From Diplosphaera chodatii (taxonomy: Eukaryota > Chlorophyta > Trebouxiophyceae > Prasiolales > Stichococcaceae), in assembly GCA_032358165.1 (NCBI GenBank), contig JAALGY010000015.1, positions 1,736,001-1,800,000 of the forward strand: a stretch of DNA of 64,000 nt, given 5' to 3'. Below are positions 1-64,000 of the stretch, piece by piece. The position numbers and the translations under genes are program-made. The stretch's first letter is position 1; the number at the start of each line of letters is the position of its first letter. The notes under the pieces are model-generated. The model had not been told where the DNA came from. It worked only from the letters and a program-made list of their open reading frames with translations, and made no database searches.

Positions 1-699
1 CGATGGCAGCGAACTGGGGGTCGCCCTCGATGGCTGCCCGCAAGTCGTCAAGGGACCAGAGGCCAAGGGATGCAGCTCCGATGAGGTCGGCGTCGTGGGC
101 AATAGGGTTAGCGATGGCACGCTGGCTGAAGAACAGGCGATCTCGCATGATGAGGCGGTGCGTATGCTGCTGCTCAGGGTCCAGCTTGCGCCCAATCCCG
201 ATGCGGTGAGCAGCCGCAACGCCGTCGCGCAGGCGTGGCGGGAGCGATGGCACAGTGGCGATGTCGAGAGTGGATGCCATGATGGCAGGTGCGAGGCCCC
301 AACGGTGAAGGGCTCGGGCTGGCGCGTCGGTGTGGGCAATGGAGGATGCCGGAGCTCGCATGAGGTGAAAGCCGTGAATGGACTTCCACACAGTTGGCGT
401 CGGCTGGAACAGGCGGAACGCTCGCTTCGCTGCCAGGGCGGTGGCGAAGAGCTCAAGGGAGGGGGCGCCAGCGCCACCAGCTCGTCGGGAGAGGCCGCAC
501 ACAAGTCGCTTCGGGTTGCAGTTGGCGGAGAGGGGGTCGGTGTTGTAGCGATTGCGACTGGTGTAGGAGTAGATGAGGGTGTTGAGCTTCGCCAGTTGGG
601 TGGCTGTGAGGGAGTCGAAGCTGAGGAGGTGCACCAGCTGCGACTGCAGGTTCTGCTTGCCGACGTACGCCCGTCCAAAGAAGGAGATGGCGTGCTTGG
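1..699 (-). mobile_element. LINE-B tandem unit, partial (RT C-terminal part)
   Basis: This stretch is nearly identical to 7,008-7,705, 11,362-12,059 and 16,297-16,994. On the minus strand it encodes the part of LINE-B just after the RT core (starting at the KHAISFFG peptide, high-coordinate end). It is the 5' part of a further tandem unit that continues to the left of the window, so the array is larger than what is seen here. Confidence 0.85.
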
Positions 700-721
700 A
701 GGGTGGGGTGGGTTGGTCCCA
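700..721. repeat. 22-bp junction filler between LINE-B units
   Basis: A G/T-rich 22-bp block separates the CATCTA-type 3' tail of one LINE-B unit from the 5' truncation point of the next. The same 22 bases occur in the body of every SINE-T copy (for example 5,777-5,798, minus orientation). Identical blocks lie at 7,706-7,727, 12,060-12,081 and 16,995-17,016. Confidence 0.85.
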
Positions 722-1384
722 TAGATGTAGATAGATGTAGATGAGGGTGTGGGGCCACCATGGTGGACAGCACAGTGGGCGTCCCAGGCCTTCTGTAGGT
801 AGGTGACCCGAAGCCGGGTCCACAGCTCAAGGTCTAGGCGGCCAGGGTGCCAGGCAGTGGGGTCGCCGGCGATGATGACGTCAGGAGTGGTTGGGGGTGT
901 GTGGCCGCCGTCGATGGCAGCCCACAAGTCGCAGAGCCACTGGAGGGCAGGGCGTGTGAGCGGGCAGTGGAGGAGGACGTGGGTGGTGTTGGCAACGGTG
1001 GTGGGCTGCAGGGTGGCGGGGTTGTTGACGAGCGGGGTACGGCAAGCCGGCCAGCGGCAGCAGGCCCTCTGCATGGGGGTGTCACCTGACATGTCAACAG
1101 CGGCGTGCTTATAGCGGCAGTAGGTGAGGAAGGATGGTGTGCGGAGTTGGCAGTGAAGGGCTCGCCAGGCGACGGCAACATCGGCCTTGCGGATGTTGGT
1201 GCCGCAGAGCTGTTCCCAACAGCGGCGGTACTTGGAGGCGACGGCAGGGGCGGTGTTGTCCTGAGGAGGATGGCGTGATTGGTGGGGCCGGCGAGTGTGT
1301 GCTTGGGGCCGCTGCTGTGGGTCGCGGGCCCGTGTCGCCATAGCGTGCACGCTTGGTTGGGGCCCTGTGATGGCGATGAAGCAT

Positions 1385-2036
1385 TTGACATTGACATTGA
1401 TTACATACTGGTGGTGGGCCATTTTGGCCTAGCCACAGGCTCTGGCGGAATAACCCAGAGCAACATGCACAACGAGTCGTGTCCGAAACCGTTCACTCCC
1501 CGCTGACAGAATGGATCCACTCAATCCCGGTTGGATGTACACCCCTCCAACTCTGCACAATGATCATGACAAACACGCAAAAAGGCTGCCAGTTGCCCGG
1601 CATCCTGCTTTTTTTTTTTTGTTTGTTTTTTACAAAGGGCGTCCAGACCAGAACCAAGCTCATCCTGCTGCATAAAGTCCGCCACTGAGGTGATGTCGCT
1701 GTCCTGAAACAGCTCAGAATGCTGCACCCTCTGATCTACTAGAGCAGGACACCCCCAGACCATGTGCGCCTCATCATCCACCACGCCGCAGCTACACCGC
1801 TGACACAGCCGCTCTGCCCGCGGCAGACGCTGCCACCTCCCTGTTTCCACCCCCAGCATGTGACTGCCCATCCGAAACTGTGCTAACCGCCGACGACCGG
1901 TCTTGGAGGCGACTGCCTGCAAGTAGCCGGCCAGCTGGTAGTTGTCACCGTTCACAGGGCCCCTGACTCCCAGCCACTCACGCACTTTGCGCAGGTCGCT
2001 GCCATTCACAGCATCGAATGTGCGGCGCTGCAGGTG
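1385..2036 (-). mobile_element. LINE-A 3' fragment in unit a
   Basis: 5'-truncated LINE-A copy holding the 3' UTR and the end of ORF2, including the zinc-knuckle segment with CQRCSC and HMVWGC. The target-site duplication TGAAGCAT is at 1,377-1,384 and again from 2,037. A 28-bp direct duplication starting TGAAGCATGG follows. The longest LINE-B copy has the empty site at 17,670-17,690. Unit a also has a 51-bp C-element inside this fragment (1,610-1,660). Confidence 0.9.
1610..1660 (-). mobile_element. C-element fragment, 51 bp
   Basis: Extremely short 5'-truncated C-element: only about 35 bp of the 3' end plus its A-rich tail (T-run on this strand). The 9-bp target-site duplication CATCCTGCT is at 1,601-1,609 and 1,661-1,669; units b and c have the empty site. 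It shows that the C-element 3' end alone is enough to be copied in. Confidence 0.9.
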
Positions 2037-2247
2037 TGAAGCATGGGAGACGGTGTGGAGCTGGTGAAGCATGGGAGACGGTGTGGAGCTGCCGTTGGCG
2101 AGGGCGAGTCAGGGCGTGGGGAGCTAGGTGTGGGTTGGTCGGCAGGGGGTGGGGAGTCTGGCTGAGTCGGCTGAGTGGGCGTCGGAGAAGTGGAGTGGGG
2201 TGCAGCAGCTGCTGTTATCGCCAGTGGTGCCTGCGGGGAGGTGCGTG

Positions 2248-2952
2248 TTTGTTTGTTTGTTTGTTTGTTTGTTTTTTACACAGGGCGTCCAGACCAGAAC
2301 CAAGCTCAAGAACAAGGCTCTGCGGCACAATGCGGCGTCTCACGTGTGAACGTGAGGGCGGCGAAAAGAATGTCATATCACACAACAAGTGTCGAACTGT
2401 GCAGATGGAGGACACTGAAACCGCAGGGGAATGCAGGGCCCATGAGACCAGCGCAAGGCAATAGTCCCGGTGAGGAAGTCTAAGCTGCATGGATGCAAAC
2501 GGGCTGCAAAGGCTAAGAAGCGCGAGATCAGCAACGCCAACAACGCGGTCCAATCACCCAGGCCACAAATGCAATGTCTAGATCTACGTGATTCCATGGG
2601 ACTCTACGTGATGCCATCAAAACTGCTGGATTGCTATGACCGCCGCTGATGCGGCCGGAGCTAGCGGCAGACTGCGGCAATGGCAGCTGCGGCCAGCGGC
2701 GGCGGCGGCAGCTGGCGATGGTGAAGCTGCGCGGCTGAGGAGGCAGCACACGCCGATATGACACTGTGACACAGCCGCGGGTATGTGCATCTGCAGTCTG
2801 AGAAGAATGGTCTGTGAGTGTCGGCTGTCGATGGCAAGGCGGCGCAGCTGATGCCAGACGCCAGTCTACAGCAGGCTCCCCCAAACCGCTGCAAACCGGA
2901 TCTGACAAGAGCCAAGGCGCTGCTGGAGCTGCGTAGATGGATGCTGTGCGCC
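2248..2952 (-). mobile_element. C-element, subfamily A, 705 bp
   Basis: Minus-oriented retroposon with (CAAA)n tail at the low-coordinate end (2,248-2,272) and an 11-bp target-site duplication GGAGGTGCGTG (2,237-2,247 and 2,953-2,963). The empty site is at 9,420-9,432 and 14,011-14,022. Its last 260 bp are shared with the VNTR subfamily; the 5' 450 bp are a different sequence also present at 4,930-5,340. No convincing protein is encoded: the open frames of about 125 codons lack recognisable motifs. Confidence 0.9.
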
Positions 2953-3125
2953 GGAGGTGCGTGTAACCCAGTCTGGGTGGTCGATGTGGTCCCGCTGAGC
3001 CGTGCGGTGCTGCTGGGCCTCGGTGATGACGGCATGCTCGGCGGCCTCGACGTGAGCGTAGCCTGGGGCGAACCAGCGAGGGATGGCTGTGGGCTGCGTG
3101 GTGGCCAAGGTGATGCGGCCTTGCT

Positions 3126-3386
3126 TATTGCTTATTTGCACTTCCCTTACCGCTATCCATTCATTGGACACCGTTCAGGGACCGGGTTCGATCCCTGGCG
3201 GTGGCGGAAGTTTCGGGTCTAGTTCCGTGTGGGACCAACCCACCCCACCCTATGCAAGTGGTTGCTTCGGCAATCTGCCCTCCATGGTTTGTGTATATAA
3301 GTCGTTGAAAAACGCAATACACAAACAGCCTTCCGGTCAAAGGTCCTTTTCCATCGCTATTTGCACTTCCCTTACCGCTATCCATT
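3126..3386 (+). mobile_element. SINE-T copy, with 5' partial second monomer
   Basis: The target-site duplication CCTTGCT (3,119-3,125 and 3,387-3,393) brackets 261 bp. The copy starts with about 30 bp matching the 3' end of the monomer (TATTTGCACTTCCC...), then a complete ~225-bp monomer, so it is 1.1 monomers head to tail. The tRNA-like head is at 3,167-3,205 (acceptor-like GACACCG/CGGTGGC around a T-arm with GGTTCGATCCC). The GAAA-loop hairpin is at about 3,289-3,332. Confidence 0.9.
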
Positions 3387-3756
3387 CCTTGCTGGAGAAG
3401 CTCCGACTCCAGGAGGTGTGCCGTTCCAAGGGAGACCTCGTACTCCATGAGGTTGCGGTCTTCTTCGCCGTAGCCGTAGATGTCGGGGACGATGGTCAGA
3501 TCAGCGAGCTCGGCAAGGAAGTAAGGGCGGTCCATCTTCTTGTGAGCGGGCACGTCACTGTCGTTCCCGTCGGCCGATGGCGCCGCGCCAGCAGCCGCGC
3601 GGTGTGCGGGAGGTGACCACATGACGAGATGGCAGGGTTGCCAGGGGGGCTGGGCGTCGAGGAGTGAGGCAGCGTCGTCATGGGCAGCGAGGCTGTGGTC
3701 GAAGCGCACGAGGTAGAGTCGACCATCGCCCTGGCGGCGCACGAAGCGGTGGGCAG

Positions 3757-3980
3757 ATTCATTGGACACCGTTCAGGGACCGGGTTCGATCCCTGGCGGT
3801 GGCGGAAGTTTCGGGTCTAGTTCCGTGTGGGACCAACCCACCCCACCCTATGCAAGTGGTTGCTTCGGCAATCTGCCCTCCATGGTTTGTGTATATAAGT
3901 CGTTGAAAAACGCAATACACAAACAGCCTTCCGGTCAAAGGTCCTTTTCCATCGCTATTTGCACTTCCCTTACCGCTATC
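3757..3980 (+). mobile_element. SINE-T copy, one monomer
   Basis: A 224-bp insertion relative to the empty site at 9,951-9,962, with a short CAG duplication (3,754-3,756 and 3,981-3,983). It starts exactly at the head (ATTCATTGGACACC) and ends at CCGCTATC. Confidence 0.9.
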
Positions 3981-4650
3981 CAGAGTCAACCTCCCACTGC
4001 TCCGAGACGTCGATTGACGGAGGAGGTCCTGTGCCTGGGGCATCAGACGGGTGCGGGGGCGGCGGGTGGTATGGCGGGAGCCAGACACCAGCCGCACGCA
4101 GGCACACTTCCCACGCTGGGGGTTGTGGTGGCCGTGGCGCATGGTGTGGGGCAAGGGCCAAGGCTGTGGTGGAGGGCGTGACGTCCGGCTGCTGAAGTGG
4201 GGTAGGCGGCAGAGGCGGGGGTGGCGGCAGAGGTGGGGGTGGCGGAAGCACTTGGCTTGGTGGGGAGGCGTGTGTACGAGGCGGACTGCGGTTGCGACGT
4301 CGGCTGCGGGTGGCAGCGGCGGTGGTGATGGCAGTGCTGGGTGCGCTGGAGGAGGTCGTTGAGTGACCGGCTGTGGTGGTTGGTGGCGGAGGGTCGGGCC
4401 TGGCAGCCGCCTGGGATGCCAGTGCGTCTCTGATCAGCTGCAGGCTGTACATGGCGATGCGCTGCCCAAGTGGTGCATCCAGGCCGAGGAGGTGTTCTTG
4501 GTGGTGGGCGGCGATGTGGGCGTGGGCGTCGAGGTGGTACGTGTGTCGGATGACCGCGAGTGTAATGGGGATGGGCTGTCGTGCGAACACGGCTCTGAGT
4601 GCCTGCACATGCTGAGCGAAGGCTGGCGGGCGGGGGAAGGCGTGGGCGTC

Positions 4651-6260
4651 TTTTTGTTTGTTTGTTTGTTTTTTACAAAGGGCGTCCAGACCAGAACCAA
4701 GCTCAAGAACAAGGCTCTGCGGCACAATGCGGCTTCTCACGCGTGCACGTGAGGGCGGCGAAAGAATGACATGTCACACAACAGGTGTCGAACTGTGCAG
4801 ATGGAGGACACTGAAACCGCAAGGGAATGCAGGGCCCATGAGACCAGCGCAAGGCAATAGTCCCGATGAGGAAGTCTAAGCTGCATGGATGCAAACAGGC
4901 TGCAAAGGCTAAGAAGCGCGAGATCAGCAACGCCAACAACGCGGTCCAATCACCCAGGCCACAAATGCAATGTCTAGATCTACGTGACTCCATGTGACTC
5001 CACGTGATGTCACCAAAACTGTTGGATTGCTACGACCGCCGCTGATGCGGCCGGAGCCAGCGGCAGATTGCGGCAGTCGCAGCTGCGGCCAGCGGCGGCG
5101 GCGGCAACTGGCGATGGTGAAGCTGCGCGGCTGAGGAGGCAGCACACGCCGATATGACATTGTGACACAGCCGCGGGTATGTGCATCTGCAGTCTGAGAA
5201 GAACGGTCTGTGAGTGTCGGCTGTCGATGACATGGCGGCGCAGCTGATGCCAGACGCCAGGCTACAGCAGGCTCCCCCAAACCGCTGCAAACCGGATCCG
5301 ACAAGAGCCAAGGCGCTGCAGAAGCTGCGGAGGTGGATGCTGTGCGCCGCTGAACGCTAGATGTGCGCCTGGCCGCTACAGGGTGACCAAGCCTGCAGCA
5401 GCGCAGTCGCGCATGCGGCGCAGGCGGCTGAAGCGGCTGCTGTGAAGGCTGATGGCGGGCTAACGGCTGTCAGAGCGTATCATGACGCCGTGTGTGATGG
5501 CTGCAGAGCTGTGATGACGCCGGCCAGGCTGTGAAGGCGGTTTCCGAAACCGCTGTGCTGCGGGATCCCTGCTGATCGCCAAACCGAACTGCCCCCGAAG
5601 TCCGGCTAGCGACGCACGGCCGGCTGCAGGCGGCTCCTATGACGATGGAATGGATAGCGGTAAGGGAAGTGCAAATAGCGATGGAAAAGGACCTTTGACC
5701 GGAAGGCTGTTTGTGTATTGCGTTTTTCAACGACTTATATACACAAACCATGGAGGGCAGATTGCCGAAGCAACCACTTGCATAGGGTGGGGTGGGTTGG
5801 TCCCACACGGAACTAGACCCGAAACTTCCGCCACCGCCAGGGATCGAACCCGGTCCCTGAACGGTGTCCAATGACGATGTAGAAGCTGCTGAAGGTGATG
5901 GTGAAGGCGTAGTACCGTAAAGGACGGCGCGAAGGGGCTGGCCTGTGGAGGCGTGCTGGGTGGTTTGGGGGTCGGAGGCGGCGGCTGTGGACTTTCCGTT
6001 TGAGCGCTTGCGATTGACGACGATGAGGAAGGTGTTGAGTGGCTGTGTGAGCGTAGAAGCGGTGTGGACGTCAGGTTCGGCTGGTAGAGGTGTTGTGCTG
6101 CCGGGATGGCAACACTTGGGCTGCTGAGATGGGCCGCAAGGCTGGCGCGCTGCTAGTGGAGGCAAGCAAGAGTGGCGAAGGCGATGACGATGCGTATGGA
6201 AGCAGCGGCAGGCCGTGCCAGGGGGCCGCTCCCCCTGGCACGGTGAAAACGGAAAAGCGT
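4651..6260 (-). mobile_element. C-element, subfamily A, long copy (about 1.4 kb plus a SINE)
   Basis: Minus-oriented, (CAAA)n tail at 4,651-4,675, target-site duplication GTGGGCGTC (4,642-4,650 and 6,261-6,269). The first ~690 bp from the tail match the 705-bp copy at 2,248; the 5' extension (about 5,340-6,260) is seen only here. Near its 5' end is a perfect 13-bp inverted repeat, CCGTGCCAGGGGG at 6,213-6,225 and its complement at 6,231-6,243. A SINE-T copy sits inside at 5,648-5,870. No protein was recognised. Confidence 0.85.
5648..5870 (-). mobile_element. SINE-T copy inside the long C-element
   Basis: A 223-bp minus-oriented insertion with a perfect 9-bp target-site duplication ATGACGATG (5,639-5,647 and 5,871-5,879). 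It is younger than the C-element it interrupts. Confidence 0.93.
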
Positions 6261-6784
6261 GTGGGCGTCAGGGCGGGCGGCGAGTGGCATGTGGACGGCG
6301 TCGAGGATGAGAGGCATGTACAGCCAGGAGTTGGTGGGGCGACGGCAGGCTGGCAATGTGGTGTGGTCGTGGACGACGCAATCAGGCACAAGGGAGGGGA
6401 GGCGGCGGCGTTGTGGTGGGGGGCAGGTGGTAGGGGGGCGGGCAGCTCGTCGTCGGTGACCAGTGAGCTGTGTGGTTGGCGGAGTGGGCCGAGTTGCAAG
6501 GGCCAGTGCAGGATCGTGCGGGCGAGGTGGCGGCGGCAGTGGGGTGCTCGCCAAGGGTGCTGCGGCTGAGGCGTCTGCGGCGGGTGCAAGCTCACGTGGG
6601 CTGGTCGTCGTGGGCGGCGTTGTCGGTGGAGGGTCCGGAGGGTGTGTGCCTGGCTGGCGAGGTGTATGGGGTGCGGCTGGTGGCACCGGCAGCGGAACGC
6701 TGCGAGTCGACTGCCGAGGCGGCAGTGGGGCGACGGGAAGGGCTGCCATGTGCGCCTGGTGGGTGTTCGCCTCGAGCGCTTTTC

Positions 6785-6891
6785 GTTTTTACAAAGGGTT
6801 TTTACAAAGGGCGTCCAGACCAGAACCAAGCTCAAGAACGAGGCTCTGCGGCACAATGCGGCCTCTCACGTGCGAACATGAGGGCGGCTGA
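6785..6891 (-). mobile_element. C-element 3' fragment shared by all LINE-B units
   Basis: About 107 bp of C-element 3' end with an atypical tail (two repeats of a TTTTTACAAAGGG block). It interrupts the LINE-B frame right after the peptide HLPAPAVAFT. The same insertion is at 11,139-11,245, 16,074-16,180 and 19,562-19,668, so it predates the tandem amplification. Confidence 0.88.
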
Positions 6892-7705
6892 GTGAAGGCG
6901 ACGGCGGGTGCCGGCAGATGAGGCGTGAGGGTGTAGTTGACGGCCTCGAGCGCTAGCCGCATGGTGGCATCAAGGGAGGCACGGATGACGGCAAGGTCCC
7001 CGCGTGCGATGGCAGCGAACTGGGGGTCGCCCTCGATGGCTGCCCGCAAGTCGTCAAGGGACCAGAGGCCAAGGGATGCAGCTCCGATGAGGTCGGCGTC
7101 GTGGGCAATAGGGTTAGCGATGGCACGCTGGCTGAAGAACAGGCGATCTCGCATGATGAGGCGGTGCGTATGCTGCTGCTCAGGGTCCAGCTTGCGCCCA
7201 ATCCCGATGCGGTGAGCAGCCGCAACGCCGTCGCGCAGGCGTGGCGGGAGCGATGGCACAGTGGCGATGTCGAGAGTGGATGCCATGATGGCAGGTGCGA
7301 GGCCCCAACGGTGAAGGGCTCGGGCTGGCGCGTCGGTGTGGGCAATGGAGGATGCCGGAGCTCGCATGAGGTGAAAGCCGTGAATGGACTTCCACACAGT
7401 TGGCGTCGGCTGGAACAGGCGGAACGCTCGCTTCGCTGCCAGGGCGGTGGCGAAGAGCTCAAGGGAGGGGGCGCCAGCGCCACCAGCTCGTCGGGAGAGG
7501 CCGCACACAAGTCGCTTCGGGTTGCAGTTGGCGGAGAGGGGGTCGGTGTTGTAGCGATTGCGACTGGTGTAGGAGTAGATGAGGGTGTTGAGCTTCGCCA
7601 GTTGGGTGGCTGTGAGGGAGTCGAAGCTGAGGAGGTGCACCAGCTGCGACTGCAGGTTCTGCTTGCCGACGTACGCCCGTCCAAAGAAGGAGATGGCGTG
7701 CTTGG

Positions 7706-7727
7706 AGGGTGGGGTGGGTTGGTCCCA
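7706..7727. repeat. 22-bp junction filler
   Basis: Same 22-bp block as at 700-721, between units a and b. Confidence 0.85.
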
Positions 7728-8390
7728 TAGATGTAGATAGATGTAGATGAGGGTGTGGGGCCACCATGGTGGACAGCACAGTGGGCGTCCCAGGCCTTCT
7801 GTAGGTAGGTGACCCGAAGCCGGGTCCACAGCTCAAGGTCTAGGCGGCCAGGGTGCCAGGCAGTGGGGTCGCCGGCGATGATGACGTCAGGAGTGGTTGG
7901 GGGTGTGTGGCCGCCGTCGATGGCAGCCCACAAGTCGCAGAGCCACTGGAGGGCAGGGCGTGTGAGCGGGCAGTGGAGGAGGACGTGGGTGGTGTTGGCA
8001 ACGGTGGTGGGCTGCAGGGTGGCGGGGTTGTTGACGAGCGGGGTACGGCAAGCCGGCCAGCGGCAGCAGGCCCTCTGCATGGGGGTGTCACCTGACATGT
8101 CAACAGCGGCGTGCTTATAGCGGCAGTAGGTGAGGAAGGATGGTGTGCGGAGTTGGCAGTGAAGGGCTCGCCAGGCGACGGCAACATCGGCCTTGCGGAT
8201 GTTGGTGCCGCAGAGCTGTTCCCAACAGCGGCGGTACTTGGAGGCGACGGCAGGGGCGGTGTTGTCCTGAGGAGGATGGCGTGATTGGTGGGGCCGGTGA
8301 GTGTGTGCTTGGGGCCGCTGCTGTGGGTCGCGGGCCCGTGTCGCCATAGCGTGCACGCTTGGTTGGGGCCCTGTGATGGCGATGAAGCAT

Positions 8391-8982
8391 TTGACATTGA
8401 CATTGATTACATACTGGTGGTGGGCCATTTTGGCCTAGCCACAGGCTCTGGCGGAATAACCCAGAGCAACATGCACAACGAGTCGTGTCCGAAACCGTTC
8501 ACTCCCCGCTGACAGAATGGATCCACTCAATCCCGGTTGGATGTACACCCCTCCAACTCTGCACAATGATCATGACAAACACGCAAAAAGGCTGCCAGTT
8601 GCCCGGCATCCTGCTGCATAAAGTCCGCCACTGAGGTGATGTCGCTGTCCTGAAACAGCTCAGAATGCTGCACCCTCTGATCTACTAGAGCAGGACACCC
8701 CCAGACCATGTGCGCCTCATCATCCACCACGCCGCAGCTACACCGCTGACACAGCCGCTCTGCCCGCGGCAGACGCTGCCACCTCCCTGTTTCCACCCCC
8801 AGCATGTGACTGCCCATCCGAAACTGTGCTAACCGCCGACGACCGGTCTTGGAGGCGACTGCCTGCAAGTAGCCGGCCAGCTGGTAGTTGTCACCGTTCA
8901 CAGGGCCCCTGACTCCCAGCCACTCACGCACTTTGCGCAGGTCGCTGCCATTCACAGCATCGAATGTGCGGCGCTGCAGGTG
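8391..8982 (-). mobile_element. LINE-A 3' fragment in unit b
   Basis: A 592-bp 5'-truncated LINE-A, same insertion site and TGAAGCAT duplication as in units a and c, without the internal C fragment of unit a. Minus strand encodes the last ~160 residues of LINE-A ORF2 in frame. Confidence 0.92.
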
Positions 8983-9140
8983 TGAAGCATGGGAGACGGT
9001 GTGGAGCTGGTGAAGCATGGGAGACGGTGTGGAGCTGCCGTTGGCGAGGGCGAGTCAGGGCGTGGGGAGCTAGGTGTGGGTTGGTCGGCAGGGGGTGGGG
9101 AGTCTGGCTGAGTCGGCTGAGTGGGCGTCGGAGAAGTGGA

Positions 9141-9370
9141 ATGGAAAGCGGTAAGGGAAGTTGCAAATAGCGATGGAAAAGAGAACCTTTGACCGGAAGG
9201 ATGTTTGTGTATTGCGTTTTTCAACGACTTATATACACAAACAATGGAGGGCAGATTGCCGAGGCAACCACTTGCATAGGGTGGGGTGGGTTGGTCCCGC
9301 ACGGAACTAGACCCGAAACTTCCGCCACCGTCAGGGATCGAACCGAGTCCCTCACGATGTCCAATGAATG
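9141..9370 (-). mobile_element. SINE-T copy, diverged variant
   Basis: A 230-bp insertion with an 8-bp duplication GAAGTGGA (9,133-9,140 and 9,371-9,378). It differs from the other copies at a dozen or so positions (for example GTTGCAAATAGC for GTGCAAATAGC). The same insertion is at 13,729-13,958; units a and the long copy have the empty site. Confidence 0.92.
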
Positions 9371-11138
9371 GAAGTGGAGTGGGGTGCAGCAGCTGCTGTT
9401 ATCGCCAGTGGTGCCTGCGGGGAGGTGCGTGTAACCCAGTCTGGGTGGTCGATGTGGTCCCGCTGAGCCGTGCGGTGCTGCTGGGCCTCGGTGATGACGG
9501 CATGCTCGGCGGCCTCAACGTGAGCGTAGCCTGGGGCGAACCAGCGAGGGATGGCTGTGGGCTGCGTGGTGGCCAAGGTGATGCGGCCTTGCTGGAGAAG
9601 CTCCGACTCCAGGAGGTGTGCCGTTCCAAGGGAGACCTCGTACTCCATGAGGTTGCGGTCTTCTTCGCCGTAGCCGTAGATGTCGGGGACGATGGTCAGA
9701 TCAGCGAGCTCGGCAAGGAAGTAAGGGCGGTCCATCTTCTTGTGAGCGGGCACGTCACTGTCGTTCCCGTCGGCCGATGGCGCCGCGCCAGCAGCCGCGC
9801 GGTGTGCGGGAGGTGACCACATGACGAGATGGCAGGGTTGCCAGGGGGGCTGGGCGTCGAGGAGTGAGGCAGCGTCGTCATGGGCAGCGAGGCTGTGGTC
9901 GAAGCGCACGAGGTAGAGTCGACCATCGCCCTGGCGGCGCACGAAGCGGTGGGCAGAGTCAACCTCCCACTGCTCCGAGACGTCGATTGACGGAGGAGGT
10001 CCTGTGCCTGGGGCATCAGACGGGTGCGGGGGCGGCGGGTGGTATGGCGGGAGCCAGACACCAGCCGCACGCAGGCACACTTCCCACGCTGGGGGTTGTG
10101 GTGGCCGTGGCGCATGGTGTGGGGCAAGGGCCAAGGCTGTGGTGGAGGGCGTGACGTCCGGCTGCTGAAGTGGGGTAGGCGGCAGAGGCGGGGGTGGCGG
10201 CAGAGGTGGGGGTGGCGGAAGCACTTGGCTTGGTGGGGAGGCGTGTGTACGAGGCGGACTGCGGTTGCGACGTCGGCTGCGGGTGGCAGCGGCGGTGGTG
10301 ATGGCAGTGCTGGGTGCGCTGGAGGAGGTCGTTGAGTGACCGGCTGTGGTGGTTGGTGGCGGAGGGTCGGGCCTGGCAGCCGCCTGGGATGCCAGTGCGT
10401 CTCTGATCAGCTGCAGGCTGTACATGGCGATGCGCTGCCCAAGTGGTGCATCCAGGCCGAGGAGGTGTTCTTGGTGGTGGGCGGCGATGTGGGCGTGGGC
10501 GTCGAGGTGGTACGTGTGTCGGATGACCGCGAGTGTAATGGGGATGGGCTGTCGTGCGAACACGGCTCTGAGTGCCTGCACATGCTGAGCGAAGGCTGGC
10601 GGGCGGGGGAAGGCGTGGGCGTCAGGGCGGGCGGCGAGTGGCATGTGGACGGCGTCGAGGATGAGAGGCATGTACAGCCAGGAGTTGGTGGGGCGACGGC
10701 AGGCTGGCAATGTGGTGTGGTCGTGGACGACGCAATCAGGCACAAGGGAGGGGAGGCGGCGGCGTTGTGGTGGGGGGCAGGTGGTAGGGGGGCGGGCAGC
10801 TCGTCGTCGGTGACCAGTGAGCTGTGTGGTTGGCGGAGTGGGCCGAGTTGCAAGGGCCAGTGGAGGATCGTGCGGGCGAGGTGGCGGCGGCAGTGGGGTG
10901 CTCGCCAAGGGTGCTGCGGCTGAGGCGTCTGCGGCGGGTGCAAGCTCACGTGGGCTGGTCGTCGTGGGCGGCGTTGTCGGTGGAGGGTCCGGAGGGTGTG
11001 TGCCTGGCTGGCGAGGTGTATGGGGTGCGGCTGGTGGCACCGGCAGCGGAACGCTGCGAGTCGACTGCCGAGGCGGCAGTGGGGCGACGGGAAGGGCTGC
11101 CATGTGCGCCTGGTGGGTGTTCGCCTCGAGCGCTTTTC

Positions 11139-11245
11139 GTTTTTACAAAGGGTTTTTACAAAGGGCGTCCAGACCAGAACCAAGCTCAAGAACGAGGCTC
11201 TGCGGCACAATGCGGCCTCTCACGTGCGAACATGAGGGCGGCTGA
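11139..11245 (-). mobile_element. C-element 3' fragment (shared insertion)
   Basis: Unit b copy of the insertion described at 6,785-6,891. Confidence 0.88.
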
Positions 11246-12059
11246 GTGAAGGCGACGGCGGGTGCCGGCAGATGAGGCGTGAGGGTGTAGTTGACGGCCT
11301 CGAGCGCTAGCCGCATGGTGGCATCAAGGGAGGCACGGATGACGGCAAGGTCCCCGCGTGCGATGGCAGCGAACTGGGGGTCGCCCTCGATGGCTGCCCG
11401 CAAGTCGTCAAGGGACCAGAGGCCAAGGGATGCAGCTCCGATGAGGTCGGCGTCGTGGGCAATAGGGTTAGCGATGGCACGCTGGCTGAAGAACAGGCGA
11501 TCTCGCATGATGAGGCGGTGCGTATGCTGCTGCTCAGGGTCCAGCTTGCGCCCAATCCCGATGCGGTGAGCAGCCGCAACGCCGTCGCGCAGGCGTGGCG
11601 GGAGCGATGGCACAGTGGCGATGTCGAGAGTGGATGCCATGATGGCAGGTGCGAGGCCCCAACGGTGAAGGGCTCGGGCTGGCGCGTGGGTGTGGGCAAT
11701 GGAGGATGCCGGAGCTCGCATGAGGTGAAAGCCGTGAATGGACTTCCACACAGTTGGCGTCGGCTGGAACAGGCGGAACGCTCGCTTCGCTGCCAGGGCG
11801 GTGGCGAAGAGCTCAAGGGAGGGGGCGCCAGCGCCACCAGCTCGTCGGGAGAGGCCGCACACAAGTCGCTTCGGGTTGCAGTTGGCGGAGAGGGGGTCGG
11901 TGTTGTAGCGATTGCGACTGGTGTAGGAGTAGATGAGGGTGTTGAGCTTCGCCAGTTGGGTGGCTGTGAGGGAGTCGAAGCTGAGGAGGTGCACCAGCTG
12001 CGACTGCAGGTTCTGCTTGCCGACGTACGCCCGTCCAAAGAAGGAGATGGCGTGCTTGG

Positions 12060-12081
12060 AGGGTGGGGTGGGTTGGTCCCA
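12060..12081. repeat. 22-bp junction filler
   Basis: Same 22-bp block as at 700-721, between units b and c. Confidence 0.85.
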
Positions 12082-12220
12082 TAGATGTAGATAGATGTAG
12101 ATGAGGGTGTGGGGCCACCATGGTGGACAGCACAGTGGGCGTCCCAGGCCTTCTGTAGGTAGGTGACCCGAAGCCGGGTCCACAGCTCAAGGTCTAGGCG
12201 GCCAGGGTGCCAGGCAGTGG

Positions 12221-12452
12221 ATGGAATGGATAGCGGTAAGGGAAGTGCAAATAGCGATGGAAAAGGACCTTTGACCGGAAGGCTGTTTGTGTATTGCGTT
12301 TTTCAACGACTTATATACACAAACCATGGAGGGCAGATTGCCGAAGCAACCACTTGCATAGGGTGGGGTGGGTTGGTCCCACACGGAACTAGACCCGAAA
12401 CTTCCGCCACCGCCAGGGATCGAACCCGGTCCCTGAACGGTGTCCAATGAAT
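12221..12452 (-). mobile_element. SINE-T copy private to unit c
   Basis: Minus-oriented copy inserted in the LINE-B C-terminal region; the empty site reads CAGTGGGGTCGCC at 7,860. Flanking duplication is at most GG, so it is unclear whether a normal target-site duplication was made. Confidence 0.88.
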
Positions 12453-12978
12453 GGGGTCGCCGGCGATGATGACGTCAGGAGTGGTTGGGGGTGTGTGGCC
12501 GCCGTCGATGGCAGCCCACAAGTCGCAGAGCCACTGGAGGGCAGGGCGTGTGAGCCGGCAGTGGAGGAGGACGTGGGTGGTGTTGGCAACGGTGGTGGGC
12601 TGCAGGGTGGCGGGGTTGTTGACGAGCGGGGTACGGCAAGCCGGCCAGCGGCAGCAGGCCCTCTGCATGGGGGTGTCACCTGACATGTCAACAGCGGCGT
12701 GCTTATAGCGGCAGTAGGTGAGGAAGGATGGTGTGCGGAGTTGGCAGTGAAGGGCTCGCCAGGCGACGGCAACATCGGCCTTGCGGATGTTGGTGCCGCA
12801 GAGCTGTTCCCAACAGCGGCGGTACTTGGAGGCGACGGCAGGGGCGGTGTTGTCCTGAGGAGGATGGCGTGATTGGTGGGGCCGGTGAGTGTGTGCTTGG
12901 GGCCGCTGCTGTGGGTCGCGGGCCCGTGTCGCCATAGCGTGCACGCTTGGTTGGGGCCCTGTGATGGCGATGAAGCAT

Positions 12979-13570
12979 TTGACATTGACATTGATTACAT
13001 ACTGGTGGTGGGCCATTTTGGCCTAGCCACAGGCTCTGGCGGAATAACCCAGAGCAACATGCACAACGAGTCGTGTCCGAAACCGTTCACTCCCCGCTGA
13101 CAGAATGGATCCACTCAATCCCGGTTGGATGTACACCCCTCCAACTCTGCACAATGATCATGACAAACACGCAAAAAGGCTGCCAGTTGCCCGGCATCCT
13201 GCTGCATAAAGTCCGCCACTGAGGTGATGTCGCTGTCCTGAAACAGCTCAGAATGCTGCACCCTCTGATCTACTAGAGCAGGACACCCCCAGACCATGTG
13301 CGCCTCATCATCCACCACGCCGCAGCTACACCGCTGACACAGCCGCTCTGCCCGCGGCAGACGCTGCCACCTCCCTGTTTCCACCCCCAGCATGTGACTG
13401 CCCATCCGAAACTGTGCTAACCGCCGACGACCGGTCTTGGAGGCGACTGCCTGCAAGTAGCCGGCCAGCTGGTAGTTGTCACCGTTCACAGGGCCCCTGA
13501 CTCCCAGCCACTCACGCACTTTGCGCAGGTCGCTGCCATTCACAGCATCGAATGTGCGGCGCTGCAGGTG
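12979..13570 (-). mobile_element. LINE-A 3' fragment in unit c
   Basis: Same 592-bp insertion as at 8,391-8,982. Confidence 0.92.
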
Positions 13571-13728
13571 TGAAGCATGGGAGACGGTGTGGAGCTGGTG
13601 AAGCATGGGAGACGGTGTGGAGCTGCCGTTGGCGAGGGCGAGTCAGGGCGTGGGGAGCTAGGTGTGGGTTGGTCGGCAGGGGGTGGGGAGTCTGGCTGAG
13701 TCGGCTGAGTGGGCGTCGGAGAAGTGGA

Positions 13729-13958
13729 ATGGAAAGCGGTAAGGGAAGTTGCAAATAGCGATGGAAAAGAGAACCTTTGACCGGAAGGATATTTGTGTAT
13801 TGCGTTTTTCAACGACTTATATACACAAACAATGGAGGGCAGATTGCCGAGGCAACCACTTGCATAGGGTGGGGTGGGTTGGTCCCGCACGGAACTAGAC
13901 CCGAAACTTCCGCCACCGTCAGGGATCGAACCGAGTCCCTCACGATGTCCAATGAATG
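13729..13958 (-). mobile_element. SINE-T copy, diverged variant (shared with unit b)
   Basis: Same insertion and GAAGTGGA duplication as at 9,141-9,370 (13,721-13,728 and 13,959-13,966), with few differences between the two. Confidence 0.92.
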
Positions 13959-15356
13959 GAAGTGGAGTGGGGTGCAGCAGCTGCTGTTATCGCCAGTGGT
14001 GCCTGCGGGGAGGTGCGTGTAACCCAGTCTGGGTGGTCGATGTGGTCCCGCTGAGCCGTGCGGTGCTGCTGGGCCTCGGTGATGACGGCATGCTCGGCGG
14101 CCTCAACGTGAGCGTAGCCTGGGGCGAACCAGCGAGGGATGGCTGTGGGCTGCGTGGTGGCCAAGGTGATGCGGCCTTGCTGGAGAAGCTCCGACTCCAG
14201 GAGGTGTGCCGTTCCAAGGGAGACCTCGTACTCCATGAGGTTGCGGTCTTCTTCGCCGTAGCCGTAGATGTCGGGGACGATGGTCAGATCAGCGAGCTCG
14301 GCAAGGAAGTAAGGGCGGTCCATCTTCTTGTGAGCGGGCACGTCACTGTCGTTCCCGTCGGCCGATGGCGCCGCGCCAGCAGCCGCGCGGTGTGCGGGAG
14401 GTGACCACATGACGAGATGGCAGGGTTGCCAGGGGGGCTGGGCGTCGAGGAGTGAGGCAGCGTCGTCATGGGCAGCGAGGCTGTGGTCGAAGCGCACGAG
14501 GTAGAGTCGACCATCGCCCTGGCGGCGCACGAAGCGGTGGGCAGAGTCAACCTCCCACTGCTCCGAGACGTCGATTGACGGAGGAGGTCCTGTGCCTGGG
14601 GCATCAGACGGGTGCGGGGGCGGCGGGTGGTATGGCGGGAGCCAGACACCAGCCGCACGCAGGCACACTTCCCACGCTGGGGGTTGTGGTGGCCGTGGCG
14701 CATGGTGTGGGGCAAGGGCCAAGGCTGTGGTGGAGGGCGTGACGTCCGGCTGCTGAAGTGGGGTAGGCGGCAGAGGCGGGGGTGGCGGCAGAGGTGGGGG
14801 TGGCGGAAGCACTTGGCTTGGTGGGGAGGCGTGTGTACGAGGCGGACTGCGGTTGCGACGTCGGCTGCGGGTGGCAGCGGCGGTGGTGATGGCAGTGCTG
14901 GGTGCGCTGGAGGAGGTCGTTGAGTGACCGGCTGTGGTGGTTGGTGGCGGAGGGTCGGGCCTGGCAGCCGCCTGGGATGCCAGTGCGTCTCTGATCAGCT
15001 GCAGGCTGTACATGGCGATGCGCTGCCCAAGTGGTGCATCCAGGCCGAGGAGGTGTTCTTGGTGGTGGGCGGCGATGTGGGCGTGGGCGTCGAGGTGGTA
15101 CGTGTGTCGGATGACCGCGAGTGTAATGGGGATGGGCTGTCGTGCGAACACGGCTCTGAGTGCCTGCACATGCTGAGCGAAGGCTGGCGGGCGGGGGAAG
15201 GCGTGGGCGTCAGGGCGGGCGGCGAGTGGCATGTGGACGGCGTCGAGGATGAGAGGCATGTACAGCCAGGAGTTGGTGGGGCGACGGCAGGCTGGCAATG
15301 TGGTGTGGTCGTGGACGACGCAATCAGGCACAAGGGAGGGGAGGCGGCGGCGTTGT

Positions 15357-15698
15357 CCTGCCCTCCATGGTTTGTGTATATAAGTCGTTGAAAAACGCAA
15401 TACACAAACAGCCTTCCGGTCAAAGGTCCTTTTCCATCGCTATTTGCACTTCCCTTACCGCTATCCATTCATTGGACACCGTTCAGGGACCGGGTTCGAT
15501 CCCTGGCGGTGGCGGAAGTTTCGGGTCTAGTTCCGTGTGGGACCAACCCACCCCACCCTATGCAAGTGGTTGCTTCGGCAATCTGCCCTCCATGGTTTGT
15601 GTATATAAGTCGTTGAAAAACGCAATACACAAACAGCCTTCCGGTCAAAGGTCCTTTTCCATCGCTATTTGCACTTCCCTTACCGCTATCCATTCCAT
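15357..15698 (+). mobile_element. SINE-T head-to-tail partial dimer
   Basis: A 342-bp insertion bracketed by GTTGT (15,352-15,356 and 15,699-15,703). It starts inside a monomer (CCTGCCCTCCATGG), runs to the monomer 3' end TATCCATTC, and continues directly into a full second monomer starting ATTGGACACC. The dimer junction is the same as the one seen at the 5' ends of the copies at 3,126 and 38,263. Confidence 0.92.
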
Positions 15699-16073
15699 GT
15701 TGTGGTGGGGGGCAGGTGGTAGGGGGGCGGGCAGCTCGTCGTCGGTGACCAGTGAGCTGTGTGGTTGGCGGAGTGGGCCGAGTTGCAAGGGCCAGTGGAG
15801 GATCGTGCGGGCGAGGTGGCGGCGGCAGTGGGGTGCTCGCCAAGGGTGCTGCGGCTGAGGCGTCTGCGGCGGGTGCAAGCTCACGTGGGCTGGTCGTCGT
15901 GGGCGGCGTTGTCGGTGGAGGGTCCGGAGGGTGTGTGCCTGGCTGGCGAGGTGTATGGGGTGCGGCTGGTGGCACCGGCAGCGGAACGCTGCGAGTCGAC
16001 TGCCGAGGCGGCAGTGGGGCGACGGGAAGGGCTGCCATGTGCGCCTGGTGGGTGTTCGCCTCGAGCGCTTTTC

Positions 16074-16180
16074 GTTTTTACAAAGGGTTTTTACAAAGGG
16101 CGTCCAGACCAGAACCAAGCTCAAGAACGAGGCTCTGCGGCACAATGCGGCCTCTCACGTGCGAACATGAGGGCGGCTGA
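16074..16180 (-). mobile_element. C-element 3' fragment (shared insertion)
   Basis: Unit c copy of the insertion described at 6,785-6,891. Confidence 0.88.
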
Positions 16181-16994
16181 GTGAAGGCGACGGCGGGTGC
16201 CGGCAGATGAGGCGTGAGGGTGTAGTTGACGGCCTCGAGCGCTAGCCGCATGGTGGCATCAAGGGAGGCACGGATGACGGCAAGGTCCCCGCGTGCGATG
16301 GCAGCGAACTGGGGGTCGCCCTCGATGGCTGCCCGCAAGTCGTCAAGGGACCAGAGGCCAAGGGATGCAGCTCCGATGAGGTCGGCGTCGTGGGCAATAG
16401 GGTTAGCGATGGCACGCTGGCTGAAGAACAGGCGATCTCGCATGATGAGGCGGTGCGTATGCTGCTGCTCAGGGTCCAGCTTGCGCCCAATCCCGATGCG
16501 GTGAGCAGCCGCAACGCCGTCGCGCAGGCGTGGCGGGAGCGATGGCACAGTGGCGATGTCGAGAGTGGATGCCATGATGGCAGGTGCGAGGCCCCAACGG
16601 TGAAGGGCTCGGGCTGGCGCGTCGGTGTGGGCAATGGAGGATGCCGGAGCTCGCATGAGGTGAAAGCCGTGAATGGACTTCCACACAGTTGGCGTCGGCT
16701 GGAACAGGCGGAACGCTCGCTTCGCTGCCAGGGCGGTGGCGAAGAGCTCAAGGGAGGGGGCGCCAGCGCCACCAGCTCGTCGGGAGAGGCCGCACACAAG
16801 TCGCTTCGGGTTGCAGTTGGCGGAGAGGGGGTCGGTGTTGTAGCGATTGCGACTGGTGTAGGAGTAGATGAGGGTGTTGAGCTTCGCCAGTTGGGTGGCT
16901 GTGAGGGAGTCGAAGCTGAGGAGGTGCACCAGCTGCGACTGCAGGTTCTGCTTGCCGACGTACGCCCGTCCAAAGAAGGAGATGGCGTGCTTGG

Positions 16995-17016
16995 AGGGTG
17001 GGGTGGGTTGGTCCCA
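16995..17016. repeat. 22-bp junction filler
   Basis: Same 22-bp block as at 700-721, joining unit c to the 3' tail of the long LINE-B copy. Confidence 0.85.
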
Positions 17017-17039
17017 TAGATGTAGATAGATGTAGATGA

Positions 17040-19526
17040 GGGTGTGGGGCCACCATGGTGGACAGCACAGTGGGCGTCCCAGGCCTTCTGTAGGTAGGTG
17101 ACCCGAAGCCGGGTCCACAGCTCAAGGTCTAGGCGGCCAGGGTGCCAGGCAGTGGGGTCGCCGGCGATGATGACGTCAGGAGTGGTTGGGGGTGTGTGGC
17201 CGCCGTCGATGGCAGCCCACAAGTCGCAGAGCCACTGGAGGGCAGGGCGTGTGAGCGGGCAGTGGAGGAGGACGTGGGTGGTGTTGGCAACGGTGGTGGG
17301 CTGCAGGGTGGCGGGGTTGTTGACGAGCGGGGTACGGCAAGCCGGCCAGCGGCAGCAGGCCCTCTGCATGGGGGTGTCACCTGACATGTCAACAGCGGCG
17401 TGCTTATAGCGGCAGTAGGTGAGGAAGGATGGTGTGCGGAGTTGGCAGTGAAGGGCTCGCCAGGCGACGGCAACATCGGCCTTGCGGATGTTGGTGCCGC
17501 AGAGCTGTTCCCAACAGCGGCGGTACTTGGAGGCGACGGCAGGGGCGGTGTTGTCCTGAGGAGGATGGCGTGATTGGTGGGGCCGGCGAGTGTGTGCTTG
17601 GGGCCGCTGCTGTGGGTCGCGGGCCCGTGTCGCCATAGCGTGCACGCTTGGTTGGGGCCCTGTGATGGCGATGAAGCATGGGAGACGGTGTGGAGCTGCC
17701 GTTGGCGAGGGCGAGTCAGGGCGTGGGGAGCTAGGTGTGGGTTGGTCGGCAGGGGGTGGGGAGTCTGGCTGAGTCGGCTGAGTGGGCGTCGGAGAAGTGG
17801 AGTGGGGTGCAGCAGCTGCTGTTATCGCCAGTGGTGCCTGCGGGGAGGTGCGTGTAACCCAGTCTGGGTGGTCGATGTGGTCCCGCTGAGCCGTGCGGTG
17901 CTGCTGGGCCTCGGTGATGACGGCATGCTCGGCGGCCTCGACGTGAGCGTAGCCTGGGGCGAACCAGCGAGGGATGGCTGTGGGCTGCGTGGTGGCCAAG
18001 GTGATGCGGCCTTGCTGGAGAAGCTCCGGCTCCAGGAGGTGTGCCGTTCCAAGGGAGACCTCGTACTCCATGAGGTTGCGGTCTTCTTCGCCGTAGCCGT
18101 AGATGTCGGGGACGATGGTCAGATCAGCGAGCTCGGCAAGGAAGTAGGGGCGGTCCATCTTCTTGTGAGCGGGCACGTCACTGTCGTTCCCGTCGGCCGA
18201 TGGCGCCGCGCCAGCAGCCGCGCGGTGTGCGGGAGGTGACCACATGACGAGATGGCAGGGTTGCCAGGGGGGCTGGGCGTCGAGGAGTGAGGCAGCGTCG
18301 TCATGGGCAGCGAGGCTGTGGTCGAAGCGCACGAGGTAGAGTCGACCATCGCCCTGGCGGCGCACGAAGCGGTGGGCAGAGTCAACCTCCCACTGCTCCG
18401 AGACGTCGATTGACGGAGGAGGTCCTGTGCCTGGGGCATCAGACGGGTGCGGGGGCGGCGGGTGGTATGGCGGGAGCCAGACACCAGCCGCACGCAGGCA
18501 CACTTCCCACGCTGGGGGTTGTGGTGGCCGTGGCGCATGGTGTGGGGCAAGGGCCAAGGCTGTGGTGGAGGGCGTGACGTCCGGCTGCTGAAGTGGGGTA
18601 GGCGGCAGAGGCGGGGGTGGCGGCAGAGGTGGGGGTGGCGGAAGCACTTGGCTTGGTGGGGAGGCGTGTGTACGAGGCGGACTGCGGTTGCGACGTCGGC
18701 TGCGGGTGGCAGCGGCGGTGGTGATGGCAGTGCTGGGTGCGCTGGAGGAGGTCGTTGAGTGACCGGCTGTGGTGGTTGGTGGCGGAGGGTCGGGCCTGGC
18801 AGCCGCCTGGGATGCCAGTGCGTCTCTGATCAGCTGCAGGCTGTACATGGCGATGCGCTGCCCAAGTGGTGCATCCAGGCCGAGGAGGTGTTCTTGGTGG
18901 TGGGCGGCGATGTGGGCGTGGGCGTCGAGGTGGTACGTGTGTCGGATGACCGCGAGTGTAATGGGGATGGGCTGTCGTGCGAACACGGCTCTGAGTGCCT
19001 GCACATGCTGAGCGAAGGCTGGCGGGCGGGGGAAGGCGTGGGCGTCAGGGCGGGCGGCGAGTGGCATGTGGACGGCGTCGAGGATGAGAGGCATGTACAG
19101 CCAGGAGTTGGTGGGGCGACGGCAGGCAGGCAATGTGGTGTGGTCGTGGACGACGCAATCAGGCACAAGGGAGGGGAGGCGGCGGCGTTGTGGTGGGGGG
19201 CAGGTGGTAGGGGGGCGGGCAGCTCGTCGTCGGTGACCAGTGAGCTGTGTGGTTGGCGGAGTGGGCCGAGTTGCAAGGGCCAGTGGAGGATCGTGCGGGC
19301 GAGGTGGCGGCGGCAGTGGGGTGCTCGCCAAGGGTGCTGCGGCTGAGGCGTCTGCGGCGGGTGCAAGCTCACGTGGGCTGGTCGTCGTGGGCGGCGTTGT
19401 CGGTGGAGGGTCCGGAGGGTGTGTGCCTGGCTGGCGAGGTGTATGGGGTGCGGCTGGTGGCACCGGCAGCGGAACGCTGCGAGTCGACTGCCGAGGCGGC
19501 AGTGGGGCGACGGGAAGGGCTGCCAT
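17040..19526 (-). pseudogene. LINE-B ORF2, proline-rich C-terminal region and zinc knuckle
   Basis: A 1,094-codon open frame (19,526-16,242 minus) covers the part of LINE-B downstream of the RT and then runs through the unit junction into the next unit in a wrong frame. In order: a Pro/Thr/Ala-rich stretch; a segment WEVDSAHRF...YLVRFDHS that faintly recalls a chromodomain (weak); an acidic segment; and near the 3' end a CCRWPAC...THVLLHC zinc-knuckle pattern typical of LINE ORF2 C-termini. The first Met is not a true start, because the frame continues from the RT upstream of the C-element insertion at 19,562. Not a host gene. Confidence 0.75.
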
Positions 19527-19561
19527 GTGCGCCTGGTGGGTGTTCGCCTCGAGCGCTTTTC

Positions 19562-19668
19562 GTTTCTACAAAGGGATTTTACAAAGGGCGTCCAGACCAG
19601 AACCAAGCTCAAGAACGAGGCTCTGCGGCACAATGCGGCCTCTCACGTGCGAACATGAGGGCGGCTGA
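19562..19668 (-). mobile_element. C-element 3' fragment (shared insertion)
   Basis: Long-copy version of the insertion at 6,785-6,891, with slightly different tail bases (TTTCTACAAAGGGATTTTACAAAGGG). Confidence 0.88.
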
Positions 19669-21766
19669 GTGAAGGCGACGGCGGGTGCCGGCAGATGAGG
19701 CGTGAGGGTGTAGTTGACGGCCTCGAGCGCTAGCCGCATGGTGGCATCAAGGGAGGCACGGATGACGGCAAGGTCCCCGCGTGCGATGGCAGCGAACTGG
19801 GGGTCGCCCTCGATGGCTGCCCGCAAGTCGTCAAGGGACCAGAGGCCAAGGGATGCAGCTCCGATGAGGTCGGCGTCGTGGGCAATAGGGTTAGCGATGG
19901 CACGCTGGCTGAAGAACAGGCGATCTCGCATGATGAGGCGGTGCGTATGCTGCTGCTCAGGGTCCAGCTTGCGCCCAATCCCGATGCGGTGAGCAGCCGC
20001 AACGCCGTCGCGCAGGCGTGGCGGGAGCGATGGCACAGTGGCGATGTCGAGAGTGGATGCCATGATGGCAGGTGCGAGGCCCCAACGGTGGAAGGGCTCG
20101 GGCTGGCGCGTCGGTGTGGGCAATGGAGGATGCCGGAGCTCGCATGAGGTGAAAGCCGTGAATGGACTTTTACACAGTTGGCGTCGGCTGGAACAGGCGG
20201 AACGCTCGCTTCGCTGCCAGGGCGGTGGCGAAGAGCTCAAGGGAGGGGGCGCCAGCGCCACCAGCTCGTCGGGAGAGGCCGCACACAAGTCGCTTCGGGT
20301 TGCAGTTGGCGGAGAGGGGGTCGGTGTTGTAGCGATTGCGACTGGTGTAGGAGTAGATAAGGGTGTTGAGCTTCGCCAGTTGGGTGGCTGTGAGGGAGTC
20401 GAAGCTGAGGAGGTGCACCAGCTGCGACTGCAGGTTCTGCTTGCCGACGTACGCCCGTCCAAAGAAGGAGATGGCGTGCTTGGACCACTGCAGGACCGCC
20501 TTGCCGATAAGGCCGATCCGGGAGTTGATCTTGTGCTGGCGAGCGTCGATAGCGTCGCTGCCGCAGCCGACGATGACGCCCAAGTGGTTGACATATGTGT
20601 GGTGTGGGGTGTATGTGATGCCGGTGGCGGCAATGGTGTGGGCGGGTTGCCGGGCAGCCGAGCCGAACAGCAGGGACTTGGTCTTGGTGGGGTTGAGCTG
20701 GGCGCCCGAGGCGGCAGCGAAGGCGGCAACAGGTCCTTCGATGATCTTGTCGCAGTCCGCTGCGGAGGCGGCGTGGATGGTGGTGTCGTCGGCGTGCATG
20801 TGGCAAGGGGGAGCAGCTCCGCCAAAGGGGAGGGCGATGGGTTGCACGGCACCAGCGGCGACCATGTGTCGAGTGAGGGCGGCAAGAGTCTGGAGCTGCA
20901 GGATGTAGAGCAGTGACGAGGGGGGGCTGCCTTGGAGTGCGCCGCTGTTGATGGGAATGGGGTCGGTGGGGGCGCCGTTGACGCGGATGCGCCCAAGGGT
21001 GTCGGTCATAAAGAGGGCAGCCCAGCGCTGGGCGCCCTCTCCAAACCGCATGGCCTCCATGACCCTCAAGGTCCAGGCTCGGTCCATCCAGTCGAAGGCC
21101 TTGGCGAAGTCGAGGAAGAGCATGGCTCCATCGGTGTCATGGGTGGTGAGGAGGTCGGCGAGCTCGGTGTGGTTGAGGATGTTGTCGCCAATCCAGCGGC
21201 CGGGGAGGAAGCCAGTCTGTGTGGGGTCGATGACGGGTCCAAGGGCGTGGGCGAGGCGGGTGGCAAAGGCGCGGGAGGCGATCTTGACGTCGGCGTTGAT
21301 GCCTGCGATAGGTCGGCGGTTGGCGAGGTCGCGGGCATCGCCTCGCTTTGGGACGAGGGTGTAGTCGGAGGTGCGCTGACGAGGCGACATGGTGGGCCGG
21401 GCACCAGCCGTGTGGCAGGCATTGAAGGCTCGTGTGAGAGGGAGGCCGAGCTTGTCCCAGAGTTGGACGTACAGCTCAGCTGGCAGGCCGTCCGGACCAG
21501 GGCTCTTGCCGCGTTGTGCCGCGCGGGCGGCGGCCGTGAGCTCCTTGTGTGTGAGTGGCTCGTCGCAGGCGGCAGCATCGGCGGCAGCGACGGTGGTATC
21601 GAGGGAGGCACGGAGCTGGTCCTGAGCGGCGCGGCATGTTGGGCGGACGGCGAAGTGGCGGGTGTAGTGGTCGGCGATGAGCTGTTGGGCGTGGGCGAGG
21701 CCGGCAGCCGTGTCAAGGCCGACATACATGCCATTGCTGGAGTCCCGCACCGAGGTGAAGGTGGTG
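19669..21766 (-). pseudogene. LINE-B reverse transcriptase, broken
   Basis: Minus-strand RT of a non-LTR element. Motifs in order: SPGPDGLPAEL; RRPIAGIN; FLDFAKAFDWMD (motif A, near 21,110); GALQGSPPS (motif B); MHADDTT (motif C, HADD in place of the common YADD/FADD, near 20,790). This copy has a TGG-to-TAA stop in the peptide VWKSIHG (20,168-20,170) and an extra G near 20,090; units a-c keep both open. The 5' side is cut by the SINE-T at 21,767. The RT would supply target-primed reverse transcription for the element; this copy cannot make the full protein. Confidence 0.9.
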
Positions 21767-21998
21767 GCTATCCATTCATTGGACACCGTTCAGGGACCGG
21801 GTTCGATCCCTGGCGGTGGCGGAAGTTTCGGGTCTAGTTCCGTGTGGGACCAACCCACCCCACCCTATGCAAGTGGTTGCTTCGGCAATCTGCCCTCCAT
21901 GGTTTGTGTATATAAGTCGTTGAAAAAACGCAATACACAAACAGCCTTCCGGTCAAAGGTCCTTTTCCATCGCTATTTGCACTTCCCTTACCGCTATC
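21767..21998 (+). mobile_element. SINE-T copy, its tail split by LINE-A
   Basis: Inserted in LINE-B with a TGGTG duplication (21,762-21,766 and 27,425-27,429). Its tail continues after LINE-A as CATCCATCCA at 27,415-27,424, so LINE-A landed in the SINE tail. The A-run in the hairpin loop has one extra A. Confidence 0.88.
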
Positions 21999-22137
21999 AT
22001 TTGACATTTGACATTGATTACATACTGGTGGTGGGCCATTTTGGCCTAGCCACAGGCTCTGGCGGAATAACCCAGAGCAACATGCACAACGAGTCGTGTC
22101 CGAAACCGTTCACTCCCCGCTGACAGGATGGTTCCAC

Positions 22138-25100
22138 TCAAGCCCGGTTGGATGTACACCCCTCCAACTCCGCACAATGATCATGACAAACCCGCAAAAA
22201 GGCTGCCAGTTGCCCGGCATCTTGCTGCATAAAGTCCGCCACTGAGGTGATGTCGCTGTCCTCAAACAGCTCAGAATGCTGCACCCTCTGATCTACTAGA
22301 GCTGGACAACCCCAGACCATATGCGCCTCATCATCCACCACGCCGCAGCTACACCGCTGACACAGCCGCTCTGCCCGCGGCAGACGCTGCCACCTCCCTG
22401 TTTCCACCCCCAGCATGTGACTGCCCATCCGAAACTGTGCTAACCGCCGACGACCGGTCTTGGAGGCGACTGCCTGCAAGTAGCCGGCCAGCTGGTAGTT
22501 GTCACCGTTCACAGGGCCCCTGACTCCCAGCCACTCACGCACTTTGCGCAGGTCGCTGCCATTCACAGCATCGAATGTGCGGCGCTGCAGGTGTGCACTG
22601 ACAACCGAAGTGTCAATGCGCTGCGGCACGCCGTCAACGATGGGTGACATGAAGTGCAGGAACGAGCACACCTGGGCAGCCCAGCATGCTGAGCTGGTCT
22701 TGCTGCGCCCCGGCCGGGTGGCCAGAGCACAGTTCTCCAGGAATGCCTGCTTGGTGAGGCGTGTGTCCGGCATCGCGACCAGCCGATTCCAGAACCGGCA
22801 GATGGCCAGCGTTGCCGTGTGTGCCACCGGGAATCGCCCAAGCTCCCCCAACACCGCCACGTTGGGAGTGCCTGTACGCACTCCAAGAACAGACCGAAGA
22901 AACTTCCGATGGACAAGCTCACAAGTGTCCATGCCACTACCGCACAGCGCCCCCGGTCCCCATGTTTCGACACCATAAAGCATAACAGGACGTACTAGTG
23001 CATCGAACAAGTGCAGCTGCAGTGCTGGGTCATGCAAGCTCAGGTCATGGCAACGATGCTGCAATGCAAGTGCGGCGCGCTGGGCGGAGGCCGCTCTGCC
23101 GATGCTAGCGGCAGCAAAATAACTACGACTGGAGATGTCAACCCCCAAATATGTAAACGAGTCCAGCACTTCGATGGGAGCATGCATGTAGGTGAGAACC
23201 GGTGGTGCCGCAGCCTGGGCTGCGTACACCACGACCTTAGTCTTCTTCACGTTGACGGTGAGGCGCCAGCGTTTGCAGTACGACTCCAGCAGGTCGAGCT
23301 GCGCCTGCAGGCCGCGTACGGATGTGGACACCAGGTCCAGATCATCTGCATAGAAGAGGGCAGGTGCCTGCACACCACACAGGGTGGGCAGGTCCAGGTC
23401 CGCGCCGGCAGCCTCCAGCTCCGCTTGGAAATCGTCAATGTAAATCCCGAAAAGGGTTGGAGATAGTGGACATCCCTGCTTAACCCCCAGAGTGCTCTGA
23501 AATGTGTCGGACATTCCCCCCTCAAACTGCAGTGCCATGGGCACATCAGCATACAGTGCCTGCACGCCCCTCAGAAACTCCCCATGCACCCCAATCCGCT
23601 GCAGCTTCTCCCAAAGCAAATCACGAGGTACAGTGTCGTATGCTTTCTTGAAATCGACAAAGCAAGAGTATAGAGGCTGCTTATCTGCCTTGGCCTTCTC
23701 AATGAGGGTGCGAACGACGAAGGTCTGATCGGTGGTGCGGTGGTCCTTGCGGAAGCCCGCTTGTCCGCGTGCGCGCAGCTGGTGCTGCTCGGTCCACCTC
23801 ATAAGCTTTTCGTTAAGCATGCAAGCATACAGCTTTGCCAATAAAGAGCCAACAGCAATGCCACGGTAATTACCCGGATCGGATGTGTCGCCCCCCTTGT
23901 GAATCGGCGTGATGCCGCACAGAGCCCAGCCCCTTGGCAACGCTGCCACCCTTTGACAAGCGTTAAAAACAGATGCAAGACAAGGTGCAAGCTGCGCCGC
24001 TGCAACAGATAAAGCATCCAATTTGAGCAGGCCCACCGTTGCTTTGCCTCCGCGCAGGGCTCCTATAGCCTGTTGCACGGCGCCGGCTGTGAAGGGCGAG
24101 TTGAGCTCGCTCCCGTCGGCAAAAGGTGGCGCAGCACCACTACCCGAGGTACCTGCAGTGCTTGATGAAACTGTGGGGGCATCCAGCAGTTTCCGGAAGG
24201 AGTCAAGCATCACATCATCTGCTATGGGACACGCCCGCTTCTTAGCAGGTTTGAACTTTTGCCAGAACTTTTTGGAGTTGGTTGATCGAGCCAGTTCAGT
24301 GAGGGCAAGAGCCTGACTGCGGGTCCACTGGCGCTGTGTGCGGCGTAGCAGGTGCTGGTACTGCTGGCGGAGCGCACGAGCAGCCGGTGACTGCGGGTCG
24401 CGCCGCGCGGCTTGCCGCGCTGCGCGGCGTCCGCGGGCCAGGTCAGCATCCCACCAGCGAGGCACAGCGTTGCGGTCCCGCCGCCGCCCCTTGGCGGCCG
24501 GCGCCGTTGCAGCCACCTCAGCCTGCGTGGTCTCAATGAGCTGATCGAACTGCATGCCCACAGCATGCATGTCATCGGGTACCTGGGCGGCATCTGCTGC
24601 CGCTGCAATGTCGACCAGTTGGGCTGCCGCATCAGGCTGCTGCAGGCGCTGCTGCCACACTTCCAGCTGCGCTGCGCCGAGGCGCAGGGGCTGCTGGGTC
24701 GTGGGCTGCTGCGGTTGCTGCTGCTGATGGCGGCGGCGCTGGCGACGTGGGAGCGGCTGCTGAGCGGCGGCGGTCCTCTTGATGAGCAGATGCAAGGCTG
24801 CATGGTCCGACTCAGGAGCGGGGAGTACTGTTAGGGAATGAATCAAAGGGAATGCATCAGCACTTGCAAGCACATAGTCAATCAGGCTGCTGCCCACCTG
24901 ACTTTGGCTAACAAAAGTGACCTGTCCCTCCTCATCTCCTGAGACACGACCGTTAGCAATCCTGACGGATGTCTCAACACACATGTCAAGCAGAGCCCTG
25001 CCCCACCTGTTGGGCCGCTCCCTGCTGTCGCGGCTGTGCCGCTGTGACTGCACAGGAGGGGCGGTGGAGGGCAGGAACTCCTCTGTGACAGGGTGATCGA

Positions 25101-25596
25101 CAGATCCCGGAAAGTCCGGGCAGGTGCTGGTGCGTGCGTTCAAGTCTCCAACAACAAACACATGCCCCATGCGGCAGGTGGCGCTCACCTCCTCACGTAA
25201 CGCCTCCCAGACCGCAGGGCCCTTGCCATCAAAGGATGGGCTTCCCTCGGGTGGTATGTAGCATGGAATCATGTAAGCATCCTCCTCCTGACCGGCAGCC
25301 TTGTCAAACCTCAAAACAGCATAGCAGTTTTGGGGTCCAGTTGACAAGTGTGTCACCGATGATGCAAGCTTGTCGGCGACGTAGACAGCGAGGCCGCCAC
25401 GTGCACCGCCACGCTGCTGACGCCGGCTCCGCGGCAGGTGTAGGACGGATGTGAAGCCGTCCAGCTCCGGCGCGTCGGTCCCCTCCCGCGCCCACGTCTC
25501 GCTGAAGGCCAGCACGTCGAAGTCAGCCGCCTTGATGACCTGCGATAGCGCAGATGCATCTCTGGTCAGCCACCCCTGGACGTTCAGGCTCAGCAC
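22138..25596 (-). CDS. LINE-A ORF2: endonuclease-reverse transcriptase
   Basis: 1,152 codons, uninterrupted. It starts directly in an APE-type endonuclease (about residues 1-270: LSLNVQGW, LAFSETW, FVVGDLNAR near 149, SDHAALHLL near 264). A linker is followed by the RT (about 540-810): FVDFKKAYDTV motif A near 645, GVKQGCPLSP near 703, LFYADDLDL motif C near 746. The C-terminus has a CQRCSCG...HMVWGC zinc knuckle near 1,078-1,095. The protein would nick target DNA and copy LINE-A RNA from the nick. The start is chosen because the endonuclease domain begins there and ORF1 ends 57 nt upstream. Fragments of this frame occur at 1,385, 8,391, 12,979, 32,393 and 39,140. Confidence 0.95.
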   Translation of the reverse strand: MLSLNVQGWLTRDASALSQVIKAADFDVLAFSETWAREGTDAPELDGFTSVLHLPRSRRQQRGGARGGLAVYVADKLASSVTHLSTGPQNCYAVLRFDKAAGQEEDAYMIPCYIPPEGSPSFDGKGPAVWEALREEVSATCRMGHVFVVGDLNARTSTCPDFPGSVDHPVTEEFLPSTAPPVQSQRHSRDSRERPNRWGRALLDMCVETSVRIANGRVSGDEEGQVTFVSQSQVGSSLIDYVLASADAFPLIHSLTVLPAPESDHAALHLLIKRTAAAQQPLPRRQRRRHQQQQPQQPTTQQPLRLGAAQLEVWQQRLQQPDAAAQLVDIAAAADAAQVPDDMHAVGMQFDQLIETTQAEVAATAPAAKGRRRDRNAVPRWWDADLARGRRAARQAARRDPQSPAARALRQQYQHLLRRTQRQWTRSQALALTELARSTNSKKFWQKFKPAKKRACPIADDVMLDSFRKLLDAPTVSSSTAGTSGSGAAPPFADGSELNSPFTAGAVQQAIGALRGGKATVGLLKLDALSVAAAQLAPCLASVFNACQRVAALPRGWALCGITPIHKGGDTSDPGNYRGIAVGSLLAKLYACMLNEKLMRWTEQHQLRARGQAGFRKDHRTTDQTFVVRTLIEKAKADKQPLYSCFVDFKKAYDTVPRDLLWEKLQRIGVHGEFLRGVQALYADVPMALQFEGGMSDTFQSTLGVKQGCPLSPTLFGIYIDDFQAELEAAGADLDLPTLCGVQAPALFYADDLDLVSTSVRGLQAQLDLLESYCKRWRLTVNVKKTKVVVYAAQAAAPPVLTYMHAPIEVLDSFTYLGVDISSRSYFAAASIGRAASAQRAALALQHRCHDLSLHDPALQLHLFDALVRPVMLYGVETWGPGALCGSGMDTCELVHRKFLRSVLGVRTGTPNVAVLGELGRFPVAHTATLAICRFWNRLVAMPDTRLTKQAFLENCALATRPGRSKTSSACWAAQVCSFLHFMSPIVDGVPQRIDTSVVSAHLQRRTFDAVNGSDLRKVREWLGVRGPVNGDNYQLAGYLQAVASKTGRRRLAQFRMGSHMLGVETGRWQRLPRAERLCQRCSCGVVDDEAHMVWGCPALVDQRVQHSELFEDSDITSVADFMQQDAGQLAAFLRVCHDHCAELEGCTSNRA

Positions 25597-25653
25597 AGAC
25601 AGGGCGCTGTTAGGGGACCGGATTGCGCCGGGCGCAGCCCGGCCCCAACACCC

Positions 25654-27069
25654 CTAGCAGACATGGTTGGGGGTGGGTTTGGGGGTGGCTGGCGCCTTTG
25701 CTGGAGAGGGTGATGTTCCCTCAGCCAAAGTGGGGCCACCAGGTGATGTGTGAGAAGTGGGCTCAACGGGCAGCACAGCAAAGCGTGATGCAATGCCAAG
25801 GGGAGCAACAGCAGGGTGAGGGCCAAGAGCGCTTGGCCGCCGCTGCCGGCGCGGCGCGAGGTGATGCTGTGCAAATTGCATAGCATCTGCGGCTGCGCGG
25901 CGTGCGTTCGCCACCGGAGCTGCGTCCTGGGCTGCATGGTGCTGGCTCCTGCGCAGCTGTGCCGCTGCGTCCCGACGCTGCGGTGCCACACTCTCAAAAA
26001 CTGAAACACCGCAAGTGCGGGGAAGGCGCGCTTTCGCGCTGCACATCCTGCGCACAAAAGCACCATCGTCAATGCTGACAACAGCCAGACCGGTCTTCTG
26101 CTTGCTGACACGCATCACGGTGATGTGCTGTGCAGCATCTTGCAAGCAAAGCTTGCTGGTGCAGAAACCCTGTACTGCCGCTGCGGCAACATCGCTGCTG
26201 CTGCCTGCTGCAAAATCCAAGCCGCTGAAGACCCATGCTGCTGAACCAGTGCTGCTGCTGCGTGCTGGGAGCCGCGGCTGCTGTTTTGGATCAATGCTGG
26301 GCCGGCTGGTTGCTGTTGGCTGCTGTGGCAATGCTGCTGCTGATGCCATTGCTGATGTTGCAGGCTGGCTGCTGGGAGCTGCTGGCGCGGGTGCTGCATG
26401 CTGCTCTGAAGCTTCATGCTGCCTGTCCGGTGCCATCTGCTGCTCCTGGCTGCTGCTGTTGGGCTGTGGCTGCTGCACATGTATGACAAGCTTGACTGGC
26501 TGGCATTGCTGCTGCAGTGCCGCTTGCTGATGTGCTGCTGCCTCAAGCTTCAGCTGCTGCACCTCGGCCTCAAGAGACGCAATCCTGCGCAAGTATGGCG
26601 CAATGGCAGCGTTGGACGAGGGCTGTGGGACTGCACAGCCTGCACTGGAATCACCCTGAGCAGTCTGGGCAGTCACGTGATCCAAGTCAGCATCATCTGC
26701 AGTTGCATGCACGCATGCAAGTCCACGCAGGGGGCCCCTGGGTGGCCGCTGCTGAGCAGCAGGCGCCGTATAGGCCTCGCTGATGGGTGCCGCGTTGTGC
26801 GTGCAGGACTGCTGACTCAAATCGGCGCTGGAGTCCGACACCGAAAACTCTGCAAGTGCAGCGTCCGCAATGCCGTCCATTGGCTCCATGACGGCGTGTA
26901 GCTGCCGACGAACCGTTTCTGCGTTGGCGCCCCTGCGCACAGACACGTTGTACCGTTTGGCGATCTTCCGGAGTGCAGCCAGGTCACTCAGTGACGCAAC
27001 CGTCGCCCAGTCCATCGCCGCATCTGTTGAGGAGACAACGTCAGAGAACGAACGCGTGCAGATCGTCAT
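25654..27069 (-). CDS. LINE-A ORF1: putative nucleic-acid-binding protein
   Basis: 471 codons, uninterrupted. The N-terminal ~75 residues look like a small helical (SAP-like) domain (LRKIAKRYNVSVRRG). The middle is Gln/Ala/Ser-rich with a short coiled-coil candidate (LEAEVQQLKLEAAAHQQ). The C-terminal half has a compact domain (WVFSGLDF...ITVMRVSKQKTGLAVVSI...FVRRMCSAK) with the spacing of an RRM-like fold as in L1-type ORF1 proteins. No CCHC finger is visible. The likely role is binding the LINE RNA. Assignment rests on position upstream of ORF2 and these weak domain cues. Confidence 0.8.
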   Translation of the reverse strand: MTICTRSFSDVVSSTDAAMDWATVASLSDLAALRKIAKRYNVSVRRGANAETVRRQLHAVMEPMDGIADAALAEFSVSDSSADLSQQSCTHNAAPISEAYTAPAAQQRPPRGPLRGLACVHATADDADLDHVTAQTAQGDSSAGCAVPQPSSNAAIAPYLRRIASLEAEVQQLKLEAAAHQQAALQQQCQPVKLVIHVQQPQPNSSSQEQQMAPDRQHEASEQHAAPAPAAPSSQPATSAMASAAALPQQPTATSRPSIDPKQQPRLPARSSSTGSAAWVFSGLDFAAGSSSDVAAAAVQGFCTSKLCLQDAAQHITVMRVSKQKTGLAVVSIDDGAFVRRMCSAKARLPRTCGVSVFESVAPQRRDAAAQLRRSQHHAAQDAAPVANARRAAADAMQFAQHHLAPRRQRRPSALGPHPAVAPLGIASRFAVLPVEPTSHTSPGGPTLAEGTSPSPAKAPATPKPTPNHVC

Positions 27070-27344
27070 GTTATGATGTATAGGAGGTAGATGGATGGTT
27101 GCAGCTTGTGATGCAGGTGCTGGGTGTGTGTGACGCGATATGAGCGGTTGGAGTCAGTATGGGACGCCTCAAACGAGGTGCAATGGCCTCAAATGAGGTG
27201 CGGTGGCTGCGAAATTGCAGCAGAAGGATGATGTGTGTGAGATGAGTCTGTTTGCAAGGTTTGCAAGCAGGTTGAGGGGTGTAGAGCGCAGGGTTGCGTG
27301 GTTTGACGGGGTTGGTTGGTTGGGTGCGGTTGGCCTCCTGTGAG

Positions 27345-27410
27345 CGCGCTGCCGGACACCGGGCAGCGCGGGACACCGGGCAGCGCGGGACACCGGACAC
27401 CGGGCAGCGC
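27345..27410 (-). repeat. Short tandem repeat in the LINE-A 5' UTR
   Basis: About four partial copies of a 16-18 bp unit (GGACACCGGGCAGCGC on the plus strand) at the very 5' end of LINE-A. Tandem 5' UTR repeats are common in LINE promoters; a promoter role here is inferred. Confidence 0.7.
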
Positions 27411-27443
27411 TATCCATCCATCCATGGTGTCGCTAAAGTGGCG

Positions 27444-28441
27444 TGGGTTCACACCTCACCTGCCAGCACCTGCCGTCGCCTTCACCTTCACCTTCGGTCC
27501 CATCCTGGACTCCCACGGCCGCTCACCGTCACCTACCCCCTCACACCTCACCTGCCAGCACCCGCCGTCGCCTTCGCCTTCACCTTCGGTCCCATCCTGG
27601 ACTCCCACCGCCGCTCACCTTCACCTACACCCTCACACCTCACTTGCCAGCACCCGCCGTCGCCTTCACCTTCACCTTCGGTCCCGTCCTGGACTCCCAC
27701 CGCCACTCATCCTCACCTATACGCCCGTACCTCATCTGCCCAGTCAGCACTGGGCCAAGATCAAGAACAAGAGCAAGAGCAAGACCAAGACCTTAGCAGC
27801 ATGACAACACCTAGCAGCGGCCACCCGCGGAGCCCGCGCGGACGGGAGCACCTGCCTCAGAAGACCCTGGTGCCAGGCGTTGTGCATATCGGACAGCTTG
27901 CGGCGTCAGCCGCCAGCCCTCTGTTGTTTGCCAGCGCCAGCCCTCAGTCCCTTTGGGTTTGGTTGCTTTCACCAGCATGCAGGGCGCCTCGCGGCGTATC
28001 CGGTCCCAGCGGGCCCAGAGCTCGGCGTACTTGTACGCAACCGGTCCCTGCATGTCTGCGCGGGGTTTTCTGGGTTTACCCGCGGGTGCCGTGGCACGTG
28101 GACAGACAGACGTTTGGACATTTCTAGGATGGTAGACCCGCAGCGGTGCGACTCAGCCGCGTGTGCGTGGCATTGCTGCCGCCGCCGCTAGGTCCCCGCA
28201 CTTGTACGACCATTAGGTAGCCTTCCTCATCGGGACTATTGCCTTTCGCTGGTCTCATGGACCCTGCATTCCCTTGTGGTTTCAGTGTCCTCCATCGACA
28301 TATTTCGAACATGACGTTTTGATGACATACTCAGCCGCCCTCATGTTCACACGTGAGAAGCCGCATTGTGCCGCAGAGCCTCGTTCTTGAGCTTGGTTCT
28401 GGTCTGGACGCCCTTTGTAAAAAACAAACAAACAAACAAAC
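27444..28441 (+). mobile_element. C-element, VNTR subfamily, copy 1 (998 bp)
   Basis: Inserted in LINE-B with a perfect 8-bp duplication AAGTGGCG (27,436-27,443 and 28,442-28,449). Structure 5' to 3': about three 92-bp VNTR monomers (27,453-27,720), a purine-rich AAGAACAAGAGC linker, a unique body of about 640 bp, and a (CAAA)n tail. No protein-coding potential is recognised; a 277-codon frame across the VNTR is explained by its base composition. Confidence 0.9.
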
Positions 28442-29705
28442 AAGTGGCGGGGGTCGCAGCGAGCGTGGAAGTAGTGAGTGGGCTTCTCGAAGAACATGAG
28501 CTCCAACGCCCGGGCGCGATCGAGTGCAAGCTGGGCGTGGCGGTCGTGGTGGGCTTGCAGGGCGTCGGCAGCGGCGTGGAAGGCGGCGCGTGCGGCGTCG
28601 CGAGCATTGTCTGTCGCAGCGATGGGCAGCTGAGAAGCTGCAAAGGCGACGGCCGCCTGCAGGTGCCGAAGCTCCAGGCGTCTGCGACGTGTGTCGGCGG
28701 CAGTGCGCCGCTGGGCGAGCAGGCGGATGCAGGAAAGCATGTCCTCCAACAGCCCTTGCGGGTCGGTGTCGCGCAACTCCGGGGGGGCGGCGCCGCCGTC
28801 GGGAGAGGGCGAGGCGTGCCGGCTTGCGGCGGCCACGAGGCGGAGGAAGTCGGCGGCCCGGCGCGATGAGTCTTGCTGATGGAGCCTGTCGGCCATAAGG
28901 CGGTCGAGGGCATTTTCCAGCTCAGTGACGAAGTCGGCGTCTGCGAGGAGGGGGAGGGGGAAGCGCCATGGTGGGCGAGCCCGCAGCACGGAACCGGGGA
29001 GCGTGAAGGCGAAGGTGACGCCGCGGTGGTCGCTGTGGAAGTCGTCAACGATGGTGGCGTGTGGTTGATGGTGGAGGAGGGCCTCAGCGACTAGCCACTT
29101 GTCGAGTCGAGAGCGCCGTGGTCGGCGTTGCGAGAGACGAAAGAGAAGTCGGTGGCAGGGTGGGGGTGGCAGTGCCGCCAGGCATCAGCCAAGCCGGCGG
29201 AGGTGGCGAGGTGTTGCAGCTCAGGGGCGCCGACCAGTCGACCGGATCGCTGGCTAGCGGTGGGGGTGGCATCATGGACGGTGTCGATGCAGTTGAAGTC
29301 GCCGCACAAAAGGACCGTGCGGTGGCTGTCGGCGGACGGCAGGTCTCCGGCAAGGGTGGGGATGAAGGCGAGGCGTGGGTGTTGATCGCATGGCGTGTAG
29401 GCGGTGATGACGGAGTACAGGTGACCATGGAGTGCGAAGTCGACGCGAAGTCGGCGGCCGTCGTCTGTGCTGGGGCCGACTTCGTCGACAGCAGTGCAGC
29501 CGCAGGACTCGCGGATGAGGATGGCCACCCCGGCGGTGGCGTGTCGGCGCCGTTCGCCGGGGTCAGTGGTGGCGGCGGGGCCCCGCCGCCAGAAGGACCA
29601 GCCTGGCCAGGGCTGGCCCGGGGCCGCCCCCGTTTGCGCCCACTGGTTGCCGTCGTCAGAGGCACGTTGATGTGTCTCCTGGAGGCAGATGACGTCCCAG
29701 GGCCC
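28442..29705 (-). pseudogene. LINE-B endonuclease domain and linker
   Basis: Minus-strand frames of 206 and 235 codons that continue into each other. APE endonuclease signatures: WDVICLQETH, GVAILIRE, LLCGDFNC, and DDFHSDHRGVTF spanning the join near 29,050. After that comes a helical linker (LRARPPWRFPLPLL...HYFHARCDPR) that leads into the RT at 21,766 once the nested insertions are removed. The 5' end is truncated against VNTR sequence at 29,705. Confidence 0.85.
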
Positions 29706-29958
29706 GTTCACCTACACCCTCACACCTCACCTGCCAGCACCCCCCGTCGCCTTCACCTTCACTCTTGGTCCCATTCTGGACTCCCACCGCCGCTCACTCT
29801 CAGCTACACCCTCACACTCCACCTGCCAGCGCCCGCCATCGCCTTCACCTTCACTTTCGGTCCCATCCTGGACTCCCACCACCACTCACCTTCACCTACA
29901 CCCTCACACCTCACCTGCCAGCACCCGCCGTCGCTATCACCTCCACTTTCGGTCCCAT

Positions 29959-30191
29959 TTCATTGGACACCGTTCAGGGACCGGGTTCGATCCCTGGCGG
30001 TGGCGGAAGTTTCGGGTCTAGTTCCGTGTGGGACCAACCCACCCCACCCTATGCAAGTGGTTGCTTCGGCAATCTGCCCTCCATGGTTTGTGTATATAAG
30101 TCGTTGAAAAAACGCAATACACAAACGGCCTTCCGGTCAAAGGTCCTTTTCCATCGCTATTTGCACTTCCCTTACCGCTATCCATTCCATT
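29959..30191 (+). mobile_element. SINE-T copy inside the VNTR
   Basis: Inserted between GGTCCCAT and CCATCCTGG of a VNTR monomer with a CCAT duplication (29,955-29,958 and 30,192-30,195). The 3' tail shows CCATTCCATT. Confidence 0.9.
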
Positions 30192-30905
30192 CCATCCTGG
30201 ACTCCCACCGCCACTCGCCTTCGCCTACACCCTCACACCTCACCTGCCAGCACCCGCCGTCGCCTTCACCTTCACTTTCGGTCCCATCCTGGACTCCAAC
30301 CGCCGCTCACCTTCGCCTACACCCTCACACTCACCTGCCAGCACCCGCCGTCGCCTTCCTTCACTTTCGGTCCCATCCTGGACTCCCACCGCCGCTCACC
30401 CTCACCTACACCCCCACACCTCACCTGCCAGCACCCCCCGTCGCCTTCACCTTCACCTATGGTCCCATCCTGGACTCCCACCGCCGCTCACCTTCGCCTA
30501 CACCCTCGCACCTCGCTTGCGAGCCCGCCGTCGCCTTCACCTTCACTCTCAGTCCCATCCTGGACTCCCACCACCATTCAACCTCACCTATGCGCCCGTA
30601 CCTCATCTGCCCAATCAGCACTGGGCCAAGATCAAGAACAAGAGCAAGAGCAAGACCAAGGCCTTAGTAGCATGACAACACCTAGCAGCGGCCACCCGCG
30701 GAGCCCGCGCGGATGGGAGCACCTGCCTCAGAAGACCCTGGTGCCCGGTGTTGTGCATATCGGACAGCTTGCGGCGTCAGCCGCCAGCCCTCTGTTGTTT
30801 GCCAGCGCCAGCCCTCAGTCCCTTTGGGTTTGGTTGCTTTCACCAGCATGCAGGGCGCCTCGCGGCGTATCCGGTCCCAGCGGGCCCAGAGCTCGGCGTA
30901 CTTGT

Positions 30906-31140
30906 TTGCTATCCATTCATTGGACACCGTTCAGGGACCGGGTTCGATCCCTGGCGGTGGCGGAAGTTTCGGGTCTAGTTCCGTGTGGGACCAACCCACC
31001 CCACCCTATGCAAGTGGTTGCTTCGGCAATCTGCCCTCCATGGTTTGTGTATATAAGTCGTTGAAAAACGCAATACACAAACAGCCTTCCGGTCAAAGGT
31101 CCTTTTCCATCGCTATTTGCACTTCCCTTACCGCTATCCA
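30906..31140 (+). mobile_element. SINE-T copy inside a C-element body
   Basis: A 235-bp insertion with a perfect 7-bp duplication TACTTGT (30,899-30,905 and 31,141-31,147). The empty site is at 31,951-31,957. Confidence 0.93.
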
Positions 31141-31554
31141 TACTTGTACGCAACCGGTCCCTGCATGTCTGCGCGGGGTTTTCTGGGTTTACCCGCGGGT
31201 GCCGTGGCACGTGGACAGACAGACGTGTTGACATTTCTAGAGTGATAGACCCGCAGCGGTGCGACTTCGCCGCGAGTGCGTGGCATTGCTGCCGCCGCCG
31301 CTACGTCCCCGCACTTGTACGACCATTAGGTAGCCTTCCTCATCGGGACTATTGCCTTTCGCTGGTCTCATGGGCCCTGCATTCCCTTGTGGTTTCAGTG
31401 TCCTCCATCGACATATTTCGAACATGACGTTTTGATGACACACTCAGCCGCCCTCACGTTCACACGTGAGAAGCCGCATTGTGCCGCAGAGCCTTGTTCC
31501 TGAGCTTGGTTCTGGTCTGGACGCCCTTTGTAAAAAACAAACAAACAAACAAAA

Positions 31555-32392
31555 AAAACACCTCACCTGCCAGCACCCGCCGTCGCCTTCACCTTCACTT
31601 TCGGTCCCATCCTGGACTTCCACCACCACTCACCCTCACCTATACGCCCGTACCTCATCTGCCCTGTCAGCCCTGGGCCAAGATCAAGAACAAGAGCAAG
31701 AGCAAGACCAAGACCTTAGTAGCATGACAACACCTAGCAGCGGCCACCCGCGGAGCCCGCGCGGATGGGAGCACCTGCCTCAGAAGACCCTGGTGCCCGG
31801 TGTTGTGCATATCGGACAGCTTGCGGCGTCAGCCGCCAGCCCTCTGTTGTTTGCCAGCGCCAGCCCTCAGTCCCTTTGGGTTTGGTTGCTTTCACCAGCA
31901 TGCAGGGCGCCTCGCGGCGTATCCGGTCCCAGCGGGCCCAGAGCTCGGCGTACTTGTACGCAACCGGTCCCTGCATGTCTGCGCGGGGTTTTCTGGGTTT
32001 ACCCGCGGGTGCCGTGGCACGTGGACAGACAGACGTGTTGACATTTCTAGAGTGATAGACCCGCAGCGGTGCGACTTCGCCGCGAGTGCGTGGCATTGCT
32101 GCCGCCGCCGCTAGGTCCCCGCACTTGTACGACCATTAGGTAGCCTTCCTCATCGGGACCATTAGGTAGCCTTCCTCATCGGGACTATTGCCTTTCGCTG
32201 GTCTCATGGGCCCTGCATTCCCTTGTGGTTTCAGTGTCCTCCATCGACATATTTCGAACATGACGTTTTGATGACATACTCAGCCGCCCTCACGTTCACA
32301 CGTGAGAAGCCGCATTGTGCCGCAGAGCCTTGTTCTTGAGCTTGGTTCTGGTCTGGACGCCCCTTGTAAAAAACAAACAAACAAACAAACAC
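31555..32392 (+). mobile_element. C-element, VNTR subfamily, copy 3
   Basis: Begins directly after the tail of copy 2 with a single VNTR monomer, then the body and (CAAA)n tail (32,366-32,392). It has a private ~33-bp tandem duplication around 32,150-32,185 (CATTAGGTAGCCTTCCTC twice). Confidence 0.88.
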
Positions 32393-35021
32393 CGCTTACA
32401 GTACGACTCCAGCAGGTCGAGCTGCGCCTGCAGGCCGTGTACGGATGTGGACCAGGTCCAGATCGTCTGCATAGAAGAGGGCAGGTGCCTGCACACCACA
32501 CAGGGTGGGCAGGTCCAGGTCCGCGCCGGCGGCCTCCAGCTCCGCTTGGAAATCGTCAATGTAAATCCCAAAAAGGGTTGGAGATAGTGGACATCCCTGC
32601 TTTACCCCCAGAGTGCTCTGAAATGTGTCGGACATTCCCCCCTCAAACTGCAGTGCCATGGGCACATCAGCATACAGTGCCTGCACGCCCCTCAGAAACT
32701 CCCCATGCACCCCAATCCGCTGCAGCTTCTCCCAAAGCAAATCACGAGGTACAGTGTCGTATGCTTTCTTGAAATCGACAAAGCAAGAGTACAGAGGCTG
32801 CTTATCTGCCTTGGCCTTCTCGATGAGGGTGCGAACGACGAAGGTCTGATCGGTGGTGCGGTGGTCCTTGCGGAAGCCCGCCTGTCCGCGTGCGCGCAGC
32901 TGGTGCTGCTCGGTCCACCTCATTTGTTTGTTTGTTTGTTTGTTTTTTACAAAGGGCGTCCAGACCAGAACCAAGCTCAAGAACAAGGCTCTGCGGCACA
33001 ATGCGGCTTCTCACGTGTGAACGTGAGGGCGTCCACCTCATAAGCTTTTCGTTAAGCATGCAAGCATACAGCTTTGCCAATAAAGAGCCAACAGCAATGC
33101 CACGGTAATTACCCGGATCGGATGTGTCGCCCCCCTTGTGAATCGGCGTGATGCCGCACAGAGCCCAGCCCCTTGGCAACGCTGCCACCCTTTGACAAGC
33201 GTTGAAAACAGATGCAAGACAAGGTGCAAGCTGCGCCGATGCAACAGATAAAGCATCCAACTTGAGCAGGCCCACCGTTGCTTTGCCTCCGCGCAGGGCT
33301 CCTATAGCCTGCTGCACGGCGCCGGCTGTGAAGGGCGAGTTGAGCTCGCTCCCGTCGGCAAAAGGTGGCGCAACACCACTACCCGAGGTACCTGCAGTGC
33401 TTGATGAAACTGTGGGGGCATCCAGCAGTTTCCGGAAGGAGTCAAGCATCACATCATCTGCTATGGGACACGCCCGCTTCTTAGCAAGCTTGAACTTTTG
33501 CCAGAACGTTTTGGAGTTGGTTGATCGAGCCAGTTCAGTGAGGGCAAGAGCCTGACTGCGGGTCCACTGGCGCTGGGTGCGGCGTAGCAGGTGCTGGCAC
33601 TGCTGGCGGAGCGCGCGAGCAGCCGGTGACTGCGGGTCGCGCCGCGCGGCTTGCCGCGCTGCGCGGCGTCCGCGGGCCAGGTCAGCATCCCACCAGCGAG
33701 GCACAGCGTTGCGGTCCCGCCGCCGCCCCTTGGCGGCCGGCGCCGTTGCAGCCACCTCAGCCTGCGTGGTCTCAATGAGCTGATCGAACTGCATGCCCAC
33801 AGCATGCATGTCATCGGGTACCTGGGCAGCGTCTGCTGCCGCTGCAATGTCGACCAGTTGGGCTGCGGCATCAGGCTGCTGCAGGCGCTGCTCCATACTT
33901 CCAGCTGCGCTGCGCCGAGGCGCAGGGGCTGCTGGGTCGTAGGCTGCTGCGGGTGCTGCTGCTGATGGCGGCGGCGCTGGCGACGTGGGAGCGGCTACTG
34001 AGCGGCGGCGGTCCTCTTGATGAGCAGATGCAAGGCTGCATGGTCCGACTCAGGAGCGGGGAGTACTGTTAGGGAATGAATCAAAGGGAATGCATCAGCA
34101 CTTGCAAGCACATAGTCAATCAGGTTGCTGCCCACCTGACTTTGGCTAACAAAAGTGACCTGTCCCTCCTCATCTCCTGAAACACGACCGTTAGCAATCC
34201 TGACGGATGTCTCAACACACATGTCAAGCAGAGCCCTGCCCCACCTGTTGGGCCGCTCCCTGCTGTCGCGGCTGTGCCGCTGTGACTGCACAGGACGGGC
34301 GGTGGAGGGCAGGAACTCCTCTGTGACAGGGTGATCGACAGATCCCGGAAAGTCCGGGCAGGTGCTGGTGCGTGCGTTCAGGTCTCCAACAACAAACACA
34401 TGCCCCATGCGGCAGGTGGCGCTCACCTCCTCACGTAACGCCTCCCAGACCGCAGGGCCCTTGCCATCAAAAGATGGGCTTCCCTCGGGTGGTATGTAGC
34501 ATGGAATCATGTAAGCATCCTCCTCCTGTCCGACAGCCTTGTCAAACCTCAAAACAGCATAGCAGTTTTGGGGTCCAGTTGACAAGTGTGTCACCGATGA
34601 TGCAAGCTTGTCGGCGACGTAGACAGCGAGGCCGCCACGTGCACCGCCACGCTGCTGACGCCGGCTCCGCGGCAGGTGAAGGACGGATGTGAAGCCGTCC
34701 AGCTCCGGCGCGTCGGTCCCCTCCCGCGCCCACGTCTCGCTGAAGGCCAGCACGTCGAAGTCAGCCGCCTTGATGACCTGCGATAGCGCAGATGCATCTC
34801 TGGTCAGCCACCCCTGGACGTTCAGGCTCAGCACAGACAGGGCGCTGTTAGGGGACCGGATTGCGCCGGGCGCAGCCCGGCCCCAACACCCCTAGCAGAC
34901 TTGGTTGGGGGTGGGTTTGGGGGTGGCTGGCGCCTTTGCTGGAGAGGGTGATGTGCCCTCCGCCAAAGTGGGGCCACCAGGTGATGTGTGAGAAGTGGGC
35001 TCAACAGGCAGCACAGCAAAG
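32393..35021 (-). pseudogene. LINE-A second copy, truncated at both ends
   Basis: Minus-strand LINE-A from the end of ORF1 (35,021) through the endonuclease (279 open codons, 34,834-33,995) and most of the RT, ending abruptly at 32,393 against a C-element tail. The 3' third of ORF2 and the 3' UTR are absent. Frame breaks occur near 33,890-33,995 and at the C-element insertion 32,924-33,030. Loss of the 3' end is not expected from target-primed reverse transcription, so a deletion or recombination at the C-element tail is likely. Confidence 0.88.
32924..33030 (-). mobile_element. C-element fragment in LINE-A copy 2
   Basis: A 107-bp insertion with a perfect 11-bp duplication GTCCACCTCAT (32,913-32,923 and 33,031-33,041) and a (CAAA)n tail. 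Confidence 0.93.
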
Positions 35022-35178
35022 ATGGGACTGAAGTGAAGGTGAAGGTGACGGCGGGTGCTGGCAGGTGAGGTGTGAGGGTGTAGGTGAAGGTGAGTGGCGG
35101 TGGGAGTCCAGGATGAGACCGAAAGTGAAGGTGAAGGCGACGGCGGGCGCTGGTAGGTGAGGTGTGGAGGGTGTAGAT
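35022..35178 (-). repeat. Inverted VNTR monomers
   Basis: About 1.7 VNTR monomers in minus orientation, directly abutting the plus-oriented VNTR that begins at about 35,183. Together they form an inverted repeat of about 150 bp arms. Confidence 0.85.
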
Positions 35179-35182
35179 CAAG

Positions 35183-36740
35183 GTGCCTCACCTGCCAGCA
35201 CCCGCCGTCGCCTTCACCTTCACTGTCGGTCCCATCCTGGACTCCCACCGCCGCTCACCTTCGCCTACACCCTCACACCTCACCTGCCAGCGCCCGCCGT
35301 CGCCTTCACCTTCACTTTTGCTCCCATCCTGGACTCCCACCGCCGCTCACTTTCACCTACACCCTCACACCTCACCTGCCAGCGCCCGCCGTCGCTATCA
35401 CCTTCACTTTCGGTCCCATCCTGGACTCCCACCGCCGCTCACCTTCGCCTACACCCTCACACTCACCTGCCAGCACCCGCCGTCGCCTTCACCTTCACTT
35501 TCGGTCCCATCCTGGACTCCCACCGCCGCTCACCTTCACCTACACCCTCACACCTCACCTGCCAGCGCCCGCCATCGCCTTCACCTTCACTTTCGGTCCC
35601 ATCCTGGACTCCCACCGCCACTCGCCTTCGCCTACACCCTCACACCTCACCTGCCAGCACCCGCCATCGCTATCACCTTCACTTTCGGTCCCATCCTGGA
35701 CTCCCACCGCCGCTCACCCTGACCTACACCCTCACACCTCACCTGCCAACACCCGCCGTCGCTATCACCTTCACTTTCGGTCCCATCCTGGACTCCCACC
35801 GCCGCTCACCTTCGCCTACACCCTCACACCTCACCTGCCAGCACCCGCCATCGCTATCACCTTCACTTTCGGTCCCATCCTGGACTCCCACCGCCGCTCA
35901 CTTTCACCTACACCCTCACACCTCGCCTGCCAGCACCCGCCGTCGCCTTCACCTTCACTTTCGGTCCCATCCTGGACTCCCACCGCCGCTCACCTTCGCC
36001 TACACCCCCACACCTCACCTGCCAGCACCCGCCGTCGCCTTCACCTTCACTTTCGGTCCCATCCTGGACTCCCACCGCCACTCGTCTTCGCCTACACCCT
36101 CACACCTCACCTGCCAGCACCCGCCATCGCTATCACCTTCACTTTCGGTCCCATCCTGGACTCCCACCGCCGCTCACCCTGACCTACACCCTCACACCTC
36201 ACCTGCCAACACCCGCCGTCGCTATCACCTTCACTTTCGGTCCCATCCTGGACTCCCACCGCCACTCGCCTTCGCCTACACCCTCACACCTCACCTGCCA
36301 GCACCCGCCATCGCTATCACCTTCACTTTCGGTCCCATCCTGGACTCCCACCGCCGCTCACTTTCACCTACACCCTCACACCTCGCCTGCCAGCACCCGC
36401 CGTCGCCTTCACCTTCACTTTCGGTCCCATCCTGGACTCCCACCGCCGCTCACCTTCGCCTACACCCCCACACCTCACCTGCCAGCACCCGCCGTCGCCT
36501 TCACCTTCACTTTCGGTCCCATCCTGGACTCCCACCGCCACTCGCCTTCGCCTACACCCTCACACCTCACCTGCCAGCACCCGCCGTCGCCTTCACCTTC
36601 ACTTTCGGTCCCATCCTGGACTCCCACCGCCGCTCACCCCCACCTACACCCTCACACCTCACCTGCCAGCACCCGCCGTCGCCTTCACCTTCACTTTCGG
36701 TCCCATCCTGGACTCCCACCACCACTCACCCTCACCTATA
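35183..36740 (+). repeat. 92-bp VNTR, about 17 monomers
   Basis: The landmark CCCATCCTGG recurs from 35,231 to 36,702 at intervals of 91-92 bp, giving about 17 monomers. Because 92 is not a multiple of three, all three frames stay open for long stretches (up to 660 codons); these are not genes. Variants (CGCTCACCTTCGCC, CACTCGCCTTCGCC, CGCTCACCCTGACC) repeat in blocks, suggesting expansion by multi-monomer duplication: the stretch around 35,640-36,060 recurs around 36,100-36,540. Confidence 0.92.
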
Positions 36741-37480
36741 CGCCCGTACCTCATCTGCCCTGTCAGCCCTGGGCCAAGATCAAGAACAAGAGCAAGAGCA
36801 AGACCAAGACCTTAGTAGCATGGCAACACCTAGCAGCGGCCACCCGCGGAGCCCGCGCGGATGGGAGCACCTGCCTCAGAAGACCCTGGTGCCCGGTGTT
36901 GTGCATATCGGACAGCTTGCGGCGTCAGCCGCCAGCCCTCTGTTGTTTGCCAGCGCCAGCCCTCAGTCCCTTTGGGTTTGGTTGCTTTCACCAGCATGCA
37001 GGGCGCCTCGCGGCGTATCCGGTCCCAGCGGGCCCAGAGCTCGGCGTACTTGTACGCAACCGGTCCCTGCATGTCTGCGCGGGGTTTTCTGGGTTTACCC
37101 GCGGGTGCCGTGGCACGTGGACAGACAGACGTTTCGACATTTCTAGAGTGATAGACCCGCAGCGGTGCGACTTCGCCGCGAGTGCGTGGCATTGCTGCCG
37201 CCGCCGCTAGGTCCCCGCACTTGTACGACCATTAGGTAGCCTTCCTCATCGGGACTATTGCCTTTCGCTGGTCTCATGGGCCCTGCATTCCCTTGTGGTT
37301 TCAGTGTCCTCCATCGACATATTTCGAACATGACGTTTTGATGACATACTCAGCCGCCCTCACGTTCACACGTGAGAAGCCGCATTGTGCCGCAGAGCCT
37401 TGTTCTTGAGCTTGGTTCTGGTCTGGACGCCCTTTGTAAAAAACAAACAAACAAACAAACAAACAAACAAACAAACACCA
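36741..37480 (+). mobile_element. C-element, VNTR subfamily, copy 4 (body and tail)
   Basis: Body and (CAAA)n tail that belong to the VNTR at 35,183-36,740, making this the longest copy (about 2.3 kb). The tail has nine or so CAAA repeats. Confidence 0.88.
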
Positions 37481-37525
37481 CCAGCCACACCACCCTCAGC
37501 CTGCCACCTGTTGCACCCTGATCTT

Positions 37526-38080
37526 TTGTTTGTTTGTTTGTTTGTTTGTTTTTTATACAAAGGGCGTCCAGACCAGAACCAAGCTCAAGAACAAGGCTCT
37601 GCGGCACAATGCGGCGTCTCACGTGTGAACGTGAGGGCGGCTGAGTATGTCATCAAAACGTCATGTTCGAAATATGTCGATGGAGGACACTGAAACCACA
37701 AGGGAATGCAGGGTCCATGAGACCAGCGAAAGGCAATAGTCCCGATGAGGAAGGCTACCTAATGGTCGTACAAGTGCGGGGACCTAGCGGCGGCGGCAGC
37801 AATGCCACGCACTCGCGGCTAAGTCGCACCGCTGCGGGTCTATCACTCTAGAAATGTCAAAACGTCTGTCTGTCCACGTGCCACGGCACCCGCGGGTAAA
37901 CCCAGAAAACCCCGCGCAGACATGCAGGGACCGGCTGCATACAAGTACGCCGAGCTCTGGGCCCGCTGGGACCGGCGGTGGGCCCCGCGAGGCGCCCTAC
38001 ATGCTGGTGAAAGCAACCAAACCCAAAAGGACTGAGGGCTGGCGCTGGCAAACAACAGAGGGCTGGCGCTCGCGCTTCTT
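37526..38080 (-). mobile_element. C-element, VNTR subfamily, copy 5 (5'-truncated)
   Basis: Minus-oriented body with the tail at 37,526-37,556, lying tail-to-tail with copy 4 across about 45 bp. It ends at about 38,080 within the body, where plus-oriented subfamily A sequence begins. Confidence 0.85.
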
Positions 38081-38600
38081 AGCCTTTGCAGCACGTTTGC
38101 ATCCATGCAGCTTAGACTTCCTCATCGGGACTATTGCCTTGCGCTGGTCTCATGGGCCCTGCATCCCCCTGCGGTTTCAGTGTCCTGCACAGTTCGACAC
38201 TCGATGTGTGACTTGGCAATCTTCCGCCGCCCTCACGTTCACACGTGAGACGCCGCATTGTGGAATGGATAGCGGTAAGGGAAGTGCAAATAGCGATGGA
38301 AAAGGACCTTTGACCGGAAGGCTGTTTGTGTATTGCGTTTTTCAACGACTTATATACACAAACCATGGAGGGCAGATTGCCGAAGCAACCACTTGCATAG
38401 GGTGGGGTGGGTTGGTCCCACACGGAACTAGACCCGAAACTTCCGCCACCGCCAGGGATCGAACCCGGTCCCTGAACGGTGTCCAATGAATGGATAGCGG
38501 TAAGGGAAGTGCAAATAGCATTGTGCTGCAGAGCCTTGTTCTTGAGCTTGGTTCCGGTCTGGACGCCCTTTGTAAGAAAATTCAAAAATGAATAAATAAA
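38081..38600 (+). mobile_element. C-element, subfamily A fragment with SINE-T inside
   Basis: Plus-oriented 3' part of subfamily A, interrupted at 38,263-38,517 by SINE-T. The tail is degenerate (GTAAGAAAATTCAAAAATGAATAAATAAA). Confidence 0.82.
38263..38517 (-). mobile_element. SINE-T copy with 5' partial second monomer
   Basis: A 255-bp insertion with a perfect 8-bp duplication GCATTGTG (38,255-38,262 and 38,518-38,525). The first and last 30 bp are the same sequence, that is 1.13 monomers head to tail. Confidence 0.93.
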
Positions 38601-38654
38601 ATGTTGCCTCCGCTGAGGCCCCTGCATAGCCAGGCTTTGCCACGGCATACATGT

Positions 38655-38990
38655 AAGCTTCCTTCCTTTATTCTTCTTAGCCTTTTCAGGACATTTGCAT
38701 GCATGCAGCTGAGACTACCATCGGGACTGTTGCCTTCTTCTGGTCTCATGGCCCCCCTATTCCTTTGTGGTTTTAGTATCCTCCATCTACATGTTTCGAC
38801 AATCTGTGTGTAACCTGATATTCATTCACAGCTCTCGTCTTCACATGTGGGAAACCGTGTGTGCCGCAAGGTCTTGTCTCGACTTGGCCTTGGTCTGGAC
38901 GCCCTTTCCAGAAGCCGCCCTTTGTGACAAACAAACACCAAACGAACAAAATAGAGCAAACCAGAAACATAATTTTAAGCAAGTTTACAC
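38655..38990 (+). mobile_element. Old, diverged C-element
   Basis: Aligns along its length with the 3' 300 bp of the C-element (TCTTAGCCTTTTCAGG..., GGTCTGGACGCCCTTT) but with many substitutions and a decayed AAAC-rich tail. It shows that the family has been active in this lineage for a long time. Confidence 0.75.
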
Positions 38991-39139
38991 ACAAGTTACA
39001 AAGTGTGCAATGTGACCTGGTGCTGGCAAACAAGTGCGAGAAACCACAAGCAACAAGCGAGGAAGACGCCTAGTAATAGGGCAACATGAACCACAAACGA
39101 ATAAAGCAAAATATCCTTTGTGCATTGGAACCTGGGTAC

Positions 39140-39403
39140 ATCACCACAGTGGCGGACTCTATGCAGCAGGATGCCGGGCAACTGGCAGCCTTTTTGCGGG
39201 TATGTTATGATCATTGTGCACAGTTGGAGGGGTGCACATCCAATTGGGATTGAGTGGACCCCTTCAGTCAGCGGGGAGTGAACGGTTTCGGACACGACTC
39301 GTTGTGCACGTTGCTCTGGGTCATTCCGCCGAGAGCCTGTGGCTAGGCCAAAATGGCCCACCACCAGTATGTAATCATGTCAAATGTCAACCAAATATGC
39401 AGA
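39140..39403 (+). mobile_element. LINE-A 3' fragment, plus orientation
   Basis: Encodes the last residues of LINE-A ORF2 (FMQQDAGQLAAFLRV-like) and carries the 3' UTR and tail (ATGTCAAATGTCAA). Several substitutions relative to the full-length copy. Confidence 0.88.
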
Positions 39404-39535
39404 TCTCCATCGGATGCTGGCAAATGGTTGTATCACATATAGACTTGGATGTGGACAGCAAGCAAGTGAACATCCAGCAGAATGCAATAATCAGCAGCTT
39501 GCTTGCTGCCGAAGCAAGTTTGTGTGCTTATTTGT

Positions 39536-39628
39536 TTGCTGTATACAAAGGGCGTCCAGACCAAATCAAGCTCCAGAACAAGGTTTCTGCGGCACAATGC
39601 GGCTTCTCACGTGGGAACGTGAGCGCCG
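39536..39628 (-). mobile_element. C-element 3' fragment
   Basis: About 90 bp of a C-element 3' end. The hairpin stem CTCACGT/ACGTGAG is intact although the loop differs from other copies. Confidence 0.85.
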
Positions 39629-39867
39629 AAGCAAGTAAGCAAGCAACTCCCCCGAAGACGGAATACCAAAAGTGTGGAACCCTGCGTGTTGATGATGCAC
39701 GCAGCATGACAGGAATGAGCAAAGTGACGTTGCCAGGCATGCACAAAAGTTGCAACATGTGTGGCATCCAGCAAAAACCCAACCGAAGCAAAGGACCTAC
39801 ATCATGTACAGGACCGCATATATTACTCGTCAGGAGATAACTGAACACAGGTCAGACATGTGCACAG

Positions 39868-40694
39868 TCAGCTCAGAAAGTTCTCCCCGCTCAACCGCCC
39901 ATCACATGTGCGGCAGACTTTGCGCTTGCCAAACACCGTGTATCTGTTGTTGGCCACCTGATCATAGAGCACATCCCGCAGCCCCAGCGGCAAGAGATAC
40001 CCCGGAGTGGAAACCCAAGGCCATGGGGCATCAAGCCGGCGCGCAATCTGAAGAATGGCCTCTGACTTTATGAGGCAGCCGTCTTCCTCCACCAAGACTA
40101 TTGAGGATATATCATCTGGCTGCCGTCCGCAGCGCTGAAGCAAAGAGCGCCCAGCATCGCTCTGAAGGGGTGCGAACCTGCACATGTTCATGGTGCCAGT
40201 GTTACATATCCACGAAGCACGATCGAAAGCAAGCATACTGCACAGACGAAACCCCTGCTCCTTACCTGAATGATTGCCTCTTGTCCCAGTCCAGAGCAAA
40301 ATTCACGCCACCATTGCATCTGCAACAGATGTACCATGCCTTGCGCTTCTCAGCCAGGATATTGTGATGCTGCTGTTGAAGCAACATGCGGGCTCAAGCT
40401 CACATGTTGCAAACGCCGTCAAAAAGTATGATGGGCCTTTTGTCGCTGCTGAAGTAGTTAGTGCGGAGACCAGCCTGCGCGTGCACAAACCAGCAGTTCA
40501 GATGATGCGGCGCGGCGCCGCATCGGGACATCAGGCTTGTGAGCACGAGTAGGTGCCGTCCAACGCATGCAACGCACCGGTTGTGTGCTGACGGCACGTG
40601 TCAGCAGTGCTCTGCGGGGTAGGGACCGCTGACACGAAAGCTTGCCATGCTGGGCAACATTGGCAGTCTGACGACAATGCATACCCGCCTGCAT
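39868..40694 (-). CDS. DUF393/DCC-family protein (thiol-disulfide oxidoreductase-like)
   Basis: Four exons (40,578-40,694; 40,404-40,474; 40,266-40,319; 39,868-40,177), all GT-AG, give 183 codons. The N-terminal ~40 residues are Arg/Ser/Ala-rich without acidic residues and look like an organelle transit peptide. The core has the family signature RPIILFDGVCN-ICNGG (D-x2-C-x2-C) followed by RFAPLQSDAGR, SSIVLVEEDG, RDVLYDQVANNRY and FGKRK, in the usual order. Length is normal for the family. DCC proteins are thought to be thiol-disulfide oxidoreductases; the substrate is unknown. This is the first host gene next to the retroelement cluster. Confidence 0.9.
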
Positions 40695-40979
40695 CTGCGC
40701 AAGCGTTTACAAGCAGTGCTGAAGGTAACTATGATGGGACTGCACAGATATGATGCTGACGCGAAGACCCGATCACTCCCTCTTTTCTGAGCTGCGAAGC
40801 TGGATGCGAGCTGGCCAAGTCAGGAGCTGGTGTGAGTTTACGGCAAATCGCTAATGCTACCCTGCAAACTTTCTCGGCGCTGCCACCTTTCTGACGGTTG
40901 TTCCCACTACCCAGTGACTAAGCGTCTGGCGGCAAGCCACCTCGCTCTGCATGACAGCAAGGCTGCGCCGCAGCATATG

Positions 40980-41969
40980 TCACAGCTCATCGGACAACTT
41001 TTGTGATGACGGTTTGCAGATGCCGCTGACCTCCTCACACATACTACTTGTGAGGTCTGCCGTGCTGACACCGCCGCGGATGACCGCCACGATCTGGTCC
41101 TCGTGTTCTTCCAGGAAGTGGTGGCAGAAGTTGACCAGCTGCATGTGCATCGTATCAATGCTGTCACAGTCATGTATGCAAACAGACTGGAGCACTGACA
41201 TCGACCAGCATGGATGGGTTGCAGCAGAGCAGAGTGCATCGTCATGCCATTGAACGTTGAACCAGACGTGTACGCGCAGTCAAATGCATCAAGTTCGGCT
41301 CATTTTGCAAGCGCACGCCTGCTGGGTGAGCTGGTGCGCTTGCGTCCTCTCCTCCGTGGTCTTGTTCGGCTTACTGTACTTCAACCAGCTGCCTTCTGGA
41401 TCCGACTGTGTGGGCTGTTGGTATTCATATGCGTCAAGCTGCTTGCACAAACCATCCAGCAGCTCCAGTGTCCTCAACTCGCTCAGTCTGCAGGCGCACC
41501 ACCAACACCATGGATCTGCGCACTTCAGCAGCCACAGGCATGCCCGGTATGGGCGTCCGTACATTCACATTCGCTGAGTAAGTATTGAGGACCATTCGGG
41601 CAGGGGCCTGCTGATCGTGACATCACCTGTAGTCGATAACCTTGCCATATCGCTTCCCATCCTTGTCCAGTCGGTGCCGCATGTCAAGGTGGTTGCGCGG
41701 CTGCTCCTTTTGCAGCCTGTGCAACAGTTCGTTCTGCACAGATGCACGCAGATGCTAGTGGTTCTGAGCTGTTGGTTCCGACAAGCGAACAGAGCACATA
41801 CGCCTACATTGCCAACGCAGCAGTCGTGATTGGTGCAGTGGACATTGCGCACGAGTATCGCTTGACATGCGCCACACTTGGCGTCCAGTGCACAGGTTGG
41901 AGCTGATGACAGAGCTGCCACCAGGCCTACGAGCAAAGCTCCAGCAAGAACGCTGGGCGTTTGCGACAT
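40980..41969 (-). CDS. DUF3456 / canopy-like ER protein
   Basis: Four exons (41,853-41,969; 41,627-41,733; 41,319-41,487; 40,980-41,138) give 183 codons. The N-terminus MSQTPSVLAGALLVGLVAAL is a good signal peptide. It is followed by KCGACQAIL (start of the saposin-like cysteine pattern), KEQPRNHLDMRHRLD, GKVIDYR, LSELRTLELLDGLC and HHFLEEHED, the conserved run of DUF3456 (canopy / TLR-chaperone) proteins. The C-terminus is KLSDEL, a KDEL-type retention signal, which places the protein in the ER lumen. The third intron appears to use a GC donor (CAG|GCGTGC); only this keeps phase with the conserved sequence. Likely an ER chaperone-like protein; its client is unknown. Confidence 0.9.
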
Positions 41970-42479
41970 AGCGCGATCTATTGCTGAGGTGGGCGGTGCA
42001 TGCACCACCCTCTCAGGCGTATGACCTCACGTCGCCAATCGCAGGCTTCAACATAGAACTATAGCATTCCACAATGATCTGTGCGAAGGCTGTGCAGATA
42101 TGTTAGGCGTGTGACTGCACCAGGGATTGTCAAATCACAGATCACCCACTGGTGCCTCTCTGCAAGGGTGGAACACGGCACCGCGCACAAAGCAACTTGC
42201 AGCTCAGTAGACAATAGCAAGAGATTCAGCTTGCAGGGACTCACGGACTGGCACTATTGAGCATGCAATGTATGAAATGAGCCATCTGGCTGTAGACTGC
42301 GTTCGACATATTACATGCATGAACAATCGTTCGTGCAGAAGTTTACTTGCGCGTCGGATCTGGCTCGCACTGAATGTGAACCCAAAACAGCATCGGTTCT
42401 GTGCTCGGTCACGCTGTGCACGTCGCCTGCAGCTTTGGCAGCCAGCTGCGGCAACTGCGGAAACATAGCGCCCAAAGCC
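41970..42479. promoter_or_regulatory. Divergent intergenic region
   Basis: About 500 bp between the starts of the DUF3456 gene (-) and the helicase gene (+). It must hold both promoters and 5' UTRs. I see no TATA box at a convincing position and no conserved motif. Confidence 0.5.
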
Positions 42480-45399
42480 ATGTTGGTGAGGCTCCTGCCT
42501 GCCACATGCACTGCAGGCTTGGGTGTTGTCACCTTTGCAGCTCACTGATGTGGCGTGCCCGCAGGCTTCTGGCGGCAATTGGGCAGACGCAGTCGATGCA
42601 GAGGACGCGGCAACTTCTCAGCAGCAGGAACATGCCAGTGCAGGTAGGTGTGGGTGACCAACTGCAATGATGGATGCCGACGACACTGTGCGTCAGTTAC
42701 GGACTGCTTGGGGATGTGCTCTGCAGGTCGGATCGAGAGTGATGCTCCCCCGCCGGGCTTTGAACATATCAAAGAGGGAACGCACTCAGTCAACAGCCTT
42801 GCCAACAGGCTGGCAGATGCAGAGGTCTGGTGTAACTGTAGTACGATTGACCTCTGCAGCTGAAGAGCTTGGTGGCGTTGAGTTTTGAATATGCACACAC
42901 ACAGTCTGGAAATGTAAGCTGACCATTGCGGTGCCAGGATGGACAGGTGACGAGCACAGCGGAGGAGGACAGGGTGCACGAGGACGGAGATGCACCGCTG
43001 CAGGCTGGCGGGTTGCAAGAAAGTGAGCTTGAGCCCACGACCTTGGCGGCAGACGACACGCCATACACATCAGCGCAGTCGTTTGAGGACCTGCAGCTGC
43101 GCGAGGATCTGCTGAAGGTGCCTTTGCCGGTGGTTTTGGCTGCCTGTGTGACACTTACAGTGTTGTACACAGCTCGGTACACAGCTCGGAGGATACAGCC
43201 GCCGGACTTCGTGTGCAATGTCATGTCAGGGGCTGTACACAGAGATGAAGTTTGAGCGGCCATCCCGCATCCAGGCGACCACCCTGCCCATGATCCTGCG
43301 GCCACCATACCGCAGCATGATTGCGCAGGTAATCCTTCAGCTGCTAGGCACACACTATGGCTTGTGCGTGCTATTGTGCGGCCAACTATAGCCAAGGTTT
43401 TAAGCTCTAGCAAAGCATCCGCTGGCTTGGGTGCTGCAGGCGCACAATGGCAGCGGCAAGACGACGTGCTTCGTGCTGGCCATGCTCAGCCGCGTGGATG
43501 TAGCTGTGCAGCAACCACAGGTGCAACGTGCAACCGGGACCTGTGCTGATGAGCTTCACGACCACCGTGCATCACAGGCTGTGCTACAGAGACAATATTC
43601 ACGCTACTGCTGCTGTGGTGCAGGCGCTCTGTATATGCCCCACGCGGGAGCTGGTGATTCAGAACCTGCAGGTGTTGAGCCGGATGGCAAAGCATACATC
43701 CATCACAGCACTCTCCACTGCTACTGGCAGCGCCGAGGGCTCCAGGTGCGAAAAGCGCGCCGTCCGTATCTCTGCTCAGAGATCTCGCGTGTACACCTGT
43801 TGAGCACACAGACAGGTGGCCTTGCGCTTCTCGTGCAGGAGAGAGCGGGTCACAGAGCAGGTGGTCGTTGGCACACATGGCAGGCTGCACCAGTGGATGA
43901 ACAGGCGGCTACTGCCAGCACGCAACCTGAAGATCCTGGTGTTTGATGAGGCCGACGAGATGTTGAAGGTGTGACCCAGCTGTTGCCGCACATGGCACAC
44001 TATTCATGTTGCAGGACAGAGGTACGCTAGTGAAAACTTTTCAGCTCGGAATTGACGTTGAACATGATCTGCAGGGCGCTGGCTTTGCTGCAGACTCGGT
44101 GCGCACCATCCAGGCTGTGCGGAGGGAGTCCCCCAGTGTGCAGATCCTGCTGTTCTCGGCCACCTTTGACGACACGGTGAAGCGCTTTGCAATGAAGGTC
44201 GTGCCGGGCGCGAACCAGGTGGGCGGAGTCTGCTGCAATGGTGCTGCCACTGGCCTGCATCTGCTCAAGCCTGCAGGCGATGCTGACATCGCCCCTGGCC
44301 GCAGGTCTTTGTGCCCAAAGAGGAGCTGTCATTGGATGTCATCAAGCAGTACACAGTGGTACGCGCGACCATACTGTGTGCAAGCAGCTGCAGTATTGGT
44401 TTACAGATCGCATCACACATATTGACACGCTCAGCAGCTGCAGACCGGGCTCGGTCTGCTGCACTGATGCATAAGGCAAGCGATTCCATATGTATGTTCT
44501 GTGTGCAGCGCTGCCCAACACGGGATGACAAGACGGTCGTGCTGAAGGACATGATCTTCCCGCTATGTGAAAAGCTGGGCCAGACTATCATCTTCGTGCG
44601 CACGCGTGACACTGCGCGGCGCCTGCACCAACACGTGAGGCACCTCAGGCAGCCTACTGAGTGCGTCTGAGCGGCAACATCCATCGACGGCGGTTGGTCG
44701 TCTGCTTGATGCGTCGCCTGCTCAGGTCACTGGCTGCTGATGCAGCTGGAGAGCGAGGGTCACAAGTGCACCTCCATCCAAGGGGACATGGAAAAAGACG
44801 CGCGCGATCGTGTGGTGGAGGAGTTCCGGTCCGGCACCACAAAGATCCTCATCGCCACAGATGTCCTGGCTCGCGGCTTTGACGTCACCCAGGTGCCGTC
44901 TGCTAGGGCTAAGCCTGCTCCCTCACACAATGTTGTCGCTTACATCCCATGCCTGCGGTTAAGCCCGCAGGTGTTCTGCTGAGGCATACCGCCTGACCAG
45001 AGGCTGTTCTCTGTGCCAGGTCACACTGGTGGTCAACTACGATGTGCCAGTGGAGCGGGATAGCAGAAAGCCGGCCTTTGAGACATACCTCCACCGCATC
45101 GGCAGATCTGGCCGCTTTGGCAGGCGTGGGGCGGCCTTCAATCTCGTCAACGGAGCTCAGGTGGGACACCATGCTGCGTCGTCCAACCAGAAGCATGATA
45201 ATAGAATCTTACGCCACGTATGGTTGTTCAAACTTGCAGTGGTTGGACAACTGCAACTGCTGGCGACGTGCACACGCAGGAGGAGTCCCTGGTCCAGGCC
45301 ATCGCAAACTACTTCCAGCGGAGCATCCCAGAGGTGCCCTTCGACGACGAGACAAAGTTTGTAGAGGTGCTCAAGGAGGCGGGCTTGACGGACGGGTAG
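42480..45399 (+). CDS. DBP5: DEAD-box RNA helicase, DBP5/DDX19/LOS4 type
   Basis: Thirteen exons: 42,480-42,485 (tentative), 42,565-42,643, 42,960-43,117, 43,230-43,328, 43,440-43,520, 43,624-43,745, 43,839-43,968, 44,075-44,218, 44,305-44,358, 44,509-44,634, 44,746-44,892, 45,020-45,160, 45,280-45,399; about 468 residues. An acidic N-terminus ([11 protein letters not shown]) is followed by [28 protein letters not shown] (Q-motif region), AHNGSGKTT (Walker A), [23 protein letters not shown] (motif II), LLFSATF (III), IIFVRT (IV), [10 protein letters not shown] (V) and [10 protein letters not shown] (VI). KRFAMKVVP and IKQYTV place it in the DBP5/LOS4 family, which remodels mRNPs at the cytoplasmic face of the nuclear pore. 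The start exon is the weak point: a 6-nt ATG TTG exon before 42,565 keeps phase but is not otherwise supported. Confidence 0.93.
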
Positions 45400-45969
45400 C
45401 GGGTTTCAGCATTTTATTGGTAACGTAGGCAGCCAACGTGTTTCAGCACGTCCGCCAAAACAGGCAATGCAGAGCCTTCACGGTCAGACGGATGGCACTA
45501 GGGTGTACCTTAGCAGACCTAGCCAACGATGACGGTATTCTGCTCAGCTGGCGAGAGTGGGAGTGCAAGAAATTGCCGCGGGAGGGTGCTGTGAACAAGG
45601 GCTGCCGTTGGGCGAAGGCTGGAGTCCCTGCAGTAGATTCCCGGCGGTGGCCGTGGCTGCCTGTCCGTCTGACAGGCCAATGTCAATCCAGCCAAAACGC
45701 AACGCTACACTTCCGTAACACAGCAGCGTTGCAACATGGTGTCCGTTGCATTGTCCGAGATTGCTTGAGACATGCTCGACTTGATTCATGGCGGTCGCAT
45801 AGAACCTGGATGCCTATGCGAAGACGGATTGCTGACAGCGGTTGGATCACACCCCTCCTGTGCATCGTTAGCCTAGCGACGCTCACCCGTACTCAAGCTA
45901 CATCACATCTTGGATTAGTGCAAACTTATCGCTGTCAGATGTGATACACACAGCCAGCGCACGGCAGCG
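45400..45969. other. Intergenic, helicase 3' to photolyase 5'
   Basis: About 570 bp with no recognisable gene or repeat. It should hold the helicase 3' UTR and the photolyase promoter. Confidence 0.5.
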
Positions 45970-48900
45970 ATGGGGAAAAGCGCAGGTACGTACCATGGCA
46001 AAGCTCTGTCACGACTTCAGGCACTATCTCTGCGAAACGCACAAATACTCTGACAGGCTTTCGTCGTGCTGCGAGGTGCAGGCCATTCGGTGCTGTGGTT
46101 TCGAAAGGGCCTGAGGCTGCATGACAACGGAGCGCTGCATGCAGCACTGGAGGCGTCGCCTCAAACTCTTACGCCCGTCTTCTGCTTGGACCCTTGGAAA
46201 GTCTCATGTTGATGCTACATCGGGTGATCGGTCCAAATGCGGAGTTCTGCATCCGGTTGTGATGAAAGGCTTGGCCAAGCTGCAGGTTCATCAGGAGCGA
46301 CCATGTCGGCATCAATCGCTTGCAGTTTCTGCTCGACAGCCTGACAGACCTGGACAAAAGGTGCAAACTCTCTGCGTCTCCAGCTGTGTTGTAGACGTGC
46401 ATGCGGAGGTCTGCCGCAGCGAGAGCGATGATGACATGTTCAATGCTCCCTTCCTGCATGCAGCTTGCAAGCGCGAGGCTCCAGGCTGGTTGTGCTGCGT
46501 GGCAACCCCACAGAGGTTTTGCCAAAGTGCATGAAGGAGTGGGCTGTCACGAAGCTTTGCTTCGAGCACGATACAGAGCCGTATGCATTGAAGAGGGATG
46601 CCGCAATGAAGGAAGCGGCTGAGCAGGCTGGCGTTGAGGTGTGGTCACAGATCCCAAGCCACCCGAGTGCTTGCCGAGCAGCGTGGAAAGCACAGGCTAC
46701 TTCGCTCGGCAACCCGTGCAAAGTGCCTTGCCGTCTCAATACTGCAGGTCGCAAACCCTGTGGGACATACGTTATATGACTCGGCAGCCCTGATTGCGCG
46801 GAATGGTGGTCACCCGCCACTGACATACAAAGCATTTGAGAAGCTGCTGAAGGTGTTGTTCCTTCCCAGCCCCGAAGCTGCTGCTGGGCTCCCTGCTAGG
46901 CCCAGGCTTGGCTGTGGATGGCCCGTTTCATCAAGTCTCAGCTGCTTGGTCCTGTTACAGGACGCCGGTCCGCCGGCTGCGCCGCTCATTGACGCCCCCC
47001 ACCAGTTGCCACCAATCCACGCCGCTGCGGGGCTGGCAGATACCGGGGTGCCGACAACAGCAGAGCTGGGCTATGATGGTGCAGCCACAACCACACTGAA
47101 GGCATGTGCTGTGCTGCCGAAGCTGTTGTTGCACAAGTCGTGACTCGGTCTCTAACCTGCTGTTGGCTGACGTTTGTTGAAGCTTCCTTGCAGGGTGGTG
47201 AGACGGAAGCATTGTGTCGTCTCGCGCAGCAGCTGTCAGACAAGCAGGTGACAATTGGCACCCCTTGTGTGTCAAATGGGCAGTGCGCTGTCAGCAGGAC
47301 TCTGAGCAATGTGTGTGCTATGCACAGTGGGTGGCAGACTTTGAGAAGCCCAAGGGGGACCCCGCCCTTTTTGATCCGCCCGCTACCACCGTGAGTACCC
47401 TGCACCTCAGATGTCATGCCTTTGTCTCAGGACAACGGTCCGGAATGCCTGTGGATCAGTGCGAAGCTCCCGATCATGCAGGTGTTGAGCCCGTACCTGA
47501 AGTTTGGCTGCATCTCGCCTCGACTGTTTCACTCGCAGTTGACACAGGTGAGGCAGCGCTGCACGTCTGGCACGACCTAGAGCGGCGCTTGAATCGTAGA
47601 ATATGACTGAATCACCTGACGTCGGCAACAATGCTGCAGATCTACAAGGTCCAGAGCAAGTATACGCAGCCTCCAGTGTCTCTCGAGGGCCAGTTGCTTT
47701 GGCGGGAGTTTTTCTACACGGTGTGTGCCATCAGCATACAAGGGCTCTTGCTGTTGATCCTGCCCGGCTGGATGCAGTCACACTCTCCATGGTAGCCGCA
47801 GGTGGGTGCCGGAACACCCAAGTTTGACCAGATGGTCGGCAACTCGATTTGTAAACAGGTGTGCATGCTTGCCAACCCACAGCGCCTTGTCTAGCACAGC
47901 AGATGAGCAGTTATGCACAATGCTGTGCAGATGTGCACCTCGTGCATCACGCTGCCTGGATCCCCAGCTCTGATGCTGATGAGGCTGCCCGGAAGCGCAT
48001 GCAGATCGACTGGGACGAGTCCGAGGAGCACTACCACGCGTGGGAGGCTGGCAAGACAGGACATCCTTGGATTGACGCGATCATGCGCCAGCTGAACGAG
48101 ATCGGCTGGATGCACCACCTGGTGCAACCTGTTGTTGCATCAGGGGTGACTTCCATCGTGTGCACGCTTCTGCTCGATGTGGTGACCGGCGGCTATACTG
48201 ATATAGCCGCACTTTCTAGCATGCAGGCACGCCACTCGGTTGCGTGCTTCCTCACACGCGGTGACCTGTATATCTCTTGGGAGCGAGGGCGTGACACCTT
48301 TGACAGGTAAGCCCTTCTGCAATTGTGTGGCAGCCGCAACATGCTGTGAATGAGGGGCTGGTGCATTCATAACGAGGGTGACTCCTCTCACAATCGGTCC
48401 TGTTGTCTCTCAAGGCTCCTGATTGATGGTGACCATTTCATCAACAATGGAAACTGGATGTGGTTGAGCTGCTCTGCTTTCTTCAACCAATACTACAGGT
48501 CAAGCCCTGCTCAATGGCTGTCCTCACGCACTGCTTGCGCTCATGCTTACTACCCAATTGTCACAGTGGCCCCTGGCAATTGCCGGCAACACTGTCTTGG
48601 ATGTGTTGACAATCCTTATTGCTTTCGTTGGTACTATGCAGGGTTTACAGGTTTGTCGACGAACCATGCTGTCTGACAGCCTGATGTGTGCCATCTTGTC
48701 AATTTGATCTGATATGTGCATTTGACGTTTCCTGCGTGATGGCACAGTCCTACTGCATTTCCCAAGAAGTACAACTATGAGCCATTCATCCGCAGATTTG
48801 TGCCGGAACTAAAGGTGCAAACCTGCTTACATATTGCATAGTTTGGCGCATGTTCTTGTAGGGCTGTGACCCCTGATTTAATTGGTCCTGCTTGATGCAG

Positions 48901-49178
48901 GACATGCCGAAGCAATACCTCCTGGAGCCATGGAAGGCGCCAGAGGCGGTGCAGAAAAGGGCGCACTGCATCATTGGCAGGGATTACCCTGCGCCCATCG
49001 TGGATCATAACCTCGTATACAAAGAAAACATTCTGAGGTGCGGATGAGACTCTGAAGTGCTTGTGTGCGTCCAGATGCGTCAACATGCCGCCCGTTACAT
49101 ACCTGTCATGCATGCAGGATCAAGGCGGCGTACGATGCCGACAAGCAGTCCGCCAAGCGGAAAGCACCGTCAAAATGA
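45970..49178 (+). CDS. (6-4) photolyase / animal-like cryptochrome
   Basis: About 18 exons totalling 507 codons: 45,970-45,985; 46,082-46,200; 46,269-46,360; 46,464-46,638; 46,748-46,852; 46,961-47,101; 47,194-47,247; 47,328-47,390; 47,482-47,547; 47,640-47,720; 47,802-47,858; 48,005-48,121; 48,227-48,306; 48,415-48,498; 48,642-48,650; 48,748-48,814; 48,901-49,037; 49,118-49,178. The N-terminal antenna domain shows [14 protein letters not shown] and [11 protein letters not shown]. The FAD domain shows [52 protein letters not shown] and [20 protein letters not shown]. The two His of HHLARH that (6-4) photolyases use are present. There is no long C-terminal extension, so repair activity is at least as likely as signalling. 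The intron at 47,102 has a GC donor. The exon 2-3 junction (46,200/46,269) is the least certain. Confidence 0.92.
48642..48650 (+). other. 9-nt microexon of the photolyase gene
   Basis: The 9 bases GGTTTACAG are flanked by ATGCAG on the left and GTTTGT on the right. Including them converts the exon junction from YYSPTAF to YYRVYSPTAF, restoring the RVYSP motif that is near-invariant in this family. Confidence 0.85.
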
Positions 49179-50068
49179 TCCTACAGGCTGACATCTGACG
49201 GCTGCTGCAGCCATGAACTGCAGCAACTGAACTTCTGCAAGTGGTTTGTTGTCTGCTGTCAAACTTTGTTTTGTGACACCAAGGTGTACAGGTGTAGGCA
49301 AAGATCCTAGGGAACGGCATAGCACCTCTCGAGGGCACATGCTGCTAATCAATGCCGGAGTTGGCTGATTGTTTGTCTTGTCACAGAATGCTCATCTAGC
49401 AGGACAGTGGAAGTTTCGGCAGCACATTGAAAACATTGCAACTTTCCAGGCAGTATGCATGGTCTTGCGGCAGCAGCGCAACTGTTGAGTATGTTCCCCA
49501 CGTTGGCTTACCACAAAGTGGGCGTAAAATTATCTGCTGGTCTGCTGCAAACGTATACACGGCCGTCAGGATCTCTTTATGATGATGCTGAACTCACAAC
49601 ACAAACAAGATGCAGCTGGCATCTTAACCACTTCCAGCTTGGCATTGCTGAGGTGGCACCTTCGAGGTTGCATCCAGGTCATTGCTGGCCTGCACCGTTT
49701 GCTTTCCATTTGTGGCAGTCTGATTGGGCGACACTGTGACACAATTATAGACGCTGCAGATCCTCAGCAGTACCTCCGACGGGTGGTTGTACACCAGACA
49801 CTGCAGAGTGCACACGCAGGCCGAGGTCGCGCATTGACGCAGCGCATCTGGACCTCTGACCTCCCTCAGGCCCCACTTGACGGCGCACGTGCTCCCTCTG
49901 TTGATCAGCTTGCTTGCAGCCATGCACACAGATGCCTGGCCACCGGAGCAAGGCGACAAATGGCGGGCATAAAATGGCGTCGACCGTCCGCAACAGGGCA
50001 CTTGCAGCAGCGGCTGTATGCGCTGTGGCAGCAAAGTAGTTTGACCCTACTGTAGCAGCGGTTTCAAG
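49179..50068. other. Intergenic, about 890 bp
   Basis: Between the photolyase and PEX7 genes. Open frames up to 158 codons exist on the plus strand (49,579-50,055), but they have no domain, no phase-consistent splice partners and comparable frames on the other strand. I see nothing I can name. Confidence 0.45.
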
Positions 50069-51568
50069 ATGCTGTCCTTCAAGGCACACTTTCACGCGTG
50101 TGCGGTGAAGTTCTCGCCATTTGTGGGCAGTCTGGTCGCCGTCGCCACTGCGCAGAACTTTGGCATAATCGGCAACGGCCAGCAGCTGATATTGCGGGTA
50201 AGTACTGTCAGCCCTTAGCTTCTACCTTGTGTAATGTAACGTCTGCTTTGTGCAGCTGATCGCGACGGTCTTAGAAAGGTGCATGATCAGTGTCGTCTCA
50301 ATAAATGTGCAGGTCACGCCCCAGGGGCTTCAGCTTGTTGCAGCGTTTGACACAGTGGACGGCCTGTGGGACTGCGCATGGAGCGAAGCCAACGAGAACA
50401 TTCTGGCTTCCGCCTCTGGCGATGGCAGCATCAAGCTGTGGGACATGCAGGCGCCGCCGCAGCAAAATCCCCTTCGTGCCTGGCGGGAGCACACCCGTGA
50501 GGCATGTGCTGCGTGACAGCAGTGCATGTGCTGCTGACCAGGTGCACTGCGTGCGTGCAGACTGTGGAAACATGATGCGCGCTCAGGAAAAGCAATTGGC
50601 ACGTCATCATGCAGGTAGTGTCGCTCAGCTGGAACACCAAGCACAGGAGCAGGTTCCTCAGCGCGTCTTGGGATGACACGGTCAAGCTTTGGGATTGGGA
50701 GCAGCCGCAGTCCTTACGCACATTCAGCGAGCACAAGTACTGCGTGTATGCAGCCGTCTGGTGCGTGTGCAATGGGTTTGACATCAGCATCACAGCATCC
50801 CGCCGTGAAACCTGCATCTACATTCCACAGCAGGACGCCATGCTGGTTCACACATTGCCTATCACTGCAGGAACCCAGCACATGGCGATGTGTTTCTGTC
50901 AGCCTCAGGCGACAGGATAGCAAAGGTGTGGGACGTGCGGCAGTCGCGGTCCACCCTCAGCATTGCAGCCCACGCAGGGGTGAGCTCCCCGGTCATCAAG
51001 CCCTGGGTGAAGAATGATCTGCTGACCGTGCCAGTCTGATGTGCGCTTTGTGGCCTATGCAGGAAGTGCTTGCTGCGGACTGGTGCAAGTACAACGACTG
51101 CGTGATTGCCACCGGGGGCACAGACCATACGATCAAGACATGGGATGTACGCATGCCGCAGAAGGAGCTCACCACGCTGCTGGGCCACACCTTGGCGGTC
51201 CGCAGGTGGATGCATCATGCAGCTGTTCCTGTGGGTCGTGTGACCCGTATGTCGTGTCCAGATCAGCTGCGTGCCCCTCTGTCTGGTCTCCATCACACAC
51301 GCGCAGGGTCAACCTACACCCCCGCCCCCTGCGCAGGCTGGTGTTCTCGCCGCACACGGAGAACATTGTGGCGTCCTGTTCGTACGACATGACGGTGCGT
51401 CTGTGGGACGTGGCGTCGCCCACCAATCCACTGATGCGGACGTGGGGACACCACACAGAGTTTGCGGTGGGCCTGGAGTTCAATGTGCACATTGATGGGC
51501 AGCTGGCCAGCGCCGGCTGGGATGAGACGGTTGCCATCTGGGACTGCAGACAGATGGGTCCTGTGTAG
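50069..51568 (+). CDS. PEX7: Peroxin-7, PTS2 receptor
   Basis: Six exons: 50,069-50,197; 50,313-50,501; 50,615-50,760; 50,871-50,979; 51,063-51,205; 51,337-51,568. They sum to 948 nt (315 residues), the normal PEX7 length. PEX7 is a WD40 propeller that binds the N-terminal PTS2 signal of cargo in the cytosol and delivers it to the peroxisome. Signatures in order: AVKFSPF, VATAQNFGIIGNG, TPQGL, DCAWSEANEN, GDGSIKLWD, WREHTREV, WDDTVKLWD, HKYCVYAAVW, WDVRQSRSTL, DWCKYNDCVIATG, FSPHTENIVASCSYDMTV and HHTEFAVGLE. The second intron has a GC donor (GAG|GCATGT...CATGCAG|GTAGTG); the GT alternatives break the frame. TGTAA, the usual green-algal polyadenylation signal, occurs about 40 nt after the stop. 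Confidence 0.97.
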
Positions 51569-52063
51569 AGCGTGTTGGCGTCGTACAGCACATTGCTGTT
51601 CGGAGTTTTGTAATATTTTAAGCAGAACTGGCTCCTGCGGGTGGCACCCAGGGTGCTGGGTACTGGGGTAGGGTAGCAACAGTGTTGCTATGGTGGACAC
51701 AGTAGTGGAAGCTGTACGGCTGTAATGTAGAGGCCTGTACGGTACAGCTGGGAGCCATCGAGGACTGCGAGCGAGCCTGCATTGTCGCACTACCCAGTAC
51801 GGCCTGTGGCGTTAGACACAACGACTTGGTGGGATCACGCGTGTGTTTGACAAGGAAATCTATTTTACGACAAGTGTGACAGACCCAAGTCTGCGACTCG
51901 AGGCCACAGGTCGTGTTGCGCCAAGTGTGCCGTTACGTTGCACACGCCGAGACGGCAGTTTCCACGCAAAAAGACTGTCTGTGATCCTCGCACTGCCCTG
52001 TCAGCAAGGTGCATCACTGACTCGGCGCGCACACCCAAGAAACAGCATACCAGCGGCAGCAAC
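51569..52063. other. Intergenic, PEX7 3' to VPS60 5'
   Basis: About 495 bp. It contains the TGTAA near 51,608 and presumably the VPS60 promoter; nothing else is recognised. Confidence 0.5.
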
Positions 52064-53379
52064 ATGAACCGAATATTTGGGAAGCGGCAAGAGAAAGCCC
52101 CACCTCCGACGCTGAATGACACAACCGCGCGGCTGACCTCGCGGGGGGATACGTGAGTTACCCTGCTGCATCTGGAAATGACCCGTGCCGTGCGTGCCTG
52201 CGTCAGAATGAATAGGCTCACACATGCATGCTCGCTGCGGTTCCAGGTTGGACGACAAGCTCAGGAAGCTCGATGAGCAGCTCATCAAGCACAGGGAAGC
52301 CATCAAGCGCAGCCGGCCGGGGCCCGCGCAGGAGGCAGCAAAGCGCAGGGCGCTGAATGTGTGTGCAGCTCCCCGAGGCCCTGCTTGCAAGGAGCACCCC
52401 ATCTTTGAGCATGTTGCATGCGCGCCGCTGCCGTGGAAACAGGTTGTCGCGTTGATGCTGAGGCCACTGAACAGCCTGCACTGTATCGCAGGTGCTCAAG
52501 CAGAAACGACTGTATGAGAACCAGCGGGACCAGCTGTACAACCAGCAGTTCAACGTGGAGCAGACCTCCTTCATGATGGAGAACGTGCAGGACTCCGTGC
52601 AGACGGTGCAGGCGATGAAGGCAGCAGGCGAGTGGGGCTGCAGGCACCGCTGTCGTGCTCCTGCCACGTGTACGCTGCTGCTCTCTTAGGATGGCAGGTT
52701 GTCAGCATCCGCACCAAAACCTGCAGGGAAGGAGCTCCGCAGCGCCTTCAGACGAGACGAGCTCAATATCAGCAACATCGACAAGCTGCAGGACGACATG
52801 GCCGATATCATGGTGTGCTCCATACTGTCATCCAGGGCCTTCGTGTCCAAGGGACACGGGCAGTTGTGACCGGTCAGCCTCACCAGACACCCACCGTCAA
52901 AGTACCCTGCAGTGCGGTGCATGCTGTGATGCGAGCGTGCGGCGCCTCCTGCCTGCCGCAGGACATGCACAACGACATCCAGGACGTGCTGGGGCAGAAC
53001 TACGGGGTGCCCGACGACGTGGACGAGGACGAGCTGCTGGGGGAGCTGGACGCGCTGGAGGCGGACATGGCCTTCCAGGCGGAGGAGACCGCCGCGCAGG
53101 GCGCCGTGCCCAGCTACCTGCAGGCGCGCCCCGCTCCGCAGTCGCCACTGCTTGCTGAGCCGCGCTGCGTCGGACCCTTGGCTTGCTGCTGGCCTGACGA
53201 CTGCCCACGATCCACCGGATCTCACTGCGGGAACGCAAACCTTCTCAGGAATTTCCCTTGGCTGCAACCGCGGTTGCCCACCATGTGCGCAGGAACCAGA
53301 GCTGCCAGAGGCACCGCACGAGCAGCAGCCCCTGGCGGAGGGCGAGCTGAGCCTCCCTGCCGTGCCGCAGCGCAGCTGA
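52064..53379 (+). CDS. VPS60: ESCRT-III protein VPS60 / CHMP5
   Basis: Six exons: 52,064-52,152; 52,247-52,358; 52,492-52,627; 52,727-52,812; 52,962-53,123; 53,293-53,379. They sum to 672 nt (223 residues; CHMP5 is about 219). It begins MNRIFGKRQEKAPPPTLND with the basic first helix of Snf7-family proteins, then LDDKLRKLDEQLIKHREAIK, VLKQKRLYENQRDQLYNQQ, ISNIDKLQDDMADIM, GVPDDVDEDELLGELDALEA and a C-terminal ELSLPAVPQ motif. VPS60 acts with VTA1/LIP5 to stimulate VPS4 in endosomal membrane remodelling. Two introns appear to have GC donors: 52,628 (CAG|GCGAGT, well supported) and 53,124 (CAG|GCGCGC, less sure because the frame also stays open for a while). Confidence 0.95.
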
Positions 53380-53552
53380 GCAGCTGCATGTGTGAAGCAG
53401 TAGTCATTGACATGAGCTGCGTCGGCGCTCTGCCATGTACGGTAGGGGGTCACAGCCATGTGCCCGTATGAGTGGGCAAGCGCAACCATTGCATTGCATT
53501 TACAAAGCTGACGGTAGCATGAGAATGCACGAACGAGCCTGCCGCAAATGTG

Positions 53553-55506
53553 TCAGACCATGAGGTCACGGCCTGCCTGCCGGTTAGCATACGTCTCACT
53601 GGCAATGCGCTTGCCGACATGCTTGCGGACACGAGTCCTAGGCTCCAGCAAGCCCCGCTTCTGCAGGCTCTTGAAGCGGTCGCGCGCCAGCATGCTGGTT
53701 GCCTTCAGACTGCGCAGGCTGCCGTTCAACTCCTCGCTCAGGAGTACATGCACGGCCTCTTGGACAAAGGGTGTCTTGCCAAGCCGCGGCGGCCCCTCCG
53801 CCTGCTTCTCCAGCTTGCTGATCTGCGTGCACAAGGGGAAAGGATCAGCGGAAGCTCACGCTGCATCCTCACGATGTGAAGTAGCATTGTTGGTTCGCTC
53901 AACGAAGCTCTCTGCAGTCATCCAGCAGGCCGCGGTCCTGCCTGCTTGCGGAGCGCTGTCGCAGCCCGCAACTCCTCTTCCGCACTCAGCTCCTCTGCAA
54001 GCTGTTTGAGCTGGTTGATGGACTTGGCCACCTCCTTCTGCTGCTTGCGTGCCTTCAGCTCGGCTTCCGCCTACGCTTGGGAGAACAGCTGTGTGCGGTC
54101 CCATGCAGCTGTATGATGTGCACCCCATGCAGCAGACCAACAGCAGTCCCTTCAGGCCAGGACGACAAACAGGCTTGACGCAGTCCACCTGCCGATGCCG
54201 CTGTTCTTTGTTGCGCTGCGTTTTGGTCTTGGTGGCCGGGATGCGCCTGTCGATGCCCACTGCGCCAGCTGCATCATCAGCCTCTTGCGGAGCCTCGTCT
54301 GCTGCCTGGTCCACCTGCCCCATCAGTGACGGTGTGTTTCTGCATCAGGGCTTGTAGTTTTTCAAGACAGCATGCAGAAAGTGGAACTGGGGAGAGTGTT
54401 GTCCCTGACACACAGAGGAGCACCTGCAGCAAGCGCAGGTCGTCCTGCTTTGCTTCGCTCGTGGCCGCCATCTCGAGCGGCTTCGGCGCCAGCTCCGCAG
54501 CAAGCTGCTTTTGCACTTCAGCCGCAACAGCTGCAGCCACGGCGTCCTGGTGCTGCCCGGCATCCGGGTTGTACGAGCACCCCGGCTGGTCCACCTCAAC
54601 CGCTGGGCGGGCAGGCGCGCTGGGCCTCCTGAGGTTGGCAGATGCCGTCCGACGAGCTGCAGCATGACAACATGCGGGCCAACGGTCAGGACGCTAAACT
54701 CAGGGGCTTGCAGAGCACAAGGTCGCAGCAGCTGCTGCATCAAGGGCTGCCGACAAGGCACCTGCGCCCGGCTGCTGCGCCTCGTCGCCCCATATGTCCA
54801 AGGCAGCTGCCTCTGTGACCGCCTGCTGCTGCTGCGGACGCTGCTGTCGTCGTGCTGCCTGCTTGGCAGCTCGCGCTGGCTTGGATGACTTGGGTGGGTG
54901 GGTGCCAATGGGCCTCACTGCGCGCCCAGCCTGCAGCACATCAGGGCTGACAGGTCCAGATGCGCAGCGGCACCACCCTGCAGTCCAACGATGTGCAGCA
55001 CAGAGGACACAGGCGGCGCTGCCATGTGCCACCCGCACCGCCAGGATGGCCTCCGACTTCAGCACCCTCTGCCGCTTGTGCAGCCGACCTTGCGCTGCCT
55101 CGGTTGCCGGCGCCGCCGGTGCCGATGCCACCTGCACAGTCGCGGGGGCATCAGCGTCCTCATGCAGCTGAGCACCGCTTCACAGTACAACGGGGTGGTG
55201 TTCGTGTCAGGTACGCCGGAGCTCAGTGGCGCACCTTGTCCTCGTAGAAGAGCTCGGCGCTGGGAACCTGCTCGAAGTCTGTTCCATGCAGCTTGTCGTG
55301 CGTGTCCTTCTCCAGGCCCTCTTCCACCTGAAGTATGGTCACGCCAACGTTCAGACTGGCAATGCGAGAAGCACAGCAGACGCCTTAGTTCAAAAGGGCA
55401 CGGCTGCGGCAGCCGCCACTGGGCAAAGTGCTCAACACCGCACGCTTACAGTCTCATCCGTATCCCTCCTCTTCCTCCAAGCCTTCTTGCTGTGCTTCGT
55501 AGGCAT
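53553..55506 (-). CDS. NOP53: Ribosome biogenesis protein NOP53 (GLTSCR2-like)
   Basis: Eight exons: 55,450-55,506; 55,235-55,327; 55,039-55,131; 54,719-54,930; 54,424-54,628; 54,189-54,314; 53,942-54,070; 53,553-53,822; 394 residues. It starts MPTKHSKKAWRKR, like other NOP53 proteins (short basic KKAWR). Then VPSAELFYEDK, RVLKSEAIL, LDIWGDEA, VEVDQPGCSYNPDAGQHQ, TKTQRNKEQRHR, a coiled region (QQKEVAKSINQLKQLAEEL) and a conserved C-terminus with SEELNGSLRSLK and DRFKSLQKRGLLEPR. NOP53 is a nucleolar factor that recruits the exosome helicase MTR4 for 5.8S/25S rRNA maturation. The intron at 53,941 has a GC donor (CAG|GCAGGA); without it the frame stops after seven codons. Converges with VPS60, whose stop is 173 bp away. 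Confidence 0.92.
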
Positions 55507-56171
55507 CGCTGCGAGAAGGTGGACAACGGTCGTGCTATAGAAGTGCACGCTGGGGCTGCAACGACGATGGACCCGACTGTGGCCAGGGCTCCCGTTTATG
55601 TGTGCACGTGCACATGCAAATTTTGCAAAGGTTGCTTCAGAATCCCAGCAACATGGTACGTGCAGCTGCCTGCAAGTGTGAATCGAGCCAAAGCAAAGGC
55701 CAACACCTGCAGTACAGCTTGCTGGCTGTTGTACGGGAGCATATCTTCTAGGTGCATCACGATCACCTGTTGCTGCACTACAAATCTGTCATTGCATTCA
55801 CCCAGCTCCTTGCACTGGTGCGTTGCGGCCGCTGTGTCCCGTGCTCTCGCTCTTGTCCCCGCAGCACAGTGTCACAAAAGCCCAGCACCTTCACTCCAGT
55901 TGAATGGTGTGATTGCTTTGTATGTGCACTGAGAGATCGTCGTGACCGGCTCGATGCTCTACTAGCATCTTGTCAAACACGCTATCGCGCACACTATGCG
56001 TGATGTCGTTGGCGTTCCTCAATGTACACGATTGCCACGATTACTATAGAGCTTGTTGCATCCAGGCGTGTGGGCTGTAGATTCAGGGCTCATAGCATTG
56101 CGACTTGCAGAGGTGCACACCGTGTGTTTGATACACGGGCTGTCTCACGCCGTGCCTGACTCGCCGTATCA
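55507..56171. promoter_or_regulatory. Divergent intergenic region NOP53 / transporter
   Basis: About 665 bp between the NOP53 start (-) and the transporter start (+). It should hold both promoters; no specific element is recognised. Confidence 0.5.
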
Positions 56172-57597
56172 ATGGCCTCGAGCAACGTCAAGGCTGCCGG
56201 CACCATGCTATGGCCCATACTGGCGCTGTTGGCATGGTCTGTGGCGTCGTCACTCATGATTCTAGGTGCGGCTGCGTGCATGAACAGGGATGCGGACCAT
56301 CATCGTCAGACTCGTCTGACAGGCTTGCTCATCCGCGCGATGATGGGATGGACGCTCTGGATGAGCGGATGTTCAGTCTCGTGCTGTGGGCGCCTCAATC
56401 AAAACAGGCTCCCCTGATATGTAGGTCACAAGATTGCCATGGTTGACAAAGGGTTCCACTTTCCGCTGACACTCACAGCTGGCGAGCAGCTTGCATCAGC
56501 GCTCGCAGGTCTGCCACCGGTCAAGCAGCTCTGCCATTTTGAGGGAATGTGCATGAACTGAGTGGGTCACGCGTGAAGCATGGCACGATTCAGACAATGT
56601 GCGAGCTGAGCCTGGCTGCACAGGTGTGCTGCTGTCCAAGGCGGGTGTCCTGCCGCTGGGCAAAGCGCCGTCAGCAGGCGTGTTCCTGCTGCGGGTGCTG
56701 CCATCGGTCGTCAGCTTTGCTGGCACGCTGTACCTGGGCAATCTCGCATACCTGAGCCTGTCAATGGCATTCATTCAGATGCTCAAGGCCATGGTGCCCG
56801 CCATCACCCTGGTGAGGTCATGACGTATGCCTGCTGACGCTGGAGCAGCTCTGCCTGTTTGCAGACCCCAGAGCATGACTAAAGGCACTTGCTGCAGGTG
56901 CTGTGCCTTGTGGGCGGCCTGGAGCGCTTTTCGCTCCCTGTGCTGACCAGCATCACCGCGATCACCGTCGGCACCAGCCTGCTGGCACTCCTGGAGATGG
57001 GCACCGCGTCCTTCAACATGGGCGGCTTCATCTCGTTCACGGCATCCGCCTTTCTGGAGTCCCTGCGCGTCGTGCTCGTTGACGTGCTCATGGGCCAGCT
57101 CAAGTACAATGCCGCCGAGGTGCGTCTTCTGTCGTTCTTGTAGGTTGCACAGGCATCGAGCTGTATGATGGCAAACTGCATCAGGCTGCTGGTGCCCGGC
57201 TGCGCAGGTGCTGCTGTATGTGGGCCTGCCCACAGGGGCAGTATTGAGTGTGGCCGCGTGGCTGGTTGAGGGCGAGCGGCTCGCAGCATACGGCTTCCGC
57301 ATCGCCCTGGACAACCCGAGCATCTTTGCCGCCCTGGCTGTCGCCAGCGCCAGCGTCAACCTCTTCAGCTTCCTTGCAATTCGATTGACATCCAGCCTGA
57401 CGTTCAAGACCGTCGGCTGCATGAAAAATGTATTTGTCGTGTACATGGGCGTGCTCATGGGCGACCAGGTGACTACGATGCAGCTTGTGGGCTACCTCAT
57501 TGCTATCGCCGGATTTGTGAAGTATACATTTGAGCAGCAGCGCACACGGCAATCGCGATTGCAGCAGCAGAAGACAGCCGTCAAGAAGGCCCAATAG
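56172..57597 (+). CDS. DMT-superfamily transporter (triose-phosphate / nucleotide-sugar type)
   Basis: Five exons: 56,172-56,265; 56,425-56,508; 56,624-56,811; 56,898-57,119; 57,208-57,597; 978 nt, 325 residues, normal for the TPT/NST family. About ten hydrophobic segments are visible, including LWPILALLAWSVASSLMIL, FLLRVLPSVVSFAGTLYLGN, VLTSITAITVGTSLLALLE and LVGYLIAIAGFVKYTF. Family motifs: GFHFPLTLTAGEQ in helix 2, LSMAFIQMLKAMVPAITL, and LTSSLTFKTVGCMKNV before the last helices. The C-terminal tail is basic and Gln/Lys-rich (QQKTAVKKAQ), possibly cytosolic. The fold and family are clear; the substrate and the membrane (Golgi/ER or plastid) are not, and no transit peptide is seen. Confidence 0.9.
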
Positions 57598-57835
57598 CTA
57601 CTAGCAGCCGTAAACTTTTGCAGTGCGATCAGAACTGATATTAAAGTGCAGAGAGTCAACTTGACATTATTAACACACCAGAACTAAGTTGCCCTTCCAG
57701 CGTTGAGGGTTGCAGCGTTGCGACAGCAGTGAGCATGTGTGACAGCAATGTGCGAGGCATTCTCACGGTCCGTGACAGTGCAACAAACACCGCCAAAGGT
57801 CACAACACCATTATGGACCAGTTTATTTTTGACCA

Positions 57836-60800
57836 CACTGCAGCCCCTTTGTCATCGACCACACCGCAGCCCCTTTGTTTTTGACTGAACATGCTCCCTT
57901 CGATTGCCCCTTTGTTGTTGACCACGCCGCAGCCCCTTTGTTATTGACTCAACATGCTCCCTTCGATTGCCCCTTTGTTATTGACCACGCCGCAGCCCCT
58001 TTGTTATTGACTCAACATGCTCCCTTCGATTGCCCCTTTGTTGTTGACCACACTGCAGCCCCTTTGTTGTTGACCACACTGCAGCCCCTTTGTTATTGAC
58101 CACACCGCAGCCCCTTTGTTTTTCACTGAACATGCTCCCTTCGATTGCCCCTTTGCTACTGACCACACTGCAGCCCCTTTGTTGTTGACTCAATCACCTA
58201 ATCGTATGCAGCACCGGTCAACAACAAAGGGGCCAAACGCGTCATCATTATCCAGCACCAGGGTCAACAACAAAGGGGTCCAAGTGTCATCAGTAAACAA
58301 AGGGGCACAGGCAACAAACAACAAAGGGGCCGACGGCGTCAGCCCCTTTGTTATTGACCACGCGACTCTATTTCGTGGTCAACAACAAAGGGGTCCACCG
58401 CATCATCAGTACACTGGCACCGGTCAACAACAAAGGGGCTGCAGTGCTTCGTCGGTACACTTGCACGAGTCAACAACAAAGGGGTACCGTGCTCAATTAC
58501 AAAGGGGCAGCCGGCATGGTAGATGTCTCGCCGCAGCCCCTTCGTTATTCAGTCAATCGTCCCCTTTGTTATTGACCCAATCCAGCCCCTTTTGTCATTG
58601 ACTCCATCTGGACCCTTTGTTATTGTCTCAACATGGGCCCTTTGTAATTGATTCACTGGTTTTGAAGCAATCAGCATCTTGTACTGCATGGTCAGCAACA
58701 AAGGGGTCCACCGCGTCATCAACATGATTGCACCGGTCAACAACAAAGGGGCACAGTGGTCAACTAACAAATAATAGGGCTGCGGTGAGGGTCCACGATC
58801 GAATCACAACGACGCTTTGACGCTCGGCCATTGTTGTCCTTGTCTCACGCAAGCCCTTTGTTATTGACCATTGTTCGCCCAATGACCCGTCACGACACTG
58901 CGCCCCTTTGTTGTTAAGAACTCGGCCCCTTTGTTGTTGACCACTCTGGTCCGTTTCTTTTCAACCATGCAACAACGAAGGGGCTCCGGGTCATCGTTAC
59001 TTTACCGTGGTCAATTACAAAGGGGCAGGAGTCTGATCAGTTGGGTTGCGTGCAGACGTAAGAGTGCCTTTGTTGTTTTGACCACTGTGCCCCTTTGTTG
59101 TTGTCCGCAGAACACAATAGCGGCGCCGGTCCCGATCGTTCGATTGATTGAGGTGGTTACATCCCATATACTCCACTGGTCACACAACGGTCCCGATCGT
59201 TCTGCGGTTGTCCGCGTCGGCGGCGCTCGGACAATATTGGGCTCGGAAAATCAAAGTTTGACCGGGCCCCGGGCCACGATGACCCGAGTAGTCGCGCGTT
59301 CGATCCCGGTTCGATCCCCGCTAGTTGCACTCGTTGCTAGTATGACTCGGAACCCCTTTGTATTTAGAGCGGCGGCCCTTCGTTGTTGACAATCGTAAAA
59401 AACAAAGGGGCCGCGTGAGACAACAGAAAACAGAGACACCCAACAGAAAACAGAAAGACGAAACAGAGAACGCCCAAAAGAGAAAACAGAAAGACAAAAA
59501 CAAAGGGGCAGCGGTGAGGCAAAGAAAAAACAGAAAGACAGAAAACAGAGAGTCAACAACAAAGGGCGCCCAAAAGAGAAAACAGGAAGACAGAAGACAG
59601 AAAGACAAAAACAAAGGGGCCGCCGTGAGGCAACAGAAAACAGAGAACATCCAGAGAAAACAGAGACACAGAAAACAGAAAGAGAAGACTGATGGTCCAC
59701 AACAAAGGGCGCCCCGCTAGCTTGACTCGGAACCCCTTTGTAATTAGAGCGGCGGCCCTTCGTTGTTGACAATGGTCAACAACAAAGGGGCCGCCGTGAG
59801 ACGACAGAAAACAGAGACACCCATAGAAAACAGAAAGAGAAGACCAATGGTCAATAACAAAGGGGCGCCCAACAGCGAAAACAAAGAAAGCCACAAAAGA
59901 AGACAGAAGGAGAAAACAGATGGTCAACAACAAAGGGGCCACTGATCGAGGAAACGAACTGAGCTCCGACACGATACAAAGGGGCGCCGCGGCGGAGAGC
60001 TGCCGCCTAAACGTAACCGTCACCTTTGTTACCGACCACGGTGCCCCTTTGTTATTGACCATGGAGTGACCGGAAGGCTGATTGCTTCAACAACAAAGGG
60101 GCCCTGCGTGAAACGATAACAAAGGGGCTTTCAGAGACAAAACAACAAATAGATGGTTGCCTGGGTCGACAACAAAGGGGCTGCGGTGTGGTCGATAACA
60201 AAGGGGCCGCAGTGACAAAACAACAAACAAGGTCCCCCTTGTTAGTTGTTGACCAGTGCAAGTTATTACTGCTGGCGCCGTGGACCCCTTTGTTATTGAC
60301 CATGCAGTGACCAGAAGGTTGCCTGAGTCGAAAACAAAGGGGCTGAGTGTGGTCGATAACAAAGGGGCCGCAGTGAGATAACAACAAAGGGGACCCCTTT
60401 GTTCTTGACCGGTGCAAGTGCATTACTCCTGACGCTGTGGACCCCTTTGTTGTTGACCACACCGTGACCAGAAGGTTGCCTGAGTCGAAAACAAAGGGGC
60501 TGCGGTGTGGTCAAGAACAAAGGGGTCCACAGTGAGATATTAACAAAGGGGCTCTGCGTGAGACAACGACAAAAGCGTACTGAATGGCTGCTGGATACTA
60601 CTGACGCAGTGGACCCCTTTGTTGTTGACCACAAAAATAGAGTGATGTGTTCATTAACAAAGGGGCCCGGTGTGGTCAATAACAAAGGGGCTGGAAGCGA
60701 GGCAATAACAAAGGGGCTCTGCGTGAGACAACGACAACAGCGTACTGAATGGCGTCTGGATACTACTGACGCAGTGGGCCCCTTTGGTGTTGACCACAAA

Positions 60801-61912
60801 AAATAGAGTGATGTGTTCATCAACAAAGGGGCGCGGTGTGGTCAACAACAAAGGGGCTGCCGTGTGGTCAATAACAAAGGGGCTGCCGTGTGGTCAATTA
60901 CAAAGGGGCGCGGTGTGGTCAATAACAAAGGGGCTGACGACGTTGGCCCCTTTGTTATTGACTCATATTCAATTTACTGATGACGCTTGGACCCCTTTGT
61001 TGTTGACCGGTGCAAGTGTCGGTAATGATGACGGGGTGTACCCCTTTGTTCTTGACCGGTGCAAGTGTACCTCTGACGCCGTGGACCCCTTTGTTGTTGA
61101 CCGGTGCAGCATCCGAAAGGCTGACTGATTCAACAACAAAGGGGCCGCCGGCGTGGTCAATAACAAAGGGGCAATCGAAGGGAGCATGTTGAGTCAATAA
61201 CAAAGGGGCCCTGCGTGTGGTCAACAACAAAGGGGCTGACGACGTCGGCCCCTTTGTTGTGTATTGCCTGTGCCCCTTTGTTGTTGACTCATATCCAGTG
61301 CAAGTGCAAGTGTACTGATGACGGGGTGGACCCCTTTGTTGTTGACTCGGTGCAGTGTAATGATGATTCGTTTGGCCCCTTTGTTGTTGACCGGTGCAGC
61401 ATCCGAAAGGCTGATTGAGTCAACAACAAAGGGGCTGCGGTGTGGTCAACAACAAACGGGCAATCGAAGGGAGCATGTTCAATCAATAACAAAGGGGCTG
61501 AATGGTCAATAACAAAGGGGCACCGTGATGAGTCAATAACAAAGGCGGATTTGCGATCAATAACAAAGGGGCACACGGTGCGTCAATGACAAAGGGGCAG
61601 ATTGAGTCAACAACAAAGGGACTGCCGGCGTCCACAACGGTTGCGTTGCTGGTGTCAGTGAAAGTCAGCACGCTGTGTCTTGTTGATCGCCCCCAACCCC
61701 TTTGTAGTTGAGCGCGGTACCCCTTTGTTGTTGCATTGGTCTAGTGTAATCATGACACTTGGACCCCTTTGTTGTTGACCGGTGCCAGTGTACTGATGAT
61801 GCGGTGGACCCCTTTGTTGTTGACCACGAACTGGAGTCGCGTGGTCAACAACAAAGGGGCTTGGATGGGTCAATAACAAAGGGGCTAAGAAACGTCAATA
61901 ACAAAGGGGCAC
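57836..61912. repeat. Array of a 16-bp repeat, CCCCTTTGTTRTTGAC, in both orientations
   Basis: Roughly 80-90 copies by eye of a 16-bp motif, with the core CCCCTTTG almost invariant and the TTRTTGAC half more variable. Copies are separated by spacers that fall into families: a 10-bp CACACYGCAG (26-bp period, tandem at 57,835-58,190), a 21-bp TCAACATGCTCCCTTCGATTG-type (37-bp period; not written further),and ~29-bp spacers beginning CGGTGCAAGTG. Blocks of copies face one way, then flip (C-strand 57,836-58,195; G-strand 58,220-58,520; mixed later). A purine-rich sub-block lies at 59,395-59,935. 58,770-59,340 has only a few copies. The array fills the space between two convergent genes. No ORF in it is credible. 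Confidence 0.9.
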
Positions 61913-62231
61913 CCTGTTCACACCGCAGCCAGTCTGTCCTGTCCGTCAACTCAGCCCGACGATCGTGCCGTTGTCATCATCGTGTCGATGTCAAAGAATG
62001 CCGGCCGGGTGGAAGCCCGGGAATCGTCGGCATATCGCCATCCAAAACTACCAGGAAGCCAGCCCCAATGGACGCTTGTATCTGCAGCGACACAAGGCGG
62101 CAATCAGCTGGACGGCAGACCGACCGAGAAACACAAGCAGCAAGCACACCTAATAAGGGCGTCGCACATGGTACATATGCTGAGAGTACTGTCCAGAACA
62201 TATACACAAACCTCACCCAGAGTGCTGGACT

Positions 62232-62973
62232 TTATCGTGACTTCTTGCCGTCCTTCTGCAGCGCCTTCACCTCCTTGTCTGAGAGCACCTTCACATGGGC
62301 CAGCAGGCGTGCCTGTTGCACAGCAGCACCATGTCACCACTAGTTCCGAAAATGCCTCACGTTGTTGCGTCTTGTGCATGGTAGTGGTGTCGATGCATCT
62401 GATCAGGCTTTGCTCCGGCAGACTGCAGGACAGACCTGCCGTGCAAGGCCGTCATTGCGCAGCTGCAGGAAGCACCCCATCGCTCCTGTCGACACATCGG
62501 CTCGTCGAACACCACTCACTGTCTGCTCACAGCGTGGCTGAACAGCAGACAGCCCGGCATGAGCACAGCACCTCACCTATGAGTGACCCATTCAGCAAGA
62601 TGCCCGGAGCAGCCTACGGGCAAATTCAGCAGGACTCAGTACGTCACACAGCAGGCATGAGACGTTGCTGACTTGTGAAAAGTGTACAGCTTTATCATCT
62701 GATCACCTGGTTGAATTGCACCAGCGAGTACACCCAGTCTGCAAAGCGGGTGTTGCTGATGCGGTACTTTCGCTCCTGAGCATCTGCGATGGTAAAGACT
62801 CCCACACCCGCAACCGCCACCACCAGCAAGCAGGCCACGAAGCCGACCCGATACAGCCACTTCATCCGGGGCGACAGCATCTTGTACTCTGGCTGCTGCT
62901 GCTGCTGCTGCGGGGGCGGCGGAGGCGGCGGCGGCGGCGGACGCGCCCCTGCAGCACGTCCCCTGCTGCTCAT
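62232..62973 (-). CDS. Small two-span membrane protein, unknown function
   Basis: Four exons joined by phase and GT-AG signals: 62,707-62,973; 62,577-62,613; 62,436-62,485; 62,232-62,312; 435 nt, 144 residues. The N-terminus has ten Pro followed by six Gln. The first hydrophobic segment (YRVGFVACLLVVAVAGVGVF) is followed by a conserved-looking polar stretch (RKYRISNTRFADWVYSLVQF). A second, weaker hydrophobic segment (APGILLNGSLIGAMGCFL) leads into a basic C-terminal helix (VLSDKEVKALQKDGKKSR). I do not recognise the family. The exon chain closes in frame at each of three junctions, which supports a real gene. ATG at 62,973 is the only in-frame ATG before the hydrophobic core with a following Pro/Gln tract; a further upstream exon is possible. 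Confidence 0.7.
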
Positions 62974-63478
62974 GCCTTGATACGGGCTAGCAGAGAGTTG
63001 ATTCTGACGGATCGTTGAGCCGTGTACAGCCTGAAGTTTTGGCGTGCAGCGCACGGCAGATGCTGAGCGCGGCGGGACTTGTCTGAACACCGGCGATCAA
63101 CACTCTGCGTAGGGGTGGCTTGCCACCGGCAGTACTACAACAATGGGCTAATTGCCACGCATTGTCGTGAATATTTGTGATGTCGCAAGCCATGTGTAGG
63201 AACGCCATTGGCCAGTTGCATGATTGCCGAAACTGACTGGAAGCAGGAAGACGACAGCTGAAGTCCTGGCTGAGCTCCTGGCTGGCTGACTCTGCCGGGT
63301 CCTGATCAACACGGCAACTGTTGTTTAGACTATCGAAAACATCCAACCGACGTGATCTGCTGCTGAGCCAATGTGCGGCTGCGGACCAGCTGAGATCGCT
63401 GAAGATCCTGCTGCACCGCAGGTGTCAAAGCCGCCAATCTTACTGTATGTAGGCTAGATAGTACACCATTTGCAAGTT
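62974..63478. other. Intergenic, about 500 bp
   Basis: Between the peroxiredoxin 3' end and the small membrane protein start (both minus). It would hold the membrane-protein promoter. A 119-codon minus-strand frame (62,987-63,346) has no recognisable domain. Confidence 0.45.
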
Positions 63479-64000
63479 CTAGCATTTCAACGTCTTCATC
63501 ATGTCCAGGATCGACTCTGCAGAAGACTCCTTGACCTCCGCGAGGTTGGCCTCCACCTTCTGCGTAGAGCAATGCACATGGTGTTGCTGCCACGGCCCCC
63601 ACTTGACAAGTGTACATGAAGCAACAGCGCAAGCATGAGTGGGGTCAGCGCACCAGCTTGAGGAGGATGCCACCATCGACCAGCGCCGCATACCTGCGAC
63701 AAAGCCGAAATGCTTGCAGCCTGTGATGCCACACACAGCATGCCCCTGTACATATATGCGCATGCACCTCACCTCTGAGACCGCGGCCCAGCTGCAGACG
63801 TGTCACCAGTCTTGGCTGGAATGTCCAGGCCCAGCATGCGCGTCATGCCGCCATGTTCATCGGCAATCAGGGCAATCTGCGGAAAGACATGAATGCACAT
63901 CGGTCTTGCTCACATTAATAAAACACACTGCAGCGCCTGCACTGGTGGAGCCGCGTCCCGTACTTGGCTGTTGGCATTGCCGTGCTTCTTCGCCCACTCC
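63479..64000 (-). CDS. Type II (PRX5-like) peroxiredoxin, C-terminal part
   Basis: Partial gene; the 5' part lies beyond the window end. Exons visible: 63,964-64,000 (continues), 63,773-63,876, 63,654-63,693, 63,479-63,559, all GT-AG with matching phases. The encoded residues EWAKKHGN, IALIADEHGGMTRMLGLDI, GPRSQRYAALVDGGILLKL and ESSAESILDMMKTL follow the C-terminal half of type II peroxiredoxins (ADGNGEFTKALGL, RSRRYALLVDDG, SSAEDML in relatives). The peroxidatic Cys would be upstream and is not seen. Such enzymes reduce peroxides with thioredoxin or glutaredoxin; localisation cannot be judged without the N-terminus. Confidence 0.82.

Follow-up and report, generated by a model that had tools for sequence, protein, structure and literature searches.

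The SVA and LAVA elements of hominoids are described as carrying an internal, GC-rich VNTR that changes in length and travels with the retroposon, LAVA being in addition dense in gibbon centromeres (PMC4432496, PMC5857280); neither is autonomous, and both are composites that share a hexamer/Alu-like region at the 5' end. The pea LTR retrotransposon Ogre has hypervariable tandem repeats in its 3' UTR, and these are reported as the source of the satellite PisTR-A (PMC9659126). Zepp and ZeppL (of Coccomyxa and Chlamydomonas) are L1-type LINEs, whose nested, 5'-truncated copies form one cluster per chromosome, taken to be the putative centromere (PMC3446292, PMC8226300, PMC11005252).

The locus described here lies in a 64-kb stretch of DNA (the window, meaning the whole stretch that was analysed), and had been read from sequence alone as an independent algal counterpart of SVA. 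When its repeats were traced through the whole genome (85.6 Mb, 55 contigs), a different picture emerged: judged by sequence comparison, VNTR, body and tail very probably belong to an autonomous L1-type LINE, referred to below as LINE-C, and make up its 3' UTR. As in SVA and LAVA as described, a VNTR of variable length moves with the element, but here it lies in the element's own 3' UTR and the element is autonomous. Ogre likewise has 3' UTR tandem repeats in an autonomous retroelement, although Ogre is an LTR element, whereas LINE-C belongs to the non-LTR LINEs and occurs in centromere-like clusters. Zepp and ZeppL, with which the comparison is by description, resemble LINE-C in being L1-type, in their nested 5'-truncated copies and in their clusters; unlike Zepp, LINE-C has tandem arrays in both UTRs, an ORF2 of 2,107 residues and a (CAAA)n tail, the descriptions of Zepp drawn on here mentioning no VNTR.

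The VNTR-body-tail copies in the window

In four plus-strand copies the VNTR is followed by a purine-rich linker, the body and a (CAAA)n tail, just as the sequence-only reading had stated. Their parts, and the sequences that surround or interrupt them, are as follows (positions in the 64-kb window).

27436-27448, plus strand: 5' target-site duplication (TSD) of copy 1, AAGTGGCGTGGGT, matching 28442-28454 at 12 of 13 bases
27449-27740, plus strand: VNTR of copy 1, 3.2 monomers of 92 bp, part of a 5'-truncated LINE-C 3' UTR
27741-28441, plus strand: terminal module (linker and body) and (CAAA)n tail of copy 1
28442-28454, plus strand: 3' TSD of copy 1, AAGTGGCGGGGGT
28442-29708, minus strand: host LINE-C piece, the target of copy 1 (2576-3843 of the reference LINE-C, where ORF2 encodes the endonuclease)
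29709-29958 and 30192-30611, plus strand: VNTR of copy 2, 7.3 monomers
29960-30190: tRNA-like SINE of 231 bp, splitting the VNTR of copy 2
30612-31557, plus strand: terminal module and tail of copy 2, with a second SINE inside
about 30906-31141: the second SINE, in the body of copy 2
31558-32391, plus strand: copy 3, comprising 1.2 VNTR monomers (31558-31665), module and tail
35186-36761, plus strand: VNTR of copy 4, 17.1 monomers
36762-37477, plus strand: terminal module and (CAAA)n tail of copy 4

These monomer numbers agree with earlier estimates of about 3, 8, 1 and 17, and chance is not an issue for the arrays, because their Tandem Repeats Finder scores reach 2,679. The unit downstream of the VNTR is somewhat longer than had been supposed, at about 690 bp including the linker (the body had been put at about 640 bp), and the module of copy 3 has 26 bp duplicated in tandem at 32131-32189. 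Copy 3 begins right in the tail of copy 2. Around copy 1 there is indeed a TSD, but the perfect 8 bp originally noted are only the first part of a 13-bp duplication with one mismatch, which sets the start of the element at 27449.

Structure and coding capacity of LINE-C

From 5' to 3', LINE-C consists of 98-bp monomers, ORF1, ORF2, a stop codon, about 60 nt, the 92-bp VNTR, the module of about 690 bp and (CAAA)n. ORF1 is an open frame of 854 codons, for which no Pfam match was found at E<=1; it overlaps ORF2 at the sequence ATGA. ORF2 contains APE endonuclease (1.5e-11) and RVT_1 (7.3e-20) domains, and its best match among solved structures is LINE-1 ORF2p (8uw3, 4.7e-33), with R2 reaching only 2.9e-10. 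The presence of two ORFs, one of them combining an APE-type endonuclease with a reverse transcriptase (RT), is typical of L1-type LINEs. Differences in ORF2 are distributed over codon positions 1/2/3 as 358/192/597, and the N/S ratio is 0.80 vs 2.50 expected, duplicated copies being counted repeatedly in both figures. The 98-bp array resembles the monomeric 5' UTR of rodent L1, where tandem promoter-side monomers lie upstream of ORF1; we know of no 3' UTR VNTR in rodent L1.

An uninterrupted copy occurs at C12:1-12976, where it is truncated by the contig start and comprises about 11 of the 98-bp monomers, ORF1, the 2,107-residue ORF2, 25 VNTR monomers, module and tail. A second copy, on the minus strand of contig C18 (72154-52571), retains all parts, 5' array and tail included (21 98-bp monomers and 14.4 VNTR monomers), when read around nested insertions of a SINE and of two further elements described below, OTH and LINE-A. 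Position C18:66404 was considered as a 5' end of LINE-C and rejected, as OTH is inserted there in ORF1 (TSD CACCACATGGCC) and LINE-C extends past it to the 98-bp monomers. The flanks of the C18 copy are parts of one opposite-strand module from which about 62 bp are missing, and therefore represent a target-site deletion, not a TSD. With the C12 copy running off its contig, no LINE-C copy turned up that is both full-length and flanked by a TSD.

The junction between ORF2 and the VNTR

Searching with a 151-nt anchor whose last base borders the VNTR returned 13 rows; in nine of them (including the query itself and two tandem duplicates) the VNTR follows at once in the same orientation, and the junction is identical in the 10 copies read, that in C12 among them. 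The final 660 bp upstream of the VNTR gave at least 46 matches among the best 40 of 92 candidates, with at least 30 reaching base 659 or 660, and a subfamily on contig C45, 84-86% identical (14-16% diverged), also shows a 92-bp array downstream of that stop. The sequence-only reading had envisaged that the VNTR might be met beside unrelated sequence; this turned out to be so in an unforeseen way, in that its constant upstream neighbour, where present, is the ORF2 of LINE-C.

It might be thought that the 92-bp repeat is a centromere satellite invaded by LINE-C and others, the adjacency of ORF2 and VNTR marking an insertion hot spot, and LINE-A, SINE and LINE-C copies do sit inserted within VNTR arrays in several places. 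However, the junction is the same in 10 copies, a diverged subfamily has the array behind its stop, and ORF2, VNTR and module are enclosed together by TSDs, all of which makes this reading of the array highly improbable.

Target-site duplications and 5' ends

LINE-C coding sequence, VNTR, module and tail lie together inside a 13-bp TSD at C18 86402-89412 (within LINE-A) and inside a 12-bp TSD at C33 15362-2671. The same arrangement at C33 17824-26316 has 10-bp matching ends, weaker evidence because the target is itself VNTR. A 20-bp match at C33:16966 was rejected as a TSD, both sides being 3' ends of LINE-A copies. The proposal that the VNTR moves with the element is thus well founded, since TSDs enclose it. 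A TSD score of at least 9 was reached by 11 of 24 LINE-C-type copies (TSDs of 9-14 bp) and by 5 of 6 OTH copies vs 7 of 400 mismatched flank pairs, although several of the 30 copies tested were chosen because a TSD had already been seen; the 13 LINE-C-type copies that did not reach this score include copies 2, 3 and 4 of the window. Several of these copies are nested or rearranged, and a further one, the derivative at 6799-6936 listed below, has an 11-bp TSD all the same.

The 5' ends are scattered, falling in coding sequence, in the VNTR at varying phases or in the module. A constant 5' start had been expected, but the copies tested begin at differing VNTR phases or in the module, and no constant 5' domain (CT hexamers, Alu-like) was seen in them upstream of the VNTR. 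Among 63 LINE-C-type 3' ends, with tandem duplicates counted separately, the body is accompanied by a VNTR in 37 (34 by script and three read across insertions, at window 32373, C33 42079 and C8 27292) and by a 45-bp scrap in four; the remaining 22 have none, so that copies lacking the VNTR are not the majority that had been allowed for. Tandem duplicates are numerous among adjoining head-to-tail copies.

An independent non-autonomous composite of VNTR, body and tail, mobilised in trans by another LINE, would accommodate the fixed order, the variable monomer number and the TSD round copy 1, and a trans-mobilised element with the same tail, OTH, is present in the clusters. Against this, the unit follows LINE-C ORF2 across a junction that does not vary, TSDs take in coding sequence along with it, its 5' ends are not fixed, and where a non-autonomous element with a fixed 5' end is present, namely OTH, it has no VNTR. 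It is thus very doubtful that the unit is such a composite; it is continuous with ORF2, as expected of the 3' UTR of LINE-C.

OTH and other elements in the window

OTH is about 1.4 kb long and has only its last ~225 bp and tail in common with LINE-C. Of the tails with at least three CAAA units, 68 of 74 follow a 3'-end motif common to the two elements, and two of the other six follow a variant differing from it at one base. Covariation analysis of the terminal ~200 nt found compensatory changes in only 2 of 53 predicted pairs, both being fixed LINE-C/OTH differences. SINEs that share the 3' tail of a partner LINE are well known, eel UnaSINE1 and UnaL2 being one example; OTH is similar in what it shares but differs in its length. 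It is likely to be a parasite of LINE-C that shares the tail alone. OTH also hints that these ~225 bp together with the tail may be enough for mobilisation in trans. The remaining pieces identified in the window, among them minus-strand LINE-C 3' ends beyond the four copies of the sequence-only reading, are these.

1-21766, minus strand: LINE-C ORF2/3' coding region, interrupted by nested insertions and segmental duplications (the latter of 99.4-100% identity)
1626-1662, minus strand: LINE-C-type 3' end without VNTR
2249-2953, minus strand: 5'-truncated OTH, TSD GGAGGTGCGTGT at 2237-2248 and 2953-2964
4651-6255, minus strand: full-length OTH, with a SINE inside at 5645-5874
6799-6936, minus strand: deletion derivative, 45 bp of VNTR fused to the final 95 bp of body; 11-bp TSD CCTCGAGCGCT at 6770-6780 and 6944-6954, found by eye and by pattern
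11153-11290, 16088-16225 and 19577-19713, minus strand: segmentally duplicated copies of this derivative
21999-27423, minus strand: LINE-A (5' limit read by eye), with ORF1 at 27153-25654 and ORF2, containing endonuclease and RT, at 25653-22138
32924-33031, minus strand: final 108 bp only of a LINE-C 3' end, without VNTR, inserted in LINE-A; 11-bp TSD GTCCACCTCAT at 32913-32923 and 33031-33041
35021-35185, minus strand: VNTR piece in inverted orientation, fused to a 5'-truncated copy of LINE-A (33031-35021)
37488-37524, plus strand: fragment of the LINE-C 5' UTR 98-bp monomer
37530-38068, minus strand: LINE-C 3' end without VNTR, from body position 171 to tail

A candidate separate LINE-B at 1-20484 was rejected, being the 3' half of LINE-C, and LINE-A was rejected as a source of the (CAAA)n units because its own 3' end is (TCAATG)n. 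ARAGORN found no tRNA within the window.

The properties of OTH bear on a further possibility, in which the VNTR belongs to LINE-C but has a promoter within it, so that many VNTR-module copies would derive from short RNAs mobilised by LINE-C proteins, making them a functional SVA analogue born of a LINE 3' UTR. A short RNA started in the VNTR and mobilised in trans would mimic 5' truncation, and some copies could have so originated; about 25 of the 63 LINE-C-type 3' ends have their 5' limit in the VNTR, and the short 3' segment that may suffice for OTH points the same way. These limits nevertheless fall at differing monomer phases, as truncation predicts, and about half of the 25 represent a few duplicated 0.6-monomer units. 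We consider this origin unlikely, and the copies in the window are most likely 5'-truncated insertions of LINE-C itself.

Array length and proposed mechanism

The length of the VNTR varies among copies, as had been claimed, from 4.3 to 42.4 monomers in 10 arrays flanked by LINE-C on one side and body on the other, and one hybrid array records unequal exchange between arrays. As regards higher-order repeats, lag identities are only weakly periodic, with small peaks at 12 (C33 array) and 5 (copy 4 of the window).

The TSDs, the truncated 5' ends and the two enzymatic domains of ORF2 (endonuclease and RT) suggest target-primed reverse transcription, in which LINE-C RNA would be copied starting at the 3' end, and early stops of copying would leave just the tail, the module and some monomers, hence the SVA-like appearance. 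New insertions would presumably take over the array length of their source, monomer number being altered at the DNA level by unequal exchange of the kind seen once here, and insertions pile up nested in one another in dense, centromere-like clusters.

Genomic clusters and implications

The matches listed come from 24 of the 55 contigs (which are not known to correspond to chromosomes), and on each of these 24 they are confined to a single interval spanning no more than 103 kb; the best 40 candidates were scored per search, and one search scored 31 of 31, on 12 contigs. In location these clusters are centromere-like, and they may function as centromeres. More tentatively, LINE-C might be a centromere-restricted LINE with its own satellite, seeding 92-bp arrays on many chromosomes by retrotransposition, after which the arrays would lengthen, shorten and recombine to form satellite-like blocks. 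The structure of the element, its spread and one recombination event are directly observed. The proposal presumes that the clusters are centromeres, and any benefit of the array would likewise be conjectural.

When only a short stretch of DNA is considered, a 5'-truncated LINE that contains a VNTR can be mistaken for a composite retroposon. What appeared to be a second origin of SVA is replaced here by a simpler object, an autonomous LINE with a variable tandem array in its 3' UTR. This offers a natural case for the study of how retroelements seed centromeric satellites, because a small genome contains, close to one another, the source element, its truncated copies, a likely tail-sharing parasite and arrays that recombine. 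If LINE-C does indeed seed satellites in this way, the arrays that it carries would provide a direct route by which non-homologous centromeres come to share one satellite.

Origin of the repeated unit

Once their borders are corrected, the four plus-strand copies in the window do share the order 92-bp array (VNTR), purine-rich linker, body and (CAAA)n tail described in the sequence-only reading (linker and body, together the module, come to ~690 bp), and their arrays do differ in length (3.2, 7.3, 1.2 and 17.1 of the 92-bp monomers in copies 1–4); copy 2 is interrupted twice, each time by a 231-bp tRNA-like SINE. What has to be given up is the proposal of a fixed-start, non-autonomous SVA-like element, as the array runs on from ORF2 of an autonomous L1-type LINE (LINE-C) and the 5' ends are scattered.

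Beyond the window (C13:1736001-1800000), 200 kb from four other clusters, 15 kb of contig C12 and 2 kb more were read, from a genome of 85.6 Mb in 55 contigs. In the C18 cluster, a LINE distinct from LINE-A, the second LINE found in the window, has endonuclease and reverse transcriptase (RT) frames on one strand that lead directly into the 92-bp array. A 151-nt anchor ending at the array gave 13 matches, 9 of which (counting the query and a pair of tandem duplicates) enter the VNTR directly on the same strand, while the remaining 4 comprise a short piece followed by LINE-A, a junction with a small deletion, and one nested insertion occurring twice. For the 660 bp immediately preceding the array, the genome has at least 46 matches (best 40 of 92 candidates scored), 30 of these 46 listed matches extending to query base 659 or 660, with 100% identical ones on C8, C12, C14 and C21; the first 600 bp of a C18 LINE-C piece has 34 (31 of 31 candidates scored).

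LINE-C copies and 5' arrays
C12:1-12976, uninterrupted copy: ~11 98-bp monomers, ORF1, ORF2, array, module, tail to 12976
C18 72154-52571 (region coordinates, i.e. within the piece read), minus strand, copy complete from 5' array to tail: 21 98-bp monomers
C12 1-1089 and C18:1100101-1102154, 98-bp monomer arrays, about 11 and 21 copies

In the C12 copy, where the contig start falls inside the 5' array, the start of ORF2 (2,107 aa) overlaps the ORF1 stop, its last sense codon ends at 9883, and the VNTR array occupies 9944-12267 (25 monomers). The C18 copy holds nested insertions of LINE-A, the SINE and OTH (a non-autonomous element), and on each side it is flanked by part of a single opposite-strand LINE-C module, ~62 bp of which is absent, implying a target-site deletion and no duplication. 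The 98-bp monomers belong to the 5' UTR, and their period is unlike that of the 3' VNTR.

ORF2 has APE endonuclease and RT domains; among solved structures, LINE-1 ORF2p (8uw3) is the best relative, and the closest of 55 listed database proteins shares 60% identity with it across the first 1,000 residues of ORF2. Codon-position differences (N/S 0.80 observed against 2.50 expected, duplicate copies counted) point to purifying selection, and stop changes make up 2 of 988 single-change codons, again with duplicate copies counted. A subfamily 84-86% identical to LINE-C is found on C45, C46, C50 and C51, and in its C45 copy a 92-bp array recurs 3' of the same stop codon, after a SINE insertion, running for about 9 monomers until LINE-A cuts it off; since this diverged subfamily also has the array, the sequences indicate that it is an old component of the LINE-C 3' UTR.

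Insertion as one unit

Coding sequence of LINE-C lies together with the VNTR, the module and the tail inside insertions whose two ends match, so that the earlier claim that the VNTR moves with the element holds.

Unit insertions (region coordinates)
C18 86402-89412, 13-bp target-site duplication (TSD), target LINE-A; coding part the last 81 nt only, junction with a small deletion
C33 15362-2671, 12-bp TSD; five or more insertions are nested inside it
C33 17824-26316, 10-bp match; a weaker case, because the target is itself VNTR and 3 of the 10 bases may be tail

Copy 1 does have the duplication reported for it, not as a perfect 8 bp, however, but as 13 bp with one mismatch; its 3' flank is LINE-C sequence, as is, read by eye, its short 5' flank. 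TSD scores of 9 or more were reached by 11 of 24 LINE-C-type copies and 5 of 6 OTH copies, while among 400 mismatched flank pairs 7 scored as high; these 30 copies were, however, picked by hand, some for an already visible TSD, so that the rate is not unbiased. The other 13 of the 24, window copies 2, 3 and 4 included, did not reach it; one derivative scored as having none (6799-6936) carries CCTCGAGCGCT on both sides.

In 279 kb there are 63 LINE-C-type 3' ends. The VNTR adjoins the module in 37 of them (34 identified by script and 3 by reading across insertions), 45 bp of it is kept in 4, all copies of one derivative, and none in 22 (tandem duplicates counted separately, one repeated unit making 5 of the 22). 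Seven are chained to coding sequence by script, at least nine with C18:86402 and C33:15362. Some 5' ends are in coding sequence, others at various VNTR phases or at many points in the module, a scatter that fits 5' truncation and not a fixed-start element.

Two LINE-C-type insertions of unequal length (C18:1116402 and window 1662) share one point in LINE-A (position about 5224-5236, AGCAGGATG...), possibly a preferred target.

VNTR length and exchange

Ten arrays between LINE-C and module have about 25, 14.4, 21.8, 17.3, 4.3, 42.4, 18.9, 26.4, 9.5 and 17 monomers, with monomer identity within arrays (0.90-0.94) close to that between them (0.90-0.93). Three, on C18, sit in tandem-duplicated surroundings. 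The left flank of the middle one (17.3 monomers) is that of the 4.3-monomer array (100% over 1,727 bp) and its right flank that of the 21.8-monomer array (99.88% over 1,705 bp), while its best-matching windows change from the former to the latter at about 92,289; it is therefore a product of unequal exchange inside the VNTR.

Also on C18, satellite-like blocks are built from the LINE-C 3' end, with a 767-bp unit (0.6 VNTR monomer, module and tail) and another of about 1.83 kb that adds a LINE-A piece:
C18:1035591-1045105, 767-bp / 1.83-kb tandem array
C18:1102166-1112096, 767-bp / 1.83-kb tandem array

In window 1-20484, LINE-C segments recur with identities of 99.4-100%, and two of them, spaced 4.6 kb apart, agree at 99.9% over 2,905 bp; this is a recent segmental duplication.

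Accompanying elements

OTH is about 1.4 kb long, and none of its six frames is open for more than 181 codons. Of five full-length copies, four have the same first base (TTTCCGTTTTCA) and one begins 2 bp further on; TSDs of 9-12 bp flank 5 of 6 copies tested. As OTH lacks the VNTR and has in common with LINE-C just the tail and the ~225 bp at its end, where identity is about 89%, these 225 bp are likely to be the recognition region.

Neighbouring elements in the window
21999-27423, minus strand, LINE-A, tail (TCAATG)n
29960-30190, 30906-31141, 3161-3388, 3759-3982, 5645-5874 and others, 231-bp SINE

A 601-bp stretch near the 3' end of LINE-A is 100% identical across at least nine contigs, the window's among them, and three copies have a nearly equal 5' start (LINE-A position 1657-1673), perhaps a second start site. 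The SINE, which ends in CTATCCAT, contains GGTTCGATCC, which we take to be B-box-like; ARAGORN called no tRNA in its window copies, most of which are about 99% identical mutually (two ~93%) and often partly doubled in tandem.

Clusters and known systems

Of the sequence read, LINE-A, LINE-C, OTH, SINE and arrays together occupy 95.7% on C18 (110 kb), 87.2% on C33 (50 kb), 95.5% on C8 (30 kb) and 99.5% on C28 (10 kb); their share of the window is lower (59.8%) because its right part lies outside the cluster. Hits of the five families end there near 39.6 kb, so that the right part may be genic. It has an open frame at 52518-53468 (+) with a weak Snf7 match (7e-7), and at 57843-61910 many short GCCCCTTTGTTATTGACC-like units and reverse complements, in both orientations.

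On each of 24 contigs, out of 55, the listed matches to LINE-C, VNTR, LINE-A and OTH lie within a single interval (0.96 Mb for all intervals together, longest 103 kb), the lists being the best 40 candidates each except for the 600-bp C18 LINE-C query (31 of 31 scored), to which alone absence outside the intervals applies. The plant-type telomere repeat (TTTAGGG)n stands at the start of C18 and at the end of C33, the clusters being internal and distant, and on C14 near 1.229 Mb, the cluster there lying at 11-52 kb. At C21:1850441-1850640, a VNTR array of the cluster contains about seven of these telomere repeats joined to a piece of SINE.

Searches of open-licence papers named no LINE with a 3' UTR VNTR, a result that cannot prove absence in print. 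The autonomous pea Ogre also has tandem repeats in its 3' UTR (PMC9659126, a review), although it is an LTR element and LINE-C a non-LTR LINE. The VNTR composites SVA and LAVA are both non-autonomous, and LAVA is located at gibbon centromeres also (PMC4432496, PMC5857280). The layout of the LINE-C/LINE-A clusters is similar to that of Zepp clusters (PMC3446292, PMC8226300, PMC11005252), and this layout and the telomere repeat of plant type are what a green alga would be expected to show; we infer that the LINE-C clusters of D. chodatii are putative centromeres.
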